Source of the DNA: a virus
Direction: 5' to 3' (one strand)
DNA: 64,000 bases
IMG/VR virus record: IMGVR_UViG_3300008259_005066
Span: 145,519-209,518 of that record
Part shown: piece after piece, positions 1-64,000 of the stretch
How positions within the stretch are numbered: the first letter of the stretch is position 1
Layout of the letters: each line of letters starts with the position of its first letter
The notes under the pieces: generated by a model
Seen by the model: the letters and a program-made list of their open reading frames with translations, nothing else
Database searches by the model: none
Told to the model about the DNA's origin: nothing
Program-made: the position numbers and the translations under genes

Positions 1-705
1 CGCGGCTTCACCGGTATAGTCACGATGCCGTGCCGCACGCACGAAGTTGCTGAGCGTTTTCATCTCATCCACGATCTCTGTGATGTGGATGCCAAAGGCA
101 TCGTAGGGTGTGCCACCTTCGGCCACGTGTCGTGCCAGCATGCGACCATGTGTGAGGCTGCGGCTGGGCACACGGAAACGTTCACCTTCGGCATTCTCTA
201 CATAGAGGCTTTCGATATGGCGGAAACGTGCATCACCTTCACCCAAGGTTTTGTTGTGTTTGATCACAAGCCGTGCGCGATTGGGTTGATCTGAGTAGGA
301 AATCTTGCGGTTGCCATAGTAGCCTTCAAACAGGCTTTCTTTGACGGCAGCCATGGTCTTCATGTTGTATTTGAGTCTGCTGAGATTTTTTACGTTAAAC
401 GTGAGCAGATTGCGTTTGGCGAACATGCGAACCAGATACAGGAAATCATACCAGTCGCCACGATCATTGCCTTCCATGGCTCGTGCCATGTTGTCTCCAA
501 AATACATGTCCAGGTTGTTTTCACCGTCCAGGGCCACTACCACAGTGCCATAGTCCTTTTCAGGAGTGGCATAGTCAAAACTGATGATGTCTGCATCAGC
601 AGGATCAGCGGCGGGTTTGCCTTGGCTGTCCAGGGCTTCGGGTTCAAAATCCTGCGCTACGAGCAGGTCATATAGTTGGCGTGCGGGTGTGTTTTTATCG
701 CTCAT
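1..705 (-). CDS. Conserved phage protein of unknown function (C-terminus outside window)
   Basis: An open minus-strand frame runs from an ATG at 705 off the left edge, giving 235 visible residues and no stop. It begins MSDKNTPARQLYDLLVAQDF and contains a central FLYLVRMFAKRNLLTFNVKN segment and a later LARHVAEGGTPYDAFGIHI segment. I recognise no catalytic motif. The start is supported by a late-promoter-like AATAAATA only 7 nt upstream and by the terminase stop lying just before it. The product looks soluble and mixed alpha/beta, with no signal peptide or membrane segment. It lies directly downstream of the large terminase on the same strand, so a late, virion-linked role is possible but is only inferred from position. 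Confidence 0.75.
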   Translation of the reverse strand, partial: MSDKNTPARQLYDLLVAQDFEPEALDSQGKPAADPADADIISFDYATPEKDYGTVVVALDGENNLDMYFGDNMARAMEGNDRGDWYDFLYLVRMFAKRNLLTFNVKNLSRLKYNMKTMAAVKESLFEGYYGNRKISYSDQPNRARLVIKHNKTLGEGDARFRHIESLYVENAEGERFRVPSRSLTHGRMLARHVAEGGTPYDAFGIHITEIVDEMKTLSNFVRAARHRDYTGEAA

Positions 706-712
706 GGTATTA

Positions 713-720
713 TATTTATT
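713..720 (-). promoter_or_regulatory. Late promoter AATAAATA, 7 nt from ATG
   Basis: AATAAATA on the minus strand ends 7 nt before the ATG at 705 and overlaps the TAA stop of the terminase gene. It matches the T4 late consensus TATAAATA except at the first base. There is no room for a Shine-Dalgarno site in the expected transcript. Confidence 0.55.
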
Positions 721-2284
721 AGAACACGGCTATGAAGGGCATGGGTTCTATGATGGTATCCGAATGATCACGCAGTTGTGTGTCCAGTTCTTGATGATAA
801 CTCTGGAGCAGTTGCATCATGCGCACAGCCAACAGCGTGGCCATGACAAGATCATCGGTTTCGCCTACTTTGGCCGCGTAACTGGCACCGTGCGCTATGA
901 AGTTCTTGAGTTCAGTGATGAGGCTGGCAGAATTAATGCGCATCCTACCAGTTTCAATGAGATTTTTCAGTTTGGCGCAGGCCGCCAGTTTGGGCTTGTT
1001 GGTGGTGTTGAATCCTTTGCGATATCTGCGTCCGCCGCCACTGCTGGGATCGCTGAGGAAATAGCCCTGGATGTTTTCTTCGCCATATTCTGCTATGGAT
1101 ATCAAGGCAGCTTCGCCAATGGTATTGTTCTCCACTGTAAAATAGATGCTTTTGGAATCACGCAGTGTTTCATTAATGTGTTTGCACACATCGGCCAAGA
1201 TGCGAACCTGGCTGGGAATGTCGGTCCGGTTGTGCCGCCATTCGGCTACCTGTTCTGTGGTGTTGGCATCAAACACCTGGATGGCCGACGGGTCTCCCCC
1301 GGTGCCCAGGCTAGGGTCCAGGGCTACTACATAGATATGCTCTTTGTTTATGGGTTTGAACCAGCGCACCTGTCCAGTCTTGTAGATGGGTTCAGTGGCC
1401 ACAAGATCGATCAGTTTAGTAGGAGCGATCAAGGTCTCGTCGTCGATGATGAATTCGCAGTCCATCTCTCGGCGGAAACGTTCTTCGCCCAGTATGGCTT
1501 TTTGCTGTGAAGCCCAGGCATCGTCACGGTCAGGATGTTCGCGCCAATATGCACGGAAAGCCCGGAAACCATTCTGCCCTATTTCTGTGGGATTGCCGTA
1601 GTCATCTTCCAGTTTGTTGGCCAGTTTCCAGATCAGCGCAAACTGATCTTCGTCTGAATTGGGCGTGGACGTAACAATGGCTTTACCACCAGTTGACAGC
1701 GTGGGTGTGATGGAAGTCCAAAACTCTTTGGCTATGCCCGGGCGCACGAACGCAAACTCGTCGCAGTAGAGCAAGGTTATTGACATACCACGACCGGTGT
1801 TTTCTGTTGTGGTCTGGCTGACGATACGTGATCCATTGTCAAATTCTATAGATCCTTTGTTGTAACTCACAACCCCTGCCCTGATATGATCTGGACAGGC
1901 TTCATAGGCATAACGAACACGTTGCATGATCTCCTGTGCGCCCAGATACTTGTGGGCGGCCACCAAGATGGTCGAATCCGGAACGAACATGGCATACCAC
2001 AGCAGATAGCCTGCTGCCGAAGTAGATTTGCCCGTTTGCCTAGGCATCATGGATATAGAGAATCTATAATTGTGATAGGTCTCGATCAAGCGTTCTTGGA
2101 ATTCATAGGGCTGATACAGCATCTTACCATACAAGGGATGTTGTATGTAGAAAAAATGACTCATGAAGTAAGTAGGACCCGATTCAGGATCCGCACATTT
2201 CACGAACTCATCGACCTGCTGTTCAGTGTAAGGCATCCTGCGATGCGGTTGCTTGATAAGGACGCCTTCGAGACTCTTGGACAT
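719..2284 (-). CDS. 17: Terminase large subunit (gp17-like packaging ATPase/nuclease)
   Basis: Motor that pumps DNA into the prohead and cuts the concatemer. The ATPase half shows a Walker A PRQTGKST (residues about 86-93 when numbered from an upstream TTG at 2299), a Walker B LLYCDEF (D180, E181) and a TSTPN coupling motif. The C-terminal RNase H-like nuclease half shows ALDPSLG, VENN and a DDLVMA segment that fit the three acidic catalytic positions. The upstream TTG would add five residues; I prefer the ATG at 2284. It would partner with gp16 and the portal gp20. In T4 it directly follows gene 16, whereas here gp16 lies about 7 kb upstream in transcription order. At about 521 residues it is somewhat shorter than T4 gp17. 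Confidence 0.96.
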   Translation of the reverse strand: MSKSLEGVLIKQPHRRMPYTEQQVDEFVKCADPESGPTYFMSHFFYIQHPLYGKMLYQPYEFQERLIETYHNYRFSISMMPRQTGKSTSAAGYLLWYAMFVPDSTILVAAHKYLGAQEIMQRVRYAYEACPDHIRAGVVSYNKGSIEFDNGSRIVSQTTTENTGRGMSITLLYCDEFAFVRPGIAKEFWTSITPTLSTGGKAIVTSTPNSDEDQFALIWKLANKLEDDYGNPTEIGQNGFRAFRAYWREHPDRDDAWASQQKAILGEERFRREMDCEFIIDDETLIAPTKLIDLVATEPIYKTGQVRWFKPINKEHIYVVALDPSLGTGGDPSAIQVFDANTTEQVAEWRHNRTDIPSQVRILADVCKHINETLRDSKSIYFTVENNTIGEAALISIAEYGEENIQGYFLSDPSSGGGRRYRKGFNTTNKPKLAACAKLKNLIETGRMRINSASLITELKNFIAHGASYAAKVGETDDLVMATLLAVRMMQLLQSYHQELDTQLRDHSDTIIEPMPFIAVF

Positions 2285-2309
2285 ACTGTTACTTACCAAA
2301 ATATACGCC

Positions 2310-2317
2310 GATAAATA
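2310..2317 (+). promoter_or_regulatory. Late promoter GATAAATA, 5 nt from ATG
   Basis: GATAAATA lies 5 nt before the ATG of the HNH gene. By T4 late-promoter geometry, transcription would start at or next to the A of ATG, giving a leaderless message. It is embedded in ACGCCGATAAATAT, which resembles ACGCCGATAAGTAT near 51016. Confidence 0.55.
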
Positions 2318-2322
2318 TCATT

Positions 2323-2859
2323 ATGAGCGACACGTTAGTATTAGCACCAGACTATCAACCAGTAAACTACTTGCCGCTGTCAACCATAGATTGGCAGACT
2401 GCTATCAAACTGTTCTTCTTGGACAAGATCCAAGTGCTAGAATGGTATGACGATTGGACTGTGCGCAGTGCCAAATTGGAAATGCGTGTGCCTGCTGTGG
2501 CTGTCACAAAGAAAGGATTTGGTAAGAATGGTGGTATGCGTTTCAGCCGCCAGAATCTCTATCTGCGTGATCTGTTTACTTGCCAATATTGCAATGACAC
2601 CTTGGGCGCAAGACATCTAACCATAGACCATGTGTTGCCCAGAGCACAAGGTGGCATCACTTCTTGGGAAAACTGCGTGACCTGTTGCAAGACCTGCAAC
2701 TCCAACAAAGGCAACAAGGTGTGGAGGCCAAACAAAACTCCTTACAAGCCTAACTACTGGAAGTTGGTAGATTCAGTGAAGAGCACTTATCGAGGGGTGC
2801 GGCATCCTTCGTGGCATCTGTATCTGGGCCTCAAAGAAGAACAGATACGAACCTACTGA
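2323..2859 (+). CDS. HNH endonuclease
   Basis: A 178-residue protein with a complete HNH module: CQYC (about residue 87), the catalytic IDHVLPRAQGG segment (His in DH), a following asparagine region (SWENCVTCC) and a second zinc pair CKTC followed by NSNKGN. Enzymes of this family nick or cut DNA using a divalent metal. It is a plus-strand gene between minus-strand late genes, with its own promoter, the typical setting of a free-standing homing-type nuclease in T4-like phages. The 3' end overlaps the convergent nuclease gene by a few bases. Whether it is a homing enzyme or helps packaging or host-DNA breakdown cannot be told from sequence. Confidence 0.88.
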   Translation: MSDTLVLAPDYQPVNYLPLSTIDWQTAIKLFFLDKIQVLEWYDDWTVRSAKLEMRVPAVAVTKKGFGKNGGMRFSRQNLYLRDLFTCQYCNDTLGARHLTIDHVLPRAQGGITSWENCVTCCKTCNSNKGNKVWRPNKTPYKPNYWKLVDSVKSTYRGVRHPSWHLYLGLKEEQIRTY

Positions 2860-3293
2860 CACCACGACTGCTTGGCGTCACCGTAGTATTCTCTGGCGAA
2901 TCCATTTTTAATCAATTCAGCACGTAGGCTCACACCATTCAGTATGATATCTCCCAGAACACGACCACCGAACTTGTCCCAGGCATAGAGTGTGACTTGG
3001 TGCTTTTGTGTTGATGCAACTGCTTGTTTGGTAAAGGCACTGGCAGCTTCACCACGTTGTGCTTCGCTGGGGCACTGAGATCGGTGTCCTTTTTCTGGAG
3101 TGTCAACACCATAGATGCGGACAGCAAGTTCTGGCTTGAGCGGTCGAGGAAGAAACGGCGCACTGATAACAATAGTGTCGCCGTCGCTGACCCTTAGTAT
3201 TTGTGCGTCATAGGTAACGCCTTGTGGTGCTTTTTGTGCCAAGGCTGGAACTGCTATGGCTATGAGCAGTGCTAAAAAAACGTAGAGTTTCAT
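2853..3293 (-). CDS. Staphylococcal-nuclease-like (thermonuclease) protein with signal peptide
   Basis: From the ATG at 3293 the protein starts MKLYVFLALLIAIAVPALAQ, a short basic n-region, hydrophobic core and AxA-type cleavage site, so it is probably exported or periplasmic. The mature part is an SNase OB-fold: VSDGDTI (metal-binding Asp), VRIYGVDTPE (catalytic Arg, Asp and Glu) and KFGGRVLGDI (second catalytic Arg). All the key residues of the family are present, so it should be an active calcium-dependent DNA/RNA nuclease. An upstream in-frame ATG at 3323 would add ten residues and spoil the signal peptide; AAGGATATC before 3293 can serve as ribosome binding site. It sits between a structural gene and the terminase. 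Phage copies may scavenge nucleotides or cut periplasmic DNA; this is inference. Confidence 0.9.
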   Translation of the reverse strand: MKLYVFLALLIAIAVPALAQKAPQGVTYDAQILRVSDGDTIVISAPFLPRPLKPELAVRIYGVDTPEKGHRSQCPSEAQRGEAASAFTKQAVASTQKHQVTLYAWDKFGGRVLGDIILNGVSLRAELIKNGFAREYYGDAKQSWCQ

Positions 3294-3304
3294 CTTGATA
3301 TCCT

Positions 3305-4927
3305 TTATGTTATTTCTTGCCATTCCACACTGGCATAGACGTCTTGATTGGTGCCGGTGGTGGCCATGGTAATCACATACTCGTATGGTGTGCCAGTAAA
3401 AGGCTCTCGCTCCAGCTGATATTCAAAAGTAAATGTTTCTTGCGTGGGAGAACCTGTGCTCTGGTTGGTTGAGTTTATGAATGACTGTTCAGCGATGTCG
3501 CCTGACACCAAGGCTGTGGGAGCGAGGTTGTATTGCACTGAACTGTCTACAGCTGAATCCGTCCATGAGCCACCTGATGTGATGGCTTTTTTATAGATTC
3601 GGAACTGGAATATGCTGGCAGCCACAGGTACCAGGCTGTAGTTTATGGGTATAACCACGGCATTGAGATTGGTGCTCTTGAGTCGGATAGCGATAACGGG
3701 TTTAAAAGTCTGATCATTGGGCAAGCGAACCGGAGTGCCTATGGCATGACTGGCGGCTCTGGGATTGCCTGATCCACTCAGTTGGAATCCACCTTCAGAG
3801 ATCACTGTGCTACAGATCTGTGTCATCATGCTGGTGCCGGCGACAGCGCCAGTGTTGGTTATTTCATAGCGTATGGGCAAGGTGGCCGTGGTCATGTAGA
3901 CCTTGGTGTTGCCCGGTTGATTGGCATGAGGAAATGAATGACAGATAATATACGCACCGTTGATGACAAAGCCCACACGCACTGAGCCCACGCCCAGCCA
4001 CTCCACATCAGCAAAAAAGATCTGTGTTCGATCAGGATACAGCGTGATACCAGACGGATTGGTCACAGGTCCTGTGCCATTGAGTTGATCGACATTCCAG
4101 GCATCTTGTCTGATACGCTCTTCCACTCCAGTGGATCCTGAACGTATGACCATGTAGTTGTAGGATCCATCGTTTTCAAAATACACACCGTCGTTGGCAT
4201 CAAACAAGCCCACACGCTGGCGGAGATTTGTCTTTGGTGTGTTAAAACAAAATGTGTTCAGTGTGAGTTGGCTCTTGCCAGGCTGGTAAGGAAATGGCTT
4301 CAGCGTTTCTCTCAGCACTGAATCGCCCGACGCTGTGCCCACGTTGAGCTGATAGGAACTCTGAGCGGCTACATATACCACGTTGCCAGTGCCAGATATG
4401 GAGTTAGCAAACTGGCCATGATCGTAGTAGCGAGCCTGAGTTTCAAACAGGCTAACAGGTTCAGACACACGCAGACGCCCAAACGCATCGGCAGTGGCTC
4501 CGCCAAACCCAGATATCACTACATTGGCGTCATCAGCCAGCACCACATTGGCCGTGCCAGTGATGCCCACATTGCCATCTATGGTTATGCTTCCACCACC
4601 ATCAACCACAGTGACGTTGGCAGTGATACCCGCGATGTTTCCGGTTATGCCCACATTGCCCGACGTTATAGCGACATTGGTGTTGCCTGAGATCACCCAA
4701 GGTGTGGTGCCCTGGAAAACAGTGACATTGCCCGATATGGGCATGGTGTTGCCTGTGAGATCGATATTACCCAGTGCGCCAATGCTTATATTGCCCACTG
4801 ACACATTGCCAACTAGCACAGCGTTGGTGCGGACAAATACGTTGCCGGTGGCCTCGTCCAGCTCCAGGGCCTGCGTTATGTTACGTAGATACCACGGTGC
4901 TACGTTAGCTGGATTTGGATAGGCCAT
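3305..4927 (-). CDS. Virion structural protein, fibre-like, with GNV/GNI repeat N-terminus
   Basis: A 540-residue protein. Residues about 35-150 are rich in short GNVSV/GNISI/GNVGI beta repeats like those of the fibre genes at 25-38 kb. After this comes DAFGRLRVSEPVSLFETQ, a segment I associate with phage structural proteins, then a long beta-rich region without cysteine clusters or catalytic motifs. It is likely a fibre or head/tail decoration protein, but its exact place in the virion is not evident. The start is fixed by GCTAAATA 7 nt upstream. The downstream gene is the secreted nuclease. Confidence 0.7.
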   Translation of the reverse strand: MAYPNPANVAPWYLRNITQALELDEATGNVFVRTNAVLVGNVSVGNISIGALGNIDLTGNTMPISGNVTVFQGTTPWVISGNTNVAITSGNVGITGNIAGITANVTVVDGGGSITIDGNVGITGTANVVLADDANVVISGFGGATADAFGRLRVSEPVSLFETQARYYDHGQFANSISGTGNVVYVAAQSSYQLNVGTASGDSVLRETLKPFPYQPGKSQLTLNTFCFNTPKTNLRQRVGLFDANDGVYFENDGSYNYMVIRSGSTGVEERIRQDAWNVDQLNGTGPVTNPSGITLYPDRTQIFFADVEWLGVGSVRVGFVINGAYIICHSFPHANQPGNTKVYMTTATLPIRYEITNTGAVAGTSMMTQICSTVISEGGFQLSGSGNPRAASHAIGTPVRLPNDQTFKPVIAIRLKSTNLNAVVIPINYSLVPVAASIFQFRIYKKAITSGGSWTDSAVDSSVQYNLAPTALVSGDIAEQSFINSTNQSTGSPTQETFTFEYQLEREPFTGTPYEYVITMATTGTNQDVYASVEWQEIT

Positions 4928-4934
4928 AATATAC

Positions 4935-4942
4935 TATTTAGC
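4935..4942 (-). promoter_or_regulatory. Late promoter GCTAAATA, 7 nt from ATG
   Basis: GCTAAATA on the minus strand with a GTATATT spacer of 7 nt to the ATG at 4927. The same spacing occurs before the genes starting at 705, 21164 and 48611. No Shine-Dalgarno site fits between. Confidence 0.6.
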
Positions 4943-4967
4943 TAGGGCTGGTAGCGCAACAAAGTGG

Positions 4968-5603
4968 CTAAACTTGTACCACAGTCACTATGACGCTGGG
5001 TACCACAGGGCCTGGACCTTCACTGGCCAGTGCCACAATATCAATGCCAGCAAAACTACTCCACCAGGCCAACTTTACATGGTCACCGGCTGCCAAGGAC
5101 TCCACATAGTTCCAACCAACGACCACTTTGTTATTGTTGCCTGTAAAGGTGGTGACGCCACCAGAGTCTGGCACAGTGTTGCCATTTTTTTCCAGCCATA
5201 TTTCCATGTTGTGTGTGCCGCCACCAGTTTGCAGGAATTGTGCGCTGAATTGGATGTCATAAACACCGGCAAAATCCACAGTGATTTCATCGCCACTGAC
5301 TATGCTCACATGATTGTTGCTGGAGGTGGTGTTGAACTGCATGTAGTTGACATTGCCAGTGTCGTTGTTCTGATTGGTGGTATCGTAGAACGATCCGTAG
5401 AACTTGGTGGCATTGGCATTGGCCAACAACACCAGATTGCCGTTGTTGTCACCAGCATACAAGTTCAGGGCGTTTTGTTCTACTACCAGTTCTGCTGGCC
5501 TTGCATTGCCATTGTATTGGCCCACAGTGACCTGGGCATTGTCCTTCATGGCCGCCCGGCTGATGCCGGTTATGTCGCTGTAGGGTGGTGGCGGGCTGGC
5601 CAT
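4968..5603 (-). CDS. Structural protein with C1q-like jelly-roll domain
   Basis: 211 residues. The N-terminal 60 residues (PPPPYSDITGISRAAMKDNA...) look like an attachment or linker segment. From about residue 75 the pattern AGVYDIQFSAQFLQTGGG, IWLEKNG and LAAGDHVKLAWWSS is that of the C1q/TNF-like beta jelly roll common in phage fibres and decoration proteins. Such domains trimerise and bind ligands; no enzyme motif is seen. The gene overlaps the 3' end of the preceding small gene at 5603 and is transcribed with the leader-bearing accessory cluster upstream. It could be a minor virion fibre or a decoration protein. Confidence 0.65.
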   Translation of the reverse strand: MASPPPPYSDITGISRAAMKDNAQVTVGQYNGNARPAELVVEQNALNLYAGDNNGNLVLLANANATKFYGSFYDTTNQNNDTGNVNYMQFNTTSSNNHVSIVSGDEITVDFAGVYDIQFSAQFLQTGGGTHNMEIWLEKNGNTVPDSGGVTTFTGNNNKVVVGWNYVESLAAGDHVKLAWWSSFAGIDIVALASEGPGPVVPSVIVTVVQV

Positions 5604-6007
5604 TATCTAGGATATCCTCTGAAACTTTTTATAGGGCTGGTAGCATTGGTAGTGCTGGGCTCCTGGCTCTTCTCTGAAGTCACTAATTTTTTGCCACCTG
5701 GCGTGTTGGTCATTTTCAACGCACGGTCAATCACGGGCTTTATGCCTGCGTTCATGCCTGCGATCACTCCGTGTTCGCCAAATGCTGTTTCTGAACTCCA
5801 TTCAGGTTTGAACGGATCGATGCCATTGTTCTGTGGATTCAGTGCAGAAGCGTAGTCAGCACGAGCACGGGCGATGGCCACCATGAATCTGTAGTTGTTG
5901 TAAGGATCTGATGCTGACAATCCAGGGATCACGTAGGTGTGTTGCATGGGAGACTCTTGTTCTGGCGCCAATGTTTTTTGCTCAGCGACAAACTCTCGGG
6001 CTCTCAT
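5603..6007 (-). CDS. Small protein with MRAREF leader and RGYPR tail; candidate internal head protein
   Basis: 134 residues. It starts MRAREFVAEQ, close to the T4 capsid-targeting leader MKTYQEFIAE, and ends SPIKSFRGYPR. The neighbouring gene shares both ends, so the two are paralogues. The middle (YNNYRFMVAIARARADYAS) is alpha-helical and resembles the neighbour's MMAVASADG region. It overlaps both neighbours by a few bases, showing translational coupling. If the leader works as in T4, gp21 would cut after the glutamate in VAE and the body would be packaged in the head. No enzymatic motif is visible. Confidence 0.7.
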   Translation of the reverse strand: MRAREFVAEQKTLAPEQESPMQHTYVIPGLSASDPYNNYRFMVAIARARADYASALNPQNNGIDPFKPEWSSETAFGEHGVIAGMNAGIKPVIDRALKMTNTPGGKKLVTSEKSQEPSTTNATSPIKSFRGYPR

Positions 6008-6375
6008 CGAGGATATCCTCGGAAACCTTTGATGGGACTCTTTGGGTTACCACCGGGTGCTTCTTGGCTGCGCATGTCGCCGTTGTTTAGATCATGGTGT
6101 ATGCTGCCTACTGCATCGTAGGCCTGCCGAAGCATGGCCGCTTCTTCTTCAGTATAAGGAAAAGCGATGTCGTAATTGTGTGCCCACGATGCACTGGGGA
6201 TATCTATAGGATTTACACCATCTGCTGAGGCCACGGCCATCATCACTCGATTCAGTTCGTAGTAGCGATCGCGACCATCGGCATCTTTGAAACGATGAAC
6301 ACCACGAGTGCTCCATCTCTGTCGCTTGGTCATCTTACCTTCTGGACTTTCAACGATAAATTCGCGTGCTCGCAC
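6004..6375 (-). CDS. Small protein with MRAREF leader and RGYPR tail; paralogue of the next gene
   Basis: 123 residues starting MRAREFIVESPEG, with a good gp21-type site (IVE before S), and ending SPIKGFRGYPR. The core (HRFKDADGRDRYYELNRVMMAVA, shown here in part) carries charged helices and a WAHNYDIAFPYTEEEAAM stretch. It overlaps the following paralogue by 4 nt in an ATGA arrangement. The pairing of identical ends with divergent middles suggests duplication followed by change of the payload. Role as an internal head protein is inferred from the leader only. Confidence 0.7.
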   Translation of the reverse strand: MRAREFIVESPEGKMTKRQRWSTRGVHRFKDADGRDRYYELNRVMMAVASADGVNPIDIPSASWAHNYDIAFPYTEEEAAMLRQAYDAVGSIHHDLNNGDMRSQEAPGGNPKSPIKGFRGYPR

Positions 6376-6384
6376 GATTGCTCC

Positions 6385-6663
6385 TTAGAACACGCTTTCT
6401 TGTGCTGAGCTCGCTGTGCCTAGTTCCAAAGCAGTAAAAGGTGTTCCGGTAACGGTCACCTTGTTACCAGCACCAGCATAGACTTCAAACACAGTATTAG
6501 CCGGTATGCTGATAGGTGCTGAATAGATATTGCCTACCGCAGCCGCACTGCCGAGTGCTGTAGCATAGGCTTGATATGTCACGGTGTTAGCCCCGGTGGC
6601 GATCTGCAGTTTATCTGAGTAGACTGTAGCGTTTGCTAGACTGGTGTAGACGTTTGCGGCCAT
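6385..6663 (-). CDS. Small beta-rich structural-like protein
   Basis: 92 residues, starting MAANVYTSLANATVYSDKLQ, rich in Ala, Thr, Val and Gly, with no charged clusters. It resembles in size and composition the 104-residue gene at 38912-39226; both look like single beta-sandwich structural subunits with short AGAGNKVTVTGT-type strands. It has no signal peptide, cysteine or catalytic motif. It lies inside the leader-bearing cluster but lacks the leader itself. Function unknown. Confidence 0.6.
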   Translation of the reverse strand: MAANVYTSLANATVYSDKLQIATGANTVTYQAYATALGSAAAVGNIYSAPISIPANTVFEVYAGAGNKVTVTGTPFTALELGTASSAQESVF

Positions 6664-6678
6664 TGTTGTTTTTCCTTA

Positions 6679-7317
6679 TTACCACGCACGGCAAGACCAA
6701 TATCTTGCCTTTGTTCTTGGTCCCGGATTGTCGCAGTTGTGTCGGGCACGGAATGATCGGCGACGTGCAGGATTGGACTTCTTGATCTTCATGGTCTTTT
6801 GACCCAACCGTTTGGCTGATGTTCCACCATGACCAAAGTTTACTTTCTTGATATTGCCCGAACTGGGATCACGGACATATACTTTGAATTTCTTGACGTC
6901 GCCACGCATGGGTTTGCCCAGGGGAACTTTGCGACCTTGATATTCAGCTTCACCAATGGGGTCATCGGCGGCTGTGCCGTCGGGTGCACCAGGTTGGCTG
7001 TCCGAAGCAGGTTCTTCTTGTGTGGGATCTTCGCTGACCAAAGTATCATCTACGCTCATGGACTCTTCCATGTCTTTGCAAGAGCATGCTTCCTGCATGC
7101 ATTCAGAGCAGGTATCTTCTACAGTGTATCCATAACTTTCCAGTATGCTGATCAGTTTGGCGTCGGCTTCGATGCACAGTCTATCTTCTTCCACGCCAAT
7201 GATATGGCTTTCGATCAAGCAATCTTCTTGGATGTTGATAGCAAAATCATCACCAACGGCCGGATTGTCCATCCATTGTTCAGATTCGGCGAGATAATCT
7301 TTGAAAGTTTTCATCAT
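6679..7317 (-). CDS. Candidate internal/processed head protein with CTS-like leader and conserved basic C-terminus
   Basis: 212 residues. The N-terminus MMKTFKDYLAESEQ closely matches the T4 capsid-targeting leader, with LAE before S as a gp21 cleavage site. The middle is acidic with CxxC-type pairs (CSECMQEACSC, about residue 90), then a disordered Pro/Asp/Glu linker. The C-terminal 70 residues switch to strongly basic (FKVYVRDPSSGNIKKVNFG, RRRSFRARHNC, YWSCRAW), a tail I associate with aquatic T4-like phages. The basic end could bind packaged DNA. The start overlaps the previous stop (ATGATG over TGA), so 7317 and 7314 are both possible starts. Confidence 0.72.
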   Translation of the reverse strand: MMKTFKDYLAESEQWMDNPAVGDDFAINIQEDCLIESHIIGVEEDRLCIEADAKLISILESYGYTVEDTCSECMQEACSCKDMEESMSVDDTLVSEDPTQEEPASDSQPGAPDGTAADDPIGEAEYQGRKVPLGKPMRGDVKKFKVYVRDPSSGNIKKVNFGHGGTSAKRLGQKTMKIKKSNPARRRSFRARHNCDNPGPRTKARYWSCRAW

Positions 7318-8954
7318 GCTTTGTATTGTTGATACAGTTTGCTCAAATGTGATTCAAGTTCTTCGGCTTCTTGCACACGCACTGCTGTGACAGGCACAGT
7401 GGTCTGACCGTTGCCTGCTATGTCACGTTTTTGCTTGTTGAGACCGCCTGCGATGGTCTTGGTCATGTAGTCTGCAGTTTGTGTTTCTGCTTCGGGTGCG
7501 TTGGCCACATCTTCTTGGCCTTCGGCCATTTGCTCGCAACCACAAGGTGTGGAACCGCATGCAGGGCATGTTTCTTCGTAGCCACCAGCCGACCCCATGC
7601 CAGCCAGTTTCAGTATCTGTGCCAGTTTTACAGCATCGTCATCTGACGCTGTCACAGACAGATTCTTTTCGCCGTTTTCACCCACTGACATGTTGATGCT
7701 CATGCCTTCCGTGAGCACTTCGCTGAGTCTGCGATTGTAGCTTTCTGTGATCTGGCTTTCATACACGCCTTTACCAAATATCATACCTTTTTTCCCTTTT
7801 CCTGTGGCAGGAGCCGTGGCCACTGATCCGGCCACTGTGGACTCTTCAGTTTCCTCTTTGCCTTTTTTCTTGGCCATCTTGGTGGCAGTAGCATACATCA
7901 CTTCTTCACCACGCTCGCCATAACGCTTTTCAAAGTCGCCTTTGGATTTCTTCATTGACTTCACAAACTTTTCGCGCTTGTCCATTTCAGGCTTTGACAG
8001 TTTGCGCTCGGGCATGACTTCTTCTGCGTCTTCAGCATCACTGGCCTTGACATAGTCACGTGCTGTGTCAAGATAGTCCAGGGCCTTGGTGATCTTTGAC
8101 TGCACCCACTCTGGTAAATTCTCATCTGCATCAAGTATGCTGTGTAATTCTTTGGCTGCATCCATCACCGTGTGTAACTGTTCACGGGCCATGTCGCCTT
8201 CGCGATCGTATTCACCTTTATCTACGAGACTAATACTATCAATATCGCCTTCTTTGATAGCACCTTTTTTCAGCAATTTGCTCTTGCCTGTGGGGCCTTT
8301 AGCACCGATGGCATGCTTGGTGCCCTTGGGTCGGCCACGTCCACGCTTTTCAGCACTGGGATCTTTGCGGCCTGGTTTGAGGTTGCCGTGCTCATCGTAG
8401 TCATCGTCACTGCCTGTATTGTCGTCATCATGACGACGTGTGTGTTGCACACCGCGATCGGTTTTCTTCAGCGTGCCTTTGGTTGTTTTCACTGTGTCGC
8501 CTGATCGGGCTCTGCGATCAAAGTCATCGCGATCATCAAATTCATATTCGCGCACTGGTTCCATGTCTCCGTCACCGTCTAGGTCGGCCATCTTCTTGCC
8601 AGCGGCACGAGCTTTTGCAAGATTACCTGTGAACCGGTTGCCTTCTTCCATGTCATCTTCATTGGTTTTGCGCAGTTTGGCCAACACAGCGCCAGCCACT
8701 TTCTCGCCACGCTCTTTGCTACCATATCGCTCACCGGCTGACTTTGCGATCTGCGCAAAGGCCTTGCCAGGTTTACCGATGTCTTTGCCGGCACGTGCGG
8801 CCTTGGCCGAATAGGATGCTTCGTCTACTTCTTTGGCCGCCGACTTCATTGGTTCTGTTTTGTTGCCATCTTTGTCCAGATCCAGAAAGTCTGGTTTGGA
8901 ACCACGACCTTCCAGCAAGTTCATTTTACCTAGTATGTCATACATGTTGTTCAT
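7314..8954 (-). CDS. Large charged protein with AT-hook and many gp21-type sites; candidate internal DNA-binding head protein
   Basis: 546 residues from the ATG at 8954, chosen over an upstream in-frame start because AAGGAAAACAAA precedes it. It is highly charged and probably disordered: DLDKDGNKTEP, DLDGDGDMEP acidic blocks, then KRGRGRPKGTK, a textbook AT-hook, near residue 205. Sites fitting the T4 prohead-protease rule (L/I-x-E then G/S/A) occur at MNLLEG, QITES and VLTEG. A CPACGSTPCGC cluster lies near residue 470. The gene is flanked by two proteins with capsid-targeting leaders. I infer a protein packaged with, or condensing, the genome; a scaffold-like role is the alternative. Confidence 0.7.
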   Translation of the reverse strand: MNNMYDILGKMNLLEGRGSKPDFLDLDKDGNKTEPMKSAAKEVDEASYSAKAARAGKDIGKPGKAFAQIAKSAGERYGSKERGEKVAGAVLAKLRKTNEDDMEEGNRFTGNLAKARAAGKKMADLDGDGDMEPVREYEFDDRDDFDRRARSGDTVKTTKGTLKKTDRGVQHTRRHDDDNTGSDDDYDEHGNLKPGRKDPSAEKRGRGRPKGTKHAIGAKGPTGKSKLLKKGAIKEGDIDSISLVDKGEYDREGDMAREQLHTVMDAAKELHSILDADENLPEWVQSKITKALDYLDTARDYVKASDAEDAEEVMPERKLSKPEMDKREKFVKSMKKSKGDFEKRYGERGEEVMYATATKMAKKKGKEETEESTVAGSVATAPATGKGKKGMIFGKGVYESQITESYNRRLSEVLTEGMSINMSVGENGEKNLSVTASDDDAVKLAQILKLAGMGSAGGYEETCPACGSTPCGCEQMAEGQEDVANAPEAETQTADYMTKTIAGGLNKQKRDIAGNGQTTVPVTAVRVQEAEELESHLSKLYQQYKA

Positions 8955-8964
8955 TTTGTTTTCC

Positions 8965-9570
8965 TTATCTGGCAGAGCTGTGGACAGCCGGTATCTTGTT
9001 TTGTTTCGTCCCCACGGGGCTGACGTCTCCCATGGGGAAATCATTGGAAGTCACAGCAGGCGGTGTCTTGCCACCAGCCACAGTGAAATCGCTCTTGTAT
9101 GCGTTCTTGACCACTACCTGATGTTCTTTGGGAGCGGCTGAGTAATCTTTCTTGAGATCTCGTTGCTGTTTGTCAGGCGCAGGAAAATCTGTATCGGTCA
9201 AGACGTTTTTGTTTTCTACATCTTGCTTGGCACGCTCTTCATCCATGCTGTCTGCATATTTCTTGTCTTGCATTAGAATGTTGTTGGGATTGAGTTTCAG
9301 CAATTCAGCTATCTGGGTGATTTGGGGAGGTGTTGCAGGATAGTTGAAAGTAACATCAAAGAAAGTCATTGATTCATTGTTGCACTGTGGGAAATCTTTG
9401 AGCTGTTTCTGCACAGGTGTTTTTTTCACGTCGCTCATTGACACTACATCAAACTGCTTGAGCTTGTCTTTGAATGCGGGCATAAAGCCCTCAGGCATGT
9501 CTCCTGCTATCTTGATGCGATAATCATACGTGTGTTTTGATTCTGTTAGGTATTCTGCAAAAGTTTTCAT
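8965..9570 (-). CDS. Conserved protein with CTS-like leader MKTFAEYLTE
   Basis: 201 residues. The first ten residues, MKTFAEYLTE, match the T4 internal-protein leader, with LTE before S as predicted cut. Next comes YDYRIKIAGDMPEGF and a domain with KKTPVQKQLKDFP and FDVTFNYPATPPQITQIAELL, a pattern I recall from conserved T4-like cyanophage proteins near the neck genes; it looks like a small ferredoxin-like alpha/beta fold. The C-terminus is Lys/Pro-rich. AGGGGAT upstream is a good ribosome binding site, and a GCTAAATA late promoter lies 17 nt before the start. First gene of the leader-bearing cluster. Confidence 0.72.
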   Translation of the reverse strand: MKTFAEYLTESKHTYDYRIKIAGDMPEGFMPAFKDKLKQFDVVSMSDVKKTPVQKQLKDFPQCNNESMTFFDVTFNYPATPPQITQIAELLKLNPNNILMQDKKYADSMDEERAKQDVENKNVLTDTDFPAPDKQQRDLKKDYSAAPKEHQVVVKNAYKSDFTVAGGKTPPAVTSNDFPMGDVSPVGTKQNKIPAVHSSAR

Positions 9571-9587
9571 ATCAATCCCCTATATCA

Positions 9588-9595
9588 TATTTAGC
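9588..9595 (-). promoter_or_regulatory. Late promoter GCTAAATA heading the accessory cluster
   Basis: GCTAAATA directly after the TAG stop of gp16, with a 17-nt leader containing AGGGGAT before the ATG at 9570. No further clear late motif was seen before 4942, so it may drive the whole 9.6-5 kb cluster. Confidence 0.6.
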
Positions 9596-10078
9596 CTATT
9601 CTGGCTTCTTTGGTTGTTCGCGGCGCACAAGGCGTTCCAGCATTTCGTTGCGATCCAGCACATGCCCTGTGCCTGTGACGGGTATGTCTCCGTCGTTGGA
9701 CTCGCGATCCAGTTTGGCTTTCTGCATCTGTAACTGTATCATCTTGAGTTTTTTGTTCATCTTGGCTGTTTTGGCCGTGATAGCGTGACCCAGCATGGTG
9801 CTGGCCACGGAAAATATCTCTGATGCATAGCGGCTGTCTACCTGCATGCCCAGATCCATGAGATCGTCAAAACTTTCTCGTGCCTTGCCGGCCAATTCGT
9901 CCATTTCTTCGTCTGATGCTTCCAGGCCTCGCACAGCGGGCAATGCTTGCTCGATCTTGTCAAGAGTGGCCAGAGTTTCGGGCAATACAGGCAGGGCAGG
10001 TTCAGAGGGAGTTTGATCGTCTATGGATTCATCCTCTTTGCGAGGCAGATCAAACAGTTCTTCTAATTTTCTCGTCAT
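9596..10078 (-). CDS. 16: Terminase small subunit (gp16-like)
   Basis: 160 residues. The N-terminal third is acidic and probably flexible (RKEDESIDDQTPSEP). The central helical pair (SFDDLMDLGMQVDSRYASEI and SVASTMLGHAITAKTAKMNK) is the oligomerising core typical of T4-type gp16, which regulates gp17 and helps pick the packaging site. The Lys-rich helix KMIQLQMQKAKLD follows. In T4 gene 17 follows directly; here the accessory cluster and structural genes lie between. The start is fixed by a late promoter 4 nt upstream. Confidence 0.82.
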   Translation of the reverse strand: MTRKLEELFDLPRKEDESIDDQTPSEPALPVLPETLATLDKIEQALPAVRGLEASDEEMDELAGKARESFDDLMDLGMQVDSRYASEIFSVASTMLGHAITAKTAKMNKKLKMIQLQMQKAKLDRESNDGDIPVTGTGHVLDRNEMLERLVRREQPKKPE

Positions 10079-10082
10079 GCGG

Positions 10083-10090
10083 TATTTACC
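10083..10090 (-). promoter_or_regulatory. Late promoter GGTAAATA inside a small inverted repeat, 4 nt from ATG
   Basis: The minus strand reads GCGGTAAATACCGC then ATG of gp16. The promoter octamer lies within a 6-bp inverted repeat (GCGGTA/TACCGC). Only 4 nt separate it from ATG, so a leader is essentially absent. Confidence 0.55.
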
Positions 10091-10092
10091 GC

Positions 10093-10527
10093 TTATTTTT
10101 TACCGTTGCGGAAGATGTCGTCTTCGGTTATCACCCGGAACTGGATGCCTTGGCGGCGGCACCACTTCGAAGCGGCATCCCATTTGGCGTAGTTCACTGC
10201 CACTATGGCACGGTCACGGGCACTGGCCTTGCTTTCCAGGATGCTTTGCTTTTTGGGCTTGATTTCGATCAGTTCAGTGATCACTCTGCTGTCTCGGGTG
10301 CGATATTGCACCAAGAAATCAGGAATATAGTTGGTCATTTTGCCTGTGAGCGGATTGCGATATGGGATAGCAATGCTCTCGCTGGCCCATCCCACTATGG
10401 AATCGTTGTTGTCACAGAAACGCATGAAAGCATGTTCCCAACCCGAACGATATTTGGGTCGGCCTTTGCCTAGATATTTGTTGGGATTGCGGACTTCAAA
10501 AAATCCCTGTGCATAGTTGCGGCTCAT
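10093..10527 (-). CDS. 4: Head completion protein gp4-like (TnsA/restriction-nuclease-like fold)
   Basis: 144 residues. Features of a PD-(D/E)xK-type fold: NKYLGKGRPKYRSGWEHAFM with the helix-one glutamate, YIPDFLVQY with the catalytic Asp, and ELIEIKPKKQ with the ExK pair. This agrees with the T4 gp4 (gp50) head-completion family, which finishes filled heads before tails attach. It lies between gp16 and the gp54-like gene and overlaps the upstream 119-residue gene by 4 nt. Nuclease activity is plausible from the motif but not demonstrated for the family as far as I recall. Confidence 0.8.
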   Translation of the reverse strand: MSRNYAQGFFEVRNPNKYLGKGRPKYRSGWEHAFMRFCDNNDSIVGWASESIAIPYRNPLTGKMTNYIPDFLVQYRTRDSRVITELIEIKPKKQSILESKASARDRAIVAVNYAKWDAASKWCRRQGIQFRVITEDDIFRNGKK

Positions 10528-10883
10528 GGTAACACATTGCGGGCCGCATAGAAGTTAGGTTGCACCACGGCATTCACACCCAACAGCGTGGCGTTGCTTC
10601 TTTGGTTGTTGAGATAGTAACACAAGGTAGATGTCAATTGTAACTGGTCTTGTCCTTGTATTTCTTGGAGCAATTCCAGCACAGGACGTCTACTGTAATC
10701 TGCTACCTGGAACAGACTCACTGTAAAATTTTTGGCTGCGGTCTTGTCTTTGAAAATCCTAGCAAAATAACTGTAGACCGCATCGTATTGATCCACAGGA
10801 ACTTCTACGGCAAATTCGTAAAAATTATCAAACACCCTGACAGTCATGTCAAGTCTTGGATCGGTATAGTTTACTGTGCTCAT
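10524..10883 (-). CDS. Conserved T4-like phage protein of unknown function
   Basis: 119 residues, starting MSTVNYTDPRLDMTVRVFDN. Contains a helical middle (QYDAVYSYFARIFKDKTAA) and YYLNNQRSNATLLGVNAVV, segments I recall in the small gene that sits next to gp4 in aquatic T4-like phages. The ATG overlaps the end of the gp54-like gene by 4 nt. It is likely a minor tail or baseplate component judged by neighbours, but nothing in the sequence shows this. Confidence 0.7.
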   Translation of the reverse strand: MSTVNYTDPRLDMTVRVFDNFYEFAVEVPVDQYDAVYSYFARIFKDKTAAKNFTVSLFQVADYSRRPVLELLQEIQGQDQLQLTSTLCYYLNNQRSNATLLGVNAVVQPNFYAARNVLP

Positions 10884-12148
10884 CGTATGTTGTTATTTAC
10901 TTGTTGATTTACAGGCTGTATGGTCCTACCAGTGCGTGTGAATTCTGTAGGCACTGCCTGGGTAGTAGGTCCTGACAGAGTAGGTTCGGCTGTTCTCGGC
11001 GAAGCCGGATCAGTGGTAGTGGAATTCTGTTGCACCGGAACTTTGGGGAAGAAAAATCCGTCGGCGGCGTTGGCTGTTTGTCTCACAGCGCCTGGTAACT
11101 GCCCTCGGATCACATCCTGCACCACGGCATTGGCTTCATTGCGCACTATGCTCTGGAGATTTTTGCCTTTGAAAGTCTGATAGGCAGTGCCGGCTTTTTG
11201 CACGGCACCAATGATGCCCAATACAGAACCCGACTGTAGATCGTTCACTATGCCTCCCACTGTGTCTACTAAACCACCCTGTCCCAATATGGTCGCGTTG
11301 TTGCCCAACCGATCCAGAGGACTGCGCACTGTGTCGTAGCGTGATGGATCGGCAAATCCTTTGATGTTGGCACTGGGCCGAGAAGTATCGATCTTGCCTT
11401 GATAGTATTTCACTGTCTCGTAACGCAAGGTCATCTGATGTTCCATGGTGCCGGTGTTTTGGCTGTAATCATAGGTGTCATGCCGGAAATCGGTGATCAT
11501 GGGGTTGATCAAAACATAGGCGCAGAAATCATGCTGGCTCATGCCATATATGGTGATGTCGCGGAAGAATGGTGGTTTGCCATTGGGTGCCGACACACCA
11601 TCACTGTAGGACTCACCAACATAACCCCAGTCGTTCACAGTGCGTTGATCGTTGTAGATGTCTCGACCGTTGTAACTGAGTTTGGGATCACCGCCGTTGC
11701 CGCTCTGGCCGGCGCTGCCTTGTGTGACGGGCACACCCCAATATTGTTGGGTAGGATCTTTGTAGTAGTATGCGAAATAGTTATACCACAGGCTCCGCAC
11801 CAGATCGCTGCCATCATCGTGGAACACGATTTGGCAAGGGTTGTAGTCTATGCGCTTCTGGACCAATCGCTTGCGATTGTATTGATTCATTGTGTCAACT
11901 TCGATGTTGTAGTTGGGAAGTTGTGCTGTTTTTACCAATAGTCCAATGTTGTCTCGTTCCTGGCGATTGAACACTTCGGCCAACTTGGGGATTTCAATGG
12001 TGTTGAGATTAAAGTAGACATGGAAGAGATATTTAAAACGAGGCGCCAGCTCATATCCGTTGGCACGGAAAGTCTTGCTGGCGTGTGTGTAGTCCTTTAG
12101 ATAGTCGCTTCCAAAGAACCCCTTGAGGAAGTCCGCTCCAAAGGCCAT
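10880..12148 (-). CDS. 54: Baseplate tail-tube initiator, gp54-like
   Basis: 422 residues. Begins with FLKGFFGSDYLKDYTHASKT and YELAPRFKYLFHVYFNLNT, a signature I associate with the tube-initiator/structural protein next to gp19 in aquatic T4-like phages. The tube-like fold shares elements with gp19: LLVKTAQLPNYNIEVDTMNQ and MITDFRHDTYDYSQ. The C-terminal 150 residues are Gln/Thr/Pro-rich and likely flexible. In T4, gp54 caps the baseplate hub with gp48 and starts polymerisation of the gp19 tube. It follows gp19 directly, which fits. The exact T4 equivalence is less sure than its role as a tube-related baseplate protein. Confidence 0.6.
   Translation of the reverse strand: MAFGADFLKGFFGSDYLKDYTHASKTFRANGYELAPRFKYLFHVYFNLNTIEIPKLAEVFNRQERDNIGLLVKTAQLPNYNIEVDTMNQYNRKRLVQKRIDYNPCQIVFHDDGSDLVRSLWYNYFAYYYKDPTQQYWGVPVTQGSAGQSGNGGDPKLSYNGRDIYNDQRTVNDWGYVGESYSDGVSAPNGKPPFFRDITIYGMSQHDFCAYVLINPMITDFRHDTYDYSQNTGTMEHQMTLRYETVKYYQGKIDTSRPSANIKGFADPSRYDTVRSPLDRLGNNATILGQGGLVDTVGGIVNDLQSGSVLGIIGAVQKAGTAYQTFKGKNLQSIVRNEANAVVQDVIRGQLPGAVRQTANAADGFFFPKVPVQQNSTTTDPASPRTAEPTLSGPTTQAVPTEFTRTGRTIQPVNQQVNNNIR
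10894..10901 (-). promoter_or_regulatory. Possible late promoter AGTAAATA
   Basis: AGTAAATA lies inside the last codons of the gp54-like gene, 10 nt before the ATG at 10883. It is a weaker match and may be chance. Confidence 0.25.
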
Positions 12149-12154
12149 GATTGA

Positions 12155-12772
12155 TTAGCCGGTTACTACGTCGCCCAGTGTTCTACCTACTGTGGCACCA
12201 ACACCAGAACCAATCGGTGTCTGGATGGCATTGTCATAACGCAAGGTCATGGAAACTGTGACTGCGGCACTCTCACCGTAGTTCAAATCGTTGTAGTTCA
12301 CTGTGCTCAAGTAGCAACCATACAGTTCCCAAGTTTCAAGCACGTTGGGCGCAAACGCACCATTACCACCGTCCAGTATTTCACAGCGTGTGGTGAATTT
12401 GTAGTCGATACCTGAAGCGGCTGAAGCCTGCTCTACGAAATCCAACTGCTTCTGCAGTTGTTCGCCAACCAGTTTAGAAACGTTGCCACCGGCATCGTCA
12501 CGCAATTCACATGTGACAGCTTCCCAATTGTATTTGCCTGCGAGATAGATGGTGCTGTTATATACCGGCACTTCAATCTCTGGAAAGTTGATTGTAGGGC
12601 GTGTGAAACTGATCACCTGTTTGGTGAGTTCAGTTCTTGGTGTGCTTACGCCAAGATTCTCAAACACCACTCTGAAGCGATACTTGAGTTTGGGCATCAG
12701 CAAACCCTGGGTTGGGCTTGACTGATCACTTGCCAACGGCACTGTCATTCTGTTCAATGATGCGATAGACAT
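12155..12772 (-). CDS. 19: Tail tube protein gp19
   Basis: 205 residues. MPKLKYRFRVVFENLG, then VISFTRPTINFPEIEVPVYN, IYLAGKYNWEAVTCELRDD and ETWELYGCYLSTVNYNDLNYG form the typical inner-tube beta barrel of T4-like gp19. It polymerises as hexameric rings around the tape measure inside the sheath. The long N-terminal extension before MPKLKYR is usual for the aquatic relatives. The leader carries AGGAG and a GATAAATA late promoter. An intrinsic terminator separates it from the sheath gene, so tube and sheath can be expressed at different levels. Confidence 0.92.
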   Translation of the reverse strand: MSIASLNRMTVPLASDQSSPTQGLLMPKLKYRFRVVFENLGVSTPRTELTKQVISFTRPTINFPEIEVPVYNSTIYLAGKYNWEAVTCELRDDAGGNVSKLVGEQLQKQLDFVEQASAASGIDYKFTTRCEILDGGNGAFAPNVLETWELYGCYLSTVNYNDLNYGESAAVTVSMTLRYDNAIQTPIGSGVGATVGRTLGDVVTG

Positions 12773-12799
12773 ACTGGTCTCCTGAATCCTTATTGCAAT

Positions 12800-12807
12800 T
12801 ATTTATC
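12800..12807 (-). promoter_or_regulatory. Late promoter GATAAATA of the tail tube gene
   Basis: GATAAATA followed by a 27-nt leader with AGGAG before the ATG at 12772. This is the conventional arrangement, in contrast to the leaderless sites elsewhere. Confidence 0.65.
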
Positions 12808-12826
12808 TGAGATGAGATCAAAAAAA

Positions 12827-12844
12827 ATGGGGCCAAAGCCCCAT
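12827..12844 (-). terminator. Intrinsic terminator between sheath and tube genes
   Basis: Stem ATGGGGC/GCCCCAT with a 4-nt loop, followed on the minus strand by a run of eight T. It lies after the sheath stop. The plus strand also has T residues after the stem, so it may work both ways. Confidence 0.85.
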
Positions 12845-12865
12845 TTTTCTGCACTAGCGATACCG

Positions 12866-15724
12866 TTAGACGGTGCTTGCGGTAGCAACATCGCCTGCGG
12901 CAATCTCACCTGTGTTCTTGATACGAACCGGTATGTAGATGAATTCAACTGCTTTCACAGGCTCGATTGCGATGTCAACATAGAGTTCGTTGCGATCGAT
13001 ACGAGCCGGTGTGTTGTTTGATTCATCACACACAACCAGGTAGTCGTAAACACCACGCTTGGCCACAAGATCGTTCAACAAGTTAGAGATAGCATTGGAT
13101 ATCTCATCACGAGTGATCTGATCATTGGGTTCAAACACAAAGCTCTTGCCAATGGTTTCAAGGCGTCCACGCAAGAATGCAATCAAACGTGCCACATTGA
13201 TACGATCCAGTGCCGACGGTGTTGCAGCTTCGGTCTTGTTACCGTAGTTGGTTATGCCCGTGCCAGGTATGAACGTGATCGGGTTGATCTTGTTTTCATA
13301 CAAGGTATCACGTATGCTTTGACGGATCGCTGTTGAGATAAACTGTCCGGTCTGGGCATTGACATATCCCAACGAAAACGCATTGTCAACCACACCGCGG
13401 CGTGTGCCGGCAGGTGCCAACCATGGGAACGAAACTTCGTCGCTACGCAGGATAGTGCGCAACATCATATGGCTGGGCGGTTGCACCACTGTGCCACCAG
13501 TCAAATCTGTGGTTTGGCATGATGGATAGAACGTGCCAAGATACGCATCAGCTGTGACCAGTCCATCTTCTCCGTCTAAACCAGCACCACCAGCATTGGT
13601 CGCCCATGCAGTGATAGCGTCGGCTGTGTCAGGCAAGCGCATTGGTGTGTCACCAACTACAAACGCTGTGTTGTTGCGCTCATTGTTGAGTGCTATCATA
13701 TTCACTATCAATTCTGGATAGTTGGGTGTGGCGATCAAATTGAACTGGCGTTGTTCTTCGCGCAGATCTTGATTGCCATCTATCGATGATTTCATGGCCT
13801 GCACCACCATGTTCCGCACTGCTTTGCGACCCATGTAAGGTGATCCATCGTTTTTCAATCCGCTGGCAGTGACCCATGCATCAGTGACTGTGCCTGTGAA
13901 ATCAGGATAGTCAGTGGCATTGAAGTAATCTACCTGGAAGCTCTTGACGTTGAATCCTGAACGACGCAGGTTGAATGCCAACATGCCTGCAGGATACAAT
14001 GTATACTCAGGTGCATCTGGATCCAGATACGAGCTGGCCAGCAAACTGGTTATGGTTGGAATTGGAGCAGTGATAGGATCTGTGTCACCGTTGGTAGCCC
14101 AACGGAAGTCAGCGAACAGCACACCATTTTCGGTGGTCTGGTCGGTGTTGTCGATCAATACCCATTGATCTGCACCGTCTACTGATTGCCAACGCTTGAT
14201 CACTGGATACAGTTCAAGATCGCTGGTGTCGATCCAGAGATCACCATAGACCAGTGGAGTATCGTCACTTTGCACAGTGGGTGCTGTGACAGAAATGATT
14301 GGTCCAGCGGGATCTGTCTGTGTCAAATTGTAACCGCGCACATCATTGCTGAGTGTGCGATATCCAACCCAGGCATTGCCACTATTGATCATGATGTCAA
14401 CTTGATCTGTGGCAGAATAATACCACAAGCGTCCATCAGCAGGATCTTGGCTAGGTGCCACGTCGCTGGCAGTGTATGTGAATGTGGGTGCACCTACCCA
14501 GTTAGATAGGATCAACTGATTGCTCACACCTGCTCGCACTCCAGTGACTGATGTATTGATACCTGCATCTGCCACGGGTGTGCCGGATGTGTCTTCAAGC
14601 ACGATGCTACCACCTTGGGTGTGCTGTATCTGGATGGCGCCATCTGATGTCACGCCTGCTGTGACTGGAGCACCGGATGGTATAGCGGCCAAAAATGCTG
14701 TGACAAAATCTGCCGCTGTGGTTCCGCCCAGCGTGGCTGTGACCGCGGTGGTCAGTGTATCACTGTTTTTCACGCTCCAGGAGATAGTGAACTGTTCGCC
14801 GTTGACAAATGTTGGTGATGTGTCGTCACCAATGATGATTGTGTTACCGCTGGCCAGACGCTCAAGGATCTTGATAGTGAATGTGAAGTCTTCGTCCACA
14901 TCATATTGAGCATAGGTCGAACCTGCTGTGATGTTGCGACCACCACCAGCCGGATCTAGAGCCTTGTTTGCGCTCTGATCGTTGGCATAAAGTGGACAAC
15001 TCTGTTGCACAAACAGTCCCAATGTGGAATCATATTTCTTCACTGCGAGATCCGCACCTTGGTTTACTGTATTGGTCTTGTTCCATACCGAACCAGTTGG
15101 ATGTGGCTCTGTGTCAGTGGTCCTCCAGCGTGGAACTGTGTAGTTTGGACTCTGTTGTAGCACAGGTGCATAGTAGATGCGTGGTGTGATTCCTAGATCG
15201 GTCAACAGAGTTCCTGTGCCGTTGGCTATGTCAAGGATACCGTTGCCATCATCAGTGGATCCATCATTGGATCCGTTGGAATCGATGTAGATTTCCAACT
15301 TGCCACTGACATTCTTGGCACTGATGCCAGGAACGTTGGCTGCATTGATTGCCGAGGCCATGGCAGTGACCGTGGTTCCAGCGATAGTAACCAACTGATC
15401 ATTGAGGTAAATGCTTTGTGCATTGGTCAATGTGGGATTGGTTTGGGTTCCTATCACTGAGGGCCATGAGTTTTTCCAATCATCTGACCCCACTAACACC
15501 CAGGTATTGGCAGCAACCACTGGATCACTGACAGTGTTACCTGGAGATTTGAAATAGGTATAGTTGTTGGCATTCACGGCTACCACAGCATAGTCACCGA
15601 TGTTACCGATGCTGTCCAAAGGAGCAGTGGTAGTGTCCAATGGATCTATCAAGTCATCTGCTGATGTGATCACTATGGGTGTCTTGTTGGTAAATGTGTT
15701 GCAGTGGCCGATGTATCTAACCAA
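12866..15724 (-). CDS. 18: Tail sheath protein gp18, main C-terminal part (frame-disrupted)
   Basis: About 950 codons carrying most of the contractile sheath. It contains PIVITSADDL, GDYAVVAVNANN and SDDWKNSWPSV near the start. The conserved C-terminal sheath domain follows: RKAVRNMVVQAM, RGVVDNAFSLGYVNAQTG, FIPGTGITNYG, FLRGRLETIGKSFVFEPND and the closing VEFIYIPVRIKN. There is no proper start: the first in-frame codon usable is a TTG at 15724, and a TGA lies just upstream. The N-terminal part is encoded in the next frame upstream (15673-16128). Together they would give roughly 1,085 residues, long for gp18 because of inserted beta domains at about 350-480. Confidence 0.85.
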   Translation of the reverse strand: MVRYIGHCNTFTNKTPIVITSADDLIDPLDTTTAPLDSIGNIGDYAVVAVNANNYTYFKSPGNTVSDPVVAANTWVLVGSDDWKNSWPSVIGTQTNPTLTNAQSIYLNDQLVTIAGTTVTAMASAINAANVPGISAKNVSGKLEIYIDSNGSNDGSTDDGNGILDIANGTGTLLTDLGITPRIYYAPVLQQSPNYTVPRWRTTDTEPHPTGSVWNKTNTVNQGADLAVKKYDSTLGLFVQQSCPLYANDQSANKALDPAGGGRNITAGSTYAQYDVDEDFTFTIKILERLASGNTIIIGDDTSPTFVNGEQFTISWSVKNSDTLTTAVTATLGGTTAADFVTAFLAAIPSGAPVTAGVTSDGAIQIQHTQGGSIVLEDTSGTPVADAGINTSVTGVRAGVSNQLILSNWVGAPTFTYTASDVAPSQDPADGRLWYYSATDQVDIMINSGNAWVGYRTLSNDVRGYNLTQTDPAGPIISVTAPTVQSDDTPLVYGDLWIDTSDLELYPVIKRWQSVDGADQWVLIDNTDQTTENGVLFADFRWATNGDTDPITAPIPTITSLLASSYLDPDAPEYTLYPAGMLAFNLRRSGFNVKSFQVDYFNATDYPDFTGTVTDAWVTASGLKNDGSPYMGRKAVRNMVVQAMKSSIDGNQDLREEQRQFNLIATPNYPELIVNMIALNNERNNTAFVVGDTPMRLPDTADAITAWATNAGGAGLDGEDGLVTADAYLGTFYPSCQTTDLTGGTVVQPPSHMMLRTILRSDEVSFPWLAPAGTRRGVVDNAFSLGYVNAQTGQFISTAIRQSIRDTLYENKINPITFIPGTGITNYGNKTEAATPSALDRINVARLIAFLRGRLETIGKSFVFEPNDQITRDEISNAISNLLNDLVAKRGVYDYLVVCDESNNTPARIDRNELYVDIAIEPVKAVEFIYIPVRIKNTGEIAAGDVATASTV

Positions 15725-16128
15725 TAGTCACCGTTGTTGGGTGCACCTGTGGGGCGTGTCAAACTGGCTGTGAGTTCGCTCAAGTCAATGTTGGCACGCT
15801 GGACGTATGCACGATTGGAAATGCCTAGAACAGAATAGGCTGCGAGCAGACCGTATTCGTTAAGTTCATAACCATTGATTGGTGTGCCTGCTGTGGTTTT
15901 GTAGAAGAATGGGTTACCAAATGTGTTGACCAAATCTCTTTGGCTAGAGATTAAATAAACTCGATTTGCGTTGACCTCTGTGGTGCCGGCAGCCACGCCA
16001 ACACCGCTACCACTGATCTTGTTTTGCGCTGTGGCTATCAAGATAAATGGTACTGAATTTGTAGGAGCTGGTAGATAGTTGGATTCATCTATGATCGTAA
16101 CTTCTACGCCTGGGCTAAGTAGTGCCAT
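15673..16128 (-). CDS. 18: Tail sheath protein gp18, N-terminal part (frame-disrupted)
   Basis: 151 codons beginning MALLSPGVEVTIIDESNYLP, the classic N-terminus of aquatic T4-like sheath proteins. They continue through NEYGLLAAYSVLGISNRAYV and RPTGAPNNGDYWLDTSAT, then leave homology with ATHLPTRHP and stop. The next frame resumes sheath-like sequence (FTNKTPIVITS) at the same place, so one gene has been split by an indel in the interval 15673-15715. The start has AAAGGAA and a late promoter upstream. It may be an assembly or strain defect; a working phage would need the intact protein. Confidence 0.85.
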   Translation of the reverse strand: MALLSPGVEVTIIDESNYLPAPTNSVPFILIATAQNKISGSGVGVAAGTTEVNANRVYLISSQRDLVNTFGNPFFYKTTAGTPINGYELNEYGLLAAYSVLGISNRAYVQRANIDLSELTASLTRPTGAPNNGDYWLDTSATATHLPTRHP

Positions 16129-16156
16129 GTGTCTGTTCCTTTAAAAGTGCTATTGA

Positions 16157-16164
16157 TATTTAGC
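16157..16164 (-). promoter_or_regulatory. Late promoter GCTAAATA of the sheath gene
   Basis: GCTAAATA on the minus strand with a 28-nt leader containing AAAGGAA before the ATG at 16128. Confidence 0.65.
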
Positions 16165-16212
16165 GGCACACACCAAAACCACCATCTAACCTTGCCCTTA
16201 CCTAAGGTTTTG

Positions 16213-16220
16213 CTTAAATA
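16213..16220 (+). promoter_or_regulatory. Late-type promoter CTTAAATA, 5 nt from ATG
   Basis: CTTAAATA with spacer TCTGC directly before the ATG at 16226, pointing opposite to the sheath promoter about 50 bp away. Expected transcript is leaderless. Confidence 0.45.
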
Positions 16221-16225
16221 TCTGC

Positions 16226-16573
16226 ATGTCAAGACCCCTGTGCAAAGCCTGCAACAAACGACCATCTGCCGTGAATTGCTATCGTGGCGATAAGATCTAC
16301 TATCGCAGTCGTTGCGACAACTGCATCAGGAAAGATCGTCGGCAAAAACCAACAGAACCCAGATGGAAACAGGCAGGATACAAGAAAAAAATGATCTGTG
16401 ACCGCTGTGGATTCCGCGCCAAAGTCCAGTCTCAGACTCTAGTATATCATGTAGATGGTAATCTCAACAACTCTGAACTGCGTAATCTCCGTAGCGTGTG
16501 CCTTAATTGCACAGCCGAGATCATGAGAGAGGACTTGCCTTGGCGACGCGGAGATCTCGAAGAAGATCGGTGA
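16226..16573 (+). CDS. Small zinc-binding HNH-like protein
   Basis: 115 residues with two zinc-ribbon-like pairs, CKACNKRPSAVNC and CDNC, then CDRCGF and CLNC flanking YHVDGNLNNSELRNLRSVC. The HVDGNxxN...N pattern is that of the HNH/ββα-metal nuclease core. The family is common in T4-like cyanophages as an unassigned protein. A plus-strand gene between minus-strand operons with its own promoter suggests a free-standing nuclease or regulator. The 3' end overlaps the end of the convergent kinase gene by about 50 bp. Confidence 0.75.
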   Translation: MSRPLCKACNKRPSAVNCYRGDKIYYRSRCDNCIRKDRRQKPTEPRWKQAGYKKKMICDRCGFRAKVQSQTLVYHVDGNLNNSELRNLRSVCLNCTAEIMREDLPWRRGDLEEDR

Positions 16574-17165
16574 TCTGCTGGAACAGTTGGTCCATGGTGC
16601 CGTTGTTGTCTATCACTGCATCGAATTCCGTGCCCACCCAGGCAGTTTCACTGGCATGTATTCCTATGCTACCTAGCATCTGAGATGCTCCATTTGTGCC
16701 GAGATTGGCCTGTTGGGCCACTGCATACCATTCGGGCTCTGGCCCGCGGACCACACGGATAACTATGCCGCCCTGGGCCCGGATAGCACTAATCTCATTA
16801 GGGAAACGACAGTCAGAAATCACCACATCATCCTGTGATGTGCGCAGTTTGTTTTCAAGGCTGGCAATCCAGATATCGTCATGGAAAGCCCGACGGCACA
16901 CTTCGGTGCCCCAATACTGTAGCACCCAACGTGGTGTGATCACTTGTCCAAGACGCTTTGACCACCACTCATCCACTTGTTCACGCCACTCTCGGGCCTG
17001 TTTGGTGCGCCCTTCCAGCATGGTGCGATCCCAGCCAAACACAGCCGCACAGGCATCTTTCAGCGTGTTGGCGAAACTTTCTCTACGGAATTGATGTATG
17101 TTCACAAGATAATCAGCGATGGTATCTTTGCCTGAACCTATGAATCCGCATACTCCTATGATCAT
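16521..17165 (-). CDS. 1: Deoxynucleoside monophosphate kinase (gp1-like)
   Basis: From the ATG at 17165 the protein is about 214 residues: MIIGVCGFIGSGKDTIADYL holds the P-loop GFIGSGKDT. FANTLKDACAAVFGWDRTML is the nucleotide/substrate-binding helix region typical of phage dNMP kinases, and DDVVISDCRFPNEI fits a Walker-B-like strand. The family phosphorylates dNMPs to dNDPs for phage DNA synthesis. An upstream in-frame start would add 21 non-homologous residues inside the preceding gene. The ATG overlaps the preceding stop (ATGA), and AAAGGAA is nearby, so it is coupled to the exonuclease gene. Confidence 0.85.
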   Translation of the reverse strand: MIIGVCGFIGSGKDTIADYLVNIHQFRRESFANTLKDACAAVFGWDRTMLEGRTKQAREWREQVDEWWSKRLGQVITPRWVLQYWGTEVCRRAFHDDIWIASLENKLRTSQDDVVISDCRFPNEISAIRAQGGIVIRVVRGPEPEWYAVAQQANLGTNGASQMLGSIGIHASETAWVGTEFDAVIDNNGTMDQLFQQITDLLRDLRVAKASPLS

Positions 17166-17683
17166 ACCAGTTCCTTTACTTTGAGATATTCCAAACAGTC
17201 CCACAATAACCGTATCTGCCTCCGGCAATCTTCCAGGGCATGATGGCTGGCAGGGTATTTTTGTAGATTGGGGACCAAACTAAACAGAGTGCGGCTGTCT
17301 CGCACAGAGAAAAACTTCCAGGGCAGGGCCATGTTTTCACTCTTGTAAGCATGCTCTAGGATGTTCATGTCATAGGTCGGTCCTTGGGCCCAAACATGCC
17401 TAGCGTGCCAGGCCAAGCGATGCAGGCCTTCCAGGGCTTCACGCAAAGGTATGCGATTGTCCTCGCCAAATGCTTCTTCGCGGATGTCTGCGGGTTGGGT
17501 GGCCCACCATTGCAGTGTGCTTTCATCTATGGCGCGGCCTTCTTGGCTTTCCAGCGTGACCCGGGCATAGAATTCTCTACCAAAAAAGCCACGCTCCAAG
17601 GGATTGAACTCCTGGGCCGCTATGGTCAGTATGGTGGTGTCGGGTGTGGTCGCAAGACCCTCTATGTCAATCATTAAATCCAT
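17162..17683 (-). CDS. 3'-5' exonuclease, DnaQ/RNase T-like
   Basis: 173 residues. Exo I motif in MIDIEGLAT (DxE at residues about 6-8), a middle ESTLQWWATQP and GPTYDMNILEHAY with a catalytic Asp, and the Exo III motif HHALEDCRRQ (HxxxxD). This is the DEDDh layout of small exonucleases and exoribonucleases found in phages. It may trim RNA or DNA 3' ends or recycle nucleotides, in line with the coupled dNMP kinase gene downstream. No promoter was seen in the 40-nt gap upstream, so it may be read from the gp13 transcript. Confidence 0.82.
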   Translation of the reverse strand: MDLMIDIEGLATTPDTTILTIAAQEFNPLERGFFGREFYARVTLESQEGRAIDESTLQWWATQPADIREEAFGEDNRIPLREALEGLHRLAWHARHVWAQGPTYDMNILEHAYKSENMALPWKFFSVRDSRTLFSLVPNLQKYPASHHALEDCRRQIRLLWDCLEYLKVKELV

Positions 17684-17726
17684 TCAATGATTATAACAGA
17701 GATTTTGGTTAGATGCTAGAGAGTTG

Positions 17727-18497
17727 TTAGCCAATGACAAAAGTCAGCGGTTGGCTGGCATCCACATAGCGTTTGAGTTCATCTATGAGTATGTCCATGG
17801 CTTCTTTGGCTTCGGTTTTCATGGCCGCACCATTGAGGCTGGTCCCGCCCTGTGGTCCGGCGATCTGGGCAAACTTTTCACGTGCTTCGCCGATGATCAT
17901 TTTGCATGCGGCTACCATATAATCGCGGATCCACTGTTGGATCTGGATATTGGCCAGCAAAGCAATTTCGGGTTTGAGTTGATATACCCACAGCAAAAGC
18001 ACTTCACCTTCACCTTTGGGATCACGCATGAACTGTATCTGCTTGGTGACAGGGTTGTAGGTGTAGTTCATGAAACCACCAAACATCCTGGCTGCCAACT
18101 CTACATATTGGGTATAGAAATCATAAGTGGCCAACCCACCAGCAGAACTGTAGTTCAACAAATAGGTGTTCAGCGTGGCACTGGAGAACGGATCAAAACT
18201 GGAACTGTATGGGCCTTGTATGTTGCCAATGGTGCGGCGGAACACTTGGCGCACAACTTGAACTTCTTGCGGTAGCGTGTAGATGTTGACGTTTTCTATC
18301 AACGGCAGGAAGATATAGCATTCTTCGTAGGCATTTTCTGCTCGTTGGCGATAGGTGCCGATGGTTCGTTGATAGGCCGCTTCATAGTGTGCAGGATCTA
18401 ACTCAAGATCGATGATCTGATCGCCCAACTGGAGTTGCACATATTCGATGAGGTTTTGCTTTAATGTTTCTAGCGTTGATGCAGTCTGATCTACCAT
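17727..18497 (-). CDS. 13: Neck protein gp13-like
   Basis: 256 residues. TLKQNLIEYVQLQLGDQIID followed by LDPAHYEAAYQRTIGTYRQR is the N-terminal helical pattern of T4-like gp13/neck proteins. A central beta-rich region (IYTLPQEVQVVRQVFRRTIG) and the C-terminal helix KEAMDILIDELKRYVD follow. Neck proteins seal the filled head and dock the tail, together with gp14 and gp15, which are nearby on the plus strand. GGAG and a GCTAAATA promoter precede the start. Whether it equals gp13 or gp14 of T4 by strict orthology I cannot prove. Confidence 0.75.
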   Translation of the reverse strand: MVDQTASTLETLKQNLIEYVQLQLGDQIIDLELDPAHYEAAYQRTIGTYRQRAENAYEECYIFLPLIENVNIYTLPQEVQVVRQVFRRTIGNIQGPYSSSFDPFSSATLNTYLLNYSSAGGLATYDFYTQYVELAARMFGGFMNYTYNPVTKQIQFMRDPKGEGEVLLLWVYQLKPEIALLANIQIQQWIRDYMVAACKMIIGEAREKFAQIAGPQGGTSLNGAAMKTEAKEAMDILIDELKRYVDASQPLTFVIG

Positions 18498-18515
18498 TAC
18501 AGGCTCCTATACAAC

Positions 18516-18523
18516 TATTTAGC
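18516..18523 (-). promoter_or_regulatory. Late promoter GCTAAATA of gp13, containing the upstream stop codon
   Basis: GCTAAATA, where TAA is also the stop of the amidinotransferase-like gene. An 18-nt leader with GGAG leads to the ATG at 18497. Confidence 0.65.
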
Positions 18524-19691
18524 GGAAGAAGTCCTGACAATGGCCCTCACGTGAAATGTCATTGGTCACACAATGAATACCACAGTCCCAAAAATATTTG
18601 TGTCGGAACGGGACAACATGCACTTCTATACCGTGTCGCGCACAGGCTTTTTCGACTCGATCGTTGTGGGTAGAAACCACGATATTTTTGGGATCTACGA
18701 TCAGGATATTGACATCAAACACAGTTTCTGACACCTGTCCAACCCATTCATCAAAGTAATGATCTACCATGTTTATGAGATTGTTATCTTGCTCAAATCC
18801 CGGCATAAACCACCGTCCTTTGTTGCGTTTCATACTGAACTCAAACTCTCTCATGTGGGCATAATTGCTGGGTGGTAGATACACCACTTCCCATCCTGGA
18901 AAAGTATCCGCATAGGTGGGCACATCATTGAGACTGACTATCAAACCTGGTGTAACAGGGCAATACACAGCATCTCCGTGACCGCCCGAATTGACCACAT
19001 GATTTCTCGTGGTCGGAAATAATGCATTAACTTGATCTAATATGGCTTTTTTATCATCATAGTAAGTCTGCGTGGCAAAGTATAGATCTTGGCCAATGCG
19101 ACTCACAAAGCACCCATTGATGAAATCGAGATCAGTGTAAACTATATCTGTGCCACTGCTCTTTATCTCGTTTAAAATATGCGGATAAAAATCCAATTTG
19201 GCGTCAAGATGTTGTTGATCTATTCCACAGAATATTTCAAACTTCTTACGAACATCGTCGGCATACTCAGGCCAAGCATCATAGAAATCTTTTGGACGCA
19301 CATAATCGGGCCACCAATTCATTTTGTTCTGGCGATAAAATACCGACCAGGCATGACTGGCATTTGGCTCTCGCGGTATCCAGAAACGATCCTGGATCAT
19401 GATAAAATAATCACGAGGAGCGGTGGGTGGTTGCACCCATTTGCCATCGATATAAAGACTATCGAGATTTTCTGGAAACTGGGGCCTCACCACCCGGACC
19501 CCAAATCGATCTTGCAAGAGTGTAATCAGTCCTTGATAATCTTCTTCAGTTTCTTGTGCAAGATTTTCAAATTTTTCGCGGGTCTTCGAATCTTTGATCC
19601 ACTTGTAAAATTCGGGCGGATATGTTCGTCCCACCATGCATACTTTGAGTGGATCCCAGTGTTGGTATACGGAATACATTAGATCTTTCAA
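18519..19691 (-). CDS. Amidinotransferase-like enzyme (pentein fold)
   Basis: 390 residues. The C-terminus shows WDCGIHCVTNDISREG, matching the HC(x)T active-site cysteine motif of arginine:glycine amidinotransferases and related penteins (Cys at about residue 374). Mid-protein SGGHGDAVYCPVTPGLIVS fits the catalytic histidine region and TDLDFINGCFV the preceding substrate strand. Penteins act on the guanidino group of arginine or similar compounds: amidine transfer, hydrolysis or deimination. The substrate here is not predictable. It overlaps the upstream 383-residue gene by 4 nt and ends inside the gp13 promoter. Unusual cargo for a structural region; a metabolic auxiliary gene or a protein-modifying enzyme are both possible. 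Confidence 0.75.
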   Translation of the reverse strand: MKDLMYSVYQHWDPLKVCMVGRTYPPEFYKWIKDSKTREKFENLAQETEEDYQGLITLLQDRFGVRVVRPQFPENLDSLYIDGKWVQPPTAPRDYFIMIQDRFWIPREPNASHAWSVFYRQNKMNWWPDYVRPKDFYDAWPEYADDVRKKFEIFCGIDQQHLDAKLDFYPHILNEIKSSGTDIVYTDLDFINGCFVSRIGQDLYFATQTYYDDKKAILDQVNALFPTTRNHVVNSGGHGDAVYCPVTPGLIVSLNDVPTYADTFPGWEVVYLPPSNYAHMREFEFSMKRNKGRWFMPGFEQDNNLINMVDHYFDEWVGQVSETVFDVNILIVDPKNIVVSTHNDRVEKACARHGIEVHVVPFRHKYFWDCGIHCVTNDISREGHCQDFFR

Positions 19692-20839
19692 TAGGTTTTC
19701 AAGATAACAAGATTTTCATTTCCGCGACCATTGAACTTGATCTCCGTGGCTTTGATATCTTTGAAGTATTTACGAGCCGCGGGTTTACCACTTGACAAAA
19801 GTGCTTTGAGTTGTTCTGCAGGTTTTCTCAAGGTTTTCTGTTGCGTCAGTGTAGGGTCAAAACCCACGATACTGGACCCTTTGACGCTCACAGTGCCTGC
19901 ATGAGTATCTGCTACCACATGCACCAGTTTGCGTTTTTTGGTATCATACAACCATGCTTCTGAAGCACCAACCAATTTGGCCGGTGATTCGGATGTGAGT
20001 TTGAGTTCAGCAAAGTCTTTCAAAAACTTGAACTTGGCACTTTGTTTTTCTGGACTCACGGCTTTTTTGGCACGCGGCTTGCGCTCGACTTTCTTGATCT
20101 GCACATAACTGCCACAGTCGGCAATAACCTGCTCGGCAAACTTTACGAAGTTTTTGATCTGGATTTTGCTCCAGGGGCTGTAACCTTCTACCAATTGCGC
20201 ATCTCGGCCTGCGAGCACTTCCTCAAATTCGCTTAGGCGATTTTTCCAATGATCGGCGATGGTATTCACCATCTGCGGTGCCACATTCATACCACGCAGG
20301 ATGGTGATAGGCTTGAAGTCTGCTGACATTTTGGCGCCGGATACGATGAAGTCGTCAAACATGCCCTCAAGTTCGCCCGCACACTCTGAGACTTTTTCAC
20401 GCAGGCGATCCTGGATGGTAGGACCTCGGACCAACTCTTTTTCCGCTGTTTTGATTACTTCTTTTATAGCACGAATGCTTTTTAGATGCGCAACAATGGC
20501 ATTGTCTACTGTGAGTTCTTCGTGTTCATTAAACTGATACCCCATGAGGTTCATGCGGCACAACCAGCCTACTTGGTTGCCGATGGTGCTTTCTGGCACG
20601 CGACCAAAGTCTTTGGCATCCCGCTGGCGATCGTTGCGGATCAACCAATCGATCACAAACTCTTTCACGGTTTTTTTGTCATAGTGATAGCCATACCAAG
20701 TAAAGGCCGCGATCAACTTGCTGTTGCGATTTTCCGTGTCGGGTTGGGTGCGCCATTCGGGTTCGGAACCTGTGTATTTGAGATCCGGAGATTTCGGGTG
20801 CAGGGCCTTGAGTGGTTTGAGTGCTGTTTGAGTTTTCAT
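19688..20839 (-). CDS. Conserved T4-like phage protein of unknown function
   Basis: 383 residues, starting MKTQTALKPLKALHPKSPD. The first half is helical with IQDRLREKVSECAGELEGMFDDFI; the middle has a basic stretch (KKVERKPRAKKAVSPEK); and the C-terminal third is beta-rich (EAWLYDTKKRKLVHVVADT, KATEIKFNGRGNENLVILK). I recall similar proteins in aquatic T4-like phages but no assigned role. The basic linker would suit nucleic-acid binding. It is coupled by 4-nt overlaps to the genes on both sides. Confidence 0.7.
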   Translation of the reverse strand: MKTQTALKPLKALHPKSPDLKYTGSEPEWRTQPDTENRNSKLIAAFTWYGYHYDKKTVKEFVIDWLIRNDRQRDAKDFGRVPESTIGNQVGWLCRMNLMGYQFNEHEELTVDNAIVAHLKSIRAIKEVIKTAEKELVRGPTIQDRLREKVSECAGELEGMFDDFIVSGAKMSADFKPITILRGMNVAPQMVNTIADHWKNRLSEFEEVLAGRDAQLVEGYSPWSKIQIKNFVKFAEQVIADCGSYVQIKKVERKPRAKKAVSPEKQSAKFKFLKDFAELKLTSESPAKLVGASEAWLYDTKKRKLVHVVADTHAGTVSVKGSSIVGFDPTLTQQKTLRKPAEQLKALLSSGKPAARKYFKDIKATEIKFNGRGNENLVILKTY

Positions 20840-21108
20840 CTTTGCTCCTTGTGCATGAGTTTAGCCATCAATATATGTGCTTCAAAATTTTTCAATACTT
20901 CCTCTGCCCTGACCAGTAGATCATCAAACAAGGAAGATCCACGTCCACGACGACGACAGTTGACCCATTCCGAATCGGCTTGTGCCAGCAATTCATACAC
21001 AGCACGGTGCCAGGTATAAAATTCTCTGGTGCCCATACTGGCGCCTATGCTGTTGCGATGTGCTTGATCCAAACGATCATGCAATTTTTGCCAATCTTCC
21101 AGGTCCAT
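20836..21108 (-). CDS. Small helical protein of unknown function
   Basis: 90 residues from the ATG at 21108 (MDLEDWQKLHDRLDQAHR); an upstream in-frame ATG at 21123 would add five residues. It is almost entirely helical and charged, with VNCRRRGRG as a basic patch and LLVRAEEVLKNFEAHILMAK near the end. No family recognised. It is the first gene of a coupled three-gene minus-strand set with the 383-residue protein and the amidinotransferase. A CTAAAATA sequence a few nt upstream is a possible but imperfect late promoter. Confidence 0.6.
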   Translation of the reverse strand: MDLEDWQKLHDRLDQAHRNSIGASMGTREFYTWHRAVYELLAQADSEWVNCRRRGRGSSLFDDLLVRAEEVLKNFEAHILMAKLMHKEQR

Positions 21109-21148
21109 TGTGTATTTTAGCACTTTCGGAAAATCTGGTCAACCTACC

Positions 21149-21156
21149 CATAAATA
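21149..21156 (+). promoter_or_regulatory. Late promoter CATAAATA, 7 nt from ATG of gp14
   Basis: CATAAATA, spacer CAGCACT, then ATG at 21164. Same 7-nt geometry as at 705, 4927 and 48611, leaving no ribosome binding site. Confidence 0.6.
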
Positions 21157-21163
21157 CAGCACT

Positions 21164-22492
21164 ATGCCCAGATTAAGCCTTTATCGCCCCAACAGGCAAA
21201 ACGATTACAAGTTTTTGGACCAAACCATAGCCGAAATGTATCAGGTTGGCGGCTTGGACATCTTTGTCCACAAGTATCTGGGCCCGCAACCACATGGCGA
21301 CGATAGCAGTAGCCAAACTGGTGGCACACAAGATGCCACACAACCAGCCTACAGCTATACCAATCCCTTGTTCGTGGAAGATCTGTTGCTGATAGAAAAT
21401 CGCGACAGAAAATACGATCAAGACATCTATATCATGCGCGGTGTTTACAATCAGCAGGATATCGACTTTGATCTCAGCCAGTTTGGCCTGTTCTTGAACA
21501 ATGACACCCTGTTCATCACTTTCCATTATAACGTGATGATCGATACCATGGGTCGCAAACTGATGTCGGGTGACGTGCTAGAATTTCCCAATCTCCGCGA
21601 TTACAACCCACTGAACACAGCACTACCAAAAGCCCTGCCTCGCTACTATGTGATCCAGGATGCGGCATTTGCTTCAGAAGGTTTCAGCCAAACCTGGTTG
21701 CCGCACCTGTGGCGAGTGAAAGCCACGCCCTTGGTTGGTGCGCAAGAATACAACGACATACTGAACAAACCTTTTGCTCAAGACAATATCTGGGATCCGG
21801 GCAACTACTATCCGTCAGGAAGCATAGTGCTCTACGGCGACACCTATTACCGTGCCATACAGAACACTCCGACCAGCACTGAAATAACCAACACTACCTA
21901 CTGGCAAGTCTACACTCCCGAAACCATCCAGGAGTCGATCGGCACACGCAAGAAAGATTACGAACTCAACGACGCCATACTCACACAGGCCGAATACGAA
22001 GTTCCGTTGTCAGGCTACGACACAGTTAAGTTTTACATCGTGCCCACCAACCCAGATGGCACGCCTGCTGATCCTGCTTCCATCCCCACTGCCGATTACA
22101 CAGTGGTCACTGTGGATACCACGCTGACCAATGTCAGCGATGGCAATGTGAGTCCTACTGGTGACGGCTACACATCAGGTTATTTGACCGGTGATGGTAT
22201 CGCACCCAATGGCCTGCCTGTGACACCGGGTATAGCGTTCCCATTGAATCCCAGCCAAGGCGATTATGCCTTGCGCCTGGACTACTTTCCCAATCGCTTG
22301 TTCCGATTCAACGGTGCTCGTTGGGTCAAGATCGAAGACAATGTGCGCACCAATCTCACTCCGGGTCCAGACAACAAGACCATGCGGTCGGGCTTCGTCA
22401 ACAACACCAACACAACACAGACTGCCGATCGTGGACCCATACCACAGCGTCAAGGACTGTCCAATATTCTCAAACCCGAGGCGGATAACTGA
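21164..22492 (+). CDS. 14: Neck protein gp14-like
   Basis: 442 residues from the ATG at 21164; the frame extends further upstream but MPRLSLYRP is the familiar N-terminus and follows the promoter. Key stretches: FLDQTIAEMYQVGGLDIFVH, YLGPQ, LLLIENRDRKYDQDIYIMRG and DFDLSQFGLFLNNDTLFIT, all as in gp14 of T4-like cyanophages. An inserted domain (about 215-260, NYYPSGSIVLYGDTYYRAIQ) resembles a carbohydrate-binding-like module. gp14 joins gp13 at the head-tail junction. The gene is plus-strand, while gp13 is on the minus strand about 2.7 kb away. Its stop overlaps the next ATG. Confidence 0.85.
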   Translation: MPRLSLYRPNRQNDYKFLDQTIAEMYQVGGLDIFVHKYLGPQPHGDDSSSQTGGTQDATQPAYSYTNPLFVEDLLLIENRDRKYDQDIYIMRGVYNQQDIDFDLSQFGLFLNNDTLFITFHYNVMIDTMGRKLMSGDVLEFPNLRDYNPLNTALPKALPRYYVIQDAAFASEGFSQTWLPHLWRVKATPLVGAQEYNDILNKPFAQDNIWDPGNYYPSGSIVLYGDTYYRAIQNTPTSTEITNTTYWQVYTPETIQESIGTRKKDYELNDAILTQAEYEVPLSGYDTVKFYIVPTNPDGTPADPASIPTADYTVVTVDTTLTNVSDGNVSPTGDGYTSGYLTGDGIAPNGLPVTPGIAFPLNPSQGDYALRLDYFPNRLFRFNGARWVKIEDNVRTNLTPGPDNKTMRSGFVNNTNTTQTADRGPIPQRQGLSNILKPEADN

Positions 22493-23880
22493 TGCAACAA
22501 TTCTTCTACGACGAACAGATACGCAGATTCCTGCTACAGTTTACCAGGATGTTTTCCAACTTCCAGTGCGAATATGGGCGTAACGACGAAGGTGTAAAAG
22601 GCCTTATCCGTGTGCCCATCCGTTACGGTGACGCCAGCCGCCAGGCACAGACTGTGCTACAAAACAATTCGGCGTCAACACTGCCATCTACACCGCTGAT
22701 GACATTTTATGTCACTGATCTCGAATATGCACGTGATCGTGTGCAAGAGCCTTACTATGTGGAAAAGACCAATGTGCGCCAACGTTATTGGGACACCGAT
22801 ACACAAAGTTATGAGACCACACAAGGCAATGCGTTTACCATAGAACGCTTGATGCCTGTGCCTTTTAATTTGAAACTGCGATTGGATCTTTGGACTTCCA
22901 ATACCAACCAGAAACTACAGATCTTGGAGCAGATATTGACACTGTTCAATCCTGCGTTGGAAATACAAAGCACAGACAACTTCTTGGATTGGACCAGCCT
23001 TTCGGTATGCGAACTAGAATCGGTGACATGGAGTTCAAGATCCATACCACAAGGCACCGAAGATCCCATAGATATCGCCACGCTACAATTCACACTGCCT
23101 ATCTGGATATCACCGCCGGCCAAGGTCAAGAAACTGGGCGTGGTGCAGAAAATCGTAGCGTCAATATTTGACTCCAATGGCGACGCCATAGAAGCCATAA
23201 CCAACAATGATCTGCTGTTGGGAACAAGGCAGAAATTCACGCCCTACAACTATCAGGTGCTATTGATAGGCAATCAACTGCAGGTATTACAACCATCAGC
23301 AGTGGTGCCGGGCAAAGGCACTATCAATCCTGACAGTTCGCCACCATCCAATGTGTTTTGGCATGCTGTGGTCAATGAGTTTGGTGACTTGCAGAATGGC
23401 ATCAGTCAAGTAAGGCTTGACAATCCGTTTGATGGCACTATAATAGTGGGAACAGTGGCCTATCACCCATCGGACGATAGATTCCTTTTGTTTACCATAG
23501 ATGAAGATACCATACCTACAAATACATTGGACCCTGTGAACGCCATCATCGATCCCCAACGCAAAGGCCCTGAGGCAGGATTGCCTGCTGCCGCTGCCGG
23601 ACAGCGATATCTCTTGGTCAATGATACCGGAGCCGCCGACTATGGCAGTGGTGCACCCGCATGGACTGGCGTCAATGGAGAGATATTGCATGCCGACGCC
23701 AACGACATCATAGAATATGACGGTGAAAAATGGAACATAGCATTCAAGAGCGATCAACTCACAGATGTGCAATATGTCACAAACATAACCACCAATATAC
23801 AGTATCGCTGGGCAGCCGGAGAGTGGTTAAAGAGTTATGAAGGACTGTATCCGTCAGGCGAATGGAGTCTAGTGCTTTGA
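22492..23880 (+). CDS. 15: Proximal tail completion / sheath stabiliser gp15-like
   Basis: 462 residues. MQQFFYDEQIRRFLLQFTRM, then GLIRVPIRYGDASRQAQ and PLMTFYVTDLEYARDRVQEP, and MPVPFNLKLRLDLWTSNTNQ are typical of gp15-like tail terminators, which cap the sheath and connect to the neck. The first 240 residues carry this domain; the C-terminal half (LLIGNQLQVLQPSAV onwards) is an added beta region ending RWAAGEWLKSYEGLYPSGEW. It is translated directly after gp14 (TGATG overlap). The order gp14-gp15 matches T4. Confidence 0.8.
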   Translation: MQQFFYDEQIRRFLLQFTRMFSNFQCEYGRNDEGVKGLIRVPIRYGDASRQAQTVLQNNSASTLPSTPLMTFYVTDLEYARDRVQEPYYVEKTNVRQRYWDTDTQSYETTQGNAFTIERLMPVPFNLKLRLDLWTSNTNQKLQILEQILTLFNPALEIQSTDNFLDWTSLSVCELESVTWSSRSIPQGTEDPIDIATLQFTLPIWISPPAKVKKLGVVQKIVASIFDSNGDAIEAITNNDLLLGTRQKFTPYNYQVLLIGNQLQVLQPSAVVPGKGTINPDSSPPSNVFWHAVVNEFGDLQNGISQVRLDNPFDGTIIVGTVAYHPSDDRFLLFTIDEDTIPTNTLDPVNAIIDPQRKGPEAGLPAAAAGQRYLLVNDTGAADYGSGAPAWTGVNGEILHADANDIIEYDGEKWNIAFKSDQLTDVQYVTNITTNIQYRWAAGEWLKSYEGLYPSGEWSLVL

Positions 23881-24302
23881 ATGCAGTGGGTGTTTGGTTC
23901 TATTCCGTATCAACCGATCGTTATCTCTATCTCTTAAGGAATGACGATCGTAACCCCGGAACTTGGGGATTGCCTGGTGGCAAAGCCCTGGCCAACGAAA
24001 CCTTGATAGAAACCATACGCAGAGAATGCATTGAAGAACTGGGTTCGTGGCCCCAGGAGATCCGATTGGTGCCTATAGAAAAATTCACTAGCCCTGATGG
24101 CAAGTTCCATTATCATACGTTTTTCTGTAGCGTTGCAAAAGAATTTGTGCCTGAACTAAACGAAGAACATCAAGGTTATGCCTGGATTGATTCGCATACT
24201 TGGCCTAGGCCGTTGCATCCGGGCCTATGGTCGACAGTGAACTTTGATGAAGTCAAACAAAAAATGACACAGGTGCAACGCCTGCATCACACATCACAGT
24301 AA
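23862..24302 (+). CDS. Nudix hydrolase
   Basis: 146 residues with a full Nudix box: GKALANETLIETIRRECIEELG fits Gx5Ex7REUxEExGU (about residues 40-61), the metal-binding site for cleaving nucleoside diphosphate-X compounds. WGLPGG precedes it. T4 NudE hydrolyses dinucleoside polyphosphates and ADP-ribose; the substrate here is unknown. The start overlaps the gp15 end by 19 nt, so it is probably coupled. The 3' end converges with the minus-strand gene below with a 16-nt overlap. Confidence 0.9.
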   Translation: MESSALNAVGVWFYSVSTDRYLYLLRNDDRNPGTWGLPGGKALANETLIETIRRECIEELGSWPQEIRLVPIEKFTSPDGKFHYHTFFCSVAKEFVPELNEEHQGYAWIDSHTWPRPLHPGLWSTVNFDEVKQKMTQVQRLHHTSQ

Positions 24303-24958
24303 GTGATGAATCTGCGATAGTCCCACACGTCAACGTTGGCAAAATTGCGCCATGAATTGGGCGGCGGAGCGCCGTCGGTAACAAGATAAAATTTCACACC
24401 CGGATATGCACGGAACACATGAGGCATGTCAGCTGTGCTTTGTGTGTCAATCACACAGTGAGGATTGATGCCATCCACACCAATTATGAATACTTCTTGG
24501 TGACCATCAAAGGCAGCGATGTAGGCAGCTCGGGCACCTGGACTCAGTCTCACGGCATAAGGCACAGGATACAGTTGTTCAGGAAAACGCAAACAGTTGC
24601 GAGTGCTGGAATACACCACTGTGTTGGTAGTGTAATTTTTGGCTACCATGTCAGATAATTCTTTGACATTGGTCTCTATATAAAAGTCGCAACGTATCTT
24701 GCGCCACACTCCATCACAACCATAGGTCTGCAATTTCTTCTGCCCTAACAGACCACCTTTGTGATTTTCTAACACACGGACCACGTCTTCTCTGGCCGTT
24801 TCATCTTGTCCAATCACAGCGGCCCTGCCAGATATGTGTTGATTGGAAATAGAGTTAGGAACGAATTCTCTATTTTGTATTTTCATTCCACCTTTGTAAG
24901 TGGTATCTGTGATGATGAATTCACCATCATAATGTTCGCGAAAACGTGCTGTTATCAT
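24287..24958 (-). CDS. Unknown protein, weakly like the NGRSR/MptE-type proteins
   Basis: 223 residues. RNCLRFPEQLYPVPYAVRLS then GARAAYIAAFDGHQEVFIIG resembles the SSGPNAVALACLDGYHCIYLLGFD region of the protein at 39866-40453: a small-molecule-binding alpha/beta core ending in a hydrophobic strand and GxD. The C-terminus has YLVTDGAPPPNSWRN. Both members sit at the edges of the fibre cluster. A sugar- or nucleotide-related transfer role on fibres is a guess. It overlaps the upstream fibre gene by 4 nt. Confidence 0.55.
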   Translation of the reverse strand: MITARFREHYDGEFIITDTTYKGGMKIQNREFVPNSISNQHISGRAAVIGQDETAREDVVRVLENHKGGLLGQKKLQTYGCDGVWRKIRCDFYIETNVKELSDMVAKNYTTNTVVYSSTRNCLRFPEQLYPVPYAVRLSPGARAAYIAAFDGHQEVFIIGVDGINPHCVIDTQSTADMPHVFRAYPGVKFYLVTDGAPPPNSWRNFANVDVWDYRRFITYCDV

Positions 24959-25623
24959 AATCTTCCCACCATTATTTCAATGGTGCCCTCTTCAGTTGAC
25001 TGATGATTGTCCAGTGCTTTGCCTAATACTACGCCCGGAGTATATTGGGTCACTGGCAAGGCCATGGCCACACCCGGAGTGTCGCTGGAACACAACAAAT
25101 CACCTTTGGAAATCTGTCCTTTGACCCGACAAGGGACCCGCCCAATCAGGGCCACTGGTGCTACAAATTCACCTTCCAATCCGCGATTCATCAGCACGCC
25201 AGGATTTTCAGACACAGTGCCGGCGATAGACGACTGGCATGCTTGTGTGCTTTGTGTGACTTCTTGATCTCCGCCTATGACCAAAACTGTGCCCACAGGA
25301 TATTCTGCGTCAGCTAGATATCTTTCAGCCACGTCAGCGTATTGTGCTGATGTGGCTTTAACAAATGCAGTATTAAAATATGCTGTAGCGTTTCCTATGT
25401 TACCCACACCGTTACTGCTGGCATTTTCAAAGCCATTGATAAAACTCTTGTTTGACATTGACTGCACAGCGTTAGCACCTATCAATTGATAACCACCTGG
25501 GTGTGAACCATCATGCACACGGATCACTTCTAAATCAGTGTCAATGCTTAACTCGCCGGCAGAACCAGTGAATGAGTTATTTTGTGCTGTGGTTCCCCTG
25601 CGGAACTGTAAAACGGTTGGCAT
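24955..25623 (-). CDS. Tail fibre protein with tropism-determinant-like N-terminus and SAQYAD C-terminal domain
   Basis: 222 residues. It begins MPTVLQFRRGTTAQNNSFTG with AGELSIDTD, the N-terminal pattern of phage fibre attachment domains related to the major tropism determinant. After GVGNIGNATAYFNTAFVKATSAQYADVAERYL comes a compact domain (GTVLVIGGDQEVTQS, GRVPCRVKGQISKGD, PGVVLGKALDN, ending MVGRL). The same C-terminal domain ends the proteins at 29812 and 33416. It is the smallest fibre of the set. AGGAG precedes the start and a CCTAAATA promoter lies further up. Confidence 0.75.
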   Translation of the reverse strand: MPTVLQFRRGTTAQNNSFTGSAGELSIDTDLEVIRVHDGSHPGGYQLIGANAVQSMSNKSFINGFENASSNGVGNIGNATAYFNTAFVKATSAQYADVAERYLADAEYPVGTVLVIGGDQEVTQSTQACQSSIAGTVSENPGVLMNRGLEGEFVAPVALIGRVPCRVKGQISKGDLLCSSDTPGVAMALPVTQYTPGVVLGKALDNHQSTEEGTIEIMVGRL

Positions 25624-25645
25624 TGAATTCTCCTGTTTCTTTATT

Positions 25646-25653
25646 TATTTAGG
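25646..25653 (-). promoter_or_regulatory. Late promoter CCTAAATA (with ATAAATA beside it)
   Basis: CCTAAATAAATA on the minus strand contains two overlapping octamer matches. It overlaps the stop of the 1,361-residue fibre gene and is followed by a leader with AGGAG to 25623. Confidence 0.55.
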
Positions 25654-28600
25654 TTAACACACCAAGATCCACACCCTCTAGCACTTCGCCCACTGGGTCC
25701 ATCATGCTGTAAACTTCGCCCAAGTTCACACCAAACGGATCCGTGGCTGATGATTCAAACGGTGCTTCCTGCACAGTCTGGACGAAATTGTAGCTGAGGT
25801 CAAAATTACCCGTGGAGCCAGGCACCGGTTGCACCGTGGAGTTAGGATACTGGGTAGCACCACCACCTCCACCACCGCCACTCTGATCTTCCCATGTAAG
25901 TCCACCAGCACCATTGGTAGTGAGAACTTGGGCGGCATTGCCATACCCACTAGGAAATATATAGGTAAAATTTCCGGTCAGTGTAGCCGGTGATCGGAGT
26001 CCTATATAGTTGCTGTTGTCACTGTCGTTGAGGAACAGTATACCGCGATTTTGTATTTCAACGTTGGACGACGCTTTGATCAGAGCGCCAGTGACGTTGC
26101 CTGTGGCCACTAATTGTCCTGTGGTAACAAGATTACCACCAGTGATGTTACCCGTGGCGTCAACGCGACCTGCTGTAGTGATATTTCCACCTGACACATT
26201 GCCAGTGGCAATTACTTGACTTCCTGTTGTTAAATTACCGCCTGTGACATTGCCTGTCACATCTAAACTTGTAAGTGTGCCTAGAGATGTGATATTGGGC
26301 TGTGCGGCCGTGTTCAACGTTCCTGTGAGCGTGGTTGCAACTATGGTAGAAGCACCTAGATTACCAACGTTGGCGTTACCGGTGACAGACAACACTCCGG
26401 ATGTTATGAGGTTGCCGCCTGTGATGTTGCCCGTGGCCACTACCTGTGCACCGGTAGTAAGATTGCCACCAGTGACATTTCCAGACGCTGTCAAACTGGT
26501 CAATGTTCCTAGAGAACTTATATTAGGTTGTGCTGCCGTGGTCAGTGTGCCGGTTATCAGCGTTCCACTTAGGTTGCCGCTGGTAATGTTTCCAGTGACC
26601 CCTAATGATGTTAACGTGCCAACCGAAGTAATGTTGGGTTGTGCCGCTGTTGTTACTGTGCCTGCTGTGGTGGCTGCGCCTGTCAAGTCACCCACGAATG
26701 TGGTCGAGGTCACACTGGTCAGGCCAGCCACGGTGGTCACTGTGGCGCCCAGTGTGAGTGCTGTTGATCCCAGTGTGACAGCGGCATTGGCCAATCTTGC
26801 CTGTGCCAAGGTGCCACTTGAAATATTGTCAGCACTGATACTGGAGACGTTGGCGCCTGATCCATTGAGTGTGCCCACGAAGTTGCCACTGGTGACATTG
26901 CCTGTGACGGCCAAATTTGTGAGTGTGCCAACTGAGGTAATGTTGGTTTGTGCGGCTGTGCTTATGGTTCCTGTCAGTGTAGTTGCTGTGACTGTGGTAG
27001 CTCCAAGATTGCCCACGTTGGCATTGCCAGTGGCAGATATTGTTGCGGATTCAAGCCCACCAACTATGAGATTACCATAGTTGTTTACTGTGACAACATC
27101 ATTTGATACTGATACATTGGTGGCTGCTATGAGTTTACCTGCTGAGTTATCATAGCCCATGAAAGCGGCCTGTTCTGTGGTAGTGTAATACCAAAGTTCC
27201 TGGCCTCGATCTTTGCCGTCGTTGCTGGTCAGCGGTGTGTTGTTAGCGCCACGACCTAACCCAATGATTGGATCAACTACGTTAAGATTGGTGACGTTGA
27301 CGGAAATAATATTGCCACTCACAGTAAGATTTCCTGCTATTGTGACGTTGTCGCTGGCAGTAAGTGTTCCTGTTGACACTGTGCCTGTAGTGACCAAATT
27401 GCCACCCGAGACATTACCGGTGGCAGTTAAACTTGTCAGTGTACCAACGGATGTAACATTGGGTTGTGCGGCTGTTTCTAGAGTACCAGTAACAGTAGTG
27501 AATGCACCCCGTGTTCCGGAAATATTACCAGAACCCACGTTTCCAGTCACGCTCAACGAATCAAGTGTTCCCACTGATGTGATATTTGTTTGTGCGGCAG
27601 TGGTCAGCGTGCCAATGATATTGGTACCAATGAGATTACCACCAGTGACGTTGCCTGTTGCTGTGACTTGCCCTGCGGTAACGATATTGCCGCCGGTGAC
27701 GTTGCCAGTGGCTGTGATTGTTGTTCCTGCTGATACCAGCCCTGCAGTAACAAGATTGCCACCTGTGATGTTGCCGGTGGCGTCAACACGACCTGCTGTG
27801 ACGAGATTGCCACCTGTGACATTGCCAGTAGCTACTACCAATCCTGCTGTGCCAAGATTGCCCACGTTGGCATTGCCGGTAGCATTGAGTGTACCGGTGA
27901 TGTTAGCACCTGTTGTGGTGGCTACAAGCACTATGGAAGAATTTGGAGCCAACGCGATATTGGCAGCAGATGTGGTATTGATTTGTAGTGAAGTTCCAGA
28001 ATCAAAGATGTTACCACTGAGTAAAAGATTGGCACCCGACACATTGCCGGTGATATTGGCATTGCCAGACACGCTTAAAGAATTAGCTATAGAAACAATG
28101 GCATTGGCCAAAAATGACACAGTGCCGTTACCTGCTACTGGACCAACACTAATGTTAGTTGTAGATCCTGCCGCCCCGAGTGTTCCAATACTAATGGTCT
28201 TGGTTGACCCAGATGCAGTGACTCCGTTGCCAATGGCAATAGTTTGAGTTGCAGTGCTACGGCCAATGGCAATTGCACCAGTGGCTGAGGTGCCACCAAT
28301 GGTCAAAGGACCACTGGTCTGGCCGGTCATTATATTGAGTGTGCCACTGGTTATGGTAGTGAATAAACTGGTGGTGCCGGTGGTAGTTGTAGTTGCCACA
28401 TTAGGCGTAGACATTGATGTAGCATGGCTGGCTAACGCAACAGTCAAAATATTAGTGCTGGGATTGAAAGTTAGGCCTGTATCATCAGCGAATAGTGATC
28501 TATAACCACCAGCTGAGCCACTTGGACTTACATAAGGTAAATTGTAGGTTACGTTGTCATCTGGAGATTCTGTAACAAATATAAAGTTTGCGACATTGGC

Positions 28601-29734
28601 CGTGCCTGCAAGATTTCCAATAAAGTTAGGAGCTGTGATATTGCCAGTGGCATTGATGGTGCCAGTGACATTGGCGCCTGTGGTTGTTGCGACTACTACG
28701 TTTGTTCCATTTGGAGCAAGTGTAACATTACCACTTGATCCAGTGATCAAGAACAATGCACCTGTATCAACAATATTACCAGATAGATTTATATTGCCAC
28801 CGGTTATGTTGCCAGTGGCTGTGATCTGCCCTGCTGTGCCAAGATTGCCCACGTTGGCATTGCCAGAAACGGTAATAGCAGTTAAGTTAGCATTGGTAGC
28901 ACCCAGGTTACCAACGTTGGCATTGCCCGTCGCTGACAGCACGCCACTGGTTATAAGGTTACCGCCGGTGATATTGCCCGTGGCCACAACAGTATTGGCA
29001 TTGACTTCTGGAGAAGCTCCTGATAATACAGTCGTGCCGCCAGCAGGATTGGTAATGATAACTGCTGTGGCATTGGCAGAGATTTGTGCGTTGCCAAGAT
29101 AGATAGTGGAGTTGGCTAGATAGATATCTTTCCATCGGCTAGTAGTTGTACCTAGATCGTAAGTGACATTGGCCCCAGGTAATACGCTACCATAAAAAGT
29201 TGGACTGTCATTGACTGCAAATGTTATAGTATCTGTTGTAGCATTGCCTGTGATTACAATGTTATTGCCAGTTGAGAATGTAACTGTGTCGCCCACAATG
29301 TCTGCCAGTACCGCAGTGCCATTGGCATAGATGTTGCCAAACGCGAATGCAGAGTTCTGTTCAAAGGTCAGTGCAGTGACGCCAATGGTGATGGGATCGT
29401 TTGTGGTCAGTTTCCACTGGGTGTCTTTATAGGTCACACCTTCGGTGACCATGACGATGGTTCCAGCATTGAGTTCGCCGGACTCGTTGGTATCTACTGA
29501 TCTAATCCAAGTGCCATTTGATCCTGTGCCCAACACTGATACCTGATAAACACCGTTTTGGCTACCAGTGGATTGGCCGGCTACTAGGATTCTGCTACCT
29601 ATGCTCAAACTCACACCATCCACTGTGCTGGGCGCACCGCCTGCCAGTGTGACGTCGGTCAGCGTGATCACGCGGACCGCTTGTTTGTAGTCTATGTCAA
29701 ATATCTGATAGGCGCGAGGTTTAGTTAATCCCAT
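25649..29734 (-). CDS. Very long GNVTGGN-repeat tail fibre
   Basis: 1,361 residues. The first 140 residues (MGLTKPRAYQIFDIDYKQAV, then a GSRILVAGQSTGSQNGVYQV module) form a beta domain seen in phage fibres. Most of the rest is a quasi-repeat of ATGNVTGGNLVT, GNANVGNLG and TAAQPNITSVGTLTSL units, expected to fold as a long beta-helical or triple-stranded shaft. A module near residue 830-880 (DPIIGLGRGANNTPLTSNDG, RGQELWYYTT) recurs in the paralogues. The C-terminus has a Gly run (GGGGGG) and LSYNFVQTVQEAP, and unlike the other long fibres lacks the SAQYAD domain. A host-binding role is inferred. Start at 29734 after a CATAAATA promoter. Confidence 0.8.
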   Translation of the reverse strand: MGLTKPRAYQIFDIDYKQAVRVITLTDVTLAGGAPSTVDGVSLSIGSRILVAGQSTGSQNGVYQVSVLGTGSNGTWIRSVDTNESGELNAGTIVMVTEGVTYKDTQWKLTTNDPITIGVTALTFEQNSAFAFGNIYANGTAVLADIVGDTVTFSTGNNIVITGNATTDTITFAVNDSPTFYGSVLPGANVTYDLGTTTSRWKDIYLANSTIYLGNAQISANATAVIITNPAGGTTVLSGASPEVNANTVVATGNITGGNLITSGVLSATGNANVGNLGATNANLTAITVSGNANVGNLGTAGQITATGNITGGNINLSGNIVDTGALFLITGSSGNVTLAPNGTNVVVATTTGANVTGTINATGNITAPNFIGNLAGTANVANFIFVTESPDDNVTYNLPYVSPSGSAGGYRSLFADDTGLTFNPSTNILTVALASHATSMSTPNVATTTTTGTTSLFTTITSGTLNIMTGQTSGPLTIGGTSATGAIAIGRSTATQTIAIGNGVTASGSTKTISIGTLGAAGSTTNISVGPVAGNGTVSFLANAIVSIANSLSVSGNANITGNVSGANLLLSGNIFDSGTSLQINTTSAANIALAPNSSIVLVATTTGANITGTLNATGNANVGNLGTAGLVVATGNVTGGNLVTAGRVDATGNITGGNLVTAGLVSAGTTITATGNVTGGNIVTAGQVTATGNVTGGNLIGTNIIGTLTTAAQTNITSVGTLDSLSVTGNVGSGNISGTRGAFTTVTGTLETAAQPNVTSVGTLTSLTATGNVSGGNLVTTGTVSTGTLTASDNVTIAGNLTVSGNIISVNVTNLNVVDPIIGLGRGANNTPLTSNDGKDRGQELWYYTTTEQAAFMGYDNSAGKLIAATNVSVSNDVVTVNNYGNLIVGGLESATISATGNANVGNLGATTVTATTLTGTISTAAQTNITSVGTLTNLAVTGNVTSGNFVGTLNGSGANVSSISADNISSGTLAQARLANAAVTLGSTALTLGATVTTVAGLTSVTSTTFVGDLTGAATTAGTVTTAAQPNITSVGTLTSLGVTGNITSGNLSGTLITGTLTTAAQPNISSLGTLTSLTASGNVTGGNLTTGAQVVATGNITGGNLITSGVLSVTGNANVGNLGASTIVATTLTGTLNTAAQPNITSLGTLTSLDVTGNVTGGNLTTGSQVIATGNVSGGNITTAGRVDATGNITGGNLVTTGQLVATGNVTGALIKASSNVEIQNRGILFLNDSDNSNYIGLRSPATLTGNFTYIFPSGYGNAAQVLTTNGAGGLTWEDQSGGGGGGGATQYPNSTVQPVPGSTGNFDLSYNFVQTVQEAPFESSATDPFGVNLGEVYSMMDPVGEVLEGVDLGVLT

Positions 29735-29753
29735 GTTTTACCCAGGTTTGATA

Positions 29754-29761
29754 TATTTATG
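29754..29761 (-). promoter_or_regulatory. Late promoter CATAAATA
   Basis: CATAAATA with a 19-nt leader to the ATG at 29734. The only purine-rich site is a weak CTGGGTAA. Confidence 0.55.
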
Positions 29762-29766
29762 GAAAA

Positions 29767-29793
29767 AAATAGGGCCAACCAGTGGCCCTATTT
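29767..29793 (-). terminator. Intrinsic terminator between fibre genes
   Basis: Perfect 10-bp stem AAATAGGGCC/GGCCCTATTT with a 7-nt loop; A- and T-rich flanks let it act in both directions. It ends the 1,181-residue fibre transcript just before the next late promoter. Confidence 0.85.
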
Positions 29794-29811
29794 TTGGTAA
29801 GTTTGCGCAGA

Positions 29812-32800
29812 TTACAGGCGCCCTACTACGACTTCTATCACACCTTCCGTGCCATCAAAGTCTTCCAGTGCTTTGCCTATCACAGTGCCCACACGTGGAT
29901 CTGGTTCGGCTCTAGCACGACCATCTGCTGTGGATACCATCATGTCGCCTTTGCGCACAGGACCTGTGACCCGGGTTGGTACACGACCTGTGAGTGCTAC
30001 AGCAACAATGTGATCACCTTCCAGTGCAGAATTCATGATGTAACTTGGATTGGTAGAAATCACACCAGCCACACGCTTGCATGCTTCTTCGGTGCAACCT
30101 GTGACTTCGGCTGATCCGCCAAAACATACCACTGTGCCGGGTTCTAGATTGGTATCTGCCGCATACATCTCGGCCAAGTCAGCGTATTGTGCTGAGGTGG
30201 CTTTGGCAAATATGGTATTGAAATAACTGCTGGATGTTCCAATGTTGCCTACACCGTTGGCCTGCAGATTGTTGATACCAGCCGAAGTAAATGACACAAT
30301 ACCAGAACCGCCTACATTGATATTGACATTACCGTTGCTGGTAGCGCAACTCACATTGGACGTTCCATTGGCGATGGTAGTGGTATCAACGTTATTGGAA
30401 CTCAGTGTGCCAGGTGTTGTTCCATCCGGTCCAAAGAATGCCAAGGTGTTGCCCGAGGTGTTCTTGAGGACGATGTTGCCCAGCGTGATCGAGTTACCAC
30501 TGAAGTAGCCATCTCTCCATCTCAGCGCAGAACTGCCCAAATCATAAGTGACGTTGGCTGTGGGTATCAAATCACCGGTGATACGCACATCGTTGTCGGT
30601 GTCAACCACTTCCACGGCAGCATTGCCGTTGACGTTAGAAATACCTTTGACCGTGACCGTGGTAGTGATCTCTCGCACCTCGATAGTATCAGACACCAGA
30701 GGTGCTTCTGTAAATGTCAGCACATTGCCTGTCACGGAATAGGCCAACACAGGAATCTGTAGCACACCGTTGATCGAAACGATACAGGAGTCTGTGGTCT
30801 GGCTAGTGCCCAATGTGTATGCTACAGTAGATCCATCTCCGTTGAACACTTCTGAATCGATTACTGTGAACACAGTGCCCGCAGATACCCACGAGTCTGC
30901 ATCATAGAATTCCAAACTGTCCAGCGTGGTGTTGAAACGGATCATACCAGTGACGCCAGTGGCCGGACGCTGTGCGGAGTTACCGCGTGGTATCAGGATT
31001 GAGTTACTGGATTGGAATGAAACTACGGCATTGGCTACCTGTGTGGAGTTACCAAATGACGCTGTAGACGTGCCTGCATCAACATAGAATATGTTGGCAG
31101 TGGTGTCACTGTTGACCGCAAAGTCTGTGTCAGAGCTGTCACTGTTTACTGTGACGCGACCTGTGCGGCTGGTTATACTGGCAACATATAAATTGCCGTT
31201 GGTGATATCAATGCCTTGTGTAGATGCTACTGCACGCACATTGGCTTCTGCTGTGTTGCCAACAAATATTTTTACGTTGCCGTTGGTAGAACCCAGCATT
31301 AAATTACCACGTGACGTGCTTCCACCTGTTTGTGCGTTGGCCACTACGTATAAGTAACCGTCATTGAGTGAAGAAGTGTCGCCAAAGAAAGCAGGATCAT
31401 CATGAGTGCTGGAACCAATACCCATGTCAATGAAAAATGTGGAGTCGGTTCCGTTGTCAGCAGTGGCCACATAGTCTGTAGATGCAATGGGGCCAGCGTT
31501 GATGTTTTCAAAGTTAATCTGGCTGTATGAATTGGTGTTGCCCGAAAACTGTGCTACTATGTTGGAACCCAGAGGGGTAAATCCTGCAACACCTGCTTGT
31601 ATGGCCAAGTTACCTGTGGGCGCTTGACCAAAGAAAATACCAGAAACATTGGCTACGATATTGCTTGTGGAAGTAAAGGTACCAATTACTGTGCCATTGC
31701 CGGTTATGTAGAGTTGTTGTGCATTGATATTGCCACTCAACGCATTGAGATTGGCCGAAGTGTTGATATTGCCTGTGGCATCGATGCGGCCGCCTGTGGA
31801 TATATTACCGCCTGTGATGTTACCAAGAACGGTCAATGCATCAGTAGTGGCATCATATGTGATTCCTGCATCACCGGCAATTAAACCGTTGTTGTTGAAC
31901 AAAATCTGTGTGTTAGAACCTGGCGCTACAAATGGACCAGAAATGTTGCCTACTGATACTACGCTTTCAGCATAGATATTGCCTGCTTGGAACGTGCCAT
32001 ACTGCACCACATTGACGATGTTGTTTCCGCTGAAGTTTACATTGGCAGCAGCTACAACGTTGCCGGTAGAGTTATCCCAGAATACCGAAGCATTACCTTT
32101 GCCTGTGGCTGCTTTGTAGTATTCCATGTAGATACCACGATCCATACCATCATCTGAGGTCAACGGTGCTCCATTGGCACCTGTGCCCATGATGATTATG
32201 GGATCTTCTACCCGCAAGTCATCGATGTTGATGTAGGTCAGATTGCCTTGGACCACTAAGTTGCCACCAATAGTAGCGTTGCCTGTGGTCTCCAGATGAA
32301 CAGCATACAGAGTGCTGTTAGCAGTGATATTGCCACCAAAAATATTGCCAGTGGCAGAAATGTTTGCTCCGCTGGAAATCAAACCGGTTGCCACAACAGC
32401 GGCGTTTGATATAAGATTACCACCGGTAATATTGCCAGTTGCGGATACAGTGGTGGCAGCAGATACGGAAGCATTACTTACCACATTGCCACCTGTGACA
32501 TTGCCAGTGGCACTCACAGTGGTTGCCGCTGACACTGCGGCGTTGCTTACTAGGTTACCACCAGTGATGTTACCGGTAGTGTTTATTTGTCCAGATACAC
32601 TGAGGTTGCCAAGAGCCAGATTACCAGTAATGGTAACGTTACCAATCACAGCGCCACTGGAAATCAAATTACCAGCAGTGACATTACCTGTGGCATCGAT
32701 GTTGCCAGTGGTAGAAATGTTACCACCGGATATGTTACCAGTGGTTGTTGAAATATTGCCTGCGGCTATGACAGCCGCATTGGAAACCAAGTTACCACCG

Positions 32801-33357
32801 GTGATGTTACCGGTAGCGGAAATTTGACCCACTGTGGAAAGATTGCCGGCACGCACATTGCCAGTGATGGCTGCATCCGTGATAATATTGCCGACCAAAC
32901 TTGTGGTGCCGTTGATGACGATGTTGCCACCAATGTTGGCGTCATTGGTGTGGAAACTGGCGTAACTAGCGATAGTGACCGTGGTATTGGTAGTGGTGTC
33001 ATTGGTGAATACCGTGACAAACTCACCTTGAGATTCATCCCAAACAAAAGCGATGTTTTGGCTGCTGCCACGTTCGCCAATGAAACCAATGTCCAAACTA
33101 GGAGCACCTGATTGATTGGCGGCCAGCAACAGTATGGGATCTTCAATAACAACACTGACTGTGTCAATGGTTGTGGTAGTTCCGTTGACTGTCAAGTTGC
33201 CAGATACTGTAAGATCTGATCCGTAGACCAGACTGTTGGCTATTTTGCCTGCTGTGATTGAGTAATCTTGCAGTTTGACGCCTGCGTTGATACCAAGGTA
33301 TACGTTACCGGTTGATGAATCGGTAATCTGATTGTTTTTTATCCGTGTAATGGCCAT
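29812..33357 (-). CDS. Long tail fibre, GNITGGN shaft with SAQYAD C-terminal domain
   Basis: 1,181 residues. N-terminus MAITRIKNNQITDSSTGNVY resembles that of the next fibre (MAISRISGNILQDNLQRG), so both may attach to the same base. The shaft is made of GNITGGNLVSNAAV-type repeats (about 140-360), then the recurring DPIIIMGTGANGAPLTSDDG module, a long beta region, and SINGVLQIPVLAYSVTGNVL. The end is NGVGNIGTSSSYFNTIFAKA, SAQYADLAEMY and the GRVPTRVTGPVRKGD...VVGRL domain. It is the intact version of the arrangement split between 33416 and 38462. Confidence 0.8.
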   Translation of the reverse strand: MAITRIKNNQITDSSTGNVYLGINAGVKLQDYSITAGKIANSLVYGSDLTVSGNLTVNGTTTTIDTVSVVIEDPILLLAANQSGAPSLDIGFIGERGSSQNIAFVWDESQGEFVTVFTNDTTTNTTVTIASYASFHTNDANIGGNIVINGTTSLVGNIITDAAITGNVRAGNLSTVGQISATGNITGGNLVSNAAVIAAGNISTTTGNISGGNISTTGNIDATGNVTAGNLISSGAVIGNVTITGNLALGNLSVSGQINTTGNITGGNLVSNAAVSAATTVSATGNVTGGNVVSNASVSAATTVSATGNITGGNLISNAAVVATGLISSGANISATGNIFGGNITANSTLYAVHLETTGNATIGGNLVVQGNLTYINIDDLRVEDPIIIMGTGANGAPLTSDDGMDRGIYMEYYKAATGKGNASVFWDNSTGNVVAAANVNFSGNNIVNVVQYGTFQAGNIYAESVVSVGNISGPFVAPGSNTQILFNNNGLIAGDAGITYDATTDALTVLGNITGGNISTGGRIDATGNINTSANLNALSGNINAQQLYITGNGTVIGTFTSTSNIVANVSGIFFGQAPTGNLAIQAGVAGFTPLGSNIVAQFSGNTNSYSQINFENINAGPIASTDYVATADNGTDSTFFIDMGIGSSTHDDPAFFGDTSSLNDGYLYVVANAQTGGSTSRGNLMLGSTNGNVKIFVGNTAEANVRAVASTQGIDITNGNLYVASITSRTGRVTVNSDSSDTDFAVNSDTTANIFYVDAGTSTASFGNSTQVANAVVSFQSSNSILIPRGNSAQRPATGVTGMIRFNTTLDSLEFYDADSWVSAGTVFTVIDSEVFNGDGSTVAYTLGTSQTTDSCIVSINGVLQIPVLAYSVTGNVLTFTEAPLVSDTIEVREITTTVTVKGISNVNGNAAVEVVDTDNDVRITGDLIPTANVTYDLGSSALRWRDGYFSGNSITLGNIVLKNTSGNTLAFFGPDGTTPGTLSSNNVDTTTIANGTSNVSCATSNGNVNINVGGSGIVSFTSAGINNLQANGVGNIGTSSSYFNTIFAKATSAQYADLAEMYAADTNLEPGTVVCFGGSAEVTGCTEEACKRVAGVISTNPSYIMNSALEGDHIVAVALTGRVPTRVTGPVRKGDMMVSTADGRARAEPDPRVGTVIGKALEDFDGTEGVIEVVVGRL

Positions 33358-33387
33358 AATATGTCACTTCGCTCCGCTCTATGGTAT

Positions 33388-33395
33388 TATTTAGC
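33388..33395 (-). promoter_or_regulatory. Late promoter GCTAAATA
   Basis: GCTAAATA with a 30-nt leader containing AGCGGAGCGAAG before the ATG at 33357. Confidence 0.6.
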
Positions 33396-33415
33396 GGTCC
33401 GGCCAAAAAGATCTG

Positions 33416-34744
33416 TTACCAGGCGCCAATCACTATCATAATTTTGTGCGGGCCTGCACCGCACGTTTCCAGTGCTTTGCCCACGATCACACCCGGGCGC
33501 CAGTCATTATCTGCTAGTTTTTCTGCATGTCCAGCACGGCCTGACGTGGTCAGCACATCGCCTTTGGCCACAGGACCTACCACCCAGCAAGGTACACGTC
33601 CTGCCATGGCTATGGGCACACCTGCTTGACCTGCGTTCATGATATAGGCAGGATCAGTGGAAATCACACCGGCCAATCGTTGATCAGCATACTGGTAACT
33701 TTCTGTGACTTCGCTGTCGCCCGCAAAAATCATTACCCACCCGGGCTGATAAGCGCCATCGGCAGCAAAATATTCCGCCAAGTCCGCATACTGAGCAGAT
33801 GTTGCTTTGGCAAATATAGTATTGAAATATGTGCCGCTGGAACCAATGTTGCCAACGCCGTTGGCATTGTTGTTGAATATGTTGCCTACACTTAAATTGC
33901 CAGTGCCAACATCTAGCCCGCCGCCGCTGGATATCGTGGCAGGAGTGGTCCCATCTGCGGCAAAGAAACCAATGGCATTGCCAGTTTGGTTGGTCAGTAT
34001 CACGTTGCCAAGATAGATCGAATTGCCTGCTAGATATAGATCATTCCATCTCAGAGTGGTGTTGCCCAAATCATAAGTGACGTTGGCTGTCGGTAACAGA
34101 TTGCCTGTGATATTGACTTGTGCGGTAGCGTCACTGACATTTACAATAGCATTGCCAGCGGAGTTGCTGATTTCTGTGACCACTTGTAACTGGCTTATGA
34201 AACGTATTTCAATTTGATCCGCCACCGATGGAGCTTCTGTGAATGTTATGACGTTGCCTGTGACAGAGTAAGCAAAAACAGGAACTTGGCTCACACCGTT
34301 GATGCTGACCAAAATAGAATCAGATGTAGCAGTTTCATTCAAGGCAAATACCGAAGTTGCGCCATCGCCATTGATAATTTGGCTGGTGATATCTACTAAA
34401 TCTTGACCTACCACATCCCACTCAGTGCCGTCATAGACTTCGACCAACAATGTATTGGTATTGAATCGCAACGCACCTTGATCAGGTGATCCGGGACGCT
34501 GTGCAGTATTACCCGTGGGTATGGTCAGCGCAGTGGTACTAGTAATCTGTGTCACACCAGCAGAGGCAGGTATCAGCACTAGATTACCTGTTGTGGCTGT
34601 TAAAGTAACGTTGGTGTTGGATGTGATTGCTGTGCCGTCAATGGTAAAGTTATCAACTATCAACTGGCCTTGGATATTGGCTGTGGTTCCATTGAAGGTA
34701 AAGTTAGCACTGTCCACTAGATAACTAGTTTCCGCCGGTGACAT
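33416..34744 (-). CDS. Tail fibre C-terminal part, probably continuing the upstream fibre in another frame
   Basis: 442 codons. The nominal start (MSPAETSYLVDSANFTFNG) lies inside the last codons of the upstream gene and has no ribosome binding site. From VDSANFTFNGTTANIQG onward it matches the C-terminal half of the 1,181-residue fibre: GNTAQRPGSPDQGALRFNT, SINGVSQVPVFAYSVTGNV, TYDLGNTTLRWNDLYLAGNS, SAQYADLAEYF and GRVPCWVVGPVAKGD. I read it as the end of one large fibre broken by an indel, or a deliberate separate C-terminal subunit. Confidence 0.7.
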   Translation of the reverse strand: MSPAETSYLVDSANFTFNGTTANIQGQLIVDNFTIDGTAITSNTNVTLTATTGNLVLIPASAGVTQITSTTALTIPTGNTAQRPGSPDQGALRFNTNTLLVEVYDGTEWDVVGQDLVDITSQIINGDGATSVFALNETATSDSILVSINGVSQVPVFAYSVTGNVITFTEAPSVADQIEIRFISQLQVVTEISNSAGNAIVNVSDATAQVNITGNLLPTANVTYDLGNTTLRWNDLYLAGNSIYLGNVILTNQTGNAIGFFAADGTTPATISSGGGLDVGTGNLSVGNIFNNNANGVGNIGSSGTYFNTIFAKATSAQYADLAEYFAADGAYQPGWVMIFAGDSEVTESYQYADQRLAGVISTDPAYIMNAGQAGVPIAMAGRVPCWVVGPVAKGDVLTTSGRAGHAEKLADNDWRPGVIVGKALETCGAGPHKIMIVIGAW

Positions 34745-37700
34745 TGCCTGTGGCCGATATGGTAGTTGCTGCCGATACGGCAGAATTGGAAATTAAATTA
34801 CCAACACTGACGTTGCCATTGACGTTTGCCTGTCCTGTGGCTGAGATATTGGCCACATACAAATCGGTTATGCTAACATTGCCAACCACTGCTGAATTGG
34901 CAATGAGATAGTTGCCCTGCACGTTGGCTGGCGTGGTTATGTTGCCTGTGCTGGTCAGTGTTCCTAGATTGATGATGTTACCACTGGTCACATTGGCCAA
35001 GATAGTGATATTACCACCATTGATGTTGCCGGATCCTACAGATAAATTACCTGCTGTGACGTTGGCGACAATGACTGCGCTGTTGGCTATGTTTAGATCT
35101 TGTCCCGATATCAATGCGTTGGATATGACATTGCCACCAGTGATGTTACCAGTGGCAGTGATTGTTGTAGACGCACTGATCGCGGCATTGGAAACTAAAT
35201 TACCACCGGTAATGTTACCGGTAGCTGATACAGTAGTAGCAGCCGATACAGCGGCGTTTGATGTCAAGTTACCACCGGTAACATTACCGGTAACATTGAC
35301 GTATCCGGTGGCTGAGATATTTCCTACATCTAGATCTGTGATCGTGACATTGCCAATCACGGCTGAATTAGCAATGAGATAGTTGCCTTGCACATTGGCA
35401 GGAGTGGTGATGTTACCGGTACTGTCTATTGTTCCAAGATTAACGATGTTACCACTGTTTACATTGACTGTTACAGTGATATTTCCAGTTGAAATATTTC
35501 CAGAACCAGTAGAAACATTACCTGCTGTGACGTTGGCAGTAATGACAGCACTGTTAGCGATAGAAAGATCTTGACCAGTGATCAATGCGTTGGCTATGAC
35601 ATTGCCACCAGTGATGTTTCCTGTGGCAGAAATTTGGCCTGCTGTGGCTAGATTACCGCTGACTGTGTTGCCAACAATCAGCGCAGATTCTCCGTAGAGA
35701 TTACCAATTTGCCAAGTTCCAAATTGATTGACAGTCACTATCTCGTTGGCGATGGTCACATCTTTGGCTGCCAGGAGATTTCCTGCGGAATTATCGTAAC
35801 CTATGAAAGCAGATTTCTCAGAAGTTGAATAATACCACAGTTGCTCGCCGCGATCCTTGCCATCATTGGTAGTCAATGGAGTGTTGTTGGCTCCACGACC
35901 CATGGAAATGATTGGGTCCTCAATGTTGAGGCTGGTCACATTGTTGTAGACTAAATCGCCATTGACAGTGAGATTGCCATCTATGATAGCATCGCCGTTG
36001 ACTTGTAGATTGCCTTGGGCAGTGATGTCATCGCCAGTGATTGACCCAGTCACAGTGAGCGTGTCTGTTTGGATGTTACCACCGGTGCCATATCCTACCT
36101 GGAAGATATTGGTTGCTTGGTCATAGGTTAAATTAGCGGATGCGCCAAAATCACTGTTGAGGTTGTATTGTATCTGGGTATTGGACCCAGCGGGCTGTTG
36201 GAAATCAACAGGAGCACCATTGGCATAATAGTATCCATCAGTGAGTATGTTGCCCACTGCGGCATTGCCGGTGATCGTGAGTGTGATTCCACTGATAGAA
36301 CCGTTGGATATGATATTGCCACCCGTGATGTTACCAGTGGCAGTGACAGTGGTAGCGGCCGATATGGCAGCATTGGATATGACATTGCCACCCGTGATAT
36401 TACCAGTGGCCGATATAGTGGTTGTGGCTGATATGGCAGCATTTGAAGTCACATTGCCACCGGTGATATTGCCAGTGGCAGAAATTGTAGTCACAGCAGA
36501 TATGGCAGCGTTTGACACTAAATTACCACCTGTGATATTGCCAGTGGCACTCACAGTGGTAGCGGCACTGATAGCGGCATTTGATGTCAAGTTACCACCG
36601 GTGATGTTACCAGTGGCCGATATAGTGGTTGTGGCTGATATGGCAGCATTGGATATCACATTGCCACCCCATACATTACCCGTGGCTGCCACAAATCCTT
36701 GAGTGCTGAGATTACCGACTATCGCTGTTTCGGTGGCTGTGAGAGTCGCGGTATAGACACCAAGATTGGCATTTAGATTGGCGGCCGTGATATTGCCATT
36801 GACTGTGAGGCTGTTGCCTACAGCATTACCAATGTTGGGTGTGACCAAATTGGCCCCGGGCTTGACTGATATATTGCCCGATCCGTCAAAGGCCGTGGTG
36901 TCGTTGTCCACCTTGGCAGCGAACACAGTGCCATTGAGCACCAAACCTGCGGCTGTGTTGGCCGAGTAGACTTGGCTGGCACTAAACTGTGTGAATTCAA
37001 TGTTAGCATAGCCAATGATAAATGGACCTGGAGGTGCTGTTTTTACATAACTTTCTCCGGCTCCGGTGTTACCTGCCTGAACATAGAAATAGGAACCTTG
37101 GTCCAGACCAGTGGAAGTATCTGGTTCGTATGTATCCGTATCGCTAGAACGTGTGAGTATCCATGGCGCAGACACATTACCAGTCTGGCTGACCACATAC
37201 ACACCATTTTCATAGGCCAAGGCTTGCTGATAAACCAACACACGCTGACCCACTGTGGGATTGACACCATCCACGGTGAGTTGAGCATTGACATTGGCAG
37301 TGAGCGTGGCTCCTATACCAGAATTCACTGTCACACCTTGTGTGAGACCAGCCGCCGATGTGATGTTGGCCACTGGTACACCATTGTAAATGGTAGTGAG
37401 CACGGCCGCTGATGCATTGGGAGTAGATACTACAAAATAAGCAGTGTTGCCTGCGATGCCAGAAAAAGAATTTGCAAACCACAGTTGATCATTGATCTGC
37501 AGATTGGCCGCTGAAGAAAACACTACCACGTTACCTGCTATGGTATCTGTCACTGTGAAAGTGTTGCCGCCTTGGGTATAAGTTGCGGCGGGCAATGCTA
37601 CCGGAGTCTCAACATAGACTGGAGTGTGGATATGGATTCCCGATGACACCGCATCGTCAACATATTGTTTGGTAGCGGCATCATAGGACTGTTGTGGATT

Positions 37701-38462
37701 GGACAGCCCATTGATCCACTGTGAGTTCATCACTATGTTGCCAGTGCCGTCCCATTGTAGCACACCGCTGGCAGAATTCAGCGTGAGATCACCAGAACTG
37801 GTTGTGACAGTGTTGGTTACAATGTTGGGTGCTGTCACATTGCCAATGGCCACTATGTTGCCAGAAGAATACAAGTTGCCACCATTGATATTGCCAGTGG
37901 CCGTGATTGTTGTGGCCGCTGAAATAGCGGCGTTGGATATGACATTGCCACCCGTGATATTACCAGTGGCAGTGACAGTGGTAGCGGCCGATATGGCAGC
38001 ATTGGACACGATGTTGCCACCTGTGACATTGCCACCCACTGTGACTGTGTTTGAAATGTTTACGATATTGCCAGTGAAATACTCCTGCACCACCAGATTG
38101 GCCACTACCAGGTTGCCAGATATGCTGACATTACCTATCACAGCGCCGGTGGATATCAAGTTACCAGCAGTTAAATTCGCAGTGACGGCTACATTGGTGC
38201 CATCATAGGTAAATCCAGAATTAGTTAGAGCTAACTGTGTAGACCCAGCATAAAATACGCCATTGGCCGTGGCCGAAGTGATGCGAACATTTGACGCATT
38301 GGCCACACCCAAAACTGTGAAATCATCCGCAGGTGTGCTGGTTAGCACGCCAACACGATTGTTGTCTACATCAAAGTAGATCAGGTTGCCCTGGATGCTG
38401 AGATTGGCACCACGTTGCAGGTTGTCCTGCAATATATTGCCGGAAATGCGAGATATTGCCAT
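34725..38462 (-). CDS. Very long GNITGGN-repeat tail fibre, N-terminal part
   Basis: 1,245 codons starting MAISRISGNILQDNLQRGAN. Near residues 255-480 lies a non-repeat domain (QQSYDAATKQYVDDAVSSGI, VGQRVLVYQQALAYENGVYV, TGLDQGSYFYVQAGNTG). The rest is dominated by 23-residue units GGN(V/L)xSNAAISAxTT(I/V)SATGNIT, five of them in perfect tandem. The DPIISMGRGANNTPLTTNDG module occurs near residue 870. It stops in the middle of a repeat (ATGNVTGGN), where sibling fibres continue into their C-terminal domains. That continuation is in the overlapping frame at 33416-34744. AAGGG and CATAAATA precede the start. Confidence 0.78.
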   Translation of the reverse strand: MAISRISGNILQDNLQRGANLSIQGNLIYFDVDNNRVGVLTSTPADDFTVLGVANASNVRITSATANGVFYAGSTQLALTNSGFTYDGTNVAVTANLTAGNLISTGAVIGNVSISGNLVVANLVVQEYFTGNIVNISNTVTVGGNVTGGNIVSNAAISAATTVTATGNITGGNVISNAAISAATTITATGNINGGNLYSSGNIVAIGNVTAPNIVTNTVTTSSGDLTLNSASGVLQWDGTGNIVMNSQWINGLSNPQQSYDAATKQYVDDAVSSGIHIHTPVYVETPVALPAATYTQGGNTFTVTDTIAGNVVVFSSAANLQINDQLWFANSFSGIAGNTAYFVVSTPNASAAVLTTIYNGVPVANITSAAGLTQGVTVNSGIGATLTANVNAQLTVDGVNPTVGQRVLVYQQALAYENGVYVVSQTGNVSAPWILTRSSDTDTYEPDTSTGLDQGSYFYVQAGNTGAGESYVKTAPPGPFIIGYANIEFTQFSASQVYSANTAAGLVLNGTVFAAKVDNDTTAFDGSGNISVKPGANLVTPNIGNAVGNSLTVNGNITAANLNANLGVYTATLTATETAIVGNLSTQGFVAATGNVWGGNVISNAAISATTTISATGNITGGNLTSNAAISAATTVSATGNITGGNLVSNAAISAVTTISATGNITGGNVTSNAAISATTTISATGNITGGNVISNAAISAATTVTATGNITGGNIISNGSISGITLTITGNAAVGNILTDGYYYANGAPVDFQQPAGSNTQIQYNLNSDFGASANLTYDQATNIFQVGYGTGGNIQTDTLTVTGSITGDDITAQGNLQVNGDAIIDGNLTVNGDLVYNNVTSLNIEDPIISMGRGANNTPLTTNDGKDRGEQLWYYSTSEKSAFIGYDNSAGNLLAAKDVTIANEIVTVNQFGTWQIGNLYGESALIVGNTVSGNLATAGQISATGNITGGNVIANALITGQDLSIANSAVITANVTAGNVSTGSGNISTGNITVTVNVNSGNIVNLGTIDSTGNITTPANVQGNYLIANSAVIGNVTITDLDVGNISATGYVNVTGNVTGGNLTSNAAVSAATTVSATGNITGGNLVSNAAISASTTITATGNITGGNVISNALISGQDLNIANSAVIVANVTAGNLSVGSGNINGGNITILANVTSGNIINLGTLTSTGNITTPANVQGNYLIANSAVVGNVSITDLYVANISATGQANVNGNVSVGNLISNSAVSAATTISATGNVTGGN
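36310..36670 (-). repeat. Tandem 69-bp (23-codon) repeats in fibre gene
   Basis: About five successive in-frame units encoding GGNVISNAAISATTTISATG-like blocks followed by NIT, differing by one to three residues each. Boundaries are approximate. Isolated units of the same type occur elsewhere in this gene and in the 29812 fibre. Confidence 0.8.
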
Positions 38463-38478
38463 CGATAGCCCTTTTTAC

Positions 38479-38486
38479 TATTTATG
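38479..38486 (-). promoter_or_regulatory. Late promoter CATAAATA
   Basis: CATAAATA with a 16-nt leader containing AAAAGGG before the ATG at 38462. Confidence 0.6.
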
Positions 38487-38489
38487 GGC

Positions 38490-38912
38490 TTATGGTTGTG
38501 TGGGCGCGACCACGCTCCTGATGACGTTTATGGGCTCGCCATCGGGCGGAGCCGAAGTAAAAGTTATGTCGTAACCACCGCCCGTGATTGAGTATGTGGT
38601 ACCAGGTTGCTGATACACAGAACCTATGAACACAATGACTTGATCATCTGCAGAAATTGCTGTGGTATTGGTGAGGCTAAAAGTCAAGGTAGAGCCATCG
38701 CCGGTGTCGCTGTAGACATCTACATTGAGTTCTCCGCCTATGCCCACAGGGCGAAATACAGAACCGTTGAAAAATTCCAGCGTGCCTATGTCTGTGTTAT
38801 AACGGAAACTGCCAAAAACCGGTGCTGTGGGACGTGTGCTGGAATCGCCAGCAGGAACCACTATGCTGGAACTACCGCTTTGCAGTTGACGATTTTTGAC
38901 AAAGTAACCCAT
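38490..38912 (-). CDS. Small fibre-associated protein
   Basis: 140 residues. SSSIVVPAGDSSTRPTAPVF followed by GSFRYNTDIGTLEFFNGSVF is the same module that appears in the long fibres as GNTAQRPxxPxxGxLRFNT. The second half (GDGSTLTFSLTNTTAISADD, VFIGSVYQQPGTTYSITGGG) matches their SINGVxQxPxxAYSVTGN module. It is therefore a free-standing copy of the fibre middle domain, possibly a short fibre or connector. It overlaps the next upstream gene by one base in a TAATG-type junction. Confidence 0.65.
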   Translation of the reverse strand: MGYFVKNRQLQSGSSSIVVPAGDSSTRPTAPVFGSFRYNTDIGTLEFFNGSVFRPVGIGGELNVDVYSDTGDGSTLTFSLTNTTAISADDQVIVFIGSVYQQPGTTYSITGGGYDITFTSAPPDGEPINVIRSVVAPTQP

Positions 38913-39226
38913 TAGATAGTGGTGAAACTTGCGACTGTGGTGATAGCATTGTTGGCATTGGCATCGGCCCGCACTGTATCGCCTGGTCCCAACAGCAGTT
39001 TTTCACTGCCCGCATACAATTGATAGGTATCGTTGGCAGTGATCAACAGTTGGCTCAATATGGTGTTGCTGTTGCCGGCTGAGCTACCGCTGGGCACCAC
39101 ATACACATTGGCAACCACGTTGCCAGCTGAGTAGTTTGTGAAACTCAAAAATGTGATAGCCGTGTTGCCCGAACTGGTGTAGATATTACCGGCTGCTGTT
39201 GTTACGTTTCCTACTGCTATAGTCAT
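38912..39226 (-). CDS. Small beta-rich structural-like protein
   Basis: 104 residues, starting MTIAVGNVTTAAGNIYTSSG. Rich in Thr, Asn, Ala and Gly, with ANVYVVPSGSSAGNSNTILS and ANDTYQLYAGSEKLLLGPGD, strands that suggest a single beta sandwich. Its size and layout resemble the 92-residue gene at 6385. No enzyme motif. The position between fibre genes suggests a fibre accessory or decoration subunit. Confidence 0.6.
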   Translation of the reverse strand: MTIAVGNVTTAAGNIYTSSGNTAITFLSFTNYSAGNVVANVYVVPSGSSAGNSNTILSQLLITANDTYQLYAGSEKLLLGPGDTVRADANANNAITTVASFTTI

Positions 39227-39236
39227 GATCTGTTCC

Positions 39237-39869
39237 TTAGAATATTATGCTGAAAACAATGGCTTTGGATTTGCTTATCAACTCATCCTGATTGGCATCG
39301 TTGTTGAAGTATATGCCAGTGCCTCCGCTACCAGGCACATCGGATGTTATTGTGGCCGCATTGCCAATGGCAGTGGGAGTGGCGCCGTTGTATTCCAGCA
39401 CCAAAGTTCCATCTAGTGTGAGTTCGCTGGTGGCATAATCAAATGTCAGACCGGCATTGCCACCAAATGTGCCATCTCCGTTGTTGAACTGCACCGCTGT
39501 GTTTGAACCACCCGGAACTACTGTGTTACCTGTGGCGATAGGAGTCCATGATCCTGTCAAGCCCGTGGTGTCTGTGGACGAGGTCAGTTCCCATTGTGCT
39601 GTGTTGTTGTTGTATCGCAGGCCTGCAAAGTTTGAAGCAGTGCGATGCGTGAGCAAACCAGAATTTGATGCGTAGCTTCCTGTGTTGGACGAGTTGACCA
39701 GGATGAACGGATCTTTGACATTGAGTTCGTCCACATTGATATAGGTCAAATTACCTTGCACCGTCAAGTTTCCACTCACAGTGGTATCCGTGTCGATATA
39801 GACCTTCTGCGTGGGAGGATCAATGGTCTGGATGTAGTAATCGCCGTCGATGCGTTTGTAACTGGTCAT
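39237..39869 (-). CDS. Short tail fibre protein
   Basis: 210 residues. TVSGNLTVQGNLTYINVDEL followed by NVKDPFILVNSS is the module found in the long fibres (GNLTVxGxxxxxxVxxLxVxDPxI). It continues with FAGLRYNNNTAQWELTSSTD and GTGIYFNNDANQDELISKSK at the end. It has no repeated shaft and no SAQYAD domain, so it may be a short fibre or an adaptor to which the long ones attach. AAGGG precedes the start; the promoter lies inside the end of the neighbouring gene. Confidence 0.7.
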   Translation of the reverse strand: MTSYKRIDGDYYIQTIDPPTQKVYIDTDTTVSGNLTVQGNLTYINVDELNVKDPFILVNSSNTGSYASNSGLLTHRTASNFAGLRYNNNTAQWELTSSTDTTGLTGSWTPIATGNTVVPGGSNTAVQFNNGDGTFGGNAGLTFDYATSELTLDGTLVLEYNGATPTAIGNAATITSDVPGSGGTGIYFNNDANQDELISKSKAIVFSIIF

Positions 39870-40453
39870 ATCTGCCCTTTTGCTGTATTTAGCAGGGTTT
39901 GGAATTCCAAAATTGGCATGCTACGCAGATTTTTCACTGTGTCAAAACCGGCCACTCGAGCGGATTGCAGGCCTTCTACCCGTATGAATTCTCTGGCAGG
40001 AAAATCCCCACAGATCTGTATGATCTGTTTGACCCAATTGCCGCTGAATGTGGGCGGATCCTGGCTTTTTTTGTAGAACTGCGTGTCAGCATAGAGATTG
40101 TTGAACTGCCCATTGGTGGTTCCAAGATCAAATCCCAGCAGGTAAATGCAGTGATATCCATCAAGACAAGCCAAGGCCACTGCATTGGGACCGGAACTGA
40201 ATCCTTGATATTTGCTGTCCAATCTGTGCGCACCGCTTTCAGGCAAGGGTTTGCGGGTGTAGAAACGATGCTTCTTGGCATAGCCCGAATCTTGTATGGC
40301 CGTGGCGATGGGACGGTCAGTGGCTATCAGCACATCAGGTGTGAACGTGCGATACAAGGCATTGCATCCATACACTGGCCCTTGTGTTTTCAATTGTGCA
40401 AGATCGATGGGTTCGCGGCTGCGGCCGTTGCCCAAAACAAATGCTGTGGTCAT
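39866..40453 (-). CDS. MptE-like / NGRSR-type protein of unknown function
   Basis: 195 residues. MTTAFVLGNGRSREPIDLAQ followed by VYGCNALYRTFTPDVLIATD and SSGPNAVALACLDGYHCIYL plus LGFD is the pattern of a family frequent in cyanophages, with a Rossmann-like nucleotide-binding start (GNGRSR). Related cellular domains (MptE/DUF115-like) are linked to sugar or pterin phosphate transfer. It lies between fibre genes and the structural gene at 40505. The ribosome binding site GGGAGG is embedded in a terminator hairpin, and six T precede the ATG directly. Confidence 0.75.
   Translation of the reverse strand: MTTAFVLGNGRSREPIDLAQLKTQGPVYGCNALYRTFTPDVLIATDRPIATAIQDSGYAKKHRFYTRKPLPESGAHRLDSKYQGFSSGPNAVALACLDGYHCIYLLGFDLGTTNGQFNNLYADTQFYKKSQDPPTFSGNWVKQIIQICGDFPAREFIRVEGLQSARVAGFDTVKNLRSMPILEFQTLLNTAKGQI
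39886..39893 (-). promoter_or_regulatory. Late promoter GCTAAATA
   Basis: GCTAAATA, leader of 16 nt with AAAAGGG, then ATG at 39869. It lies within the last codons of the upstream gene. Confidence 0.55.
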
Positions 40454-40456
40454 AAA

Positions 40457-40488
40457 AAATCCTCCCTGTATGTATCTGGGGAGGATTT
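40457..40488 (-). terminator. Intrinsic terminator whose 3' arm carries the next gene's ribosome binding site
   Basis: Perfect 10-bp stem AAATCCTCCC/GGGAGGATTT with a 12-nt loop, followed on the minus strand by further T residues up to the ATG at 40453. GGGAGG in the 3' arm is also the only Shine-Dalgarno site for that gene. Confidence 0.85.
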
Positions 40489-40504
40489 CCGAGCCTTAGG
40501 TATT

Positions 40505-41266
40505 TTAGCTGTTGTAGTTTTCTACGATGCCAAGATCCAAAAGATTCTGCTGTGTGCCTGTGTTACCAGATCCGGTTGTGCCCGATTTGATAACTGTGCC
40601 TTCGTCTGTAAAGAAGTTGGCAGCATAACGCACATCATTGACCACGCTGGTGGCAGCATAGGTAGATCCACCTGTGAAGTCCAAGATGAACTTGTTGGTC
40701 AACTTGCTGATACGGCGTGCTGTAGAGTCATTCAATGTGAACGTGATGTTCATATTGCCCGAAGTCAATGTTGTATCGGCTTCGTCGGCTAAGATGCAAA
40801 CACCAACTGCGTTTACTCGACCTGTGCCGGTGCTACCAAGTGCGGCTGTAGCAGTAAAGATTTGACCCACTGTGGGTGTGCCAGTTACTCCGTAAGCAGT
40901 CCAATTGGTGTCGCCAACAACAGTGATGCGATACGCTGTGCCTGATACCAATGCTGTGCGAGCGGTCGTGCCACCAACCAAGAACTTGTGTGCGCCTTTT
41001 TGTGTGATGATGTAACCATCTTCTTCAGCAAAACCTGTGATACGCACACGGCATTTCACAGTGGGATAGTTTGCTGAATCCACTGTGTTGGATCCACCAA
41101 CCACACCTTCATATTCAGTGGCCGAACCAGGTGTGAAACCTGTGGGTACCACGGGTGCTGTCAGTGCTGAAAAAGGATTGAAGCCGATGTCAACTCCGGG
41201 ATTAGCGCCGGTTGAAGAGTTATAACTCGTTTCCGAGATGTTTTTGATTTTGAGAGGACGTCCCAT
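40505..41266 (-). CDS. Virion structural protein of the MGRPL family
   Basis: 253 residues. MGRPLKIKNISETSYNSSTG, then VKCRVRITGFAEEDGYIITQ, GVCILADEADTTLTSGNMNI and ARRISKLTNKFILDF are features I recall from an abundant structural protein of aquatic T4-like phages that begins MGRPLNKKYFG. It has an inserted GTAYRITVVGDTNWTAYGVT module (about 110-150). No catalytic residues. Likely a head decoration or capsid-associated protein because of its place near gp23, but this is inferred. AAGGAG precedes the start, and a strong terminator follows the stop, suggesting high, isolated expression. Confidence 0.7.
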   Translation of the reverse strand: MGRPLKIKNISETSYNSSTGANPGVDIGFNPFSALTAPVVPTGFTPGSATEYEGVVGGSNTVDSANYPTVKCRVRITGFAEEDGYIITQKGAHKFLVGGTTARTALVSGTAYRITVVGDTNWTAYGVTGTPTVGQIFTATAALGSTGTGRVNAVGVCILADEADTTLTSGNMNITFTLNDSTARRISKLTNKFILDFTGGSTYAATSVVNDVRYAANFFTDEGTVIKSGTTGSGNTGTQQNLLDLGIVENYNS

Positions 41267-41359
41267 TTTGTTTTCTCCTTAAAGAAGCCCAATGCGGGTT
41301 CTAGCCGCTACGCAGGGGGTTGATGCCTGCATAAAACGCTGAATTGCGTTGTGTAAGAG

Positions 41360-41367
41360 TATTTATG
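41360..41367 (-). promoter_or_regulatory. Late promoter CATAAATA with long structured leader
   Basis: CATAAATA includes the TAA stop of the upstream glycosyltransferase-like gene. The leader of about 93 nt to 41266 contains a small GCAGG/CCTGC hairpin and AAGGAG, an unusually long leader for this genome. Confidence 0.6.
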
Positions 41368-42433
41368 ATCTTTCGCCATTAAGCAGGGCTACCACCGGTG
41401 CCAGGATCTGTTGTTCCACATTGCCTGAATGGAACCAATGGAAATTGTGTTCAATATGGAAACGATTGGCATGCCACCAATCTCGTGTGTCTGCGTGATG
41501 CTGATTGACCACTTCGGCCACGAGATGCAACCTACTGCTGAAATTCTGTTTGAGATCATAGTCATCACAGAAAGTATGGAATCCCAGTCGTTTCAACCAT
41601 GCAGTGGTTCCAGGCGCACCCACCACAAGGAATAGTTGTCCGGCAGCGATGGGTTTCCAGATCTTTTCGCTAGTAAAACTGATCAAGGCCGATGTCTCTG
41701 TGACCACATTGCACCATGCATCTTGATAGGCTGGATGCGCCAAAGAATGGTCGTTTTGTCCTAAGGTTTCGCCTTGCCATGCCATGGGAAAATCTCGTAT
41801 GTTTGTGATGCATCGTTGTGCCAGTTCATCGCCTATGAGATTGGCCAATCCACGATATTGGTATGCAGTGATTGGATGCCCCTGATAGGGACAGCGATCA
41901 TAGAAACTGTAGATAAACTTGTCCAGCAGTCCAAGATCTTTGACCATGGTATAGAACACCAAACGATGGAACGTGGGATTGCGATTGAGACAGGAGAACG
42001 CATGTGTTCTATCATGACTGGGGAACTCGCGACACAGCGATTGTTTTTTAAAAACAAACAACCAACTGGGATATGTAATCTCTCGGAGATGTTGATGCTG
42101 TGTGAGATCAAACTGGCTCAAACCAAAAAAACAAGGTATACGGAATTCACCAGCGATGTTATCCAGTATGATAGACTTGTCTCGATAGTCTGTGACAGGA
42201 TCTTGCGTGCCGTCAAATATGATCTGTTCAAATCTGATGTTATCGGCGCTGGCCCGATCAACCACGGTCTTTACGTAATGTTCTATGTCTTGACCTTTGA
42301 CTAAATTGCAGTCAATGACCAGGGTTGGACGATGGACCTGTTTCAACAACGGTTCATAGTGCTGGTGAGGATTGTTTTCAACAAAATCAAACTGATCAGT
42401 GTTGAAGTTGTAGCGCCAATGCAGATCTTGCAT
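41363..42433 (-). CDS. Glycosyltransferase-like protein (fucosyltransferase/exostosin type)
   Basis: 356 residues. The C-terminal half holds the donor-binding pattern of GT10-like or related GT-B enzymes: AWCNVVTETSALISFTSEKI followed by WKPIAAGQLFLVVGAPGTTA and LKRLGFHTF. SCLNRNPTFHRLVFYTMVKD upstream is the NRxxxxHR region common to such phage proteins. It would transfer a sugar to a protein, DNA or cell-surface acceptor; the acceptor is unknown. It lies inside the late structural region between gp23 and the MGRPL protein. A CATAAGTA sequence 5 nt before the ATG is a possible, imperfect late promoter. Confidence 0.7.
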   Translation of the reverse strand: MQDLHWRYNFNTDQFDFVENNPHQHYEPLLKQVHRPTLVIDCNLVKGQDIEHYVKTVVDRASADNIRFEQIIFDGTQDPVTDYRDKSIILDNIAGEFRIPCFFGLSQFDLTQHQHLREITYPSWLFVFKKQSLCREFPSHDRTHAFSCLNRNPTFHRLVFYTMVKDLGLLDKFIYSFYDRCPYQGHPITAYQYRGLANLIGDELAQRCITNIRDFPMAWQGETLGQNDHSLAHPAYQDAWCNVVTETSALISFTSEKIWKPIAAGQLFLVVGAPGTTAWLKRLGFHTFCDDYDLKQNFSSRLHLVAEVVNQHHADTRDWWHANRFHIEHNFHWFHSGNVEQQILAPVVALLNGERS

Positions 42434-42438
42434 CGCAA

Positions 42439-42446
42439 TACTTATG
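42439..42446 (-). promoter_or_regulatory. Possible late promoter CATAAGTA, 5 nt from ATG
   Basis: CATAAGTA differs from the consensus by G for A near the end. The spacer TTGCG puts the ATG at 42433 at the expected transcription start. It overlaps the end of the 45-codon gene. Confidence 0.35.
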
Positions 42447-42579
42447 GTGTTTTTACTATCAGACTATGATTGGCTGGTGGGGGCAAAGGTTTGATCACAA
42501 CATAACCAATAGCAACACCTATGGGTGCTTGTGGTCGGATGGCCGGTGTGCCCAACCCAATGTTTACTTTGCCAATCAT
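42442..42579 (-). CDS. 45-residue protein with its own consensus late promoter
   Basis: From the ATG at 42579: MIGKVNIGLGTPAIRPQAPI, then a hydrophobic GVAIGYVVIK stretch and PLPPPANHSLIVKTP. A longer in-frame extension exists upstream but crosses a terminator. The perfect TATAAATA 5 nt upstream supports the short form. Pro-rich and slightly basic; no family recognised. It lies directly downstream of the major capsid gene, so a small capsid-associated (for example decoration) protein is possible. It may also be a fortuitous frame, but the isolated promoter and terminator argue for a real gene. Confidence 0.6.
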   Translation of the reverse strand: MIGKVNIGLGTPAIRPQAPIGVAIGYVVIKPLPPPANHSLIVKTP

Positions 42580-42584
42580 GACAA

Positions 42585-42592
42585 TATTTATA
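42585..42592 (-). promoter_or_regulatory. Consensus late promoter TATAAATA, 5 nt from ATG
   Basis: The only exact T4 consensus octamer among the late sites I found. Spacer TTGTC, then ATG at 42579; expected transcript starts on the start codon. Confidence 0.7.
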
Positions 42593-42601
42593 GCCAACAA
42601 A

Positions 42602-42621
42602 AAACCCGCCGAAGCGGGTTT
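42602..42621 (-). terminator. Intrinsic terminator after gp23
   Basis: 8-bp stem AAACCCGC/GCGGGTTT with a TTCG tetraloop on the minus strand and a T run after it. It ends the head operon just after the gp23 stop. Confidence 0.9.
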
Positions 42622-42646
42622 TTGTTTTTTCCTTTTCCGTAACGGA

Positions 42647-43843
42647 TTAGGAGAATGACAAGTTGGAAACAGCAATCTCACCAACATAGTCGCCGGCGTT
42701 ACCGAACGAAGATGCTGTGTTTGTGAGTTCGATATAGCCGTAACGTGTCATGAATGATACGACTGGTTCGAATGTGCTTGGATCCAGCACGACACCGCTT
42801 GACATCAATGGGATGTATGGGCAGTAGAACGCGGCTGCATCTGTTTCGCTTGCGCCTTTGTAACCAACCAACACAGGTGTTGTATCTGCGGCATAAGAGT
42901 CGCAGAACACACGCATAGCGCCGTTCAATGTACCAACAAACTTGGTGTTTGTGGGTGCTTCGAATGTGCCTTCTGTGGTGCGGGCAAAAGCTGATGTTGT
43001 TGCAGACTGAAGAACAGTCAATGAAGCAGGCGATACAACAGCCCAGTTACCAGCGCCACGGCGTGTGCGCTGAGCGATCAAGTTAGCAACACGGTTGATC
43101 AAAACTGCCAATGCGGCATGTTCGTCACCAACGAATGTGGCTGTGCCTGATACAGTAGCCTGGTTGTATGTAAACTCTGTTGATGCAAGAGTGCGGAGTG
43201 ACAGGAGGATCTCCTGATCAATTTCAGCGGTAATTTCTTGCGCTAGAGCTGCCATGATTTCTGCTTCGATGTCAATGCCATGCATGGCTTGTGCATCTTG
43301 TGCAGCTTCAAATGTCCAACGTGCTTGCAATTTGCGTGTTTTAGCTTCAACAGCCTGCTTCAGGATTTGCACAGAAATTTGCTTACCACCGTTGCCTTCG
43401 AGGGTAGCAGTAGCGGCACCAGTATAAGTGGTGGCTGTACCTTCGTTTTGTGGCACTGTGGAGTAAGCCTGAGCGATCTTGAATGGGCTGAGTGCTTCTT
43501 CACCTGCTGTAACGGATGTCTGAGCAGCTGAATTGTCAGTCAATGACTGAGCATAACGCACACGCAGAGTGTGGATCTGGCCTACAGGACCTGTCATTGG
43601 CTGAACACCAACCAACTCGTTAGCGATAACAGTTGGCATGACACGTCGGATAACTGGCAGAATCACACGGTTTAATGTAGCGATGTTACCAGATACTGTG
43701 GAACCAGCACTTGCGTTCTCTTTCAAATACTTGCGGGTGTTTTCGAGGATCACACCCATTGTGTTGCGGCGAGCACCATTCAAACCTTCCATGAGGGCTT
43801 CTTTGGTCTCGTCCCAACGGCTTTCTAATAGTTCTTGTGACAT
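42647..43843 (-). CDS. 23: Major capsid protein gp23
   Basis: 398 residues. The N-terminal propeptide (MSQELLESRWDETKEALMEG, helical to about residue 47) ends near KYLKENASAGST, where gp21-type cleavage is expected. The HK97-fold body follows: ILPVIRRVMPTVIANELVGV, QPMTGPVGQIHTLRVRYAQS, AEIDQEILLSLRTLAS, RRGAGNWAVVSPASLTVLQS and PYIPLMSSGVVLDPSTFEPV. It is shorter than T4 gp23 and typical of aquatic T4-like phages. AAGGAG precedes the start. No late motif lies directly upstream, so it is read from the gp20-22 transcripts, with a strong terminator after it. Confidence 0.97.
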   Translation of the reverse strand: MSQELLESRWDETKEALMEGLNGARRNTMGVILENTRKYLKENASAGSTVSGNIATLNRVILPVIRRVMPTVIANELVGVQPMTGPVGQIHTLRVRYAQSLTDNSAAQTSVTAGEEALSPFKIAQAYSTVPQNEGTATTYTGAATATLEGNGGKQISVQILKQAVEAKTRKLQARWTFEAAQDAQAMHGIDIEAEIMAALAQEITAEIDQEILLSLRTLASTEFTYNQATVSGTATFVGDEHAALAVLINRVANLIAQRTRRGAGNWAVVSPASLTVLQSATTSAFARTTEGTFEAPTNTKFVGTLNGAMRVFCDSYAADTTPVLVGYKGASETDAAAFYCPYIPLMSSGVVLDPSTFEPVVSFMTRYGYIELTNTASSFGNAGDYVGEIAVSNLSFS

Positions 43844-43869
43844 AATGTCTCCTTCTTCCTTCCTAAGAA

Positions 43870-44970
43870 TTAAAGCCCTGCTAGGCGTTTGAGGTCGATC
43901 ACATTGCTCTTAGAAGCAGTGTCTTCTTCCGCTACAACCTTTGCAGATTTATCACCAGTTACTTCACTAACACTCTCTGCGATCACTTTACGGGCTTTCG
44001 CAGGACGATTGTCAGCTAACACAGCTGGTAGATATTTTTCGAAAGCGCCCTTGAGACGGGTCGTTTGGACGTTTTCGAGCAGATTCTTCATGACTTCTCG
44101 CTTCTCTTCATTGAGAGGAGCAAGCAATTCTTCCATGGCGTTTGCACGTTCATTGGATTCCTTGATCACGCGAATCTCGCGTTCCTTGTTTTCAACGAGA
44201 ACTTTTGCTTTCTCGGTGAGTTGGATGGCTTCGGCCAATTTCTGATCTTTTGAAGCGATTGTATCACGCAGTTTGCGGATTTCAGCGTTCTCATTGAGAT
44301 GAGTGGCACCAAATTCTGCGGCGTATGCTTCAAAAATACGACGACCAAAATTGTTCTCGCGAGCAACTTTGATGTCTTCATGTAACTGGCTAAGTTCAGC
44401 CTTCAAATGCTTGGCAACACTCTGGCTCATCTTGGTAGCACTTTCTTTCACGAAACGTGATTTCAATGCTTCCAATTGCTTACGTGCTTCGCGGACTAGA
44501 CGAACTTTGGTTTCCACCGCGTCCTTCTTGTCTTGTGCGAATTCTGTAATCTCTTGGGCAAGAGCTTTCACAACAAAACTTTCCAATTTCTGGATTGATT
44601 CATTGTGTGTTTTGCGATCTTTGCGCAGTTCGCCAATTTCTTCGGCAAGTTTAGAAACCATGAAGTCGTTAAACTTCGTTGCTGATTCCTTCATCTTGAC
44701 TTGGAACTTGACACGATCTTCGGCCAATGACTGCTTTTCAGCTGCCACTGCTTGGATCTCTGCGGCAAGACCATCTGTTACCATGCGATCTAGGGCTTCC
44801 ACCATCACTTGTTTGTCATGCTCATAGCGTTGTGCAAACTCTTCTCTGAGTTCTGCACGCACCTCTTCACGAGCCTCGTTCAGCTTTGATTCCCATTGTT
44901 CCGAGATGGCTGTGCGAGTTTCCTCGTTGATTAGGTCGCTATCTAGTAACGGTTTGATGGCATCTAGCAT
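43870..44970 (-). CDS. 22: Prohead core scaffold protein gp22
   Basis: 366 residues, almost wholly coiled coil: long Glu/Lys/Ala helices such as EQWESKLNEAREEVRAELRE, KSLAEDRVKFQVKMK-type stretches and IRKLRDTIASKDQKLAEAIQ. FEKYLPAVLADNRPAKAR and a Ser/Lys tail ending SNVIDLKRLAGL close it. gp22 forms the transient core around which gp23 assembles, and gp21 later digests it. Its place between gp21 and gp23 matches T4. AGGAGAAA lies before the start. Confidence 0.88.
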   Translation of the reverse strand: MLDAIKPLLDSDLINEETRTAISEQWESKLNEAREEVRAELREEFAQRYEHDKQVMVEALDRMVTDGLAAEIQAVAAEKQSLAEDRVKFQVKMKESATKFNDFMVSKLAEEIGELRKDRKTHNESIQKLESFVVKALAQEITEFAQDKKDAVETKVRLVREARKQLEALKSRFVKESATKMSQSVAKHLKAELSQLHEDIKVARENNFGRRIFEAYAAEFGATHLNENAEIRKLRDTIASKDQKLAEAIQLTEKAKVLVENKEREIRVIKESNERANAMEELLAPLNEEKREVMKNLLENVQTTRLKGAFEKYLPAVLADNRPAKARKVIAESVSEVTGDKSAKVVAEEDTASKSNVIDLKRLAGL

Positions 44971-44979
44971 GCGTTTCTC

Positions 44980-45603
44980 CTAAATCTTGAGATCTTTGAT
45001 CAAACGAGAAATCTCGCTCTTCAAGTATCTCTGTACCTTGTCGTCTCCGCCAGCATCTTTGGCCATCTCTAGCACTCGATGACCATATTTCATGTTCATG
45101 AGTCCTTCGTAGACAGCTGTGGGATATGCGTTGGGCGCACTGGGTTGGGCGACAACATCGACAGTGACAATTTCAAAATCACTGACATGTCCATTGGCCT
45201 CGTTAACGTTTCCGCTACCGCGGCTTGAAACTCCTAATTTCACACCTGACTCAAGCATGGTGCGCACCAAATTGCCCATTGGCGTTGGGAGAATTTTTAA
45301 CTTACCAAATCCGTTGGGGCCATCCATCCACATTTCTGTCATGATATGACTGCAACGATCTAGGTTAATTTTAAGGTCATCGGGGTGATCAACTTCGCCC
45401 AACACAGAATATCCACCCTGTATTTGCTCATTGATTTGCTTTACTGCTTTTTCAATTTCGTTTACAGGATACACACGCTCGTTGGCATTTTTCACACCAC
45501 CCTGGATGCAGATACCTTTCATGTAAAGGTCCTTACCTTCGACGCCTTCAAGCACTATGCGTGCGGCATCAAAAGTAAGGTGTTCTCTGAGGTATCGAGC
45601 CAT
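44980..45603 (-). CDS. 21: Prohead maturation protease gp21
   Basis: 207 residues. GKDLYMKGICIQGGVKNANE followed by RVYP, GGYSVLGEVDHPDDLKINLD with the catalytic His, and ESGVKLGVSSRGSGNVNEAN with the catalytic Ser are the T4-type prohead protease signature. It cuts scaffold, gp23 propeptide and internal proteins after (L/I)xE, which matters for the leader-bearing cluster at 5-9.6 kb. The C-terminal helix KVQRYLKSEISRLIKDLKI may be the self-cleaved part. It lies between the gp68-like and gp22 genes as in T4. Confidence 0.93.
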   Translation of the reverse strand: MARYLREHLTFDAARIVLEGVEGKDLYMKGICIQGGVKNANERVYPVNEIEKAVKQINEQIQGGYSVLGEVDHPDDLKINLDRCSHIMTEMWMDGPNGFGKLKILPTPMGNLVRTMLESGVKLGVSSRGSGNVNEANGHVSDFEIVTVDVVAQPSAPNAYPTAVYEGLMNMKYGHRVLEMAKDAGGDDKVQRYLKSEISRLIKDLKI

Positions 45604-45621
45604 AACTCTGAACTTAACCTA

Positions 45622-46485
45622 TTAGTAAGGGCTCTTGGTGTTTACACCAGTGGCCTGTGCTAGATGTGGCTTGGTAGCAGGACTTTGTTTGACTGTGCTC
45701 TTCGCAGGTGCGTTTTGCACTTCGCCACTCATGATGTCCTTGGCTGTGGGTGCTGGGCGACCTTTTTCGTCTGCACCAGTGCTCATCACAGGCTTACCAT
45801 CCATACCTTTGGCTCCGCTGTTAGCTGCAACAGTGGATTTTTTGTTGATACCAGCATCTTCTGATTTCACAGGAGCAGGAGCAGCCTTCAAGTTGATGGC
45901 TTCTTCAAGACCTTCCATGGTCTCATCTTCTACGTCCATGTCAGCTTCTGCTTCGCTGTCCATTTCAATCTCATCACCGCCGCCAACTTCTGCATCCATG
46001 TCAACTTCCATGTCGCCGTTGGCACCTTCGTCGCCCATGAGGGCTTCAAATTCGGCCATGAGTTCATCTAGTTTGTCTTCGAGATCTACAACGCGATCTT
46101 CTAGATCATCAGCAGCCTCTTCTTCGCCTTCACCTTCCATGGAAAGACCTTCTTCTTCCACTTCGATTTCGTCGATCAGTTGATCTGCTTGATCACCGCC
46201 CATGGTTTCATCGTATTGATCCATACGGCCCATGGCGTCATCGCTGTCTTCTTCCAAAGAATCAGACTCTTCCATTTCGTCCTTGGCTTCGTCGAGTTCT
46301 TCTTCGTCTTTGTCCTTGGCTTCGTCGAGTTCTTCTTCGTCTTTGGCTTCTTCAATTTCTTCTTCGGCCATCAAGTCTTCATAGATGGCACGGCTTTTTT
46401 CTACTACGATCTCATGGAAAAGATCGCGGGCTTTCTGCTCTTCGTCATTGATAACGAATTCAATGAGCTGTTCAAATTTGTTCAT
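45622..46485 (-). CDS. Acidic prohead core protein, gp68-like position
   Basis: 287 residues. The N-terminal helix MNKFEQLIEFVINDEEQKAR with DLFHEIVVEKSRAIYEDLMA is the conserved part. Then follow very acidic repeats (EEELDEAKDKD twice), a long Glu/Asp coiled region (EDRVVDLEDKLDELMAEFEA) and a Lys/Ala/Pro tail ending LAQATGVNTKSPY. Its place between gp67-like and gp21 corresponds to T4 gp68, a core protein needed for head shape, though T4 gp68 is shorter. GGAGGAA precedes the start. A perfect 33-bp tandem duplication occurs in the acidic part. Confidence 0.7.
   Translation of the reverse strand: MNKFEQLIEFVINDEEQKARDLFHEIVVEKSRAIYEDLMAEEEIEEAKDEEELDEAKDKDEEELDEAKDEMEESDSLEEDSDDAMGRMDQYDETMGGDQADQLIDEIEVEEEGLSMEGEGEEEAADDLEDRVVDLEDKLDELMAEFEALMGDEGANGDMEVDMDAEVGGGDEIEMDSEAEADMDVEDETMEGLEEAINLKAAPAPVKSEDAGINKKSTVAANSGAKGMDGKPVMSTGADEKGRPAPTAKDIMSGEVQNAPAKSTVKQSPATKPHLAQATGVNTKSPY
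46280..46345 (-). repeat. Perfect 33-bp tandem duplication in the acidic core protein gene
   Basis: Two identical 33-bp copies, 46280-46312 and 46313-46345, each adding eleven codons (EEELDEAKDKD-type) in frame. Looks like a recent slippage event in an acidic disordered tract. Confidence 0.9.
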
Positions 46486-46516
46486 GAGGTTCCTCCAATG
46501 TTATGGCTCTGTGTGA

Positions 46517-46524
46517 TATTTACG
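46517..46524 (-). promoter_or_regulatory. Late promoter CGTAAATA of the gp68/21/22/23 block
   Basis: CGTAAATA with a leader of about 31 nt containing TTGGAGGAA before the ATG at 46485. First late site upstream of the capsid operon; the roughly 75 bp further up to 46600 show nothing else clear. Confidence 0.5.
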
Positions 46525-46599
46525 ACACACACCTAAATCTATGCGGTTTATGGGGTAAAAGTGGTAGAAAATGACTGTGAAACCGAGATAAGACCGGTT

Positions 46600-46818
46600 C
46601 TACAGGGCCGGAGCGGCCGGAGGCTGATATTGCTTGCGGATATCTCGGAGTTTTTCTTTGTATTCGTATGACCGCACATCGTTCATGCGACGCAGTTTGT
46701 TGATCTGCTTGAGCGTGAGTTTGGTCTTGCGCAGTTTGCCCAACTGAGGTTGGCTGTTGTCATCAGCAAGATCTTGGTAACCAGCAGGATCTTTGTGGAA
46801 AAATTCAAAGAGGTTCAT
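46600..46818 (-). CDS. 67: Small prohead core protein, gp67-like
   Basis: 72 residues: MNLFEFFHKDPAGYQDLADD then LRKTKLTLKQINKLRRMNDV and a basic helix with KEKLRDIRKQYQPPAAPAL. The position directly after the portal gene and before the gp68-like gene is that of T4 gene 67, whose product is a small, highly charged core protein. The assignment rests on synteny and the Lys/Arg-rich helix. The start lies 5 nt after an AATAAATA late promoter that overlaps the portal stop codon. Confidence 0.65.
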   Translation of the reverse strand: MNLFEFFHKDPAGYQDLADDNSQPQLGKLRKTKLTLKQINKLRRMNDVRSYEYKEKLRDIRKQYQPPAAPAL

Positions 46819-46823
46819 GGCAG

Positions 46824-46831
46824 TATTTATT
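46824..46831 (-). promoter_or_regulatory. Late promoter AATAAATA, 5 nt from ATG of gp67-like
   Basis: The minus strand reads ATCTAATAAATACTGCCATG: portal stop TAA, promoter octamer and start codon within 20 nt. Leaderless geometry. Confidence 0.6.
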
Positions 46832-48611
46832 AGATAGTGGGCACAGGAGCGGCACCACCGGCAGGTCCTGCGCCAGCTGCGGCAGCGCCAGGAGCACCGG
46901 CCATGCCTGGAGCCATGGGTGCCACAGCACCTTCGGGTGCACCTGCGGCACCTGCGATCTCTTCACCAGCTGTGATGTCTGCTTCGATATCAGCAGGGCT
47001 GATGCCTACTGAACGCAGATCTTGACCACCTTGCGTGCTCAGTTCGGGTTGATCTCGCTCTTCTTTCCATAGTTTTTCGTTGTCTGCAATCTCTTCTTCA
47101 GACAGTCCAAGATAGCGTTTCATCAGGAATCTCTTGCTCAAATAGGGCAACTGTTCTAGCCCGCTGAACGCTGTCATCCGTGTGGTGTCCAGTTCAGCCT
47201 GGCGATAACTGGCAAAATTCTGTGGCGGTGCAAACTTGATATTGAACAGGCCAGAGTCAATGTTGAAACCTCTCCAGCGCAGGAACATCTTGAACTCGTC
47301 ATCCAGTTTCTGCACGATCTGACGTTGCATACGCTCGCAGTATTGATTGAAACGATATTCCTGTATCAGCGCAGTGCCCACACGCCCGTCATTCATAGGG
47401 CGATCAGAATCATCTGGCCCAGTGGGTAGATATGATGACGGCACACGCAGACCGCGGCACATCTTGTTGTTGAAATATTTTAAGTCGTCGATCTCGCCTA
47501 GATTCTGTCCGCCTTGCAGGGTAGTAACATCCGAGCCACGACCTTCGGCTGTGACCGGAAAGAAGTAGTCTTCGTTGATTGACAGCGGATTGTATGTGGT
47601 ATCCATGATATTTTCACGACCACCTGTATTAGACGGAATACGTCGCTGATGGATTTCATTTTTCACACGTTCCACGAACTGCATGGCCAAATGGCTGGGC
47701 ATGTTGCCCACATCAATTTTGAATATCCTGCGTTCTGGCGCACGAGATATGCGATAGATCAGGATAGCATCTTCCAGCAATTCTTTTTGCTTGAATACCT
47801 TGAATATCATCTCCAGCACTGACTGTCCAAATGGCCAATAGTAGTCCAAACCTTCGCTCAGGCTGAGATGCACCACGTGCTTGGCATCGATGCAGGTTTC
47901 GTTCACAGAACGCTGGAATCGACTCTGTCCTGACGAGTTAGGAGCATTGGGTGCTGTGTAGTTGTAGGGTGCTGAATACCCACCCGATGGTGGCTGTGTG
48001 TTGTAGTCATTGATGGTCTTGGCCGCCACTGACATGGATTGGAAATTGGGATTGATGTCTCGGATCACATACTGTTCAGGACGCTTGCCTTCGCTTTCGT
48101 TCACGATCACACGGGCCACTTTGGTCATATCCACCCAGTAGAGTTCAAAGGTTTCAGGATCACGCACAAACACTTGATCGCCATACTTCAGAGTATTGCG
48201 GAACATCTTGAACATGCGATTGTCAAACTTGTTGAGTTTGGTCCATTGCTGGAGCTGTTTCTTGATGATGTCTACTTCGTGCTCAGTGGGTGTTTCTGTG
48301 AAACCTATTTCAAAAGGTGTGTCGTTGGCCTCACAGGTCTGTGTGGAAAATTCGGCTAGGATGTCAAGGCAGGCATTGATTTCCGAATCGCCATCCATGT
48401 TCTCGTATTGATTGTAGCGTTCCATCCTGTTGGGATGGCCAGTGTAGACCTCTGGCAGTCTGCTGGCATAGTTGCGGAAGGCAAATTCCGCATGGGCTTT
48501 GTCGTCTACACCGTAGCCTGTGCCATAACTGGGACCGCGTGGAACCTGCCCCGAAATTGGGCTGAACTGTCCTGAAACATCAGCGACTTTAAAATATTTT
48601 TTCCATGACAT
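46830..48611 (-). CDS. 20: Portal protein gp20
   Basis: 593 residues from the ATG at 48611 (MSWKKYFKVADVSGQFSPIS); a longer frame upstream crosses the promoter and the tape-measure stop. Portal signatures: NQYENMDGDSEINACLDILA, YFNNKMCRGLRVPSSYLPTG and LKYGDQVFVRDPETFELYWV. The C-terminal 90 residues are Gly/Ala/Pro-rich (PGMAGAPGAAAAGAGPAG). The portal forms the dodecameric vertex ring, starts prohead assembly and docks the terminase. It heads the T4-ordered block 20-67-68-21-22-23. Confidence 0.95.
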   Translation of the reverse strand: MSWKKYFKVADVSGQFSPISGQVPRGPSYGTGYGVDDKAHAEFAFRNYASRLPEVYTGHPNRMERYNQYENMDGDSEINACLDILAEFSTQTCEANDTPFEIGFTETPTEHEVDIIKKQLQQWTKLNKFDNRMFKMFRNTLKYGDQVFVRDPETFELYWVDMTKVARVIVNESEGKRPEQYVIRDINPNFQSMSVAAKTINDYNTQPPSGGYSAPYNYTAPNAPNSSGQSRFQRSVNETCIDAKHVVHLSLSEGLDYYWPFGQSVLEMIFKVFKQKELLEDAILIYRISRAPERRIFKIDVGNMPSHLAMQFVERVKNEIHQRRIPSNTGGRENIMDTTYNPLSINEDYFFPVTAEGRGSDVTTLQGGQNLGEIDDLKYFNNKMCRGLRVPSSYLPTGPDDSDRPMNDGRVGTALIQEYRFNQYCERMQRQIVQKLDDEFKMFLRWRGFNIDSGLFNIKFAPPQNFASYRQAELDTTRMTAFSGLEQLPYLSKRFLMKRYLGLSEEEIADNEKLWKEERDQPELSTQGGQDLRSVGISPADIEADITAGEEIAGAAGAPEGAVAPMAPGMAGAPGAAAAGAGPAGGAAPVPTI

Positions 48612-48618
48612 AGTGTTA

Positions 48619-48626
48619 TATTTACC
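48619..48626 (-). promoter_or_regulatory. Late promoter GGTAAATA, 7 nt from ATG of gp20
   Basis: GGTAAATA, spacer TAACACT, ATG at 48611. It lies just after the tape measure stop at 48631. Confidence 0.6.
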
Positions 48627-48630
48627 GCTA

Positions 48631-51009
48631 TCAGCGGGTTGCTGACAGTAACTTGCGAGATATGTCCACGTTGTTCTGTAGCAGACCAATCATGGTATCA
48701 AATCGGCTCAACTGCTCGCCCATCATGGTCACTTGTTGGCCCATGGTGTCAGTCATGCCAGTCATCTCTACCGGTATGGATCTGCCGCCAGCCAGGGGAA
48801 CCACTGCTTCTGTGCCGTGTAGCATGGCCGCATATCCCGACTTTGGACCAGATGCTATGCCACCATATTGGAAATTCCCTACCTTGCTGGGTTCTATGCC
48901 CAGCGCCTGGGCCACAGCAAACTGTATGCCCCCGCGCATGTTGTAACCTTTTTCCAGACCGCCCATGCTTTCCTTGCCAATGATACCTACCATGAGTTTG
49001 GCCATGGTGGCTGGATCTCTGGGCAGGACTTCATCAGCACCTTTGCCCATGAAGCGGGCCATTTGCTCGATATACAATCTGGTGTCGTTTTCATTGGGCG
49101 GTGCGTAAGCCGAAATGATGCTGGAGATGGTATCTCTTTTGCCACTACGGCTTTTACCTGTCAGGTAAAGATCTAACTGACGGGCCAATGCTACCAGACC
49201 ATCGTCCACAGTTTCAAATTTGGCAAATCCGCCGGTGCCCACTGTGGCTTTGTCCTGGCCTGCAAAACGTAGATTGCCAGGATTGAGATTCTTTGCGGCA
49301 GCACCCATGAGTCCAGCTGATCCTGTCATGGGTGGTTTACCAGGAGGACCACCTGCTGTTCCAGGCGGCCCCGCTCCCTGGGTGCGACTGTAGGAGCCGG
49401 GAGGTGCACCTCTGGTGATACCTGTGCCTAATATTTTGTCCAGTGCGCTGGCACCAGAGGCCAGTGAATCGGTAAACATTCCCACAGCACCTGCCATCTT
49501 GGGAAACTGTTGCACTACCACGCTGTCTATGCCCACTGCAAAATTTCTCAGCGATTTTTGTGCGCCAACCACTGTGTTTGTGAGGTCACTTTGATTGTTC
49601 TTGGCATCTTTTTGCTCTTTACCCACGGCATTTATAGCTTCTGCCGTTCCAAGGATGCCATTGGTCACAAGGCGCATTTCGGCGTATACAGGATCAAAGT
49701 ATGTGCCCAGGCCTCCCACCATGCGTTCCTGCTTGGTACCGCCCATGGTTTCATACGTTGCGGCTGTGGCTTGCCCTAGTCGTTCCATGAACGTGGCTAG
49801 ATCGCCGGTGCGTTCCAAGAAATTGACCAGTTCTGGTCCAGCACCACCAGTGGCCTGGAAGAACAACTGTGCTTCTTTAGTGCCTAGATTGTCAAAGCTG
49901 TCTTTGAAACCTTGGGCCATAGTTTTCAACCCTTTAGCTTCCAACATTGTTGCGGCACCACTGATCGCATCTGCAAATGATTTACCACGTTTACCAGCAT
50001 CAGCCAACACAGCGCCAAATTTCAACTCTCGATTTTGTTGTTCCAACCGAGACGCAACTTCTTGTCGGCTCATGCCTGTGAGTCTGGCCAGTTGATCCAA
50101 TTGCAAGATGTATTCTTTAGACGCATCAGCCAGTGAGCGAGTGTCGCGGAGATTGACTCCTGTCTGGGTGCGCTGATAACTCAGGAACTGTGCTGTGAGA
50201 TCTCGCTGTTCTTCAAAGCCAATTCCCAACTTAAGAAACTGGTCTTCAAATCCTTTGCTGGCCTTGGTGATGTCCACCACTGCTCGCATGCCCTGTGTGA
50301 CCGATCCACCTGCAAGGGCCAGACCTCGGCTGTTCTTGGCAATGACGCGGGCAAAGGAATCCATGCTGAGCCCAGTTTCCAGAGCAGCCTGTTGCAGTCC
50401 TTGGAAACTGTTGCCAGTGACACCACCAATCTTGCTGAGTTCTTGGAAGGCTCCGACCACACGTTGGGTTTCGTCCAACGAGAAGTTCATGAAAGCAGTG
50501 CCTGCGTCTACTACATCTTTACCGTGTGCCTTGATAGCCTTGCCAATCACTGACGTCACTGAACCAAGGCCCATGCCTATCATGCTGGCAATCGCACCCT
50601 TGGGACCCAGCATTATTCCAAATGACGATATGCCCGAAACGGCCTGGCCCAGGGCATCTATGGCAGTGCCCAGTCCACCGGTCATGTTTTTGAGCGCAGT
50701 GCCTGCGGCACCCACTGCTGGTTTTAATGAACGGAAATCTTCGCGATTGTCTCTAGCACCTTGCGCAGCTGATCCCAACCCAGACAACACTGCTCGAGTG
50801 GTGTCTTTGAACTTTTCCATGGCCTCGGCAGCTTTCATGGTCTGCTGGGTATGCTCGTCTTGTGCTTTGGTATTCTCGTCTTGTGCTTTGGTATTGGTAT
50901 TGATGGCCTTGTTGAGTTTGGCCATGGTTTCGGCGCTGTTGCTGCCGCTTTTGCGGAATTCCGCCATGGCCTCTTGCATCATCTTGATTAGTTTTTCTGA
51001 TTCGTCCAT
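48631..51009 (-). CDS. Tape measure protein (gp29 role) with peptidoglycan-hydrolase-like domain
   Basis: 792 residues. The N-terminus is coiled coil (KLIKMMQEAMAEFRKSG, then NTKAQDE repeated). Residues about 85-200 form hydrophobic Gly/Ala helices (GTAIDALGQAVSGISSFGIM). From about 585 a domain with LNPGNLRFAGQDKATVGTGG, FAKFETVDDGLVALARQLDL and PPNENDTRLYIEQMARFMGK resembles the lytic-transglycosylase-like module in phage virion proteins. The end (GGIASGPKSGYAAMLHGTEA, VVPLAGGRSIPVEM) is a hallmark of tape measures. It would set tail length inside the gp19 tube and may open the cell wall. T4 gp29 itself is about 590 residues. It is divergent from gp26. Confidence 0.82.
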   Translation of the reverse strand: MDESEKLIKMMQEAMAEFRKSGSNSAETMAKLNKAINTNTKAQDENTKAQDEHTQQTMKAAEAMEKFKDTTRAVLSGLGSAAQGARDNREDFRSLKPAVGAAGTALKNMTGGLGTAIDALGQAVSGISSFGIMLGPKGAIASMIGMGLGSVTSVIGKAIKAHGKDVVDAGTAFMNFSLDETQRVVGAFQELSKIGGVTGNSFQGLQQAALETGLSMDSFARVIAKNSRGLALAGGSVTQGMRAVVDITKASKGFEDQFLKLGIGFEEQRDLTAQFLSYQRTQTGVNLRDTRSLADASKEYILQLDQLARLTGMSRQEVASRLEQQNRELKFGAVLADAGKRGKSFADAISGAATMLEAKGLKTMAQGFKDSFDNLGTKEAQLFFQATGGAGPELVNFLERTGDLATFMERLGQATAATYETMGGTKQERMVGGLGTYFDPVYAEMRLVTNGILGTAEAINAVGKEQKDAKNNQSDLTNTVVGAQKSLRNFAVGIDSVVVQQFPKMAGAVGMFTDSLASGASALDKILGTGITRGAPPGSYSRTQGAGPPGTAGGPPGKPPMTGSAGLMGAAAKNLNPGNLRFAGQDKATVGTGGFAKFETVDDGLVALARQLDLYLTGKSRSGKRDTISSIISAYAPPNENDTRLYIEQMARFMGKGADEVLPRDPATMAKLMVGIIGKESMGGLEKGYNMRGGIQFAVAQALGIEPSKVGNFQYGGIASGPKSGYAAMLHGTEAVVPLAGGRSIPVEMTGMTDTMGQQVTMMGEQLSRFDTMIGLLQNNVDISRKLLSATR
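50854..50895 (-). repeat. Perfect 21-bp tandem duplication in the tape measure gene
   Basis: Two identical 21-bp copies (50854-50874 and 50875-50895) encode NTKAQDE twice in the N-terminal coiled coil. One added heptad-length unit could lengthen the coil by about one nanometre. Confidence 0.85.
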
Positions 51010-51019
51010 TATCTACGCC

Positions 51020-51027
51020 GATAAGTA
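51020..51027 (+). promoter_or_regulatory. Late-type promoter GATAAGTA for gp26
   Basis: GATAAGTA in the context ACGCCGATAAGTAT, close to the context of the HNH promoter at 2310. The leader to 51056 is about 28 nt and contains no clear Shine-Dalgarno site. Confidence 0.4.
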
Positions 51028-51037
51028 TTGTATCAAT

Positions 51038-51045
51038 TATTTATG
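51038..51045 (-). promoter_or_regulatory. Late promoter CATAAATA of the tape measure gene
   Basis: CATAAATA facing left, 28 nt from the ATG at 51009. It lies inside the leader of the divergent gp26 transcript, so the two initiation regions overlap. Confidence 0.6.
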
Positions 51046-51055
51046 GTGCCCAAAT

Positions 51056-51904
51056 ATGCCAGAAACCTCTAATCCGTTACGCAAATTTTTCCGTCAGCCG
51101 GCCATTTACATCCGCCTGCCGTCGGATGGAAACTACTACCCTCAAGGTTCGCTCGAACTGCCCCCAAATCGAGAGCTGCCAGTGTATCCCATGACTGCCA
51201 TCGATGAAATAACTTATCGCACAGCAGATGCATTGTTCAATGGATCAGCATTGGTCAATGTGATCCAGAGTTGCATTCCTGCCATCAAGAACGCATGGCA
51301 TGTTCCGCAGATGGATCTTGACACACTGTTGATCGCTATCCGTATCGCCAGTTATGGACACGAAATGGATTTTGAAAGCAACTGCCCGCACTGCAACAAC
51401 GAGAACTCATTTGGCCTAGATCTCCGACAAGTCTTGGACAACATCAAAGCCGGTGACTACAGCGAATCTATCAAACACGGCGACGTAGAGATATTTTTCC
51501 GGCCGCTGAGTTATGAACAGGCCAACGCCAATTCCATGAAGCAGTTCCAGGATCAGAAAATCCTGGACAGCCTACCAAATTCCGATCTGCCCGAAGAAGA
51601 AAAGATACGCTTGCTCACACAGGCCTTCCAGAAACTCACGGTCATGACTATGTCTGCCCTGAGCGGTGTGATCTCCATGATCCGTGCCGATGGTGAAATA
51701 GTGGTGGAACCCGAACACATAGAAGAGTTTGTTCAAAACTGCGACAGAGAGATCTTCAACTCCATACGTGATCATGCCACACAACTGCGTGAGCACAGCG
51801 AACTCAAACCCTTGAGACTCAAATGCAACGGGCCAGAATGCCAGAAAGAATACGAAACACCATTCACCCTGGATGTCTCAAATTTTTTCGTATCCGCCTC
51901 CTGA
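51056..51904 (+). CDS. 26: Baseplate hub subunit / assembly factor gp26-like
   Basis: 282 residues. PLRKFFRQPAIYIRLPSDGN then LPVYPMTAIDEITYRTADAL and FNGSALVNVIQSCIPAIKNA are the T4 baseplate (gp26-type) family pattern. A zinc-ribbon-like pair is visible: CPHCNN (about residue 110) and CNGPEC (about 259). gp26 takes part in assembling the baseplate hub around the tape measure. The last codons contain a T-TTT-TTC heptamer at 51883-51889, in frame, 13 nt before the stop. The gp51-like frame continues from there, suggesting a -1 frameshift product. Confidence 0.82.
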   Translation: MPETSNPLRKFFRQPAIYIRLPSDGNYYPQGSLELPPNRELPVYPMTAIDEITYRTADALFNGSALVNVIQSCIPAIKNAWHVPQMDLDTLLIAIRIASYGHEMDFESNCPHCNNENSFGLDLRQVLDNIKAGDYSESIKHGDVEIFFRPLSYEQANANSMKQFQDQKILDSLPNSDLPEEEKIRLLTQAFQKLTVMTMSALSGVISMIRADGEIVVEPEHIEEFVQNCDREIFNSIRDHATQLREHSELKPLRLKCNGPECQKEYETPFTLDVSNFFVSAS

Positions 51905-52119
51905 CCTCGAGTCCTGAGCGCATCACCAAAATAGTAGAAGGATATGATCGTGAAGTCAAAGCAATCAAAGACGACATATTCAAGATGTGTTGGTATATGC
52001 GAGGAGGCCTGACCTATGAAGAAGCACTCAATCTCAGTTTTGGTGAGCGAGAATCTGTGGGTGCATTGATCAAAGAAAATCTCGAGACCACTAAAAAAAC
52101 CGGAATGGCATTCTTCTAA
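51838..52119 (+). CDS. 51: gp51-like baseplate hub assembly protein, possibly made as a gp26 frameshift fusion
   Basis: The conserved part starts about 51890 (FFRIRLLTSSPERITKIVEG) and runs through DIFKMCWYMRGGLTYEEALN, LSFGERESVGALIKENLETT to KKTGMAFF. I recall this small protein following gp26 in aquatic T4-like phages, the place of T4 gene 51. The only ATG upstream (51838) lies within gp26, adds about 17 residues that look like shadow sequence, and has no ribosome binding site. The frame is exactly -1 relative to gp26. Either internal initiation or frameshifting produces it. The stop overlaps the next ATG (TAATG). Confidence 0.7.
   Translation: MPERIRNTIHPGCLKFFRIRLLTSSPERITKIVEGYDREVKAIKDDIFKMCWYMRGGLTYEEALNLSFGERESVGALIKENLETTKKTGMAFF
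51883..51889 (+). promoter_or_regulatory. Candidate -1 ribosomal frameshift heptamer TTTTTTC
   Basis: T-TTT-TTC in the gp26 reading frame (codons AAT TTT TTC) fits X-XXY-YYZ. A tandem -1 slip reads on into the gp51-like frame (CGT ATC CGC...). I saw no strong downstream stem or pseudoknot. Confidence 0.5.
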
Positions 52120-52622
52120 TGCAACTAGAGCAAGTAAAACAAGATATCGAACGATGGATAGAAACCTTTGTTGAAGTCCCTAATCCTGCGCTGGGCGGAT
52201 GGCCACCTTGCCCTTATGCACGCCGAGCACGCTTGGATCGCAGTTACGAAATACGCATAGGTGTTGATGTTTACACCGATCTCATGGATCTAGCAACCAC
52301 AGGATTGGGCAACAAAGAAGTCATCATCTATGCATATGATTCCGCGCAATGGCCCAGAGAACAATTTGCCCGCGATCTTCATTCTGTGAATGTTGGATTT
52401 CTCTTGCCTCAAGATATCATTGCGCTAGAAGATCATCCTGCAGATCTTGAATGGGTAAATGGTGTGTGCATGAACCAAGGAACCTATGCCCTGGCACTGT
52501 GCCAGAGTGTGAGTGATCTTGACAGCAAGGCCCGGTCCATGGCCACGAAAGGCTTCTACCACACTTGGCCAGAAGAATACCTAAAAGATCTGTTCCAACA
52601 TAGAAAGGACCCAAGACAATGA
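52119..52622 (+). CDS. Conserved protein of unknown function
   Basis: 167 residues, starting MQLEQVKQDIERWIETFVEV. PNPALGGWPPCPYARRARL is a striking conserved-looking motif, followed by LPQDIIALEDHPADLEWVNG and a C-terminal helix with HTWPEEYLKDLFQHRKDP. No known catalytic pattern. It is coupled to the gp51-like frame (TAATG) and to the next gene (ATGA), so it belongs to the gp26 operon. I cannot say whether it acts in tail assembly or is an accessory enzyme. Confidence 0.65.
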   Translation: MQLEQVKQDIERWIETFVEVPNPALGGWPPCPYARRARLDRSYEIRIGVDVYTDLMDLATTGLGNKEVIIYAYDSAQWPREQFARDLHSVNVGFLLPQDIIALEDHPADLEWVNGVCMNQGTYALALCQSVSDLDSKARSMATKGFYHTWPEEYLKDLFQHRKDPRQ

Positions 52623-53059
52623 CCTATCAATTTGCCCGTATCAATCTAGCAAAAACCAATTATCAAGCATCAGCCCAGTGGGGATATCTCATACCTACCG
52701 AACAGCAAATGGTGGAACTTGACAATATCTATAGAACTTACTGTATCTATAAGCATTTCAGTAGTGTGATACCCATGTTTCGAAGCCGATATACCGATCC
52801 AATGACTGACGTCATTGGATATTTTGATCAAGAACGCATGGTAGCATTCAGTCTCATACGAAGGTATGACGACAAAAATGCTCTCTGTGATCAATTTGCA
52901 TGGACATATCATGATCCGCAATCAAGATTGGGCATTGAAACCATGAAAACAGAATGTGCCATATACAAAGCAAGGGGCTTTGATTATCTCTATCTCGAGC
53001 AGGCACATCTTTACAAAAAAGAGATAGAAGGATTTGAAATACTAGGACCAATGACATGA
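52619..53059 (+). CDS. Unknown protein, possibly GNAT-like
   Basis: 146 residues, starting MTYQFARINLAKTNYQASAQ. VIGYFDQERMVAFSLIRRYD then FAWTYHDPQSRLGIETMKTE and YKARGFDYLYLEQAHLYKKE resemble the strand-helix order of GNAT acetyltransferases, but the Q/RxxGxG/A loop is not evident, so catalysis is doubtful. It overlaps both neighbours by 4 nt (ATGA). Part of the gp26 operon. Confidence 0.55.
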   Translation: MTYQFARINLAKTNYQASAQWGYLIPTEQQMVELDNIYRTYCIYKHFSSVIPMFRSRYTDPMTDVIGYFDQERMVAFSLIRRYDDKNALCDQFAWTYHDPQSRLGIETMKTECAIYKARGFDYLYLEQAHLYKKEIEGFEILGPMT

Positions 53060-53391
53060 GCGACTTATACACGATATGGGCAGACAAAGAAGGTGATATC
53101 TCAGACCTTGATTGGGTCACAGGAATGCGAAGTTTTTTTGAGCACCTGATGTCTGAGGGCAAGATGATGAGTTATAGGATAACCCGTTGCAAGATGGGAT
53201 TCCGTTCAATCGCAGACATGCCCGAATGGATGATCATCATGGAGTTTAAAGACATGGCACAGATGGACTCAGCATTTCGTCGTGTGGCGCCATTGGAAGG
53301 CGAACTCGAAGAAAAACACAAAAGTTTCAATCAGTTTGTTTCGGGCAACATCCAGCACGCACTGTTCCGTGATTGGCCTGATCAGTTCTAA
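53056..53391 (+). CDS. DUF6614-like small protein
   Basis: 111 residues. MSDLYTIWADKEGDISDLDW, YRITRCKMGFRSIADMPEWM and MAQMDSAFRRVAPLEGELEE, then HALFRDWPDQF, fit what I recall of the DUF6614 family, a dimeric ferredoxin-like fold of unknown role also found in marine bacteria. No catalytic motif known. Last gene of the gp26 operon before the noncoding region. Host-derived origin is possible. Confidence 0.65.
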   Translation: MSDLYTIWADKEGDISDLDWVTGMRSFFEHLMSEGKMMSYRITRCKMGFRSIADMPEWMIIMEFKDMAQMDSAFRRVAPLEGELEEKHKSFNQFVSGNIQHALFRDWPDQF

Positions 53392-53824
53392 CATCCAATT
53401 GAGACTTGCTACGCAAGTCTATTCATTCGCTGTCGCTCATGAATTGATTACATAATCGAGCGAAGCGAGATAACAGTTATCATCCAGATTGTTTGGTCAC
53501 ACTTTGCCCGCCCAGGGCAAAGAGGTGTCATCATCCGAGTCGACTCAGTCACACAGCGTTAGAGCATTACAGAGGCGGTTGTCCGATACCTCGAGCTCCG
53601 TCTTTATTACAACGGCGGCCAACACGACATACGCTATCATATCATGCTGACGTGTGCTATCACTAGCACGTCTTTTTCCCTTTATATTCTATTCAAACAA
53701 TCAAACCGCAGGTGTTTGCGATCGTGGTCCTGTCAAGGATACTGATTGAGTGCTCACTAGCGCGGTGAGTCTTCCATCCCTGTGATCCTGGATCCAGGTC
53801 TAGGGCACACGACATTGGCCTGTG
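53392..53824. other. Noncoding, hairpin-rich region between convergent operons
   Basis: About 430 bp with no credible gene. It contains a perfect stem AGACTTGC/GCAAGTCT (53402-53420), an ATTCAT/ATGAAT stem around TCGCTGTCGCTC, a perfect 8-bp stem CTTTGCCC/GGGCAAAG (53502-53522), GAGTCGACTC, a terminator at 53649 and the 12-nt palindrome CCTGGATCCAGG (53787-53798). No tRNA cloverleaf could be drawn. It may hold a structured RNA or an origin; the sequence alone does not decide. Confidence 0.55.
53649..53677 (+). terminator. Intrinsic terminator of the gp26 operon
   Basis: Stem GACGT/ACGTC and, after a 2-nt bulge, GCTA/TAGC with loop TCAC, followed by TTTTT. It lies about 260 bp after the last plus-strand gene. 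Confidence 0.75.
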
Positions 53825-54265
53825 CTAGCCTTGACTGCTTAGTTTGCCTTTGATGTGACTGCCATGCACACGGACCTGTATGTGTCCGTTGTAATAGTCA
53901 TCACTTTCTAATACACGTCGGGAGAATTGTTCGCGAGCCTCTATGTAACTGCATTCCGATTTGGATTGGCAGTAATACAGTATTTCACGTGAGAAGTTTT
54001 CGGTGCCTAGCAGTTCAACATCTCGAGATAACTCCGGAGAACTGCCATAATATGTCTGCCAATCTGAATCTATCGCGCCTCTGATTTTTTTGCGTTTCTT
54101 TTTGCCATTTTTGAGTTTGACTACTCGATATGTTGTTTTCTTGAACTTTGCTAATTTTTTGCCAATATACTGCCGGCCGGTAAGTTTATTGGTGATCAAA
54201 TAAACAAACCCGACACACGTTTCGGGTAACTCTGTGATTTCTCGGGATTCGAAAAGCCATGACAT
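53825..54265 (-). CDS. SegE-like GIY-YIG endonuclease
   Basis: 146 residues from the ATG at 54265 (MSWLFESREITELPETCVGF). GFVYLITNKLTGRQYIGKKL carries the GIY-YIG-type core in the variant form VYL...YIG. This is followed by a Lys-rich LKNGKKKRKKIRGAIDSDWQ and YYGSSPELSRDVELL, EILYYCQSKSECSYIEAREQ with the catalytic Glu. The family occurs widely in T4-like phages as free-standing nucleases, often homing enzymes. An in-frame GTG at 54271 would add two residues. It is the last gene of the minus-strand replication operon. Confidence 0.8.
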   Translation of the reverse strand: MSWLFESREITELPETCVGFVYLITNKLTGRQYIGKKLAKFKKTTYRVVKLKNGKKKRKKIRGAIDSDWQTYYGSSPELSRDVELLGTENFSREILYYCQSKSECSYIEAREQFSRRVLESDDYYNGHIQVRVHGSHIKGKLSSQG

Positions 54266-54282
54266 GAGCACATAATTATCAA

Positions 54283-54603
54283 TTATTTCTCAGATATAGA
54301 AATATCACGTTTTCCAATCAAAAGATCGTCGGTACAACCTGTGCATCGATTCCGTCGACAGATTCCGGGAGCATCAAACGGGCTCCATTCTTTGAAAAGA
54401 TTGCCCAAGCGATCGTTTTGACAAACTGCGCTGTAGACGTTGAAATCCTTGTCTATATCCAATCGACGATAACCTGCATCGCAACTCCATCCTGACCAAT
54501 GATCTAAATCGTTATTGTGCATCCAGTTGGCACTGACCTTGAACGATCTCCCATCTGACAGTTCTATTTCACAGTTATAGTATTGATGATTTTCAAATTC
54601 CAA
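54283..54603 (-). CDS. SPASM/twitch-like C-terminal part of a split radical SAM gene
   Basis: 106 codons from a TTG, in a different frame from the upstream radical SAM gene and overlapping its end by 11 nt. WSGWSCDAGYRRLDIDKDFN, AVCQNDRLGNLF and ICRRNRCTGC give a CxxG...C...CxxC set fitting auxiliary iron-sulfur cluster ligands. Such a domain is normally the C-terminal half of the same polypeptide. I read this as the displaced end of the gene at 54593-55216. No ribosome binding site supports an independent start. Confidence 0.6.
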   Translation of the reverse strand: MEFENHQYYNCEIELSDGRSFKVSANWMHNNDLDHWSGWSCDAGYRRLDIDKDFNVYSAVCQNDRLGNLFKEWSPFDAPGICRRNRCTGCTDDLLIGKRDISISEK

Positions 54604-55216
54604 GATTCAATTTTCCTTTGAATATGGGCACGGTGCGAGTCTGATAGGAATAATCTATCTTGTTCACAGTGTAGCTGATGTCGTGATGTTCTAGCAGATT
54701 GATATACAACGGAATACGATCTTGATTCCAGTATTCATCCATGATAGCGACCTGCAAGAATTTATCAGGTGAGATACTTTTCTTAAGTTGTATGATCATG
54801 TCAAAAAATTTCTCTTCATTGATGTGTTCCGAATGCACACTGAATGCGATGTTGTCTAACGCTTGGAACATTTTCTGATAATACTTGAGATTGGCGCTGC
54901 CATTGGTGGTAGCCAGCAATTTGAATATGTGCTGATCATATTCCTTCCGCAACCAAGTGACAAACGGTAGAAAGTGTTTGTTTGAAGTGAGTTCTCCACC
55001 GGTAAATGCGATCTTATAGGGTAGATTTTGTTTGCTGGTCTTTTCAAATATGTTTAACCAAGCCTGTTTCATAGTGTCAAGATCATGATGCTGGCTATGA
55101 TCATCATGCCACATGGGAGAACAATACATGCAATCATAGTTGCAACGCACAGCCAATTGCCAATTGATGCTGAAGTATTGTTCGGTAGGTGTGACTCGTA
55201 TGATCCGGGATGTCAT
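54593..55216 (-). CDS. Radical SAM enzyme (N-terminal catalytic part)
   Basis: 207 codons. The CxxxCxxC motif CNYDCMYC (about residues 27-34) binds the SAM-cleaving 4Fe-4S cluster. KIAFTGGELTSNKHFLPFVT is the GGE motif for SAM binding, and NIAFSVHSEH a later barrel strand. The substrate is unknown. The chain stops after VPIFKGKLNLGI, where related proteins would go on into a cysteine-rich C-terminal domain, present in another frame just downstream. The start overlaps the gp46 stop (ATGA). Confidence 0.85.
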   Translation of the reverse strand: MTSRIIRVTPTEQYFSINWQLAVRCNYDCMYCSPMWHDDHSQHHDLDTMKQAWLNIFEKTSKQNLPYKIAFTGGELTSNKHFLPFVTWLRKEYDQHIFKLLATTNGSANLKYYQKMFQALDNIAFSVHSEHINEEKFFDMIIQLKKSISPDKFLQVAIMDEYWNQDRIPLYINLLEHHDISYTVNKIDYSYQTRTVPIFKGKLNLGI

Positions 55217-56976
55217 GCTATGTCAATGTCGGTGTTGTATGACGTAAAGCCGTTTTCTTTGACCACACGCAGGATGTTTTCAACACGTCCAGCCAGTTCG
55301 TCTCTGTGCGATACTAACCATATTGACTTGTGCCGTTCACGACTCATCTTCTTCAGCAAGGCCAACGAATTTTCCACACCCTGTGTGTCCATGCCTGAAT
55401 CTACCAGTTCGTCGATGAACAGCACGTTGATGGGATGATACAATGATTCCCATACATCACGGAAGGCCCATGACATTGACAAGATCAGTCTATTGCGCTC
55501 TCCGCGACTTAAATTGTCAAAGTCTAGATCTCGTCCCAATTCTTGTATTTCCACAGTGAGATCGTTTTGGAATATTACCGAATGTGGCAAGCCGATGCGA
55601 TCAAGATAGTATGTCAACCGAGCATTCAAATAACTCAAATTCTGCTCAATAATCTTTTTGCGGATGAATGAGTCTTTGTTGGTCAAGAGTTTTAACAGGA
55701 AGTCTTGATGCTCTTGCAAGCGGGTGAGTTCGTTGAGAGTGTCATAGGTCACTGTTTGCAGGGCCTGTCCTGTCATCTCTTCGATCTGTTCACCGTAGGG
55801 ATCTGTTTCTTGTGCCTTGATGTCCAGTTGTTGTTGTAGGTTGTCTACGTTGGCACGATGTTGTATGGCATCTTCTTCCGCATCATAGAACATCTTGGGA
55901 GGTTTTCCTAACTGGCCCAAGGAGGTGTGGGCAGCCTCCATTTCTGATAGCGTTTGTGTATGCTCCTGGCAAGACGTTCTTGCTGTTGCCAAATCCTCCT
56001 GCTTGCTTGCCAGTACCTGTTGGTGCTTTGAGTCGTGGAAGGCTTGACCGCATGTATGACAGGTATGCTGTTCAAGAGTCGCAATCTCTTTGCTAAGTTT
56101 GCCAATGTTTTTCGTCTCGCGATCAACATCAAGTTTCGTGCGGGATATTTGTCCAGCAAGATCGTTGATGTCTTTGCGCTTCTGATCCCAAATTTTGTAG
56201 TCCTTGTGCGCTTGGATCTCTGCGTCAATGTCGATCTTTCGCAGTTCTTCCAAGGCCTTTTGGATTTTATCTGTCTCTTCCTCATGTTTGGTCTTCCACA
56301 TTGTTTGCCTACGCCGCAGATTTTCGATCTGTTCTTCTATACGCTTGTTGGCTTCTTGCACAGCTCGGATACGCATTTCTTCCTGAGCAATGGCATCTTT
56401 GGTTTCTCTATTGAGTTCTTTGATGCGCTCAGCACGCTCACTCAAAAGGGTGATACCCAACAGTTGTTCTATGATCACACGTTGATCATTGGCCTTCAAG
56501 CTCAAAAACGGTTCTGTGTATGTGTTCAGCGCCAGCACATGTCGGAACATGTCGTGAGTCATGCCCAGGGCAGACTCTATGGCATCTTGTGTTTCTCGAC
56601 TGTCGCCTTGCGAGTTGTCATCTGCTGCCTGTTCTTCGTTGTTGACGTAGAATTTCAGTATGTTGGGTTTGCGACCACGCTCGATGCGGTAGTCGCGGCC
56701 ATTGATGTTGAAATCTAAACTGACCAACATGTTCTTGCTGTTGGCTTTGTTGATGAGATTGTCGCGTCGGATATTGGTGAGAGCTTGACCATACAGCGCA
56801 TAACTCAGTGCATTGATTATAGTGGTCTTACCTGTGCCGTTACGGCTGCCATCGCCGCCTAAATCTAAGTTTTCACCTAGAACTAATGTAAGGTCTTGAC
56901 GATCAAAGTTGATGGCTTGTGTGGCATTGCCCACACTCATAAAGTTTTTAACGGTTAGGTCTTTGATTTGTATCAT
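55213..56976 (-). CDS. 46: Recombination endonuclease subunit gp46 (Rad50/SbcC-like)
   Basis: 587 residues. Walker A GSRNGTGKTTIINALSYALY (about residues 42-61), two long coiled coils around a zinc hook CHTCGQ (about 308), the ABC signature NLSRGERNRLILSMSWAFRD and Walker B INVLFIDELVDSGMD. With gp47 it forms the Mre11-Rad50-type nuclease that resects DNA ends for recombination-dependent replication. In T4 gp47 and gp46 are neighbours; here a radical SAM gene lies between them. No late promoter precedes it, in keeping with early or middle expression. Confidence 0.95.
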   Translation of the reverse strand: MIQIKDLTVKNFMSVGNATQAINFDRQDLTLVLGENLDLGGDGSRNGTGKTTIINALSYALYGQALTNIRRDNLINKANSKNMLVSLDFNINGRDYRIERGRKPNILKFYVNNEEQAADDNSQGDSRETQDAIESALGMTHDMFRHVLALNTYTEPFLSLKANDQRVIIEQLLGITLLSERAERIKELNRETKDAIAQEEMRIRAVQEANKRIEEQIENLRRRQTMWKTKHEEETDKIQKALEELRKIDIDAEIQAHKDYKIWDQKRKDINDLAGQISRTKLDVDRETKNIGKLSKEIATLEQHTCHTCGQAFHDSKHQQVLASKQEDLATARTSCQEHTQTLSEMEAAHTSLGQLGKPPKMFYDAEEDAIQHRANVDNLQQQLDIKAQETDPYGEQIEEMTGQALQTVTYDTLNELTRLQEHQDFLLKLLTNKDSFIRKKIIEQNLSYLNARLTYYLDRIGLPHSVIFQNDLTVEIQELGRDLDFDNLSRGERNRLILSMSWAFRDVWESLYHPINVLFIDELVDSGMDTQGVENSLALLKKMSRERHKSIWLVSHRDELAGRVENILRVVKENGFTSYNTDIDIA

Positions 56977-56985
56977 TTTTATATT

Positions 56986-58476
56986 TTACATATATCTCAT
57001 GGCTTTTGCAATCTCAGAGTGACTTGCTGAAAAACTTTCACTTCGAACCTGATCAAAATATTGCATTTTAGATTGAAACTTCTTGCCATCACTGTCAGGC
57101 AAATTTTGTATTATCTTAATAACATTTTGGATTTCATTCCAGGGGTGATCTTGAAACTTGTCAATAATAATTTTTTTGGCTTCTTTTGTAAGATCCTGTA
57201 GCTCCATTCCTTCACCTTGCACATGGTTAACAAATATAGGAAAACCATGTTTGCAAGCCCAGTCGTAGACTTGGTCTATGTAGTAAACGCTCATGACACT
57301 GATAGTGGGCATGATACTAATAGACAGGTTGGGTAACTGTAAATCTTTGAGCCTTAGTATGTTGTCCTCAACTTCAGACCACTGACCGCCTCTTTGTAGT
57401 TCAAAATGTGAACCAACAGCATCAATACTAAAATGTATGTCTACCAGTTTAAAACTAGGCCAAACAGGTAGCAAATGATTGGGCCAAATGGATCCGTTGC
57501 TGTTGTAGTGTAATCTAATGTCCTTGGCGTAGTCTTTTTCAACTGCCATCTCCAACACCGATTTAAAACGTTTAATCAAAAACGGCTCGCCGCCAAACAT
57601 GTCAATATTTTTTATGTCAGGCAAGTACGTTAGAACTTGATCAATAAAATCTTGACTCTCCCCCCAAGCATCTTGTACAACTAACTTAGATCCGCGGAAC
57701 TTTTGATCTTCAAGGGCAAACAACGAGCTGTTTCCACCGTTACATATCCTGCATTTGAAATTACAGGTGTTATTAAACTTCAAATCTAATGTAGCTACTC
57801 TTGGTTGATCAAGATATTTGGTTAAAAATTCTCTCTTTAAATGCTTGACATTGTGCAGTCTAATAGAAGTTAGATTTTTTTCTTCCACTTTCCAGCAGTT
57901 GTCGCACTCTTTTGGTTTTTCTCCAGCCAATAAACTAGCCCTTAACTTTTGTAGTTTTTCGTCATGGAACGCTTGATCTAGTTTGATACGGTTGACGTTA
58001 CCAAGATCAAGATTGTTCATGCAACAAGGAGTAATAGTTCCGTTTTGTGTTATCTGTAAGTTGTGCCAGGGTATAGAACAAATAGTATCGGGTAAATTAA
58101 AGTTGTTTTCAATCTTGTGTGTTTGTTTGTCTAACTCAACTGGGTGGAACCAAATTGGAACAGAGTCAAGTGAAAACTTTTTACAACACGACAACACGTC
58201 GTGCTCAATTTCTTTTGGCCCACATATCATTATGAACCAGTTGCTGATATCTATAAAATTGATAGTTTCGTAAAAGAACTGTAGAAAACTCTCAGGAATA
58301 AAATGTGAAGTGTAAAAAACCAACCGATCGTTTGTCTCGTAACTAGTTTGGTAAACACTGTCTAGTAGCTTAAACAACTCCGTGGGGCCGGTTGACAGCT
58401 TGCCAAGATCGTGAATTACTTTGACGTTGTGGGTTGACTTTAGTTGGTGTTCTAACTCTAGGGTGGAAATAATCAT
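56986..58476 (-). CDS. Radical SAM protein with N-terminal twitch-like cysteine domain
   Basis: 496 residues. After an unknown N-terminal 130 residues, CSIPWHNLQITQNGTITPCC (about 133-152) and CDNCWKVEE form a twitch/SPASM-like auxiliary cluster site ahead of the catalytic CNFKCRICNGG (CxxxCxxC, about 237-244). MFGGEPFLIKRF is the GGE motif and VDIHFSIDAVG a barrel strand. Proteins of this layout occur in aquatic phages and bacteria; none has a substrate I can name. It starts inside the gp47 stop (ATGA) and sits 9 nt before gp46, so it is co-expressed with the recombination nuclease. Confidence 0.85.
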   Translation of the reverse strand: MIISTLELEHQLKSTHNVKVIHDLGKLSTGPTELFKLLDSVYQTSYETNDRLVFYTSHFIPESFLQFFYETINFIDISNWFIMICGPKEIEHDVLSCCKKFSLDSVPIWFHPVELDKQTHKIENNFNLPDTICSIPWHNLQITQNGTITPCCMNNLDLGNVNRIKLDQAFHDEKLQKLRASLLAGEKPKECDNCWKVEEKNLTSIRLHNVKHLKREFLTKYLDQPRVATLDLKFNNTCNFKCRICNGGNSSLFALEDQKFRGSKLVVQDAWGESQDFIDQVLTYLPDIKNIDMFGGEPFLIKRFKSVLEMAVEKDYAKDIRLHYNSNGSIWPNHLLPVWPSFKLVDIHFSIDAVGSHFELQRGGQWSEVEDNILRLKDLQLPNLSISIMPTISVMSVYYIDQVYDWACKHGFPIFVNHVQGEGMELQDLTKEAKKIIIDKFQDHPWNEIQNVIKIIQNLPDSDGKKFQSKMQYFDQVRSESFSASHSEIAKAMRYM

Positions 58477-59489
58477 AGCGCCTGATATATTTGGAGTAAT
58501 AGTTTAGGATCGTAGAACTCTGATTCTATCTTGGTGATCTGATCTGTGACGATCTGATCCACTGATTCAAATTTCACATCTCCGGGAGCCATGTCTTCTT
58601 CCAAGGCAGATCGCTTGTTGGGTATCAGGGCCATTTCTCGCAGGCCATGCTTGACGATAAATGTGTCTTTGATGAAAGTGGCTTCTTCATAGGATATTTC
58701 GATGTCTAGTTGCACACGCACATGCATGTTGGGCTTCAAGATTTGTTCAGCGTTGTCAATGACATGGCTGAGATCCCAGACATTGTATAAGGGCTGTTCG
58801 GGCCATGCATGATATTCGGGTTGCTTGCCCCACTCCAATATCATGCAGCCACGATTGGCATCACCAGCATCGGCAAAGTTGTGCGGAAACGCATTGCCAA
58901 TGTAGTTGATGTTGTTTTTGTGTTGTCGAAGATGAAAGTGACCAGAAAACACTTGATCGATATGTCCAAAATGATCTACCTGTATGGTTCCATGATCGGG
59001 CATTTCTACCATGGCATTCATTTTGAAGTGTGGCAGTTCAAAATGACCAAACATGTATTTGGCATTCAATTTTTCGATGCGTCGGTGTTCGTCTCCGACC
59101 AACCAAGGAGCAATGACAACATCACCTTCTTGGAACCAATCGTTGCAGATATGTATGTTGGGCAAGTGCCGGGCCCAGGCCGCACCGTGGATATCCCGTT
59201 TGTCGCGATAATACAGATCGTGATTGCCCGGAATAAAAAAGAACTGAGAGAATGCTTTGCTTAGTTTTTCCAATGCTTGTAGACTGAAGTTCAGTGTTTG
59301 TAAGTTGATAGCCGCACGATGGTGATGCCAGTCACCCAAGAACATGCCGGTTTCGCAACCGTGTTCCTTGCCCTGGGCGATGATCCAATCTACAAACTGC
59401 TCGCAATCTTGATTGTGCAACAGGCTATTCGATTTCAGTCCAAAATGGATGTCAGTGAAGACTATGGCTTTTTTAAATAGATTGGTCAT
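58473..59489 (-). CDS. 47: Recombination endonuclease subunit gp47 (Mre11/SbcD-like)
   Basis: 338 residues with the calcineurin-like phosphoesterase motifs in order: TDIHFGLK (about 12), FLGDWHHHRAAIN (about 50), FFIPGNHDLYYR (about 91), FGHFELPHF and VFSGHFHLRQHKN (about 180). These bind two metals for the nuclease reaction. It partners with gp46. The ATG at 59489 follows the previous stop with no gap. The gene order gp55, radical SAM, gp47, radical SAM, gp46, radical SAM is unusual. Confidence 0.94.
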   Translation of the reverse strand: MTNLFKKAIVFTDIHFGLKSNSLLHNQDCEQFVDWIIAQGKEHGCETGMFLGDWHHHRAAINLQTLNFSLQALEKLSKAFSQFFFIPGNHDLYYRDKRDIHGAAWARHLPNIHICNDWFQEGDVVIAPWLVGDEHRRIEKLNAKYMFGHFELPHFKMNAMVEMPDHGTIQVDHFGHIDQVFSGHFHLRQHKNNINYIGNAFPHNFADAGDANRGCMILEWGKQPEYHAWPEQPLYNVWDLSHVIDNAEQILKPNMHVRVQLDIEISYEEATFIKDTFIVKHGLREMALIPNKRSALEEDMAPGDVKFESVDQIVTDQITKIESEFYDPKLLLQIYQAL

Positions 59490-59490
59490 G

Positions 59491-60639
59491 TTATTGTAGA
59501 TATCTTTCGATCATATCAATGGTATCCGGCCATAAAACGTTGAACTTTAGATCTGACCAGGAGTCATACCACTGAACTTTTTCATAGAAATTCTTTTTGT
59601 TGACAGTGTTTTTGCTGTGAGATTCGATCAGCCCTTGGCGAATCGACTGTAACCCAGAGATAGGATATAGATCAGCATCTATGCCATGGGTCTGTGCGTG
59701 CCAGGTTGATATGCGATCCAGAACGTTCACCAGTTGTTGTTTGATAGGAGTTGGCATGTTGAACGCACTGATTTCAGGATGTCCGGCGATCGGCATCAAC
59801 GTTATTTTTTTCACACCGTGTTCATGATAGTATCGCACGATATCGTAAAGATCCAACGCATTGAACATGCTGTAAACCATGTTGAAACTCACGCTGTCGG
59901 GCCAATACTGTAACACCAACTTTAAGTTGGCAAGAAATCTATCCCATTGTATGCCGTTGCGCACATACTCCAATTGCTGTCCAATATTCTCGATGCTGAT
60001 GTTCCATATGACATTGTTTCGAGGTCGCCGTAGCAGATCTTCAAAACATGGCAGCGTGGCTAGGTCGTAGGCAAAATTGGTTATGATGCTGATCCTACAA
60101 TCTTGTGGTAATTGTTTTAGCAACTCATAATTTTGTTTCATCAACATGGGCTCACCGCCCACTAACATTAATTCCTTGAGTTCGTGTGATTTTTCAAGCA
60201 CCCATTGTAACAAATCATCCTGATAGCTTTTACGAGGAGAGGTTGTGGATACTCCCATTCGATCTTCCCAAACACTGCTGAATGTAGGCGAACAATACTG
60301 ACACGCAAGGTTACATTTGTTGTTCCATCTCACATCAACGAATCTCAGTTTGTGGGTAAAATCATCCAACGGATAGTGAGTTTGGTAATGCTGTCGCAAT
60401 GAAGCCGTGTTGTGTTGTTTGTCGTGCATGATGCATTCGGCACAGTTGCTATGCTCACGACCGTCCAACAGATAGGATTTTATTTCTTCCAAAGCGTCAG
60501 AGTGGTGCAATATCTCTCTAATAGATTTGGAATTGAGATTGCCCAGAGATGTTTTGCCTGAACAACAGGTTTTGACGTCTCCATTTTCTCTCACGGTCAC
60601 TCCTCTCCAGGGAGCCGAACAATAAATTCCACTATCCAT
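59491..60639 (-). CDS. Radical SAM protein with N-terminal twitch-like cysteine domain
   Basis: 382 residues. YCSAPWRGVTVRENGDVKTC then CSG and HSNCAECIMHDKQ form an N-terminal auxiliary-cluster site, followed by the catalytic CNLACQYC (about 107-114), LMLVGGEPMLMKQ (GGE motif) and VIWNISIENIG. It shares this layout with the 496-residue protein downstream but lacks its long N-terminal extension. Substrate unknown. It lies between gp55 and gp47, all closely spaced on one strand. Confidence 0.85.
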   Translation of the reverse strand: MDSGIYCSAPWRGVTVRENGDVKTCCSGKTSLGNLNSKSIREILHHSDALEEIKSYLLDGREHSNCAECIMHDKQHNTASLRQHYQTHYPLDDFTHKLRFVDVRWNNKCNLACQYCSPTFSSVWEDRMGVSTTSPRKSYQDDLLQWVLEKSHELKELMLVGGEPMLMKQNYELLKQLPQDCRISIITNFAYDLATLPCFEDLLRRPRNNVIWNISIENIGQQLEYVRNGIQWDRFLANLKLVLQYWPDSVSFNMVYSMFNALDLYDIVRYYHEHGVKKITLMPIAGHPEISAFNMPTPIKQQLVNVLDRISTWHAQTHGIDADLYPISGLQSIRQGLIESHSKNTVNKKNFYEKVQWYDSWSDLKFNVLWPDTIDMIERYLQ

Positions 60640-60653
60640 AGAGTAGCAGTATA

Positions 60654-61541
60654 CTATTCTTCTGAAGGAGATGCGACCGCTTCGGCTGCTTTGTTATGGC
60701 TTTCCGAATACTGTCTAGTCCACGAAGGATTGAGTCCGTTCATTTCCAAGATATCATCGCGTATGTTCTGCATCTTCTTTTCTATGTTCAACACACGAGT
60801 GAAGCTATTAGTGATAGCGGCAGTATAATACGCAAAAGGGTTCTGCGATTTTGATTCATCGAACTGCAATCCGATCTGGCTGAGCTGTAGCAGGGCCTGA
60901 CCCCGCATTTCTTCGTTGTAGGTGTATCCACGCCAATTGCTCCTTGTAGCGTATCTTTCGCACAGTTTGATAAACATGTGCGCCAATTTTGGGGTCATTT
61001 TGCCATGTTCCCTGCAGAACTCGCCCCCGTCTAGACTACCCCGCCAGTGTGATTTACCCACCACAAACGGCTGTTTTTCTTCGTCCAAACGATAGTGCCA
61101 AAACGGCGGAAAATTCAATCTGACATGTGCAGTATCCAGCACAGGCACATCTACGATGTCCTCGAGCCCGTCGCTTTCCTGGGTGTCATCCAGTTCCAGC
61201 AGTTCCTCCATCTTGGCTTTTTTGGCCTGGGCTTTGGTTTGCTTTTTGGGTGCCATGGGTATGTGTTCCCAGGTAGTGATACGGAACACAAGATCGGTGT
61301 GCGGAATCTTCTTTTCGTTGACTGCTTCGCCGGTTTCTTTTTTGATCCTATCGGCCCTGTTGCGCCGGGCTTCGGCTATGGTTCGCTGATTGATCTTGGA
61401 CAGCGAAGGCAAGATGATGTCATACTGATGATCCATTTGTGGGTTCACATAGGTGCAGTATGAATTCTTGCTGTGGTGTATTTCTTTCAATATATCTTTG
61501 TTGTTGAGATAATTGGTCTTGGCTGGAGTCTTGATAGACAT
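60654..61541 (-). CDS. 55: Late-transcription sigma factor gp55
   Basis: 295 residues from the ATG at 61541, preceded by TAGGAGAA; an upstream in-frame start would add 13 residues. The C-terminal half has LCERYATRSNWRGYTYNEEM and SKSQNPFAYYTAAITNSFTR followed by VLNIEKKMQNIRDD, the sigma-70 region 2-like core of T4 gp55 that reads the TATAAATA late promoter. The N-terminal half, with a Lys-rich stretch (KKQTKAQAKKAK) and an acidic block, is an extension compared with T4 gp55 (185 residues). Its presence fits the many TAAATA sites in this window. It lacks a late promoter itself. Confidence 0.85.
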   Translation of the reverse strand: MSIKTPAKTNYLNNKDILKEIHHSKNSYCTYVNPQMDHQYDIILPSLSKINQRTIAEARRNRADRIKKETGEAVNEKKIPHTDLVFRITTWEHIPMAPKKQTKAQAKKAKMEELLELDDTQESDGLEDIVDVPVLDTAHVRLNFPPFWHYRLDEEKQPFVVGKSHWRGSLDGGEFCREHGKMTPKLAHMFIKLCERYATRSNWRGYTYNEEMRGQALLQLSQIGLQFDESKSQNPFAYYTAAITNSFTRVLNIEKKMQNIRDDILEMNGLNPSWTRQYSESHNKAAEAVASPSEE

Positions 61542-61632
61542 CGTTGATGATTCTCCTATATTGTAGTTATTATACAACATTTGGCATCTTTGTCAAATCA
61601 TTTCAATCATTATGTTAGCCGTTTTGACATCC

Positions 61633-61640
61633 GGTAAATA
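61633..61640 (+). promoter_or_regulatory. Late promoter GGTAAATA of the plus-strand baseplate operon
   Basis: GGTAAATA with a 16-nt leader containing AAGGAA before the ATG at 61657. It is divergent from gp55. Confidence 0.6.
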
Positions 61641-61656
61641 CATCAAGGAATCCACG

Positions 61657-63363
61657 ATGTCTACACAGGCCCAAACAAATCAAGCGGATCTCGCACTACA
61701 GCGAGCAAACCAAGAAAGGCTAGATGCGCTAGGTGCGCTGAATCGAGCACAGCGTATCCTGGCACGAGCACAAGAAGCAGGATCAGACGTTGATCCCGGT
61801 CTGCTGGCACAAGCACAAGACGGAGTCACCCAGGCCGCGGCGCGACTGGAACAGGCCGTCAATGCCTCGCAAGCGGCCCTACAGAACTATACCACGGTGT
61901 TCAACCAGCCCGACACCGATGCCGCACAGAACCCACAGGTCAACAACAACCCACCTGCGCTACCACCACCTCCGCCGCTGACCTCCGCGGCACCACCACA
62001 AGGCAATCCCCCCGATCCCACCGTTGAACCAGCAGTTACCAGTCCAGTGACAATATCCAACATCACTGCTTCTCCTCTGCCCGTGGATCAAGGTCCGCAG
62101 AGAGATCCCAACGCTGAGCCATTGGCCACAATCTCCAGACCTGGACAATTTGTTTTTGATGCCAATGGCGAACTGTTACCAGCCGACAGCGTGGTAGCAC
62201 AACAGATCGAGTTTGAACGACGCGAAGCCGATGCGGAATTCAACAGAGTGATCAATGTCCAGCCAGGTCCGTTGGGCGGCAGATTTACCGCGGTATATGA
62301 TCCCGAAACTGGCAAGTTCAACGTAGAAAATCTTGACACTGGTGAAACAGTGCAATCAGGACTCACTGACGCCCAAGCCACTAGATTGGCCGGCGAATTG
62401 TCCGAAGGCGATCCTGCATATTTTTCCCAGCGAGATGAAGATGATCCAAACGATAGCGATCTTGTTCGAGTAGCTACCGATGATGATGTGGCCCTGGCCT
62501 CGCAAGCGCAAGCACTGTTGTCACAGGCCCGCCAGCAAGCCGAAGTGTCGGAAATACGCAAGGCCAATGGCAAAGCAGTGGGCGATGGCGACTGGCGTGT
62601 GCGCTTGCGCCTGGCACCTTACGCTACCTATCTCTACAAGAATCCCGAAGGCGCAGGTATCATGGAACCCCTGCGCAACACCGATGGCGTGGTATTTCCT
62701 TATACACCGCGCATCGACATGAGTTATAACGCAGATTACAATCCCACAGATTTGGTGCATTCCAACTATCGTGGCTATTTCTACAAAGGCAGCCGGGTAG
62801 GCGAAGTGACGATCACGGCAGATTTCACAGCACAGGATTCGGCCGAGGCCGATTACCTATTGGCCACCATACACTTTTTCAGATCATGCACCAAGATGTT
62901 CTACGGTCAAGACGACGATCGCGGAGCCCCACCGCCCTTGGTATTCCTCACAGGGTTGGGCGAATTCCAATTCAATGAACATCCCTGCGTGATCAGCCAG
63001 TTCAACTACAACTTGCCCAATGATGTGGACTACATCCGGTCTCGAGGACGCCAGTCAACATCGGCCGGTGTCACACAAGGCGGCAATGGTCTGCTGTGGC
63101 GCAGACAACAGACTGGCGGACCAACCAACAGTTACAGCCTATCAAACATCTGGTCCAGATTGACTGGAGCCAACTTGCCCAAGGGAGCTATAAATTATCC
63201 CCCGGCGCCGCCCAATCTTGGATTGAATTCTCCCACCTATGTGCCCACCAAGATGCAGGCCATACTGACACTGTTGCCCATGCCCACACGCAGTCAAGTC
63301 ACGCAACAGTTCAGCCTTGATCGTTATGCCAATGGTAACTTGCTCAAAGGAGGATTCTGGTAA
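61657..63363 (+). CDS. 48: Baseplate protein, probably the gp48-like tail tube cap
   Basis: 568 residues from the ATG at 61657, chosen because a promoter and AAGGAA stand before it; an upstream in-frame ATG at 61612 precedes the promoter. Residues 1-100 are an Ala/Gln-rich coiled coil, then a Pro-rich linker (PPALPPPPPL). The conserved C-terminal domain has WRVRLRLAPYATYLYKNPEG, FPYTPRIDMSYNADYNPTDL, HSNYRGYFYKGSRVGEVTIT and TIHFFRSCTKMFYGQDDDRG. I recall this domain in the tube-cap/structural protein of aquatic T4-like phages. A role where tube meets baseplate fits the neighbours; gp48 as the exact equivalent is tentative. Confidence 0.6.
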   Translation: MSTQAQTNQADLALQRANQERLDALGALNRAQRILARAQEAGSDVDPGLLAQAQDGVTQAAARLEQAVNASQAALQNYTTVFNQPDTDAAQNPQVNNNPPALPPPPPLTSAAPPQGNPPDPTVEPAVTSPVTISNITASPLPVDQGPQRDPNAEPLATISRPGQFVFDANGELLPADSVVAQQIEFERREADAEFNRVINVQPGPLGGRFTAVYDPETGKFNVENLDTGETVQSGLTDAQATRLAGELSEGDPAYFSQRDEDDPNDSDLVRVATDDDVALASQAQALLSQARQQAEVSEIRKANGKAVGDGDWRVRLRLAPYATYLYKNPEGAGIMEPLRNTDGVVFPYTPRIDMSYNADYNPTDLVHSNYRGYFYKGSRVGEVTITADFTAQDSAEADYLLATIHFFRSCTKMFYGQDDDRGAPPPLVFLTGLGEFQFNEHPCVISQFNYNLPNDVDYIRSRGRQSTSAGVTQGGNGLLWRRQQTGGPTNSYSLSNIWSRLTGANLPKGAINYPPAPPNLGLNSPTYVPTKMQAILTLLPMPTRSQVTQQFSLDRYANGNLLKGGFW

Positions 63364-63662
63364 TGGCCATATATGCAAGCACTAGTGCTTATTTTACCAC
63401 GCCCAAAAATGGTGTGTATCTTGACTTCATGACCAATCGGCCCATCCCCAAACAGGCCGACGACATCCTGTTCCGCATCAATGCCACTTACAATCTGCGC
63501 CCGGATCTCTTGGCCTATGACCTTTATCAAGATGCTGGTCTGTGGTGGGTGTTTGCCCAGCGCAATCCCAACACTCTGCCTGATCCGCTGTATGATTTCC
63601 GTGATGGTGTGCAGATCTACTTGCCCAAGATAACCACCCTCAAAGCCGCCCTGGGATTCTAA
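63363..63662 (+). CDS. 53: Baseplate wedge protein, gp53-like (LysM-like fold)
   Basis: 99 residues: MAIYASTSAYFTTPKNGVYL then FRINATYNLRPDLLAYDLYQ, DAGLWWVFAQRNPNTLPDPL and a closing GVQIYLPKITTLKAALGF. The pattern (long-chain start, AYDLYxxxxLWWVFAxRN, then xYLPK) is the LysM-like domain seen in gp53-type wedge proteins and in a small conserved gene of aquatic T4-like phages. It is shorter than T4 gp53 (196 residues). Start overlaps the previous stop (TAATG). Confidence 0.65.
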   Translation: MAIYASTSAYFTTPKNGVYLDFMTNRPIPKQADDILFRINATYNLRPDLLAYDLYQDAGLWWVFAQRNPNTLPDPLYDFRDGVQIYLPKITTLKAALGF

Positions 63663-63665
63663 TCG

Positions 63666-64000
63666 ATGGCAGCCACTTTTATCCTGAGCCAGTCCGCGGC
63701 CATTGTCGATCTAGATCAAGCCGATCGGCAATTGGGCACAGCAGTGAGGCTCACTGGCGATCTTGGAGCTGCTGTGGCCACGCGATCCGTCACCCGTGCA
63801 GAGAATCTGTTTGGGCAGGTCAATACCTATCTGGGGCTGGCCGAATCCAGCAACAGTCGAGCATTCGCCCAAATACAAGACATGGGCCGCCAGAGCACCA
63901 ATGAACTAGAGCGTCAAAATACCCGGAGCCTCAGTGCCCGTTATGACGCTGTGGAGGCAGGCATCGACGGCACCCGTAGAGAAGGCAGCGAAAGGATCAA
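63666..64000 (+). CDS. Probable structural protein, coiled-coil N-terminus (truncated by window end)
   Basis: The frame from ATG 63666 is open to the window end (111 residues visible). MAATFILSQSAAIVDLDQAD followed by long Ala/Arg/Glu/Gln helices (NTYLGLAESSNSRAFAQIQD, ELERQNTRSLSARYDAVEAG) indicates a coiled coil. It follows the baseplate genes with a 3-nt gap and is presumably the next baseplate or tail component. No family recognised from this part. Confidence 0.65.
   Translation, partial: MAATFILSQSAAIVDLDQADRQLGTAVRLTGDLGAAVATRSVTRAENLFGQVNTYLGLAESSNSRAFAQIQDMGRQSTNELERQNTRSLSARYDAVEAGIDGTRREGSERI

Follow-up and report, generated by a model that had tools for sequence, protein, structure and literature searches.

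Late promoters placed on start codons suggest leaderless or nearly leaderless late mRNAs in a lineage of uncultivated T4-like phages

Late transcription in phage T4 is a textbook system, and its messages carry leaders. Our searches of the open-licence literature turned up no description of leaderless late mRNAs for phages of the T4 type. In T4, the first base of the late promoter octamer is numbered -13 in a review of the system (PMC2988020), and in the cyanophages P-SSM2, S-PM2 and Syn9 the late promoter motif NATAAATA lies upstream of late genes (PMC2984593). Leaderless genes have been described in Actinobacteria and Deinococcus-Thermus, in which a -10 box lies about 10-12 nt before the start codon (PMC3160421, PMC12340547), and among phages the cI message of lambda is leaderless (PMC9031893, PMC3160421). 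Phage-encoded bS21 has been proposed to confer a translational preference for phage late mRNA in a study that does not mention leaderless messages or promoters (PMC9723584).

Here, we analyzed IMG/VR record IMGVR_UViG_3300008259_005066 (209,518 bases in full), focusing on the 64,000-nt stretch from base 145519 to 209518, hereafter the window, to which coordinates refer unless stated otherwise. The window contains a T4-type head gene order with every gene on the minus strand:

46830..48611, minus strand, portal protein gene (phrog_213, E 1.4e-107), placed in the near-leaderless class
46600..46818, minus strand, 72-aa gene with the portal gene on one side and the prohead genes on the other, the position of T4 gene 67
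between the 72-aa gene and the prohead protease gene, minus strand, 287-aa gene
44980-45603, minus strand, prohead protease gene
43870-44970, minus strand, gene in the scaffold position
42647-43843, minus strand, major capsid protein gene

The major capsid protein shares 81-92% identity with its counterparts in 80 IMG/VR contigs; identity falls to about 58-67% with those of PA5oct, Phosso, Vibrio phage 2.275 and the 350-kb enterobacterial jumbo phages. Elsewhere in the window, the tail sheath gene consists of two overlapping minus-strand ORFs (15673-16128 and 12866-15724) that match the N-terminal part and the remainder, respectively, of one sheath family; in two relatives the sheath is a single ORF of 1084-1126 aa, and the split in our record reflects either a frameshift or an error of assembly around position 15,700.

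We denote by d the distance in nt from a late octamer to the ATG and distinguish a short class (d=4-8) from a long, leadered class (d=16-31). The following sites in the window illustrate both:

42585..42592, minus strand, exact late octamer TATAAATA, d=5 to the ATG at 42579
42442..42579, minus strand, 45-aa ORF after the exact octamer, with no relative detectable among 80 contigs; gene status uncertain
42439..42446, minus strand, variant octamer CATAAGTA, d=5 to the ATG at 42433 of a 356-aa ORF
46824..46831, minus strand, octamer AATAAATA, d=5 to the ATG at 46818 of the 72-aa gene
48619..48626, minus strand, octamer GGTAAATA, d=7 to the ATG at 48611 of the portal gene
10083..10090, minus strand, octamer GGTAAATA, d=4 to the ATG at 10078; d=4 in three of four family members
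4935..4942, minus strand, octamer GCTAAATA, d=7 to the ATG at 4927, virion structural protein
713..720, minus strand, octamer AATAAATA, d=7 to the ATG at 705, virion structural protein
2310..2317, plus strand, octamer GATAAATA, d=5 to the ATG at 2323, HNH endonuclease
16213..16220, plus strand, octamer CTTAAATA, d=5 to the ATG at 16226, 115 aa, weak HNH match
21149..21156, plus strand, octamer CATAAATA, d=7 to the ATG at 21164, virion structural protein
12800..12807, minus strand, octamer GATAAATA of the leadered class, d=27, tail tube gene
61633..61640, plus strand, octamer GGTAAATA of the leadered class, d=16 to the ATG at 61657, structural gene

A preliminary description of the window had listed all of the short spacings above, and we obtained the same values (4 nt at 10078; 5 nt at 2323, 16226, 42579 and 46818; 7 nt at 705, 4927, 21164 and 48611), while its leadered examples measured d=16 to 28. 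The start at 42433, which it had regarded as weaker, has d=5 behind CATAAGTA; this octamer is of the TAAGTA type, which is itself the clearest enriched one-base variant at d=4-8 (14 occurrences versus 2.6 expected). Its choice of 42579 as the best example stands as regards the octamer, which is the exact consensus; no other case is weaker as a gene, because the ORF has 45 aa and lacks a detectable relative, and the gene at 46818 makes the best example. Further sites in the window, absent from that description, include one with d=10 at 10883 and leadered starts at 9570, 29734, 33357, 46485 and 51009. A GC-rich, terminator-like hairpin followed by a T run (42600-42630, minus strand) directly follows the major capsid gene and closely precedes the exact octamer, and the octamers of 16226 and 48611 are also preceded by short inverted repeats.

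The preliminary description had proposed counting octamer-to-ATG distances genome-wide and in relatives against shuffled sequence, and on both scales the short spacings exceed expectation. Across the whole record, TAAATA precedes the ATG of ORFs of at least 60 aa once at d=4, seven times at d=5, once at d=6, eight times at d=7 and twice at d=8, so that d=7 is about as common as d=5; just four cases fall at d=9-15, and a broad class then spans d=16-31. Among ORFs of 100 aa or more, 15 starts have TAAATA at d=4-8 versus 1.3 expected from sequence positions further upstream (Poisson, ~1e-11), and TAAATA is the top hexamer at these distances once Shine-Dalgarno (SD) words are excluded. The summed profile of fourteen permuted A4T2 hexamers is flat. 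Across 14 clade contigs, 118 short-class starts were counted with a simple gene set versus 8.3 expected, with a peak exactly at d=5 (27, 53, 13, 20 and 5 starts at d=4, 5, 6, 7 and 8) and few cases thereafter until 16. Whole-pattern counts of TAAATANNNNNATG that ignored ORFs were uninformative in these AT-rich genomes. The spacing pattern is thus real, lineage-wide and clearly beyond chance.

The short class is present in 14 of the 14 clade contigs examined. Elsewhere it numbers 0 in T4, 1 in PA5oct, 0 in the 400 kb of Phosso, 1 in Vibrio phage 2.275, 3 in P-SSM2 and 5 in 121Q. Our record differs from T4, PA5oct, Phosso and the Vibrio phage with Fisher p values from 0.001 to 4e-6; compared with 121Q, the difference is not significant for our record alone (p=0.10) and weak for the clade (p=0.04). 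Of the seven short-spaced sites listed for 121Q, four read TATAATG across spacer and start, which resembles a sigma-70 -10 box. The short class is best read as a lineage trait of an uncultivated T4-like clade.

Since the octamer contains TAA, adjacent genes packed stop to start, with this TAA as the upstream stop codon, could in principle yield the same arrangement. The octamer before 46818 indeed overlaps the portal stop, and in 21 of 134 clade cases the TAA closes an upstream frame of 60 or more codons, so that a few cases may be stop-codon coincidences. The other 113 octamers end no such frame, the enrichment largely persists when stop-codon overlaps are removed, and other TAANNN words, SD-containing ones aside, are hardly enriched at short spacing, which makes packing a most improbable general explanation.

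The two classes also differ in what lies between octamer and start. In agreement with the earlier claim that short-spaced starts have no SD sequence, an SD core is found at 0 of 19 starts with d=4-8 in our record versus 81% of 31 with d=16-31; for the clade, the values are 1% of 134 versus 54% of 234, and each of five large genomes has 0% SD in the d=4-8 class. The scarce spacings of 9-15 nt would, by T4 geometry, correspond to leaders of about 3-9 nt, in which an SD would not fit. Short-class starts share with leaderless genes both the lack of an SD and a -10-type element situated some 10-12 nt upstream of the start codon. Near-exclusive use of AUG, expected of leaderless genes, does not separate the short and leadered classes, in which 85 of 91 and 159 of 171 starts, respectively, are ATG. 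Second codons in the clade differ between the classes, GCA/GCT being abundant in leadered late genes (68 of 234) and AAA in leaderless ones (17 of 134).

With the first base of the octamer at -13, T4 numbering puts +1 six bases past the end of the octamer; at d=5, +1 is therefore the A of the ATG. The base before the ATG is a pyrimidine (C or T) in 54 of 62 cases with d=5, and in 112 of 134 short-class versus 147 of 234 leadered starts (p=3e-5), which fits a -1Y/+1A start site. In leadered genes, positions 5 to 7 past the octamer, where starts are expected, are A-rich. In the d=7 class, the consensus before the ATG is ACT, and these messages may start at the ATG or 2-3 bases before it, giving a leader of 2-3 nt. 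In many genes of the short class, an in-frame stop lying 9-33 nt upstream fixes the start codon. That an mRNA would begin on the AUG itself is suggested by the position of the octamer in T4 (-13 to -6), by the presence of a gp55-family late sigma factor and by the pyrimidine at -1.

These features bear on a second alternative, namely, that ribosomes initiate on these genes independently of an SD (A/U-rich, S1-mediated) within longer read-through messages and that the octamer is a mere A/T-rich translation context. SD-less starts are common, an SD core being present in about one third of the other ORF calls, a set that includes spurious ORFs, and some of the genes lie directly behind another gene on the same strand. 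However, the signal is TAAATA rather than its permutations or SD-free TAANNN words, the leadered class uses the same hexamer with a similar preference in the preceding dinucleotide (GA/CA/AA/TA), the distances show a trough at 9-15 nt, and the -1 base is a pyrimidine as at transcription start sites. We therefore consider read-through an unlikely explanation.

Spacing class is kept within protein families: 81% of pairs agree versus 51% after permutation, with none of 2000 permutations above 62%, and families found in three or more genomes include eight with short spacing throughout and thirteen with long spacing throughout. Conservation is clearest for the 72-aa gene in the gene 67 position: of 50 contigs with a readable start, 37 have d=5, nine have d=4, 6 or 7 and four have a leader, while upstream of the octamer the sequence varies freely. 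Similarly, the gene starting at 16226 has d=5, 5, 5, 5, 4 and 4 across six genomes, and the structural gene at 61657 is leadered in 11 of 11 genomes of its family. This conservation points to selection. Short-class genes of known type in our record encode the portal, several virion structural proteins, two HNH-type proteins, a metallophosphoesterase and a peptide deformylase; long-class genes include those for tail tube, sheath, fibre-like and head-tail adaptor proteins. The peptide deformylase gene (record positions 13069-13512, minus strand) has a late octamer at d=5; the gene is present in Phosso and not in four large relatives searched, and it was ruled out as a clade marker, as only our record and Phosso carry it among nine.

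Family alignments are also relevant to the possibility that the promoters are active and the true start codons lie further downstream, in which case the messages would be ordinary leadered ones with misjudged starts. Start codons are predicted here, and some ORFs have several candidates. Nevertheless, the proteins in the gene 67 position align from the octamer-proximal ATG in 50 contigs (49-69% identity in the examples listed) with the spacing kept, and the portal and peptide deformylase (record position 13512) starts agree with their families. Misjudged starts are thus very improbable as a general account. Altogether, the preliminary proposal of two late-start classes is strongly supported by spacing, SD content, family conservation and the lack of a short class in T4 and in most of the other T4-type phages tested.

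The expected reader of the octamers is encoded in the window:

60654..61580, minus strand, gp55-type late sigma factor (phrog_12791, E 3.8e-78; phrog_234, E 3.5e-23)

A search of the record for a gp45 sliding clamp with a T4-centred family gave no match, and we found no phage tRNAs, initiator tRNA included, and no phage IF3. Genes for bS21 occur in some clade contigs (G001:173110-173256, G005:120083-120241 and G008:146943-147095); as only some relatives carry it and our record has no match, bS21 was rejected as a common helper.

Our results very probably reflect leaderless or nearly leaderless late mRNAs made from promoters fused to start codons, which is the best explanation of the sequence pattern. 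In this model, the octamers would act as T4-type late promoters read by the gp55-like sigma of the phage, and at somewhat over a third of the octamers in the two main spacing classes transcription would start at the A of the ATG or no more than about 3 nt from it. The resulting messages would be translated by leaderless initiation at a 5'-terminal AUG, probably by 70S ribosomes, while the remaining late genes would be preceded by leaders of about 10-25 nt that in most cases include an SD. The spacing bias, the lack of an SD, the conservation within families, the near-absence from T4 and other distant relatives and the presence of the sigma gene are observed here, whereas the precise 5' ends, the way translation initiates and a possible regulatory use are inferred. 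The translational control layer put forward in the preliminary description is plausible. More tentatively, and with considerable doubt, we speculate that the two layouts form a lineage-wide switch in which the leaderless route stays open when SD-dependent initiation becomes limited during late infection, setting the timing or amount of head-assembly proteins apart from those of tail and fibre; leaderless mRNAs would then include those of the portal, the gene in the gene 67 position, several virion proteins, HNH nucleases and, in our phage, the peptide deformylase. Placing the same promoter on the start codons of core head genes would make late expression partly leaderless in a large uncultivated T4-type group and would provide a natural test of how leaderless and SD messages compete in a bacterium. 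Gene callers that reward SD sequences may misplace short-class starts.

Compared with known systems, our record shares with T4 late promoters (TATAAATA, gp55/gp33/gp45) the octamer, a gp55-family sigma and late structural genes downstream. T4 differs in having 0 ORFs of 100 aa or more whose first ATG follows TAAATA at d=4-8; its four d=5 sites before ORFs of at least 40 aa lie inside genes 46 (antisense), mobB, nrdG and uvsW, and none is at an annotated start. The cyanophage late promoter motif is common to our clade, whereas P-SSM2 has 3 short-class starts versus 30 leadered ones, at least one of the short cases being an annotated tail-fibre-like gene. The bS21 system is shared with those clade contigs that encode the protein and not with our record. 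Bacterial leaderless genes are alike in having a -10-type element abutting the ORF and no SD, but they use -10 boxes of host sigma factors, whereas here the element is a phage late promoter and defines one of two late classes. Finally, lambda cI is a single leaderless gene, while the candidates here form a set of late structural genes.

Follow-up and report, generated by a model that had tools for sequence, protein, structure and literature searches.

A conserved slippery heptamer and a probable -1 frameshift at the end of a gp26-like phage gene

INTRODUCTION

Does the open reading frame that overlaps the end of a gp26-like gene in virus record IMGVR_UViG_3300008259_005066 encode a protein of its own, or is it the second part of a longer protein reached by a -1 shift of the ribosome? 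The record is 209,518 bases long and the stretch analysed here, referred to as the window, comprises 64,000 nucleotides (positions 145,519 to 209,518 of the record). A preliminary description of the window drew attention to a T-TTT-TTC heptamer in the last codons of the gp26-like gene and proposed that it joins this gene to a 'gp51-like' frame in the manner of the tail assembly chaperones of phage lambda (G/GT). The lambda G/GT mechanism (PMC5009743) is also the basis of our functional reading.

The principle of frameshifting in the T4-like chaperone family is already published in outline (Vladimirov, Gautam and Davidson 2022, Virology 566:9–15), as cited in two later papers. According to the PRFect paper (PMC10885494), which cites this work, some T4-like phages do not frameshift but carry one short gene and one longer, fused gene; the Adele paper (PMC12846349) refers to it as the source for polyT slip signals in the chaperone genes of T4-like phages. 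What is added here is the clade of jumbo and pelagic phages and evidence for a downstream RNA stem with a shifting 3' arm, an RNA element that is possibly new and has weak support in the window itself.

RESULTS

Layout of the locus

The gp26-like gene begins at ATG 51056 and ends at a TGA stop at 51902–51904. The heptamer was confirmed at 51883–51889 in the register AAT-TTT-TTC of the gp26 codons, followed by GTA TCC GCC TCC TGA, and the extension frame is exactly -1 relative to gp26, as had been described. From the slip site the -1 frame runs open to a TAA at 52117–52119, reads FFRIRLLTSSPERITKIVEGYD... and gives an extension of 76–77 residues (76 beyond the Phe-Phe at the slip site, and the stop). 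The features of the locus are as follows.

46830..48689, minus strand: portal protein (gp20), PF07230, E 5e-104
48631..51009, minus strand: divergent neighbour, probable tape measure protein, 792 aa, weak similarities
51056..51904, plus strand: gp26-like baseplate hub protein or tail assembly chaperone, short form, 282 aa (PF12322, phrog_150, AlphaFold)
51883..51889, plus strand: slippery heptamer T TTT TTC, in the gp26 frame and kept in relatives
51889..52119, plus strand: -1 frame C-terminal extension ('T' part), open frame conserved from the heptamer on
51896..51902, plus strand: candidate stimulator stem, 5' arm GCCTCCT, 6 nt past the heptamer, 130-nt fold
51902..51904, plus strand: gp26 0-frame stop codon, 12 nt past the heptamer
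52002..52008, plus strand: candidate stimulator stem, 3' arm AGGAGGC, pairing with 51896–51902 (MFE fold, duplexfold)

The gp26-like protein matched the PF12322 T4_baseplate family (E 5.2e-15, 56 bits against a cut-off of 24.5) and PHROG 150, baseplate hub (phrog_150, E 3e-17). A profile search of the virus record found this single PF12322 gene. The AlphaFold model of gp26 had a pLDDT of 87 and its top structural match was the model of a T4-like baseplate hub assembly protein. No solved structure in the PDB, including any solved chaperone, was matched at E ≤ 0.001, and a profile search of the PDB sequences with gp26 gave nothing; the chaperone family is very divergent so that a missing PDB match is weak evidence, and the HK97 gp13 fold is typical of the family without strictly defining it. 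The extension had no convincing family in Pfam and PHROG searches. Its model was a helical hairpin (pLDDT 88) with no meaningful match in a fold search against the PDB.

The divergent neighbour had no Pfam match. It was weakly similar to phrog_14121 and to the protein adjacent to gp26 in phage Phosso (E 1e-4), and the annotation of its counterpart in phage RaK2 notes similarity to a tape measure protein. The gene beside the gp26 locus of Atu_ph07 is a different one. The neighbour had been called the tape measure; the weak similarities and the RaK2 annotation make this plausible and probable.

Conservation of the slip site

The string TTTTTTC occurs 14 times in the window where 10.3 ± 3.3 are expected, and 17 of 100 shuffled sequences reached 14. 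The string by itself is not above chance, therefore conservation had to decide, and the significance attached to the heptamer rests on its position and its conservation among aligned loci. A search of IMG/VR with the extension found at least 579 relatives, and all 80 loci kept for analysis had TTTTTTC with the same frame relation. Since a search with the extension could favour the slip site, a second search was made using a gp26 alignment with patterns in the body of gp26, independent of the slip site. The heptamer was again present in 80 of the 80 IMG/VR relatives found, and in 79 of 80 further cyanophage-type loci.

Finished genomes gave the same picture. Slip site and frame were present in all ten cultured jumbo myoviruses (Phosso, Atu_ph07, BF, PA5oct, 121Q, CBB, Vibrio 2.275.O, GAP32, RaK2 and XbC2), and TTTTTTC was found in S-SM2, P-SSM2, Syn9, S-PM2, KVP40, Aeh1 and PhiW-14 of the T4-like clade. 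Together these make 17 of 19 cultured relatives; in the remaining pair, phiM12 and HTVC008M, the site reads T TTT TTT. Most of the jumbo phages examined share the gene order portal, structural protein, gp26, extension. A blastn search of phages with the locus gave no match and genome contigs (prophages) searched with gp26 contained no relative.

Removal of loci at least 80% identical left a nonredundant set of 87, in which all seven columns of the heptamer had zero entropy. Positions 0, 3 and 6 of the heptamer are wobble positions of gp26 and were invariant as T, T and C, a combination (T|TTT|TTC) that codon use predicts at about 7% of Phe-Phe loci. In the same 87 loci the variable codon position followed the gp26 frame upstream and the -1 frame downstream, with the switch exactly at the heptamer, which upholds the claim that the conserved part of the extension begins there. 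The loci share kinship, therefore no overall probability is claimed. The 0-frame stop lay at +12 in 73 loci and at +3 in 14. No Shine-Dalgarno-like stimulator was found in the 20 nt or less upstream of the slip site in any of the 87.

The one exception among the cyanophage-type loci, contig L255 (1501–2370), carries gp26 and the extension in one continuous frame; TTTTTGG replaces the usual TTTTTTCGG and the downstream hairpin sequence is kept. It may be a natural fusion or a sequencing error. In Rhodothermus phage RM378 (around 2010–2260), whose gp26 homologue ends in seven T, it is the +1 (or -2) frame and not the -1 frame that holds the likely extension; this suggests that a different shift operates in the lineage.

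Several database records treat the extension differently from the arrangement described here. Those of PA5oct and RaK2 have no annotated extension, and those of Atu_ph07, BF, CBB and GAP32 begin it at an internal codon. In such public jumbo-phage records, where the extension is absent or begins at an internal ATG, its conserved first part is lost from the annotation.

RNA structure downstream of the slip site

RNA from +12 to +92 folded better than shuffled sequences (mean z -1.78, 87 loci) and windows further down did not. Consensus folding with a fixed register yielded next to nothing for the downstream RNA, since the position of the 3' arm varies: it was found at different codons by lineage, around +61–74, +68–83, +84–96 and +107–128. 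Arm-swap and synonymous recoding tests were used instead. A 5' arm near +8 to +27 paired more strongly with downstream sequence from its own locus (mean -18.0 kcal/mol) than with sequence swapped in from other loci (mean -16.0 kcal/mol; z -7.4), where eight control arms gave z values from -2.3 to +1.0. Its own pairing also exceeded that of synonymous recodings, with a mean z of -1.2 where the control arms lay between -0.3 and +0.1. By these comparisons the 5' arm is under selection in the clade, whereas in the window alone it does not reach significance. The cyanophage loci have a compact hairpin, +12 to +21 with +33 to +42 (mean z -3.7, 13 loci), whose stem contains one compensatory pair.

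In the window itself support for a stem is weak. The candidate GCCUCCU/AGGAGGC stem has 7 bp and a long loop and closes a 130-nt fold with z -1.69, and it does not beat synonymous recoding, most recodings pairing as well or better. Downstream folding had been proposed as a check; it gave a stem signal across the clade but little in the window. On balance we favour, with some reserve, a stem that drives the slip in the pelagic clade and probably in the jumbo phages, its 5' arm fixed about 6 nt past the heptamer and its 3' arm rebuilt in different lineages. If so, the stem would act as a recoding stimulator of constant geometry whose pairing partner is repeatedly replaced. A selected RNA stem would also offer a concrete target for frameshift assays.

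Start codons and alternative readings

The extension might instead be a small gene of its own, translated past the gp26 stop through coupling or reinitiation, with the T run merely coding for Phe-Phe. Several phages do have an ATG near the gp26 stop and records annotate the extension as its own gene; in the cyanophage loci an ATG lies five codons past the slip site in 76 of 79, and judged from the sequence reinitiation there would be possible. However, when the nonredundant relatives were scanned as far as +24, beginning at the preceding -1 stop or at the limit of the 60 nt taken upstream, 62 of 87 had no ATG, GTG or TTG, and the annotated starts fall at varying places and cut off conserved sequence. 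In the window the -1 frame has just two start codons ahead of the slip, ATG 51823 and ATG 51838; both are within gp26 and unconserved, and neither has a strong Shine-Dalgarno on inspection, so the statement that the extension lacks a convincing start or ribosome binding site stands. Phe-Phe coding needs none of the three frozen wobble positions, and in RaK2 and PA5oct the frame is conserved where no gene is annotated. A separate gene is thus improbable.

Slippage of RNA polymerase within the T run, with the long form arising from mixed transcripts and not at the ribosome, appears slightly less probable still. Transcriptional slippage can occur on six to eight consecutive T and HTVC008M has eight, but the typical site is six T and an invariant C in the tandem -1 register X XXY YYZ; this, with the selection on the downstream RNA arm, fits slipping of the ribosome better. 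An in-frame fusion broken by a sequencing or assembly error could have appealed to L255, where both parts are read in one frame; given that the same frame relation is common to over two hundred other contigs and to finished genomes of cultured phages, L255 is the outlier and this explanation can be regarded as already refuted by the comparative data. The locus is very probably one tail assembly chaperone gene of the lambda G/GT type, giving short and long forms by a -1 frameshift.

Comparison with T4 gp26 and gp51

Both T4 gp26 (208 aa) and T4 gp51 (249 aa) matched PF12322 over its full length, and gp51 is a gp26-like domain plus about 48 C-terminal residues; by this profile comparison they are paralogues. 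Among 13 phages checked PF12322 was present once in 12 relatives and twice in T4 only, where 26 and 51 are two genes transcribed in divergent directions. In the gp26 tree the window and the jumbo phages form one group (99/99), separate from the clade of T4 and the cyanophages. The T4 duplication cannot be dated from this tree, since both T4 rows sit on long branches.

The gp51 tail of T4 aligned with the cyanophage extensions. The window-type extension did not match the cyanophage and T4 extensions significantly when compared directly (hhalign probability 2.6%); jumbo-phage intermediates gave a weak link (probability 49.9%, E 1.7e-4), and a core motif around L/M-x-x-x-E-R is common to the window-type extension and the gp51 tail. 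The term 'gp51-like' holds for the C-terminal extension only, since T4 gp51 is a full gp26 paralogue plus an extension. Cyanophage gp51 has been reported to be without its first ~200 residues (Sullivan et al. 2010, PMC3037559), which is how a frameshifted extension would be expected to look. As frameshift sites are present in both clades, jumbo/window and T4-like/cyanophage, the comparison suggests that the frameshift is ancestral and the two-gene layout of T4 derived. T4-like phages had been predicted to join the same scheme, an idea already in print; relatives in the T4-like clade do have the site, while T4 itself has separate genes and does not frameshift here.

DISCUSSION

From the layout and its conservation we infer that frameshifting does occur, that the short form predominates and that the products act as chaperones. 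The majority of ribosomes would read gp26 to its own stop and produce the short form. A minority would slip back one base on T TTT TTC, by the same logic as in the decoding of lambda gpG/gpGT, and produce the long form, gp26 with the 76-residue helical extension. In many relatives an RNA stem starting about 6 nt downstream would probably promote the slip. By analogy with lambda, the short form may coat the tape measure protein, the extension may recruit tail tube subunits, and both forms would probably leave before the tail is completed. In the T-even phages the frameshift would have been lost in favour of two paralogous genes, 26 (short) and 51 (long).

The likeness to the tail assembly chaperone layout pointed out in the preliminary description is borne out by the -1 overlap and the invariant heptamer. 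Like gpG/gpGT, the window locus would give short and long forms from a -1 slip site near the end of the first frame, beside a probable tape measure gene. No sequence or fold relation to gpG/gpGT was detected, the heptamer is U UUU UUC and gp26 has putative zinc-binding cysteine pairs. Counting against our reading, the gp26 gene diverges from the probable tape measure gene, unlike in lambda, and does not precede it on the same strand. With the T4-like proteins the window locus shares the PF12322 family and a short form alongside a longer, C-terminally extended one; it differs in being one gene with a probable -1 shift where T4 has two separate divergent genes, and in belonging to the separate clade of the jumbo phages. 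The chaperone loci of Pakpunavirus (phage Adele) and Andersonviridae (PMC12846349) also have an invariant T-rich slip site and a -1 extension that is routinely missed or mis-annotated, although their motif is GTTTTT and the phage families are different.

If this reading is right, a decoding event that is essential in lambda also takes place in a large clade of mostly uncultured phages, as well as in jumbo phages with finished genomes, in whose records the extension is left out or wrongly started. T4 gp26 and gp51, long called hub factors with contradictory roles and listed among the hub assembly chaperones of T4 (PMC3004832), could then be read as the short and long forms of one chaperone.

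Some other genes near the locus may be mentioned. A DUF6614 protein (PF20319, E 1e-21) is encoded downstream of the extension at 53056–53391 of the window, and a SegE-type GIY-YIG endonuclease (PF19835, E 1e-32) at 53825–54271 on the minus strand. Two proteins of radical SAM type are encoded on the minus strand at 54593–55216 and 56986–58476, the second with a SPASM domain, and a gp46-like SMC/AAA recombination endonuclease sits between them. The radical SAM pair is unusual cargo for a tail and recombination region.
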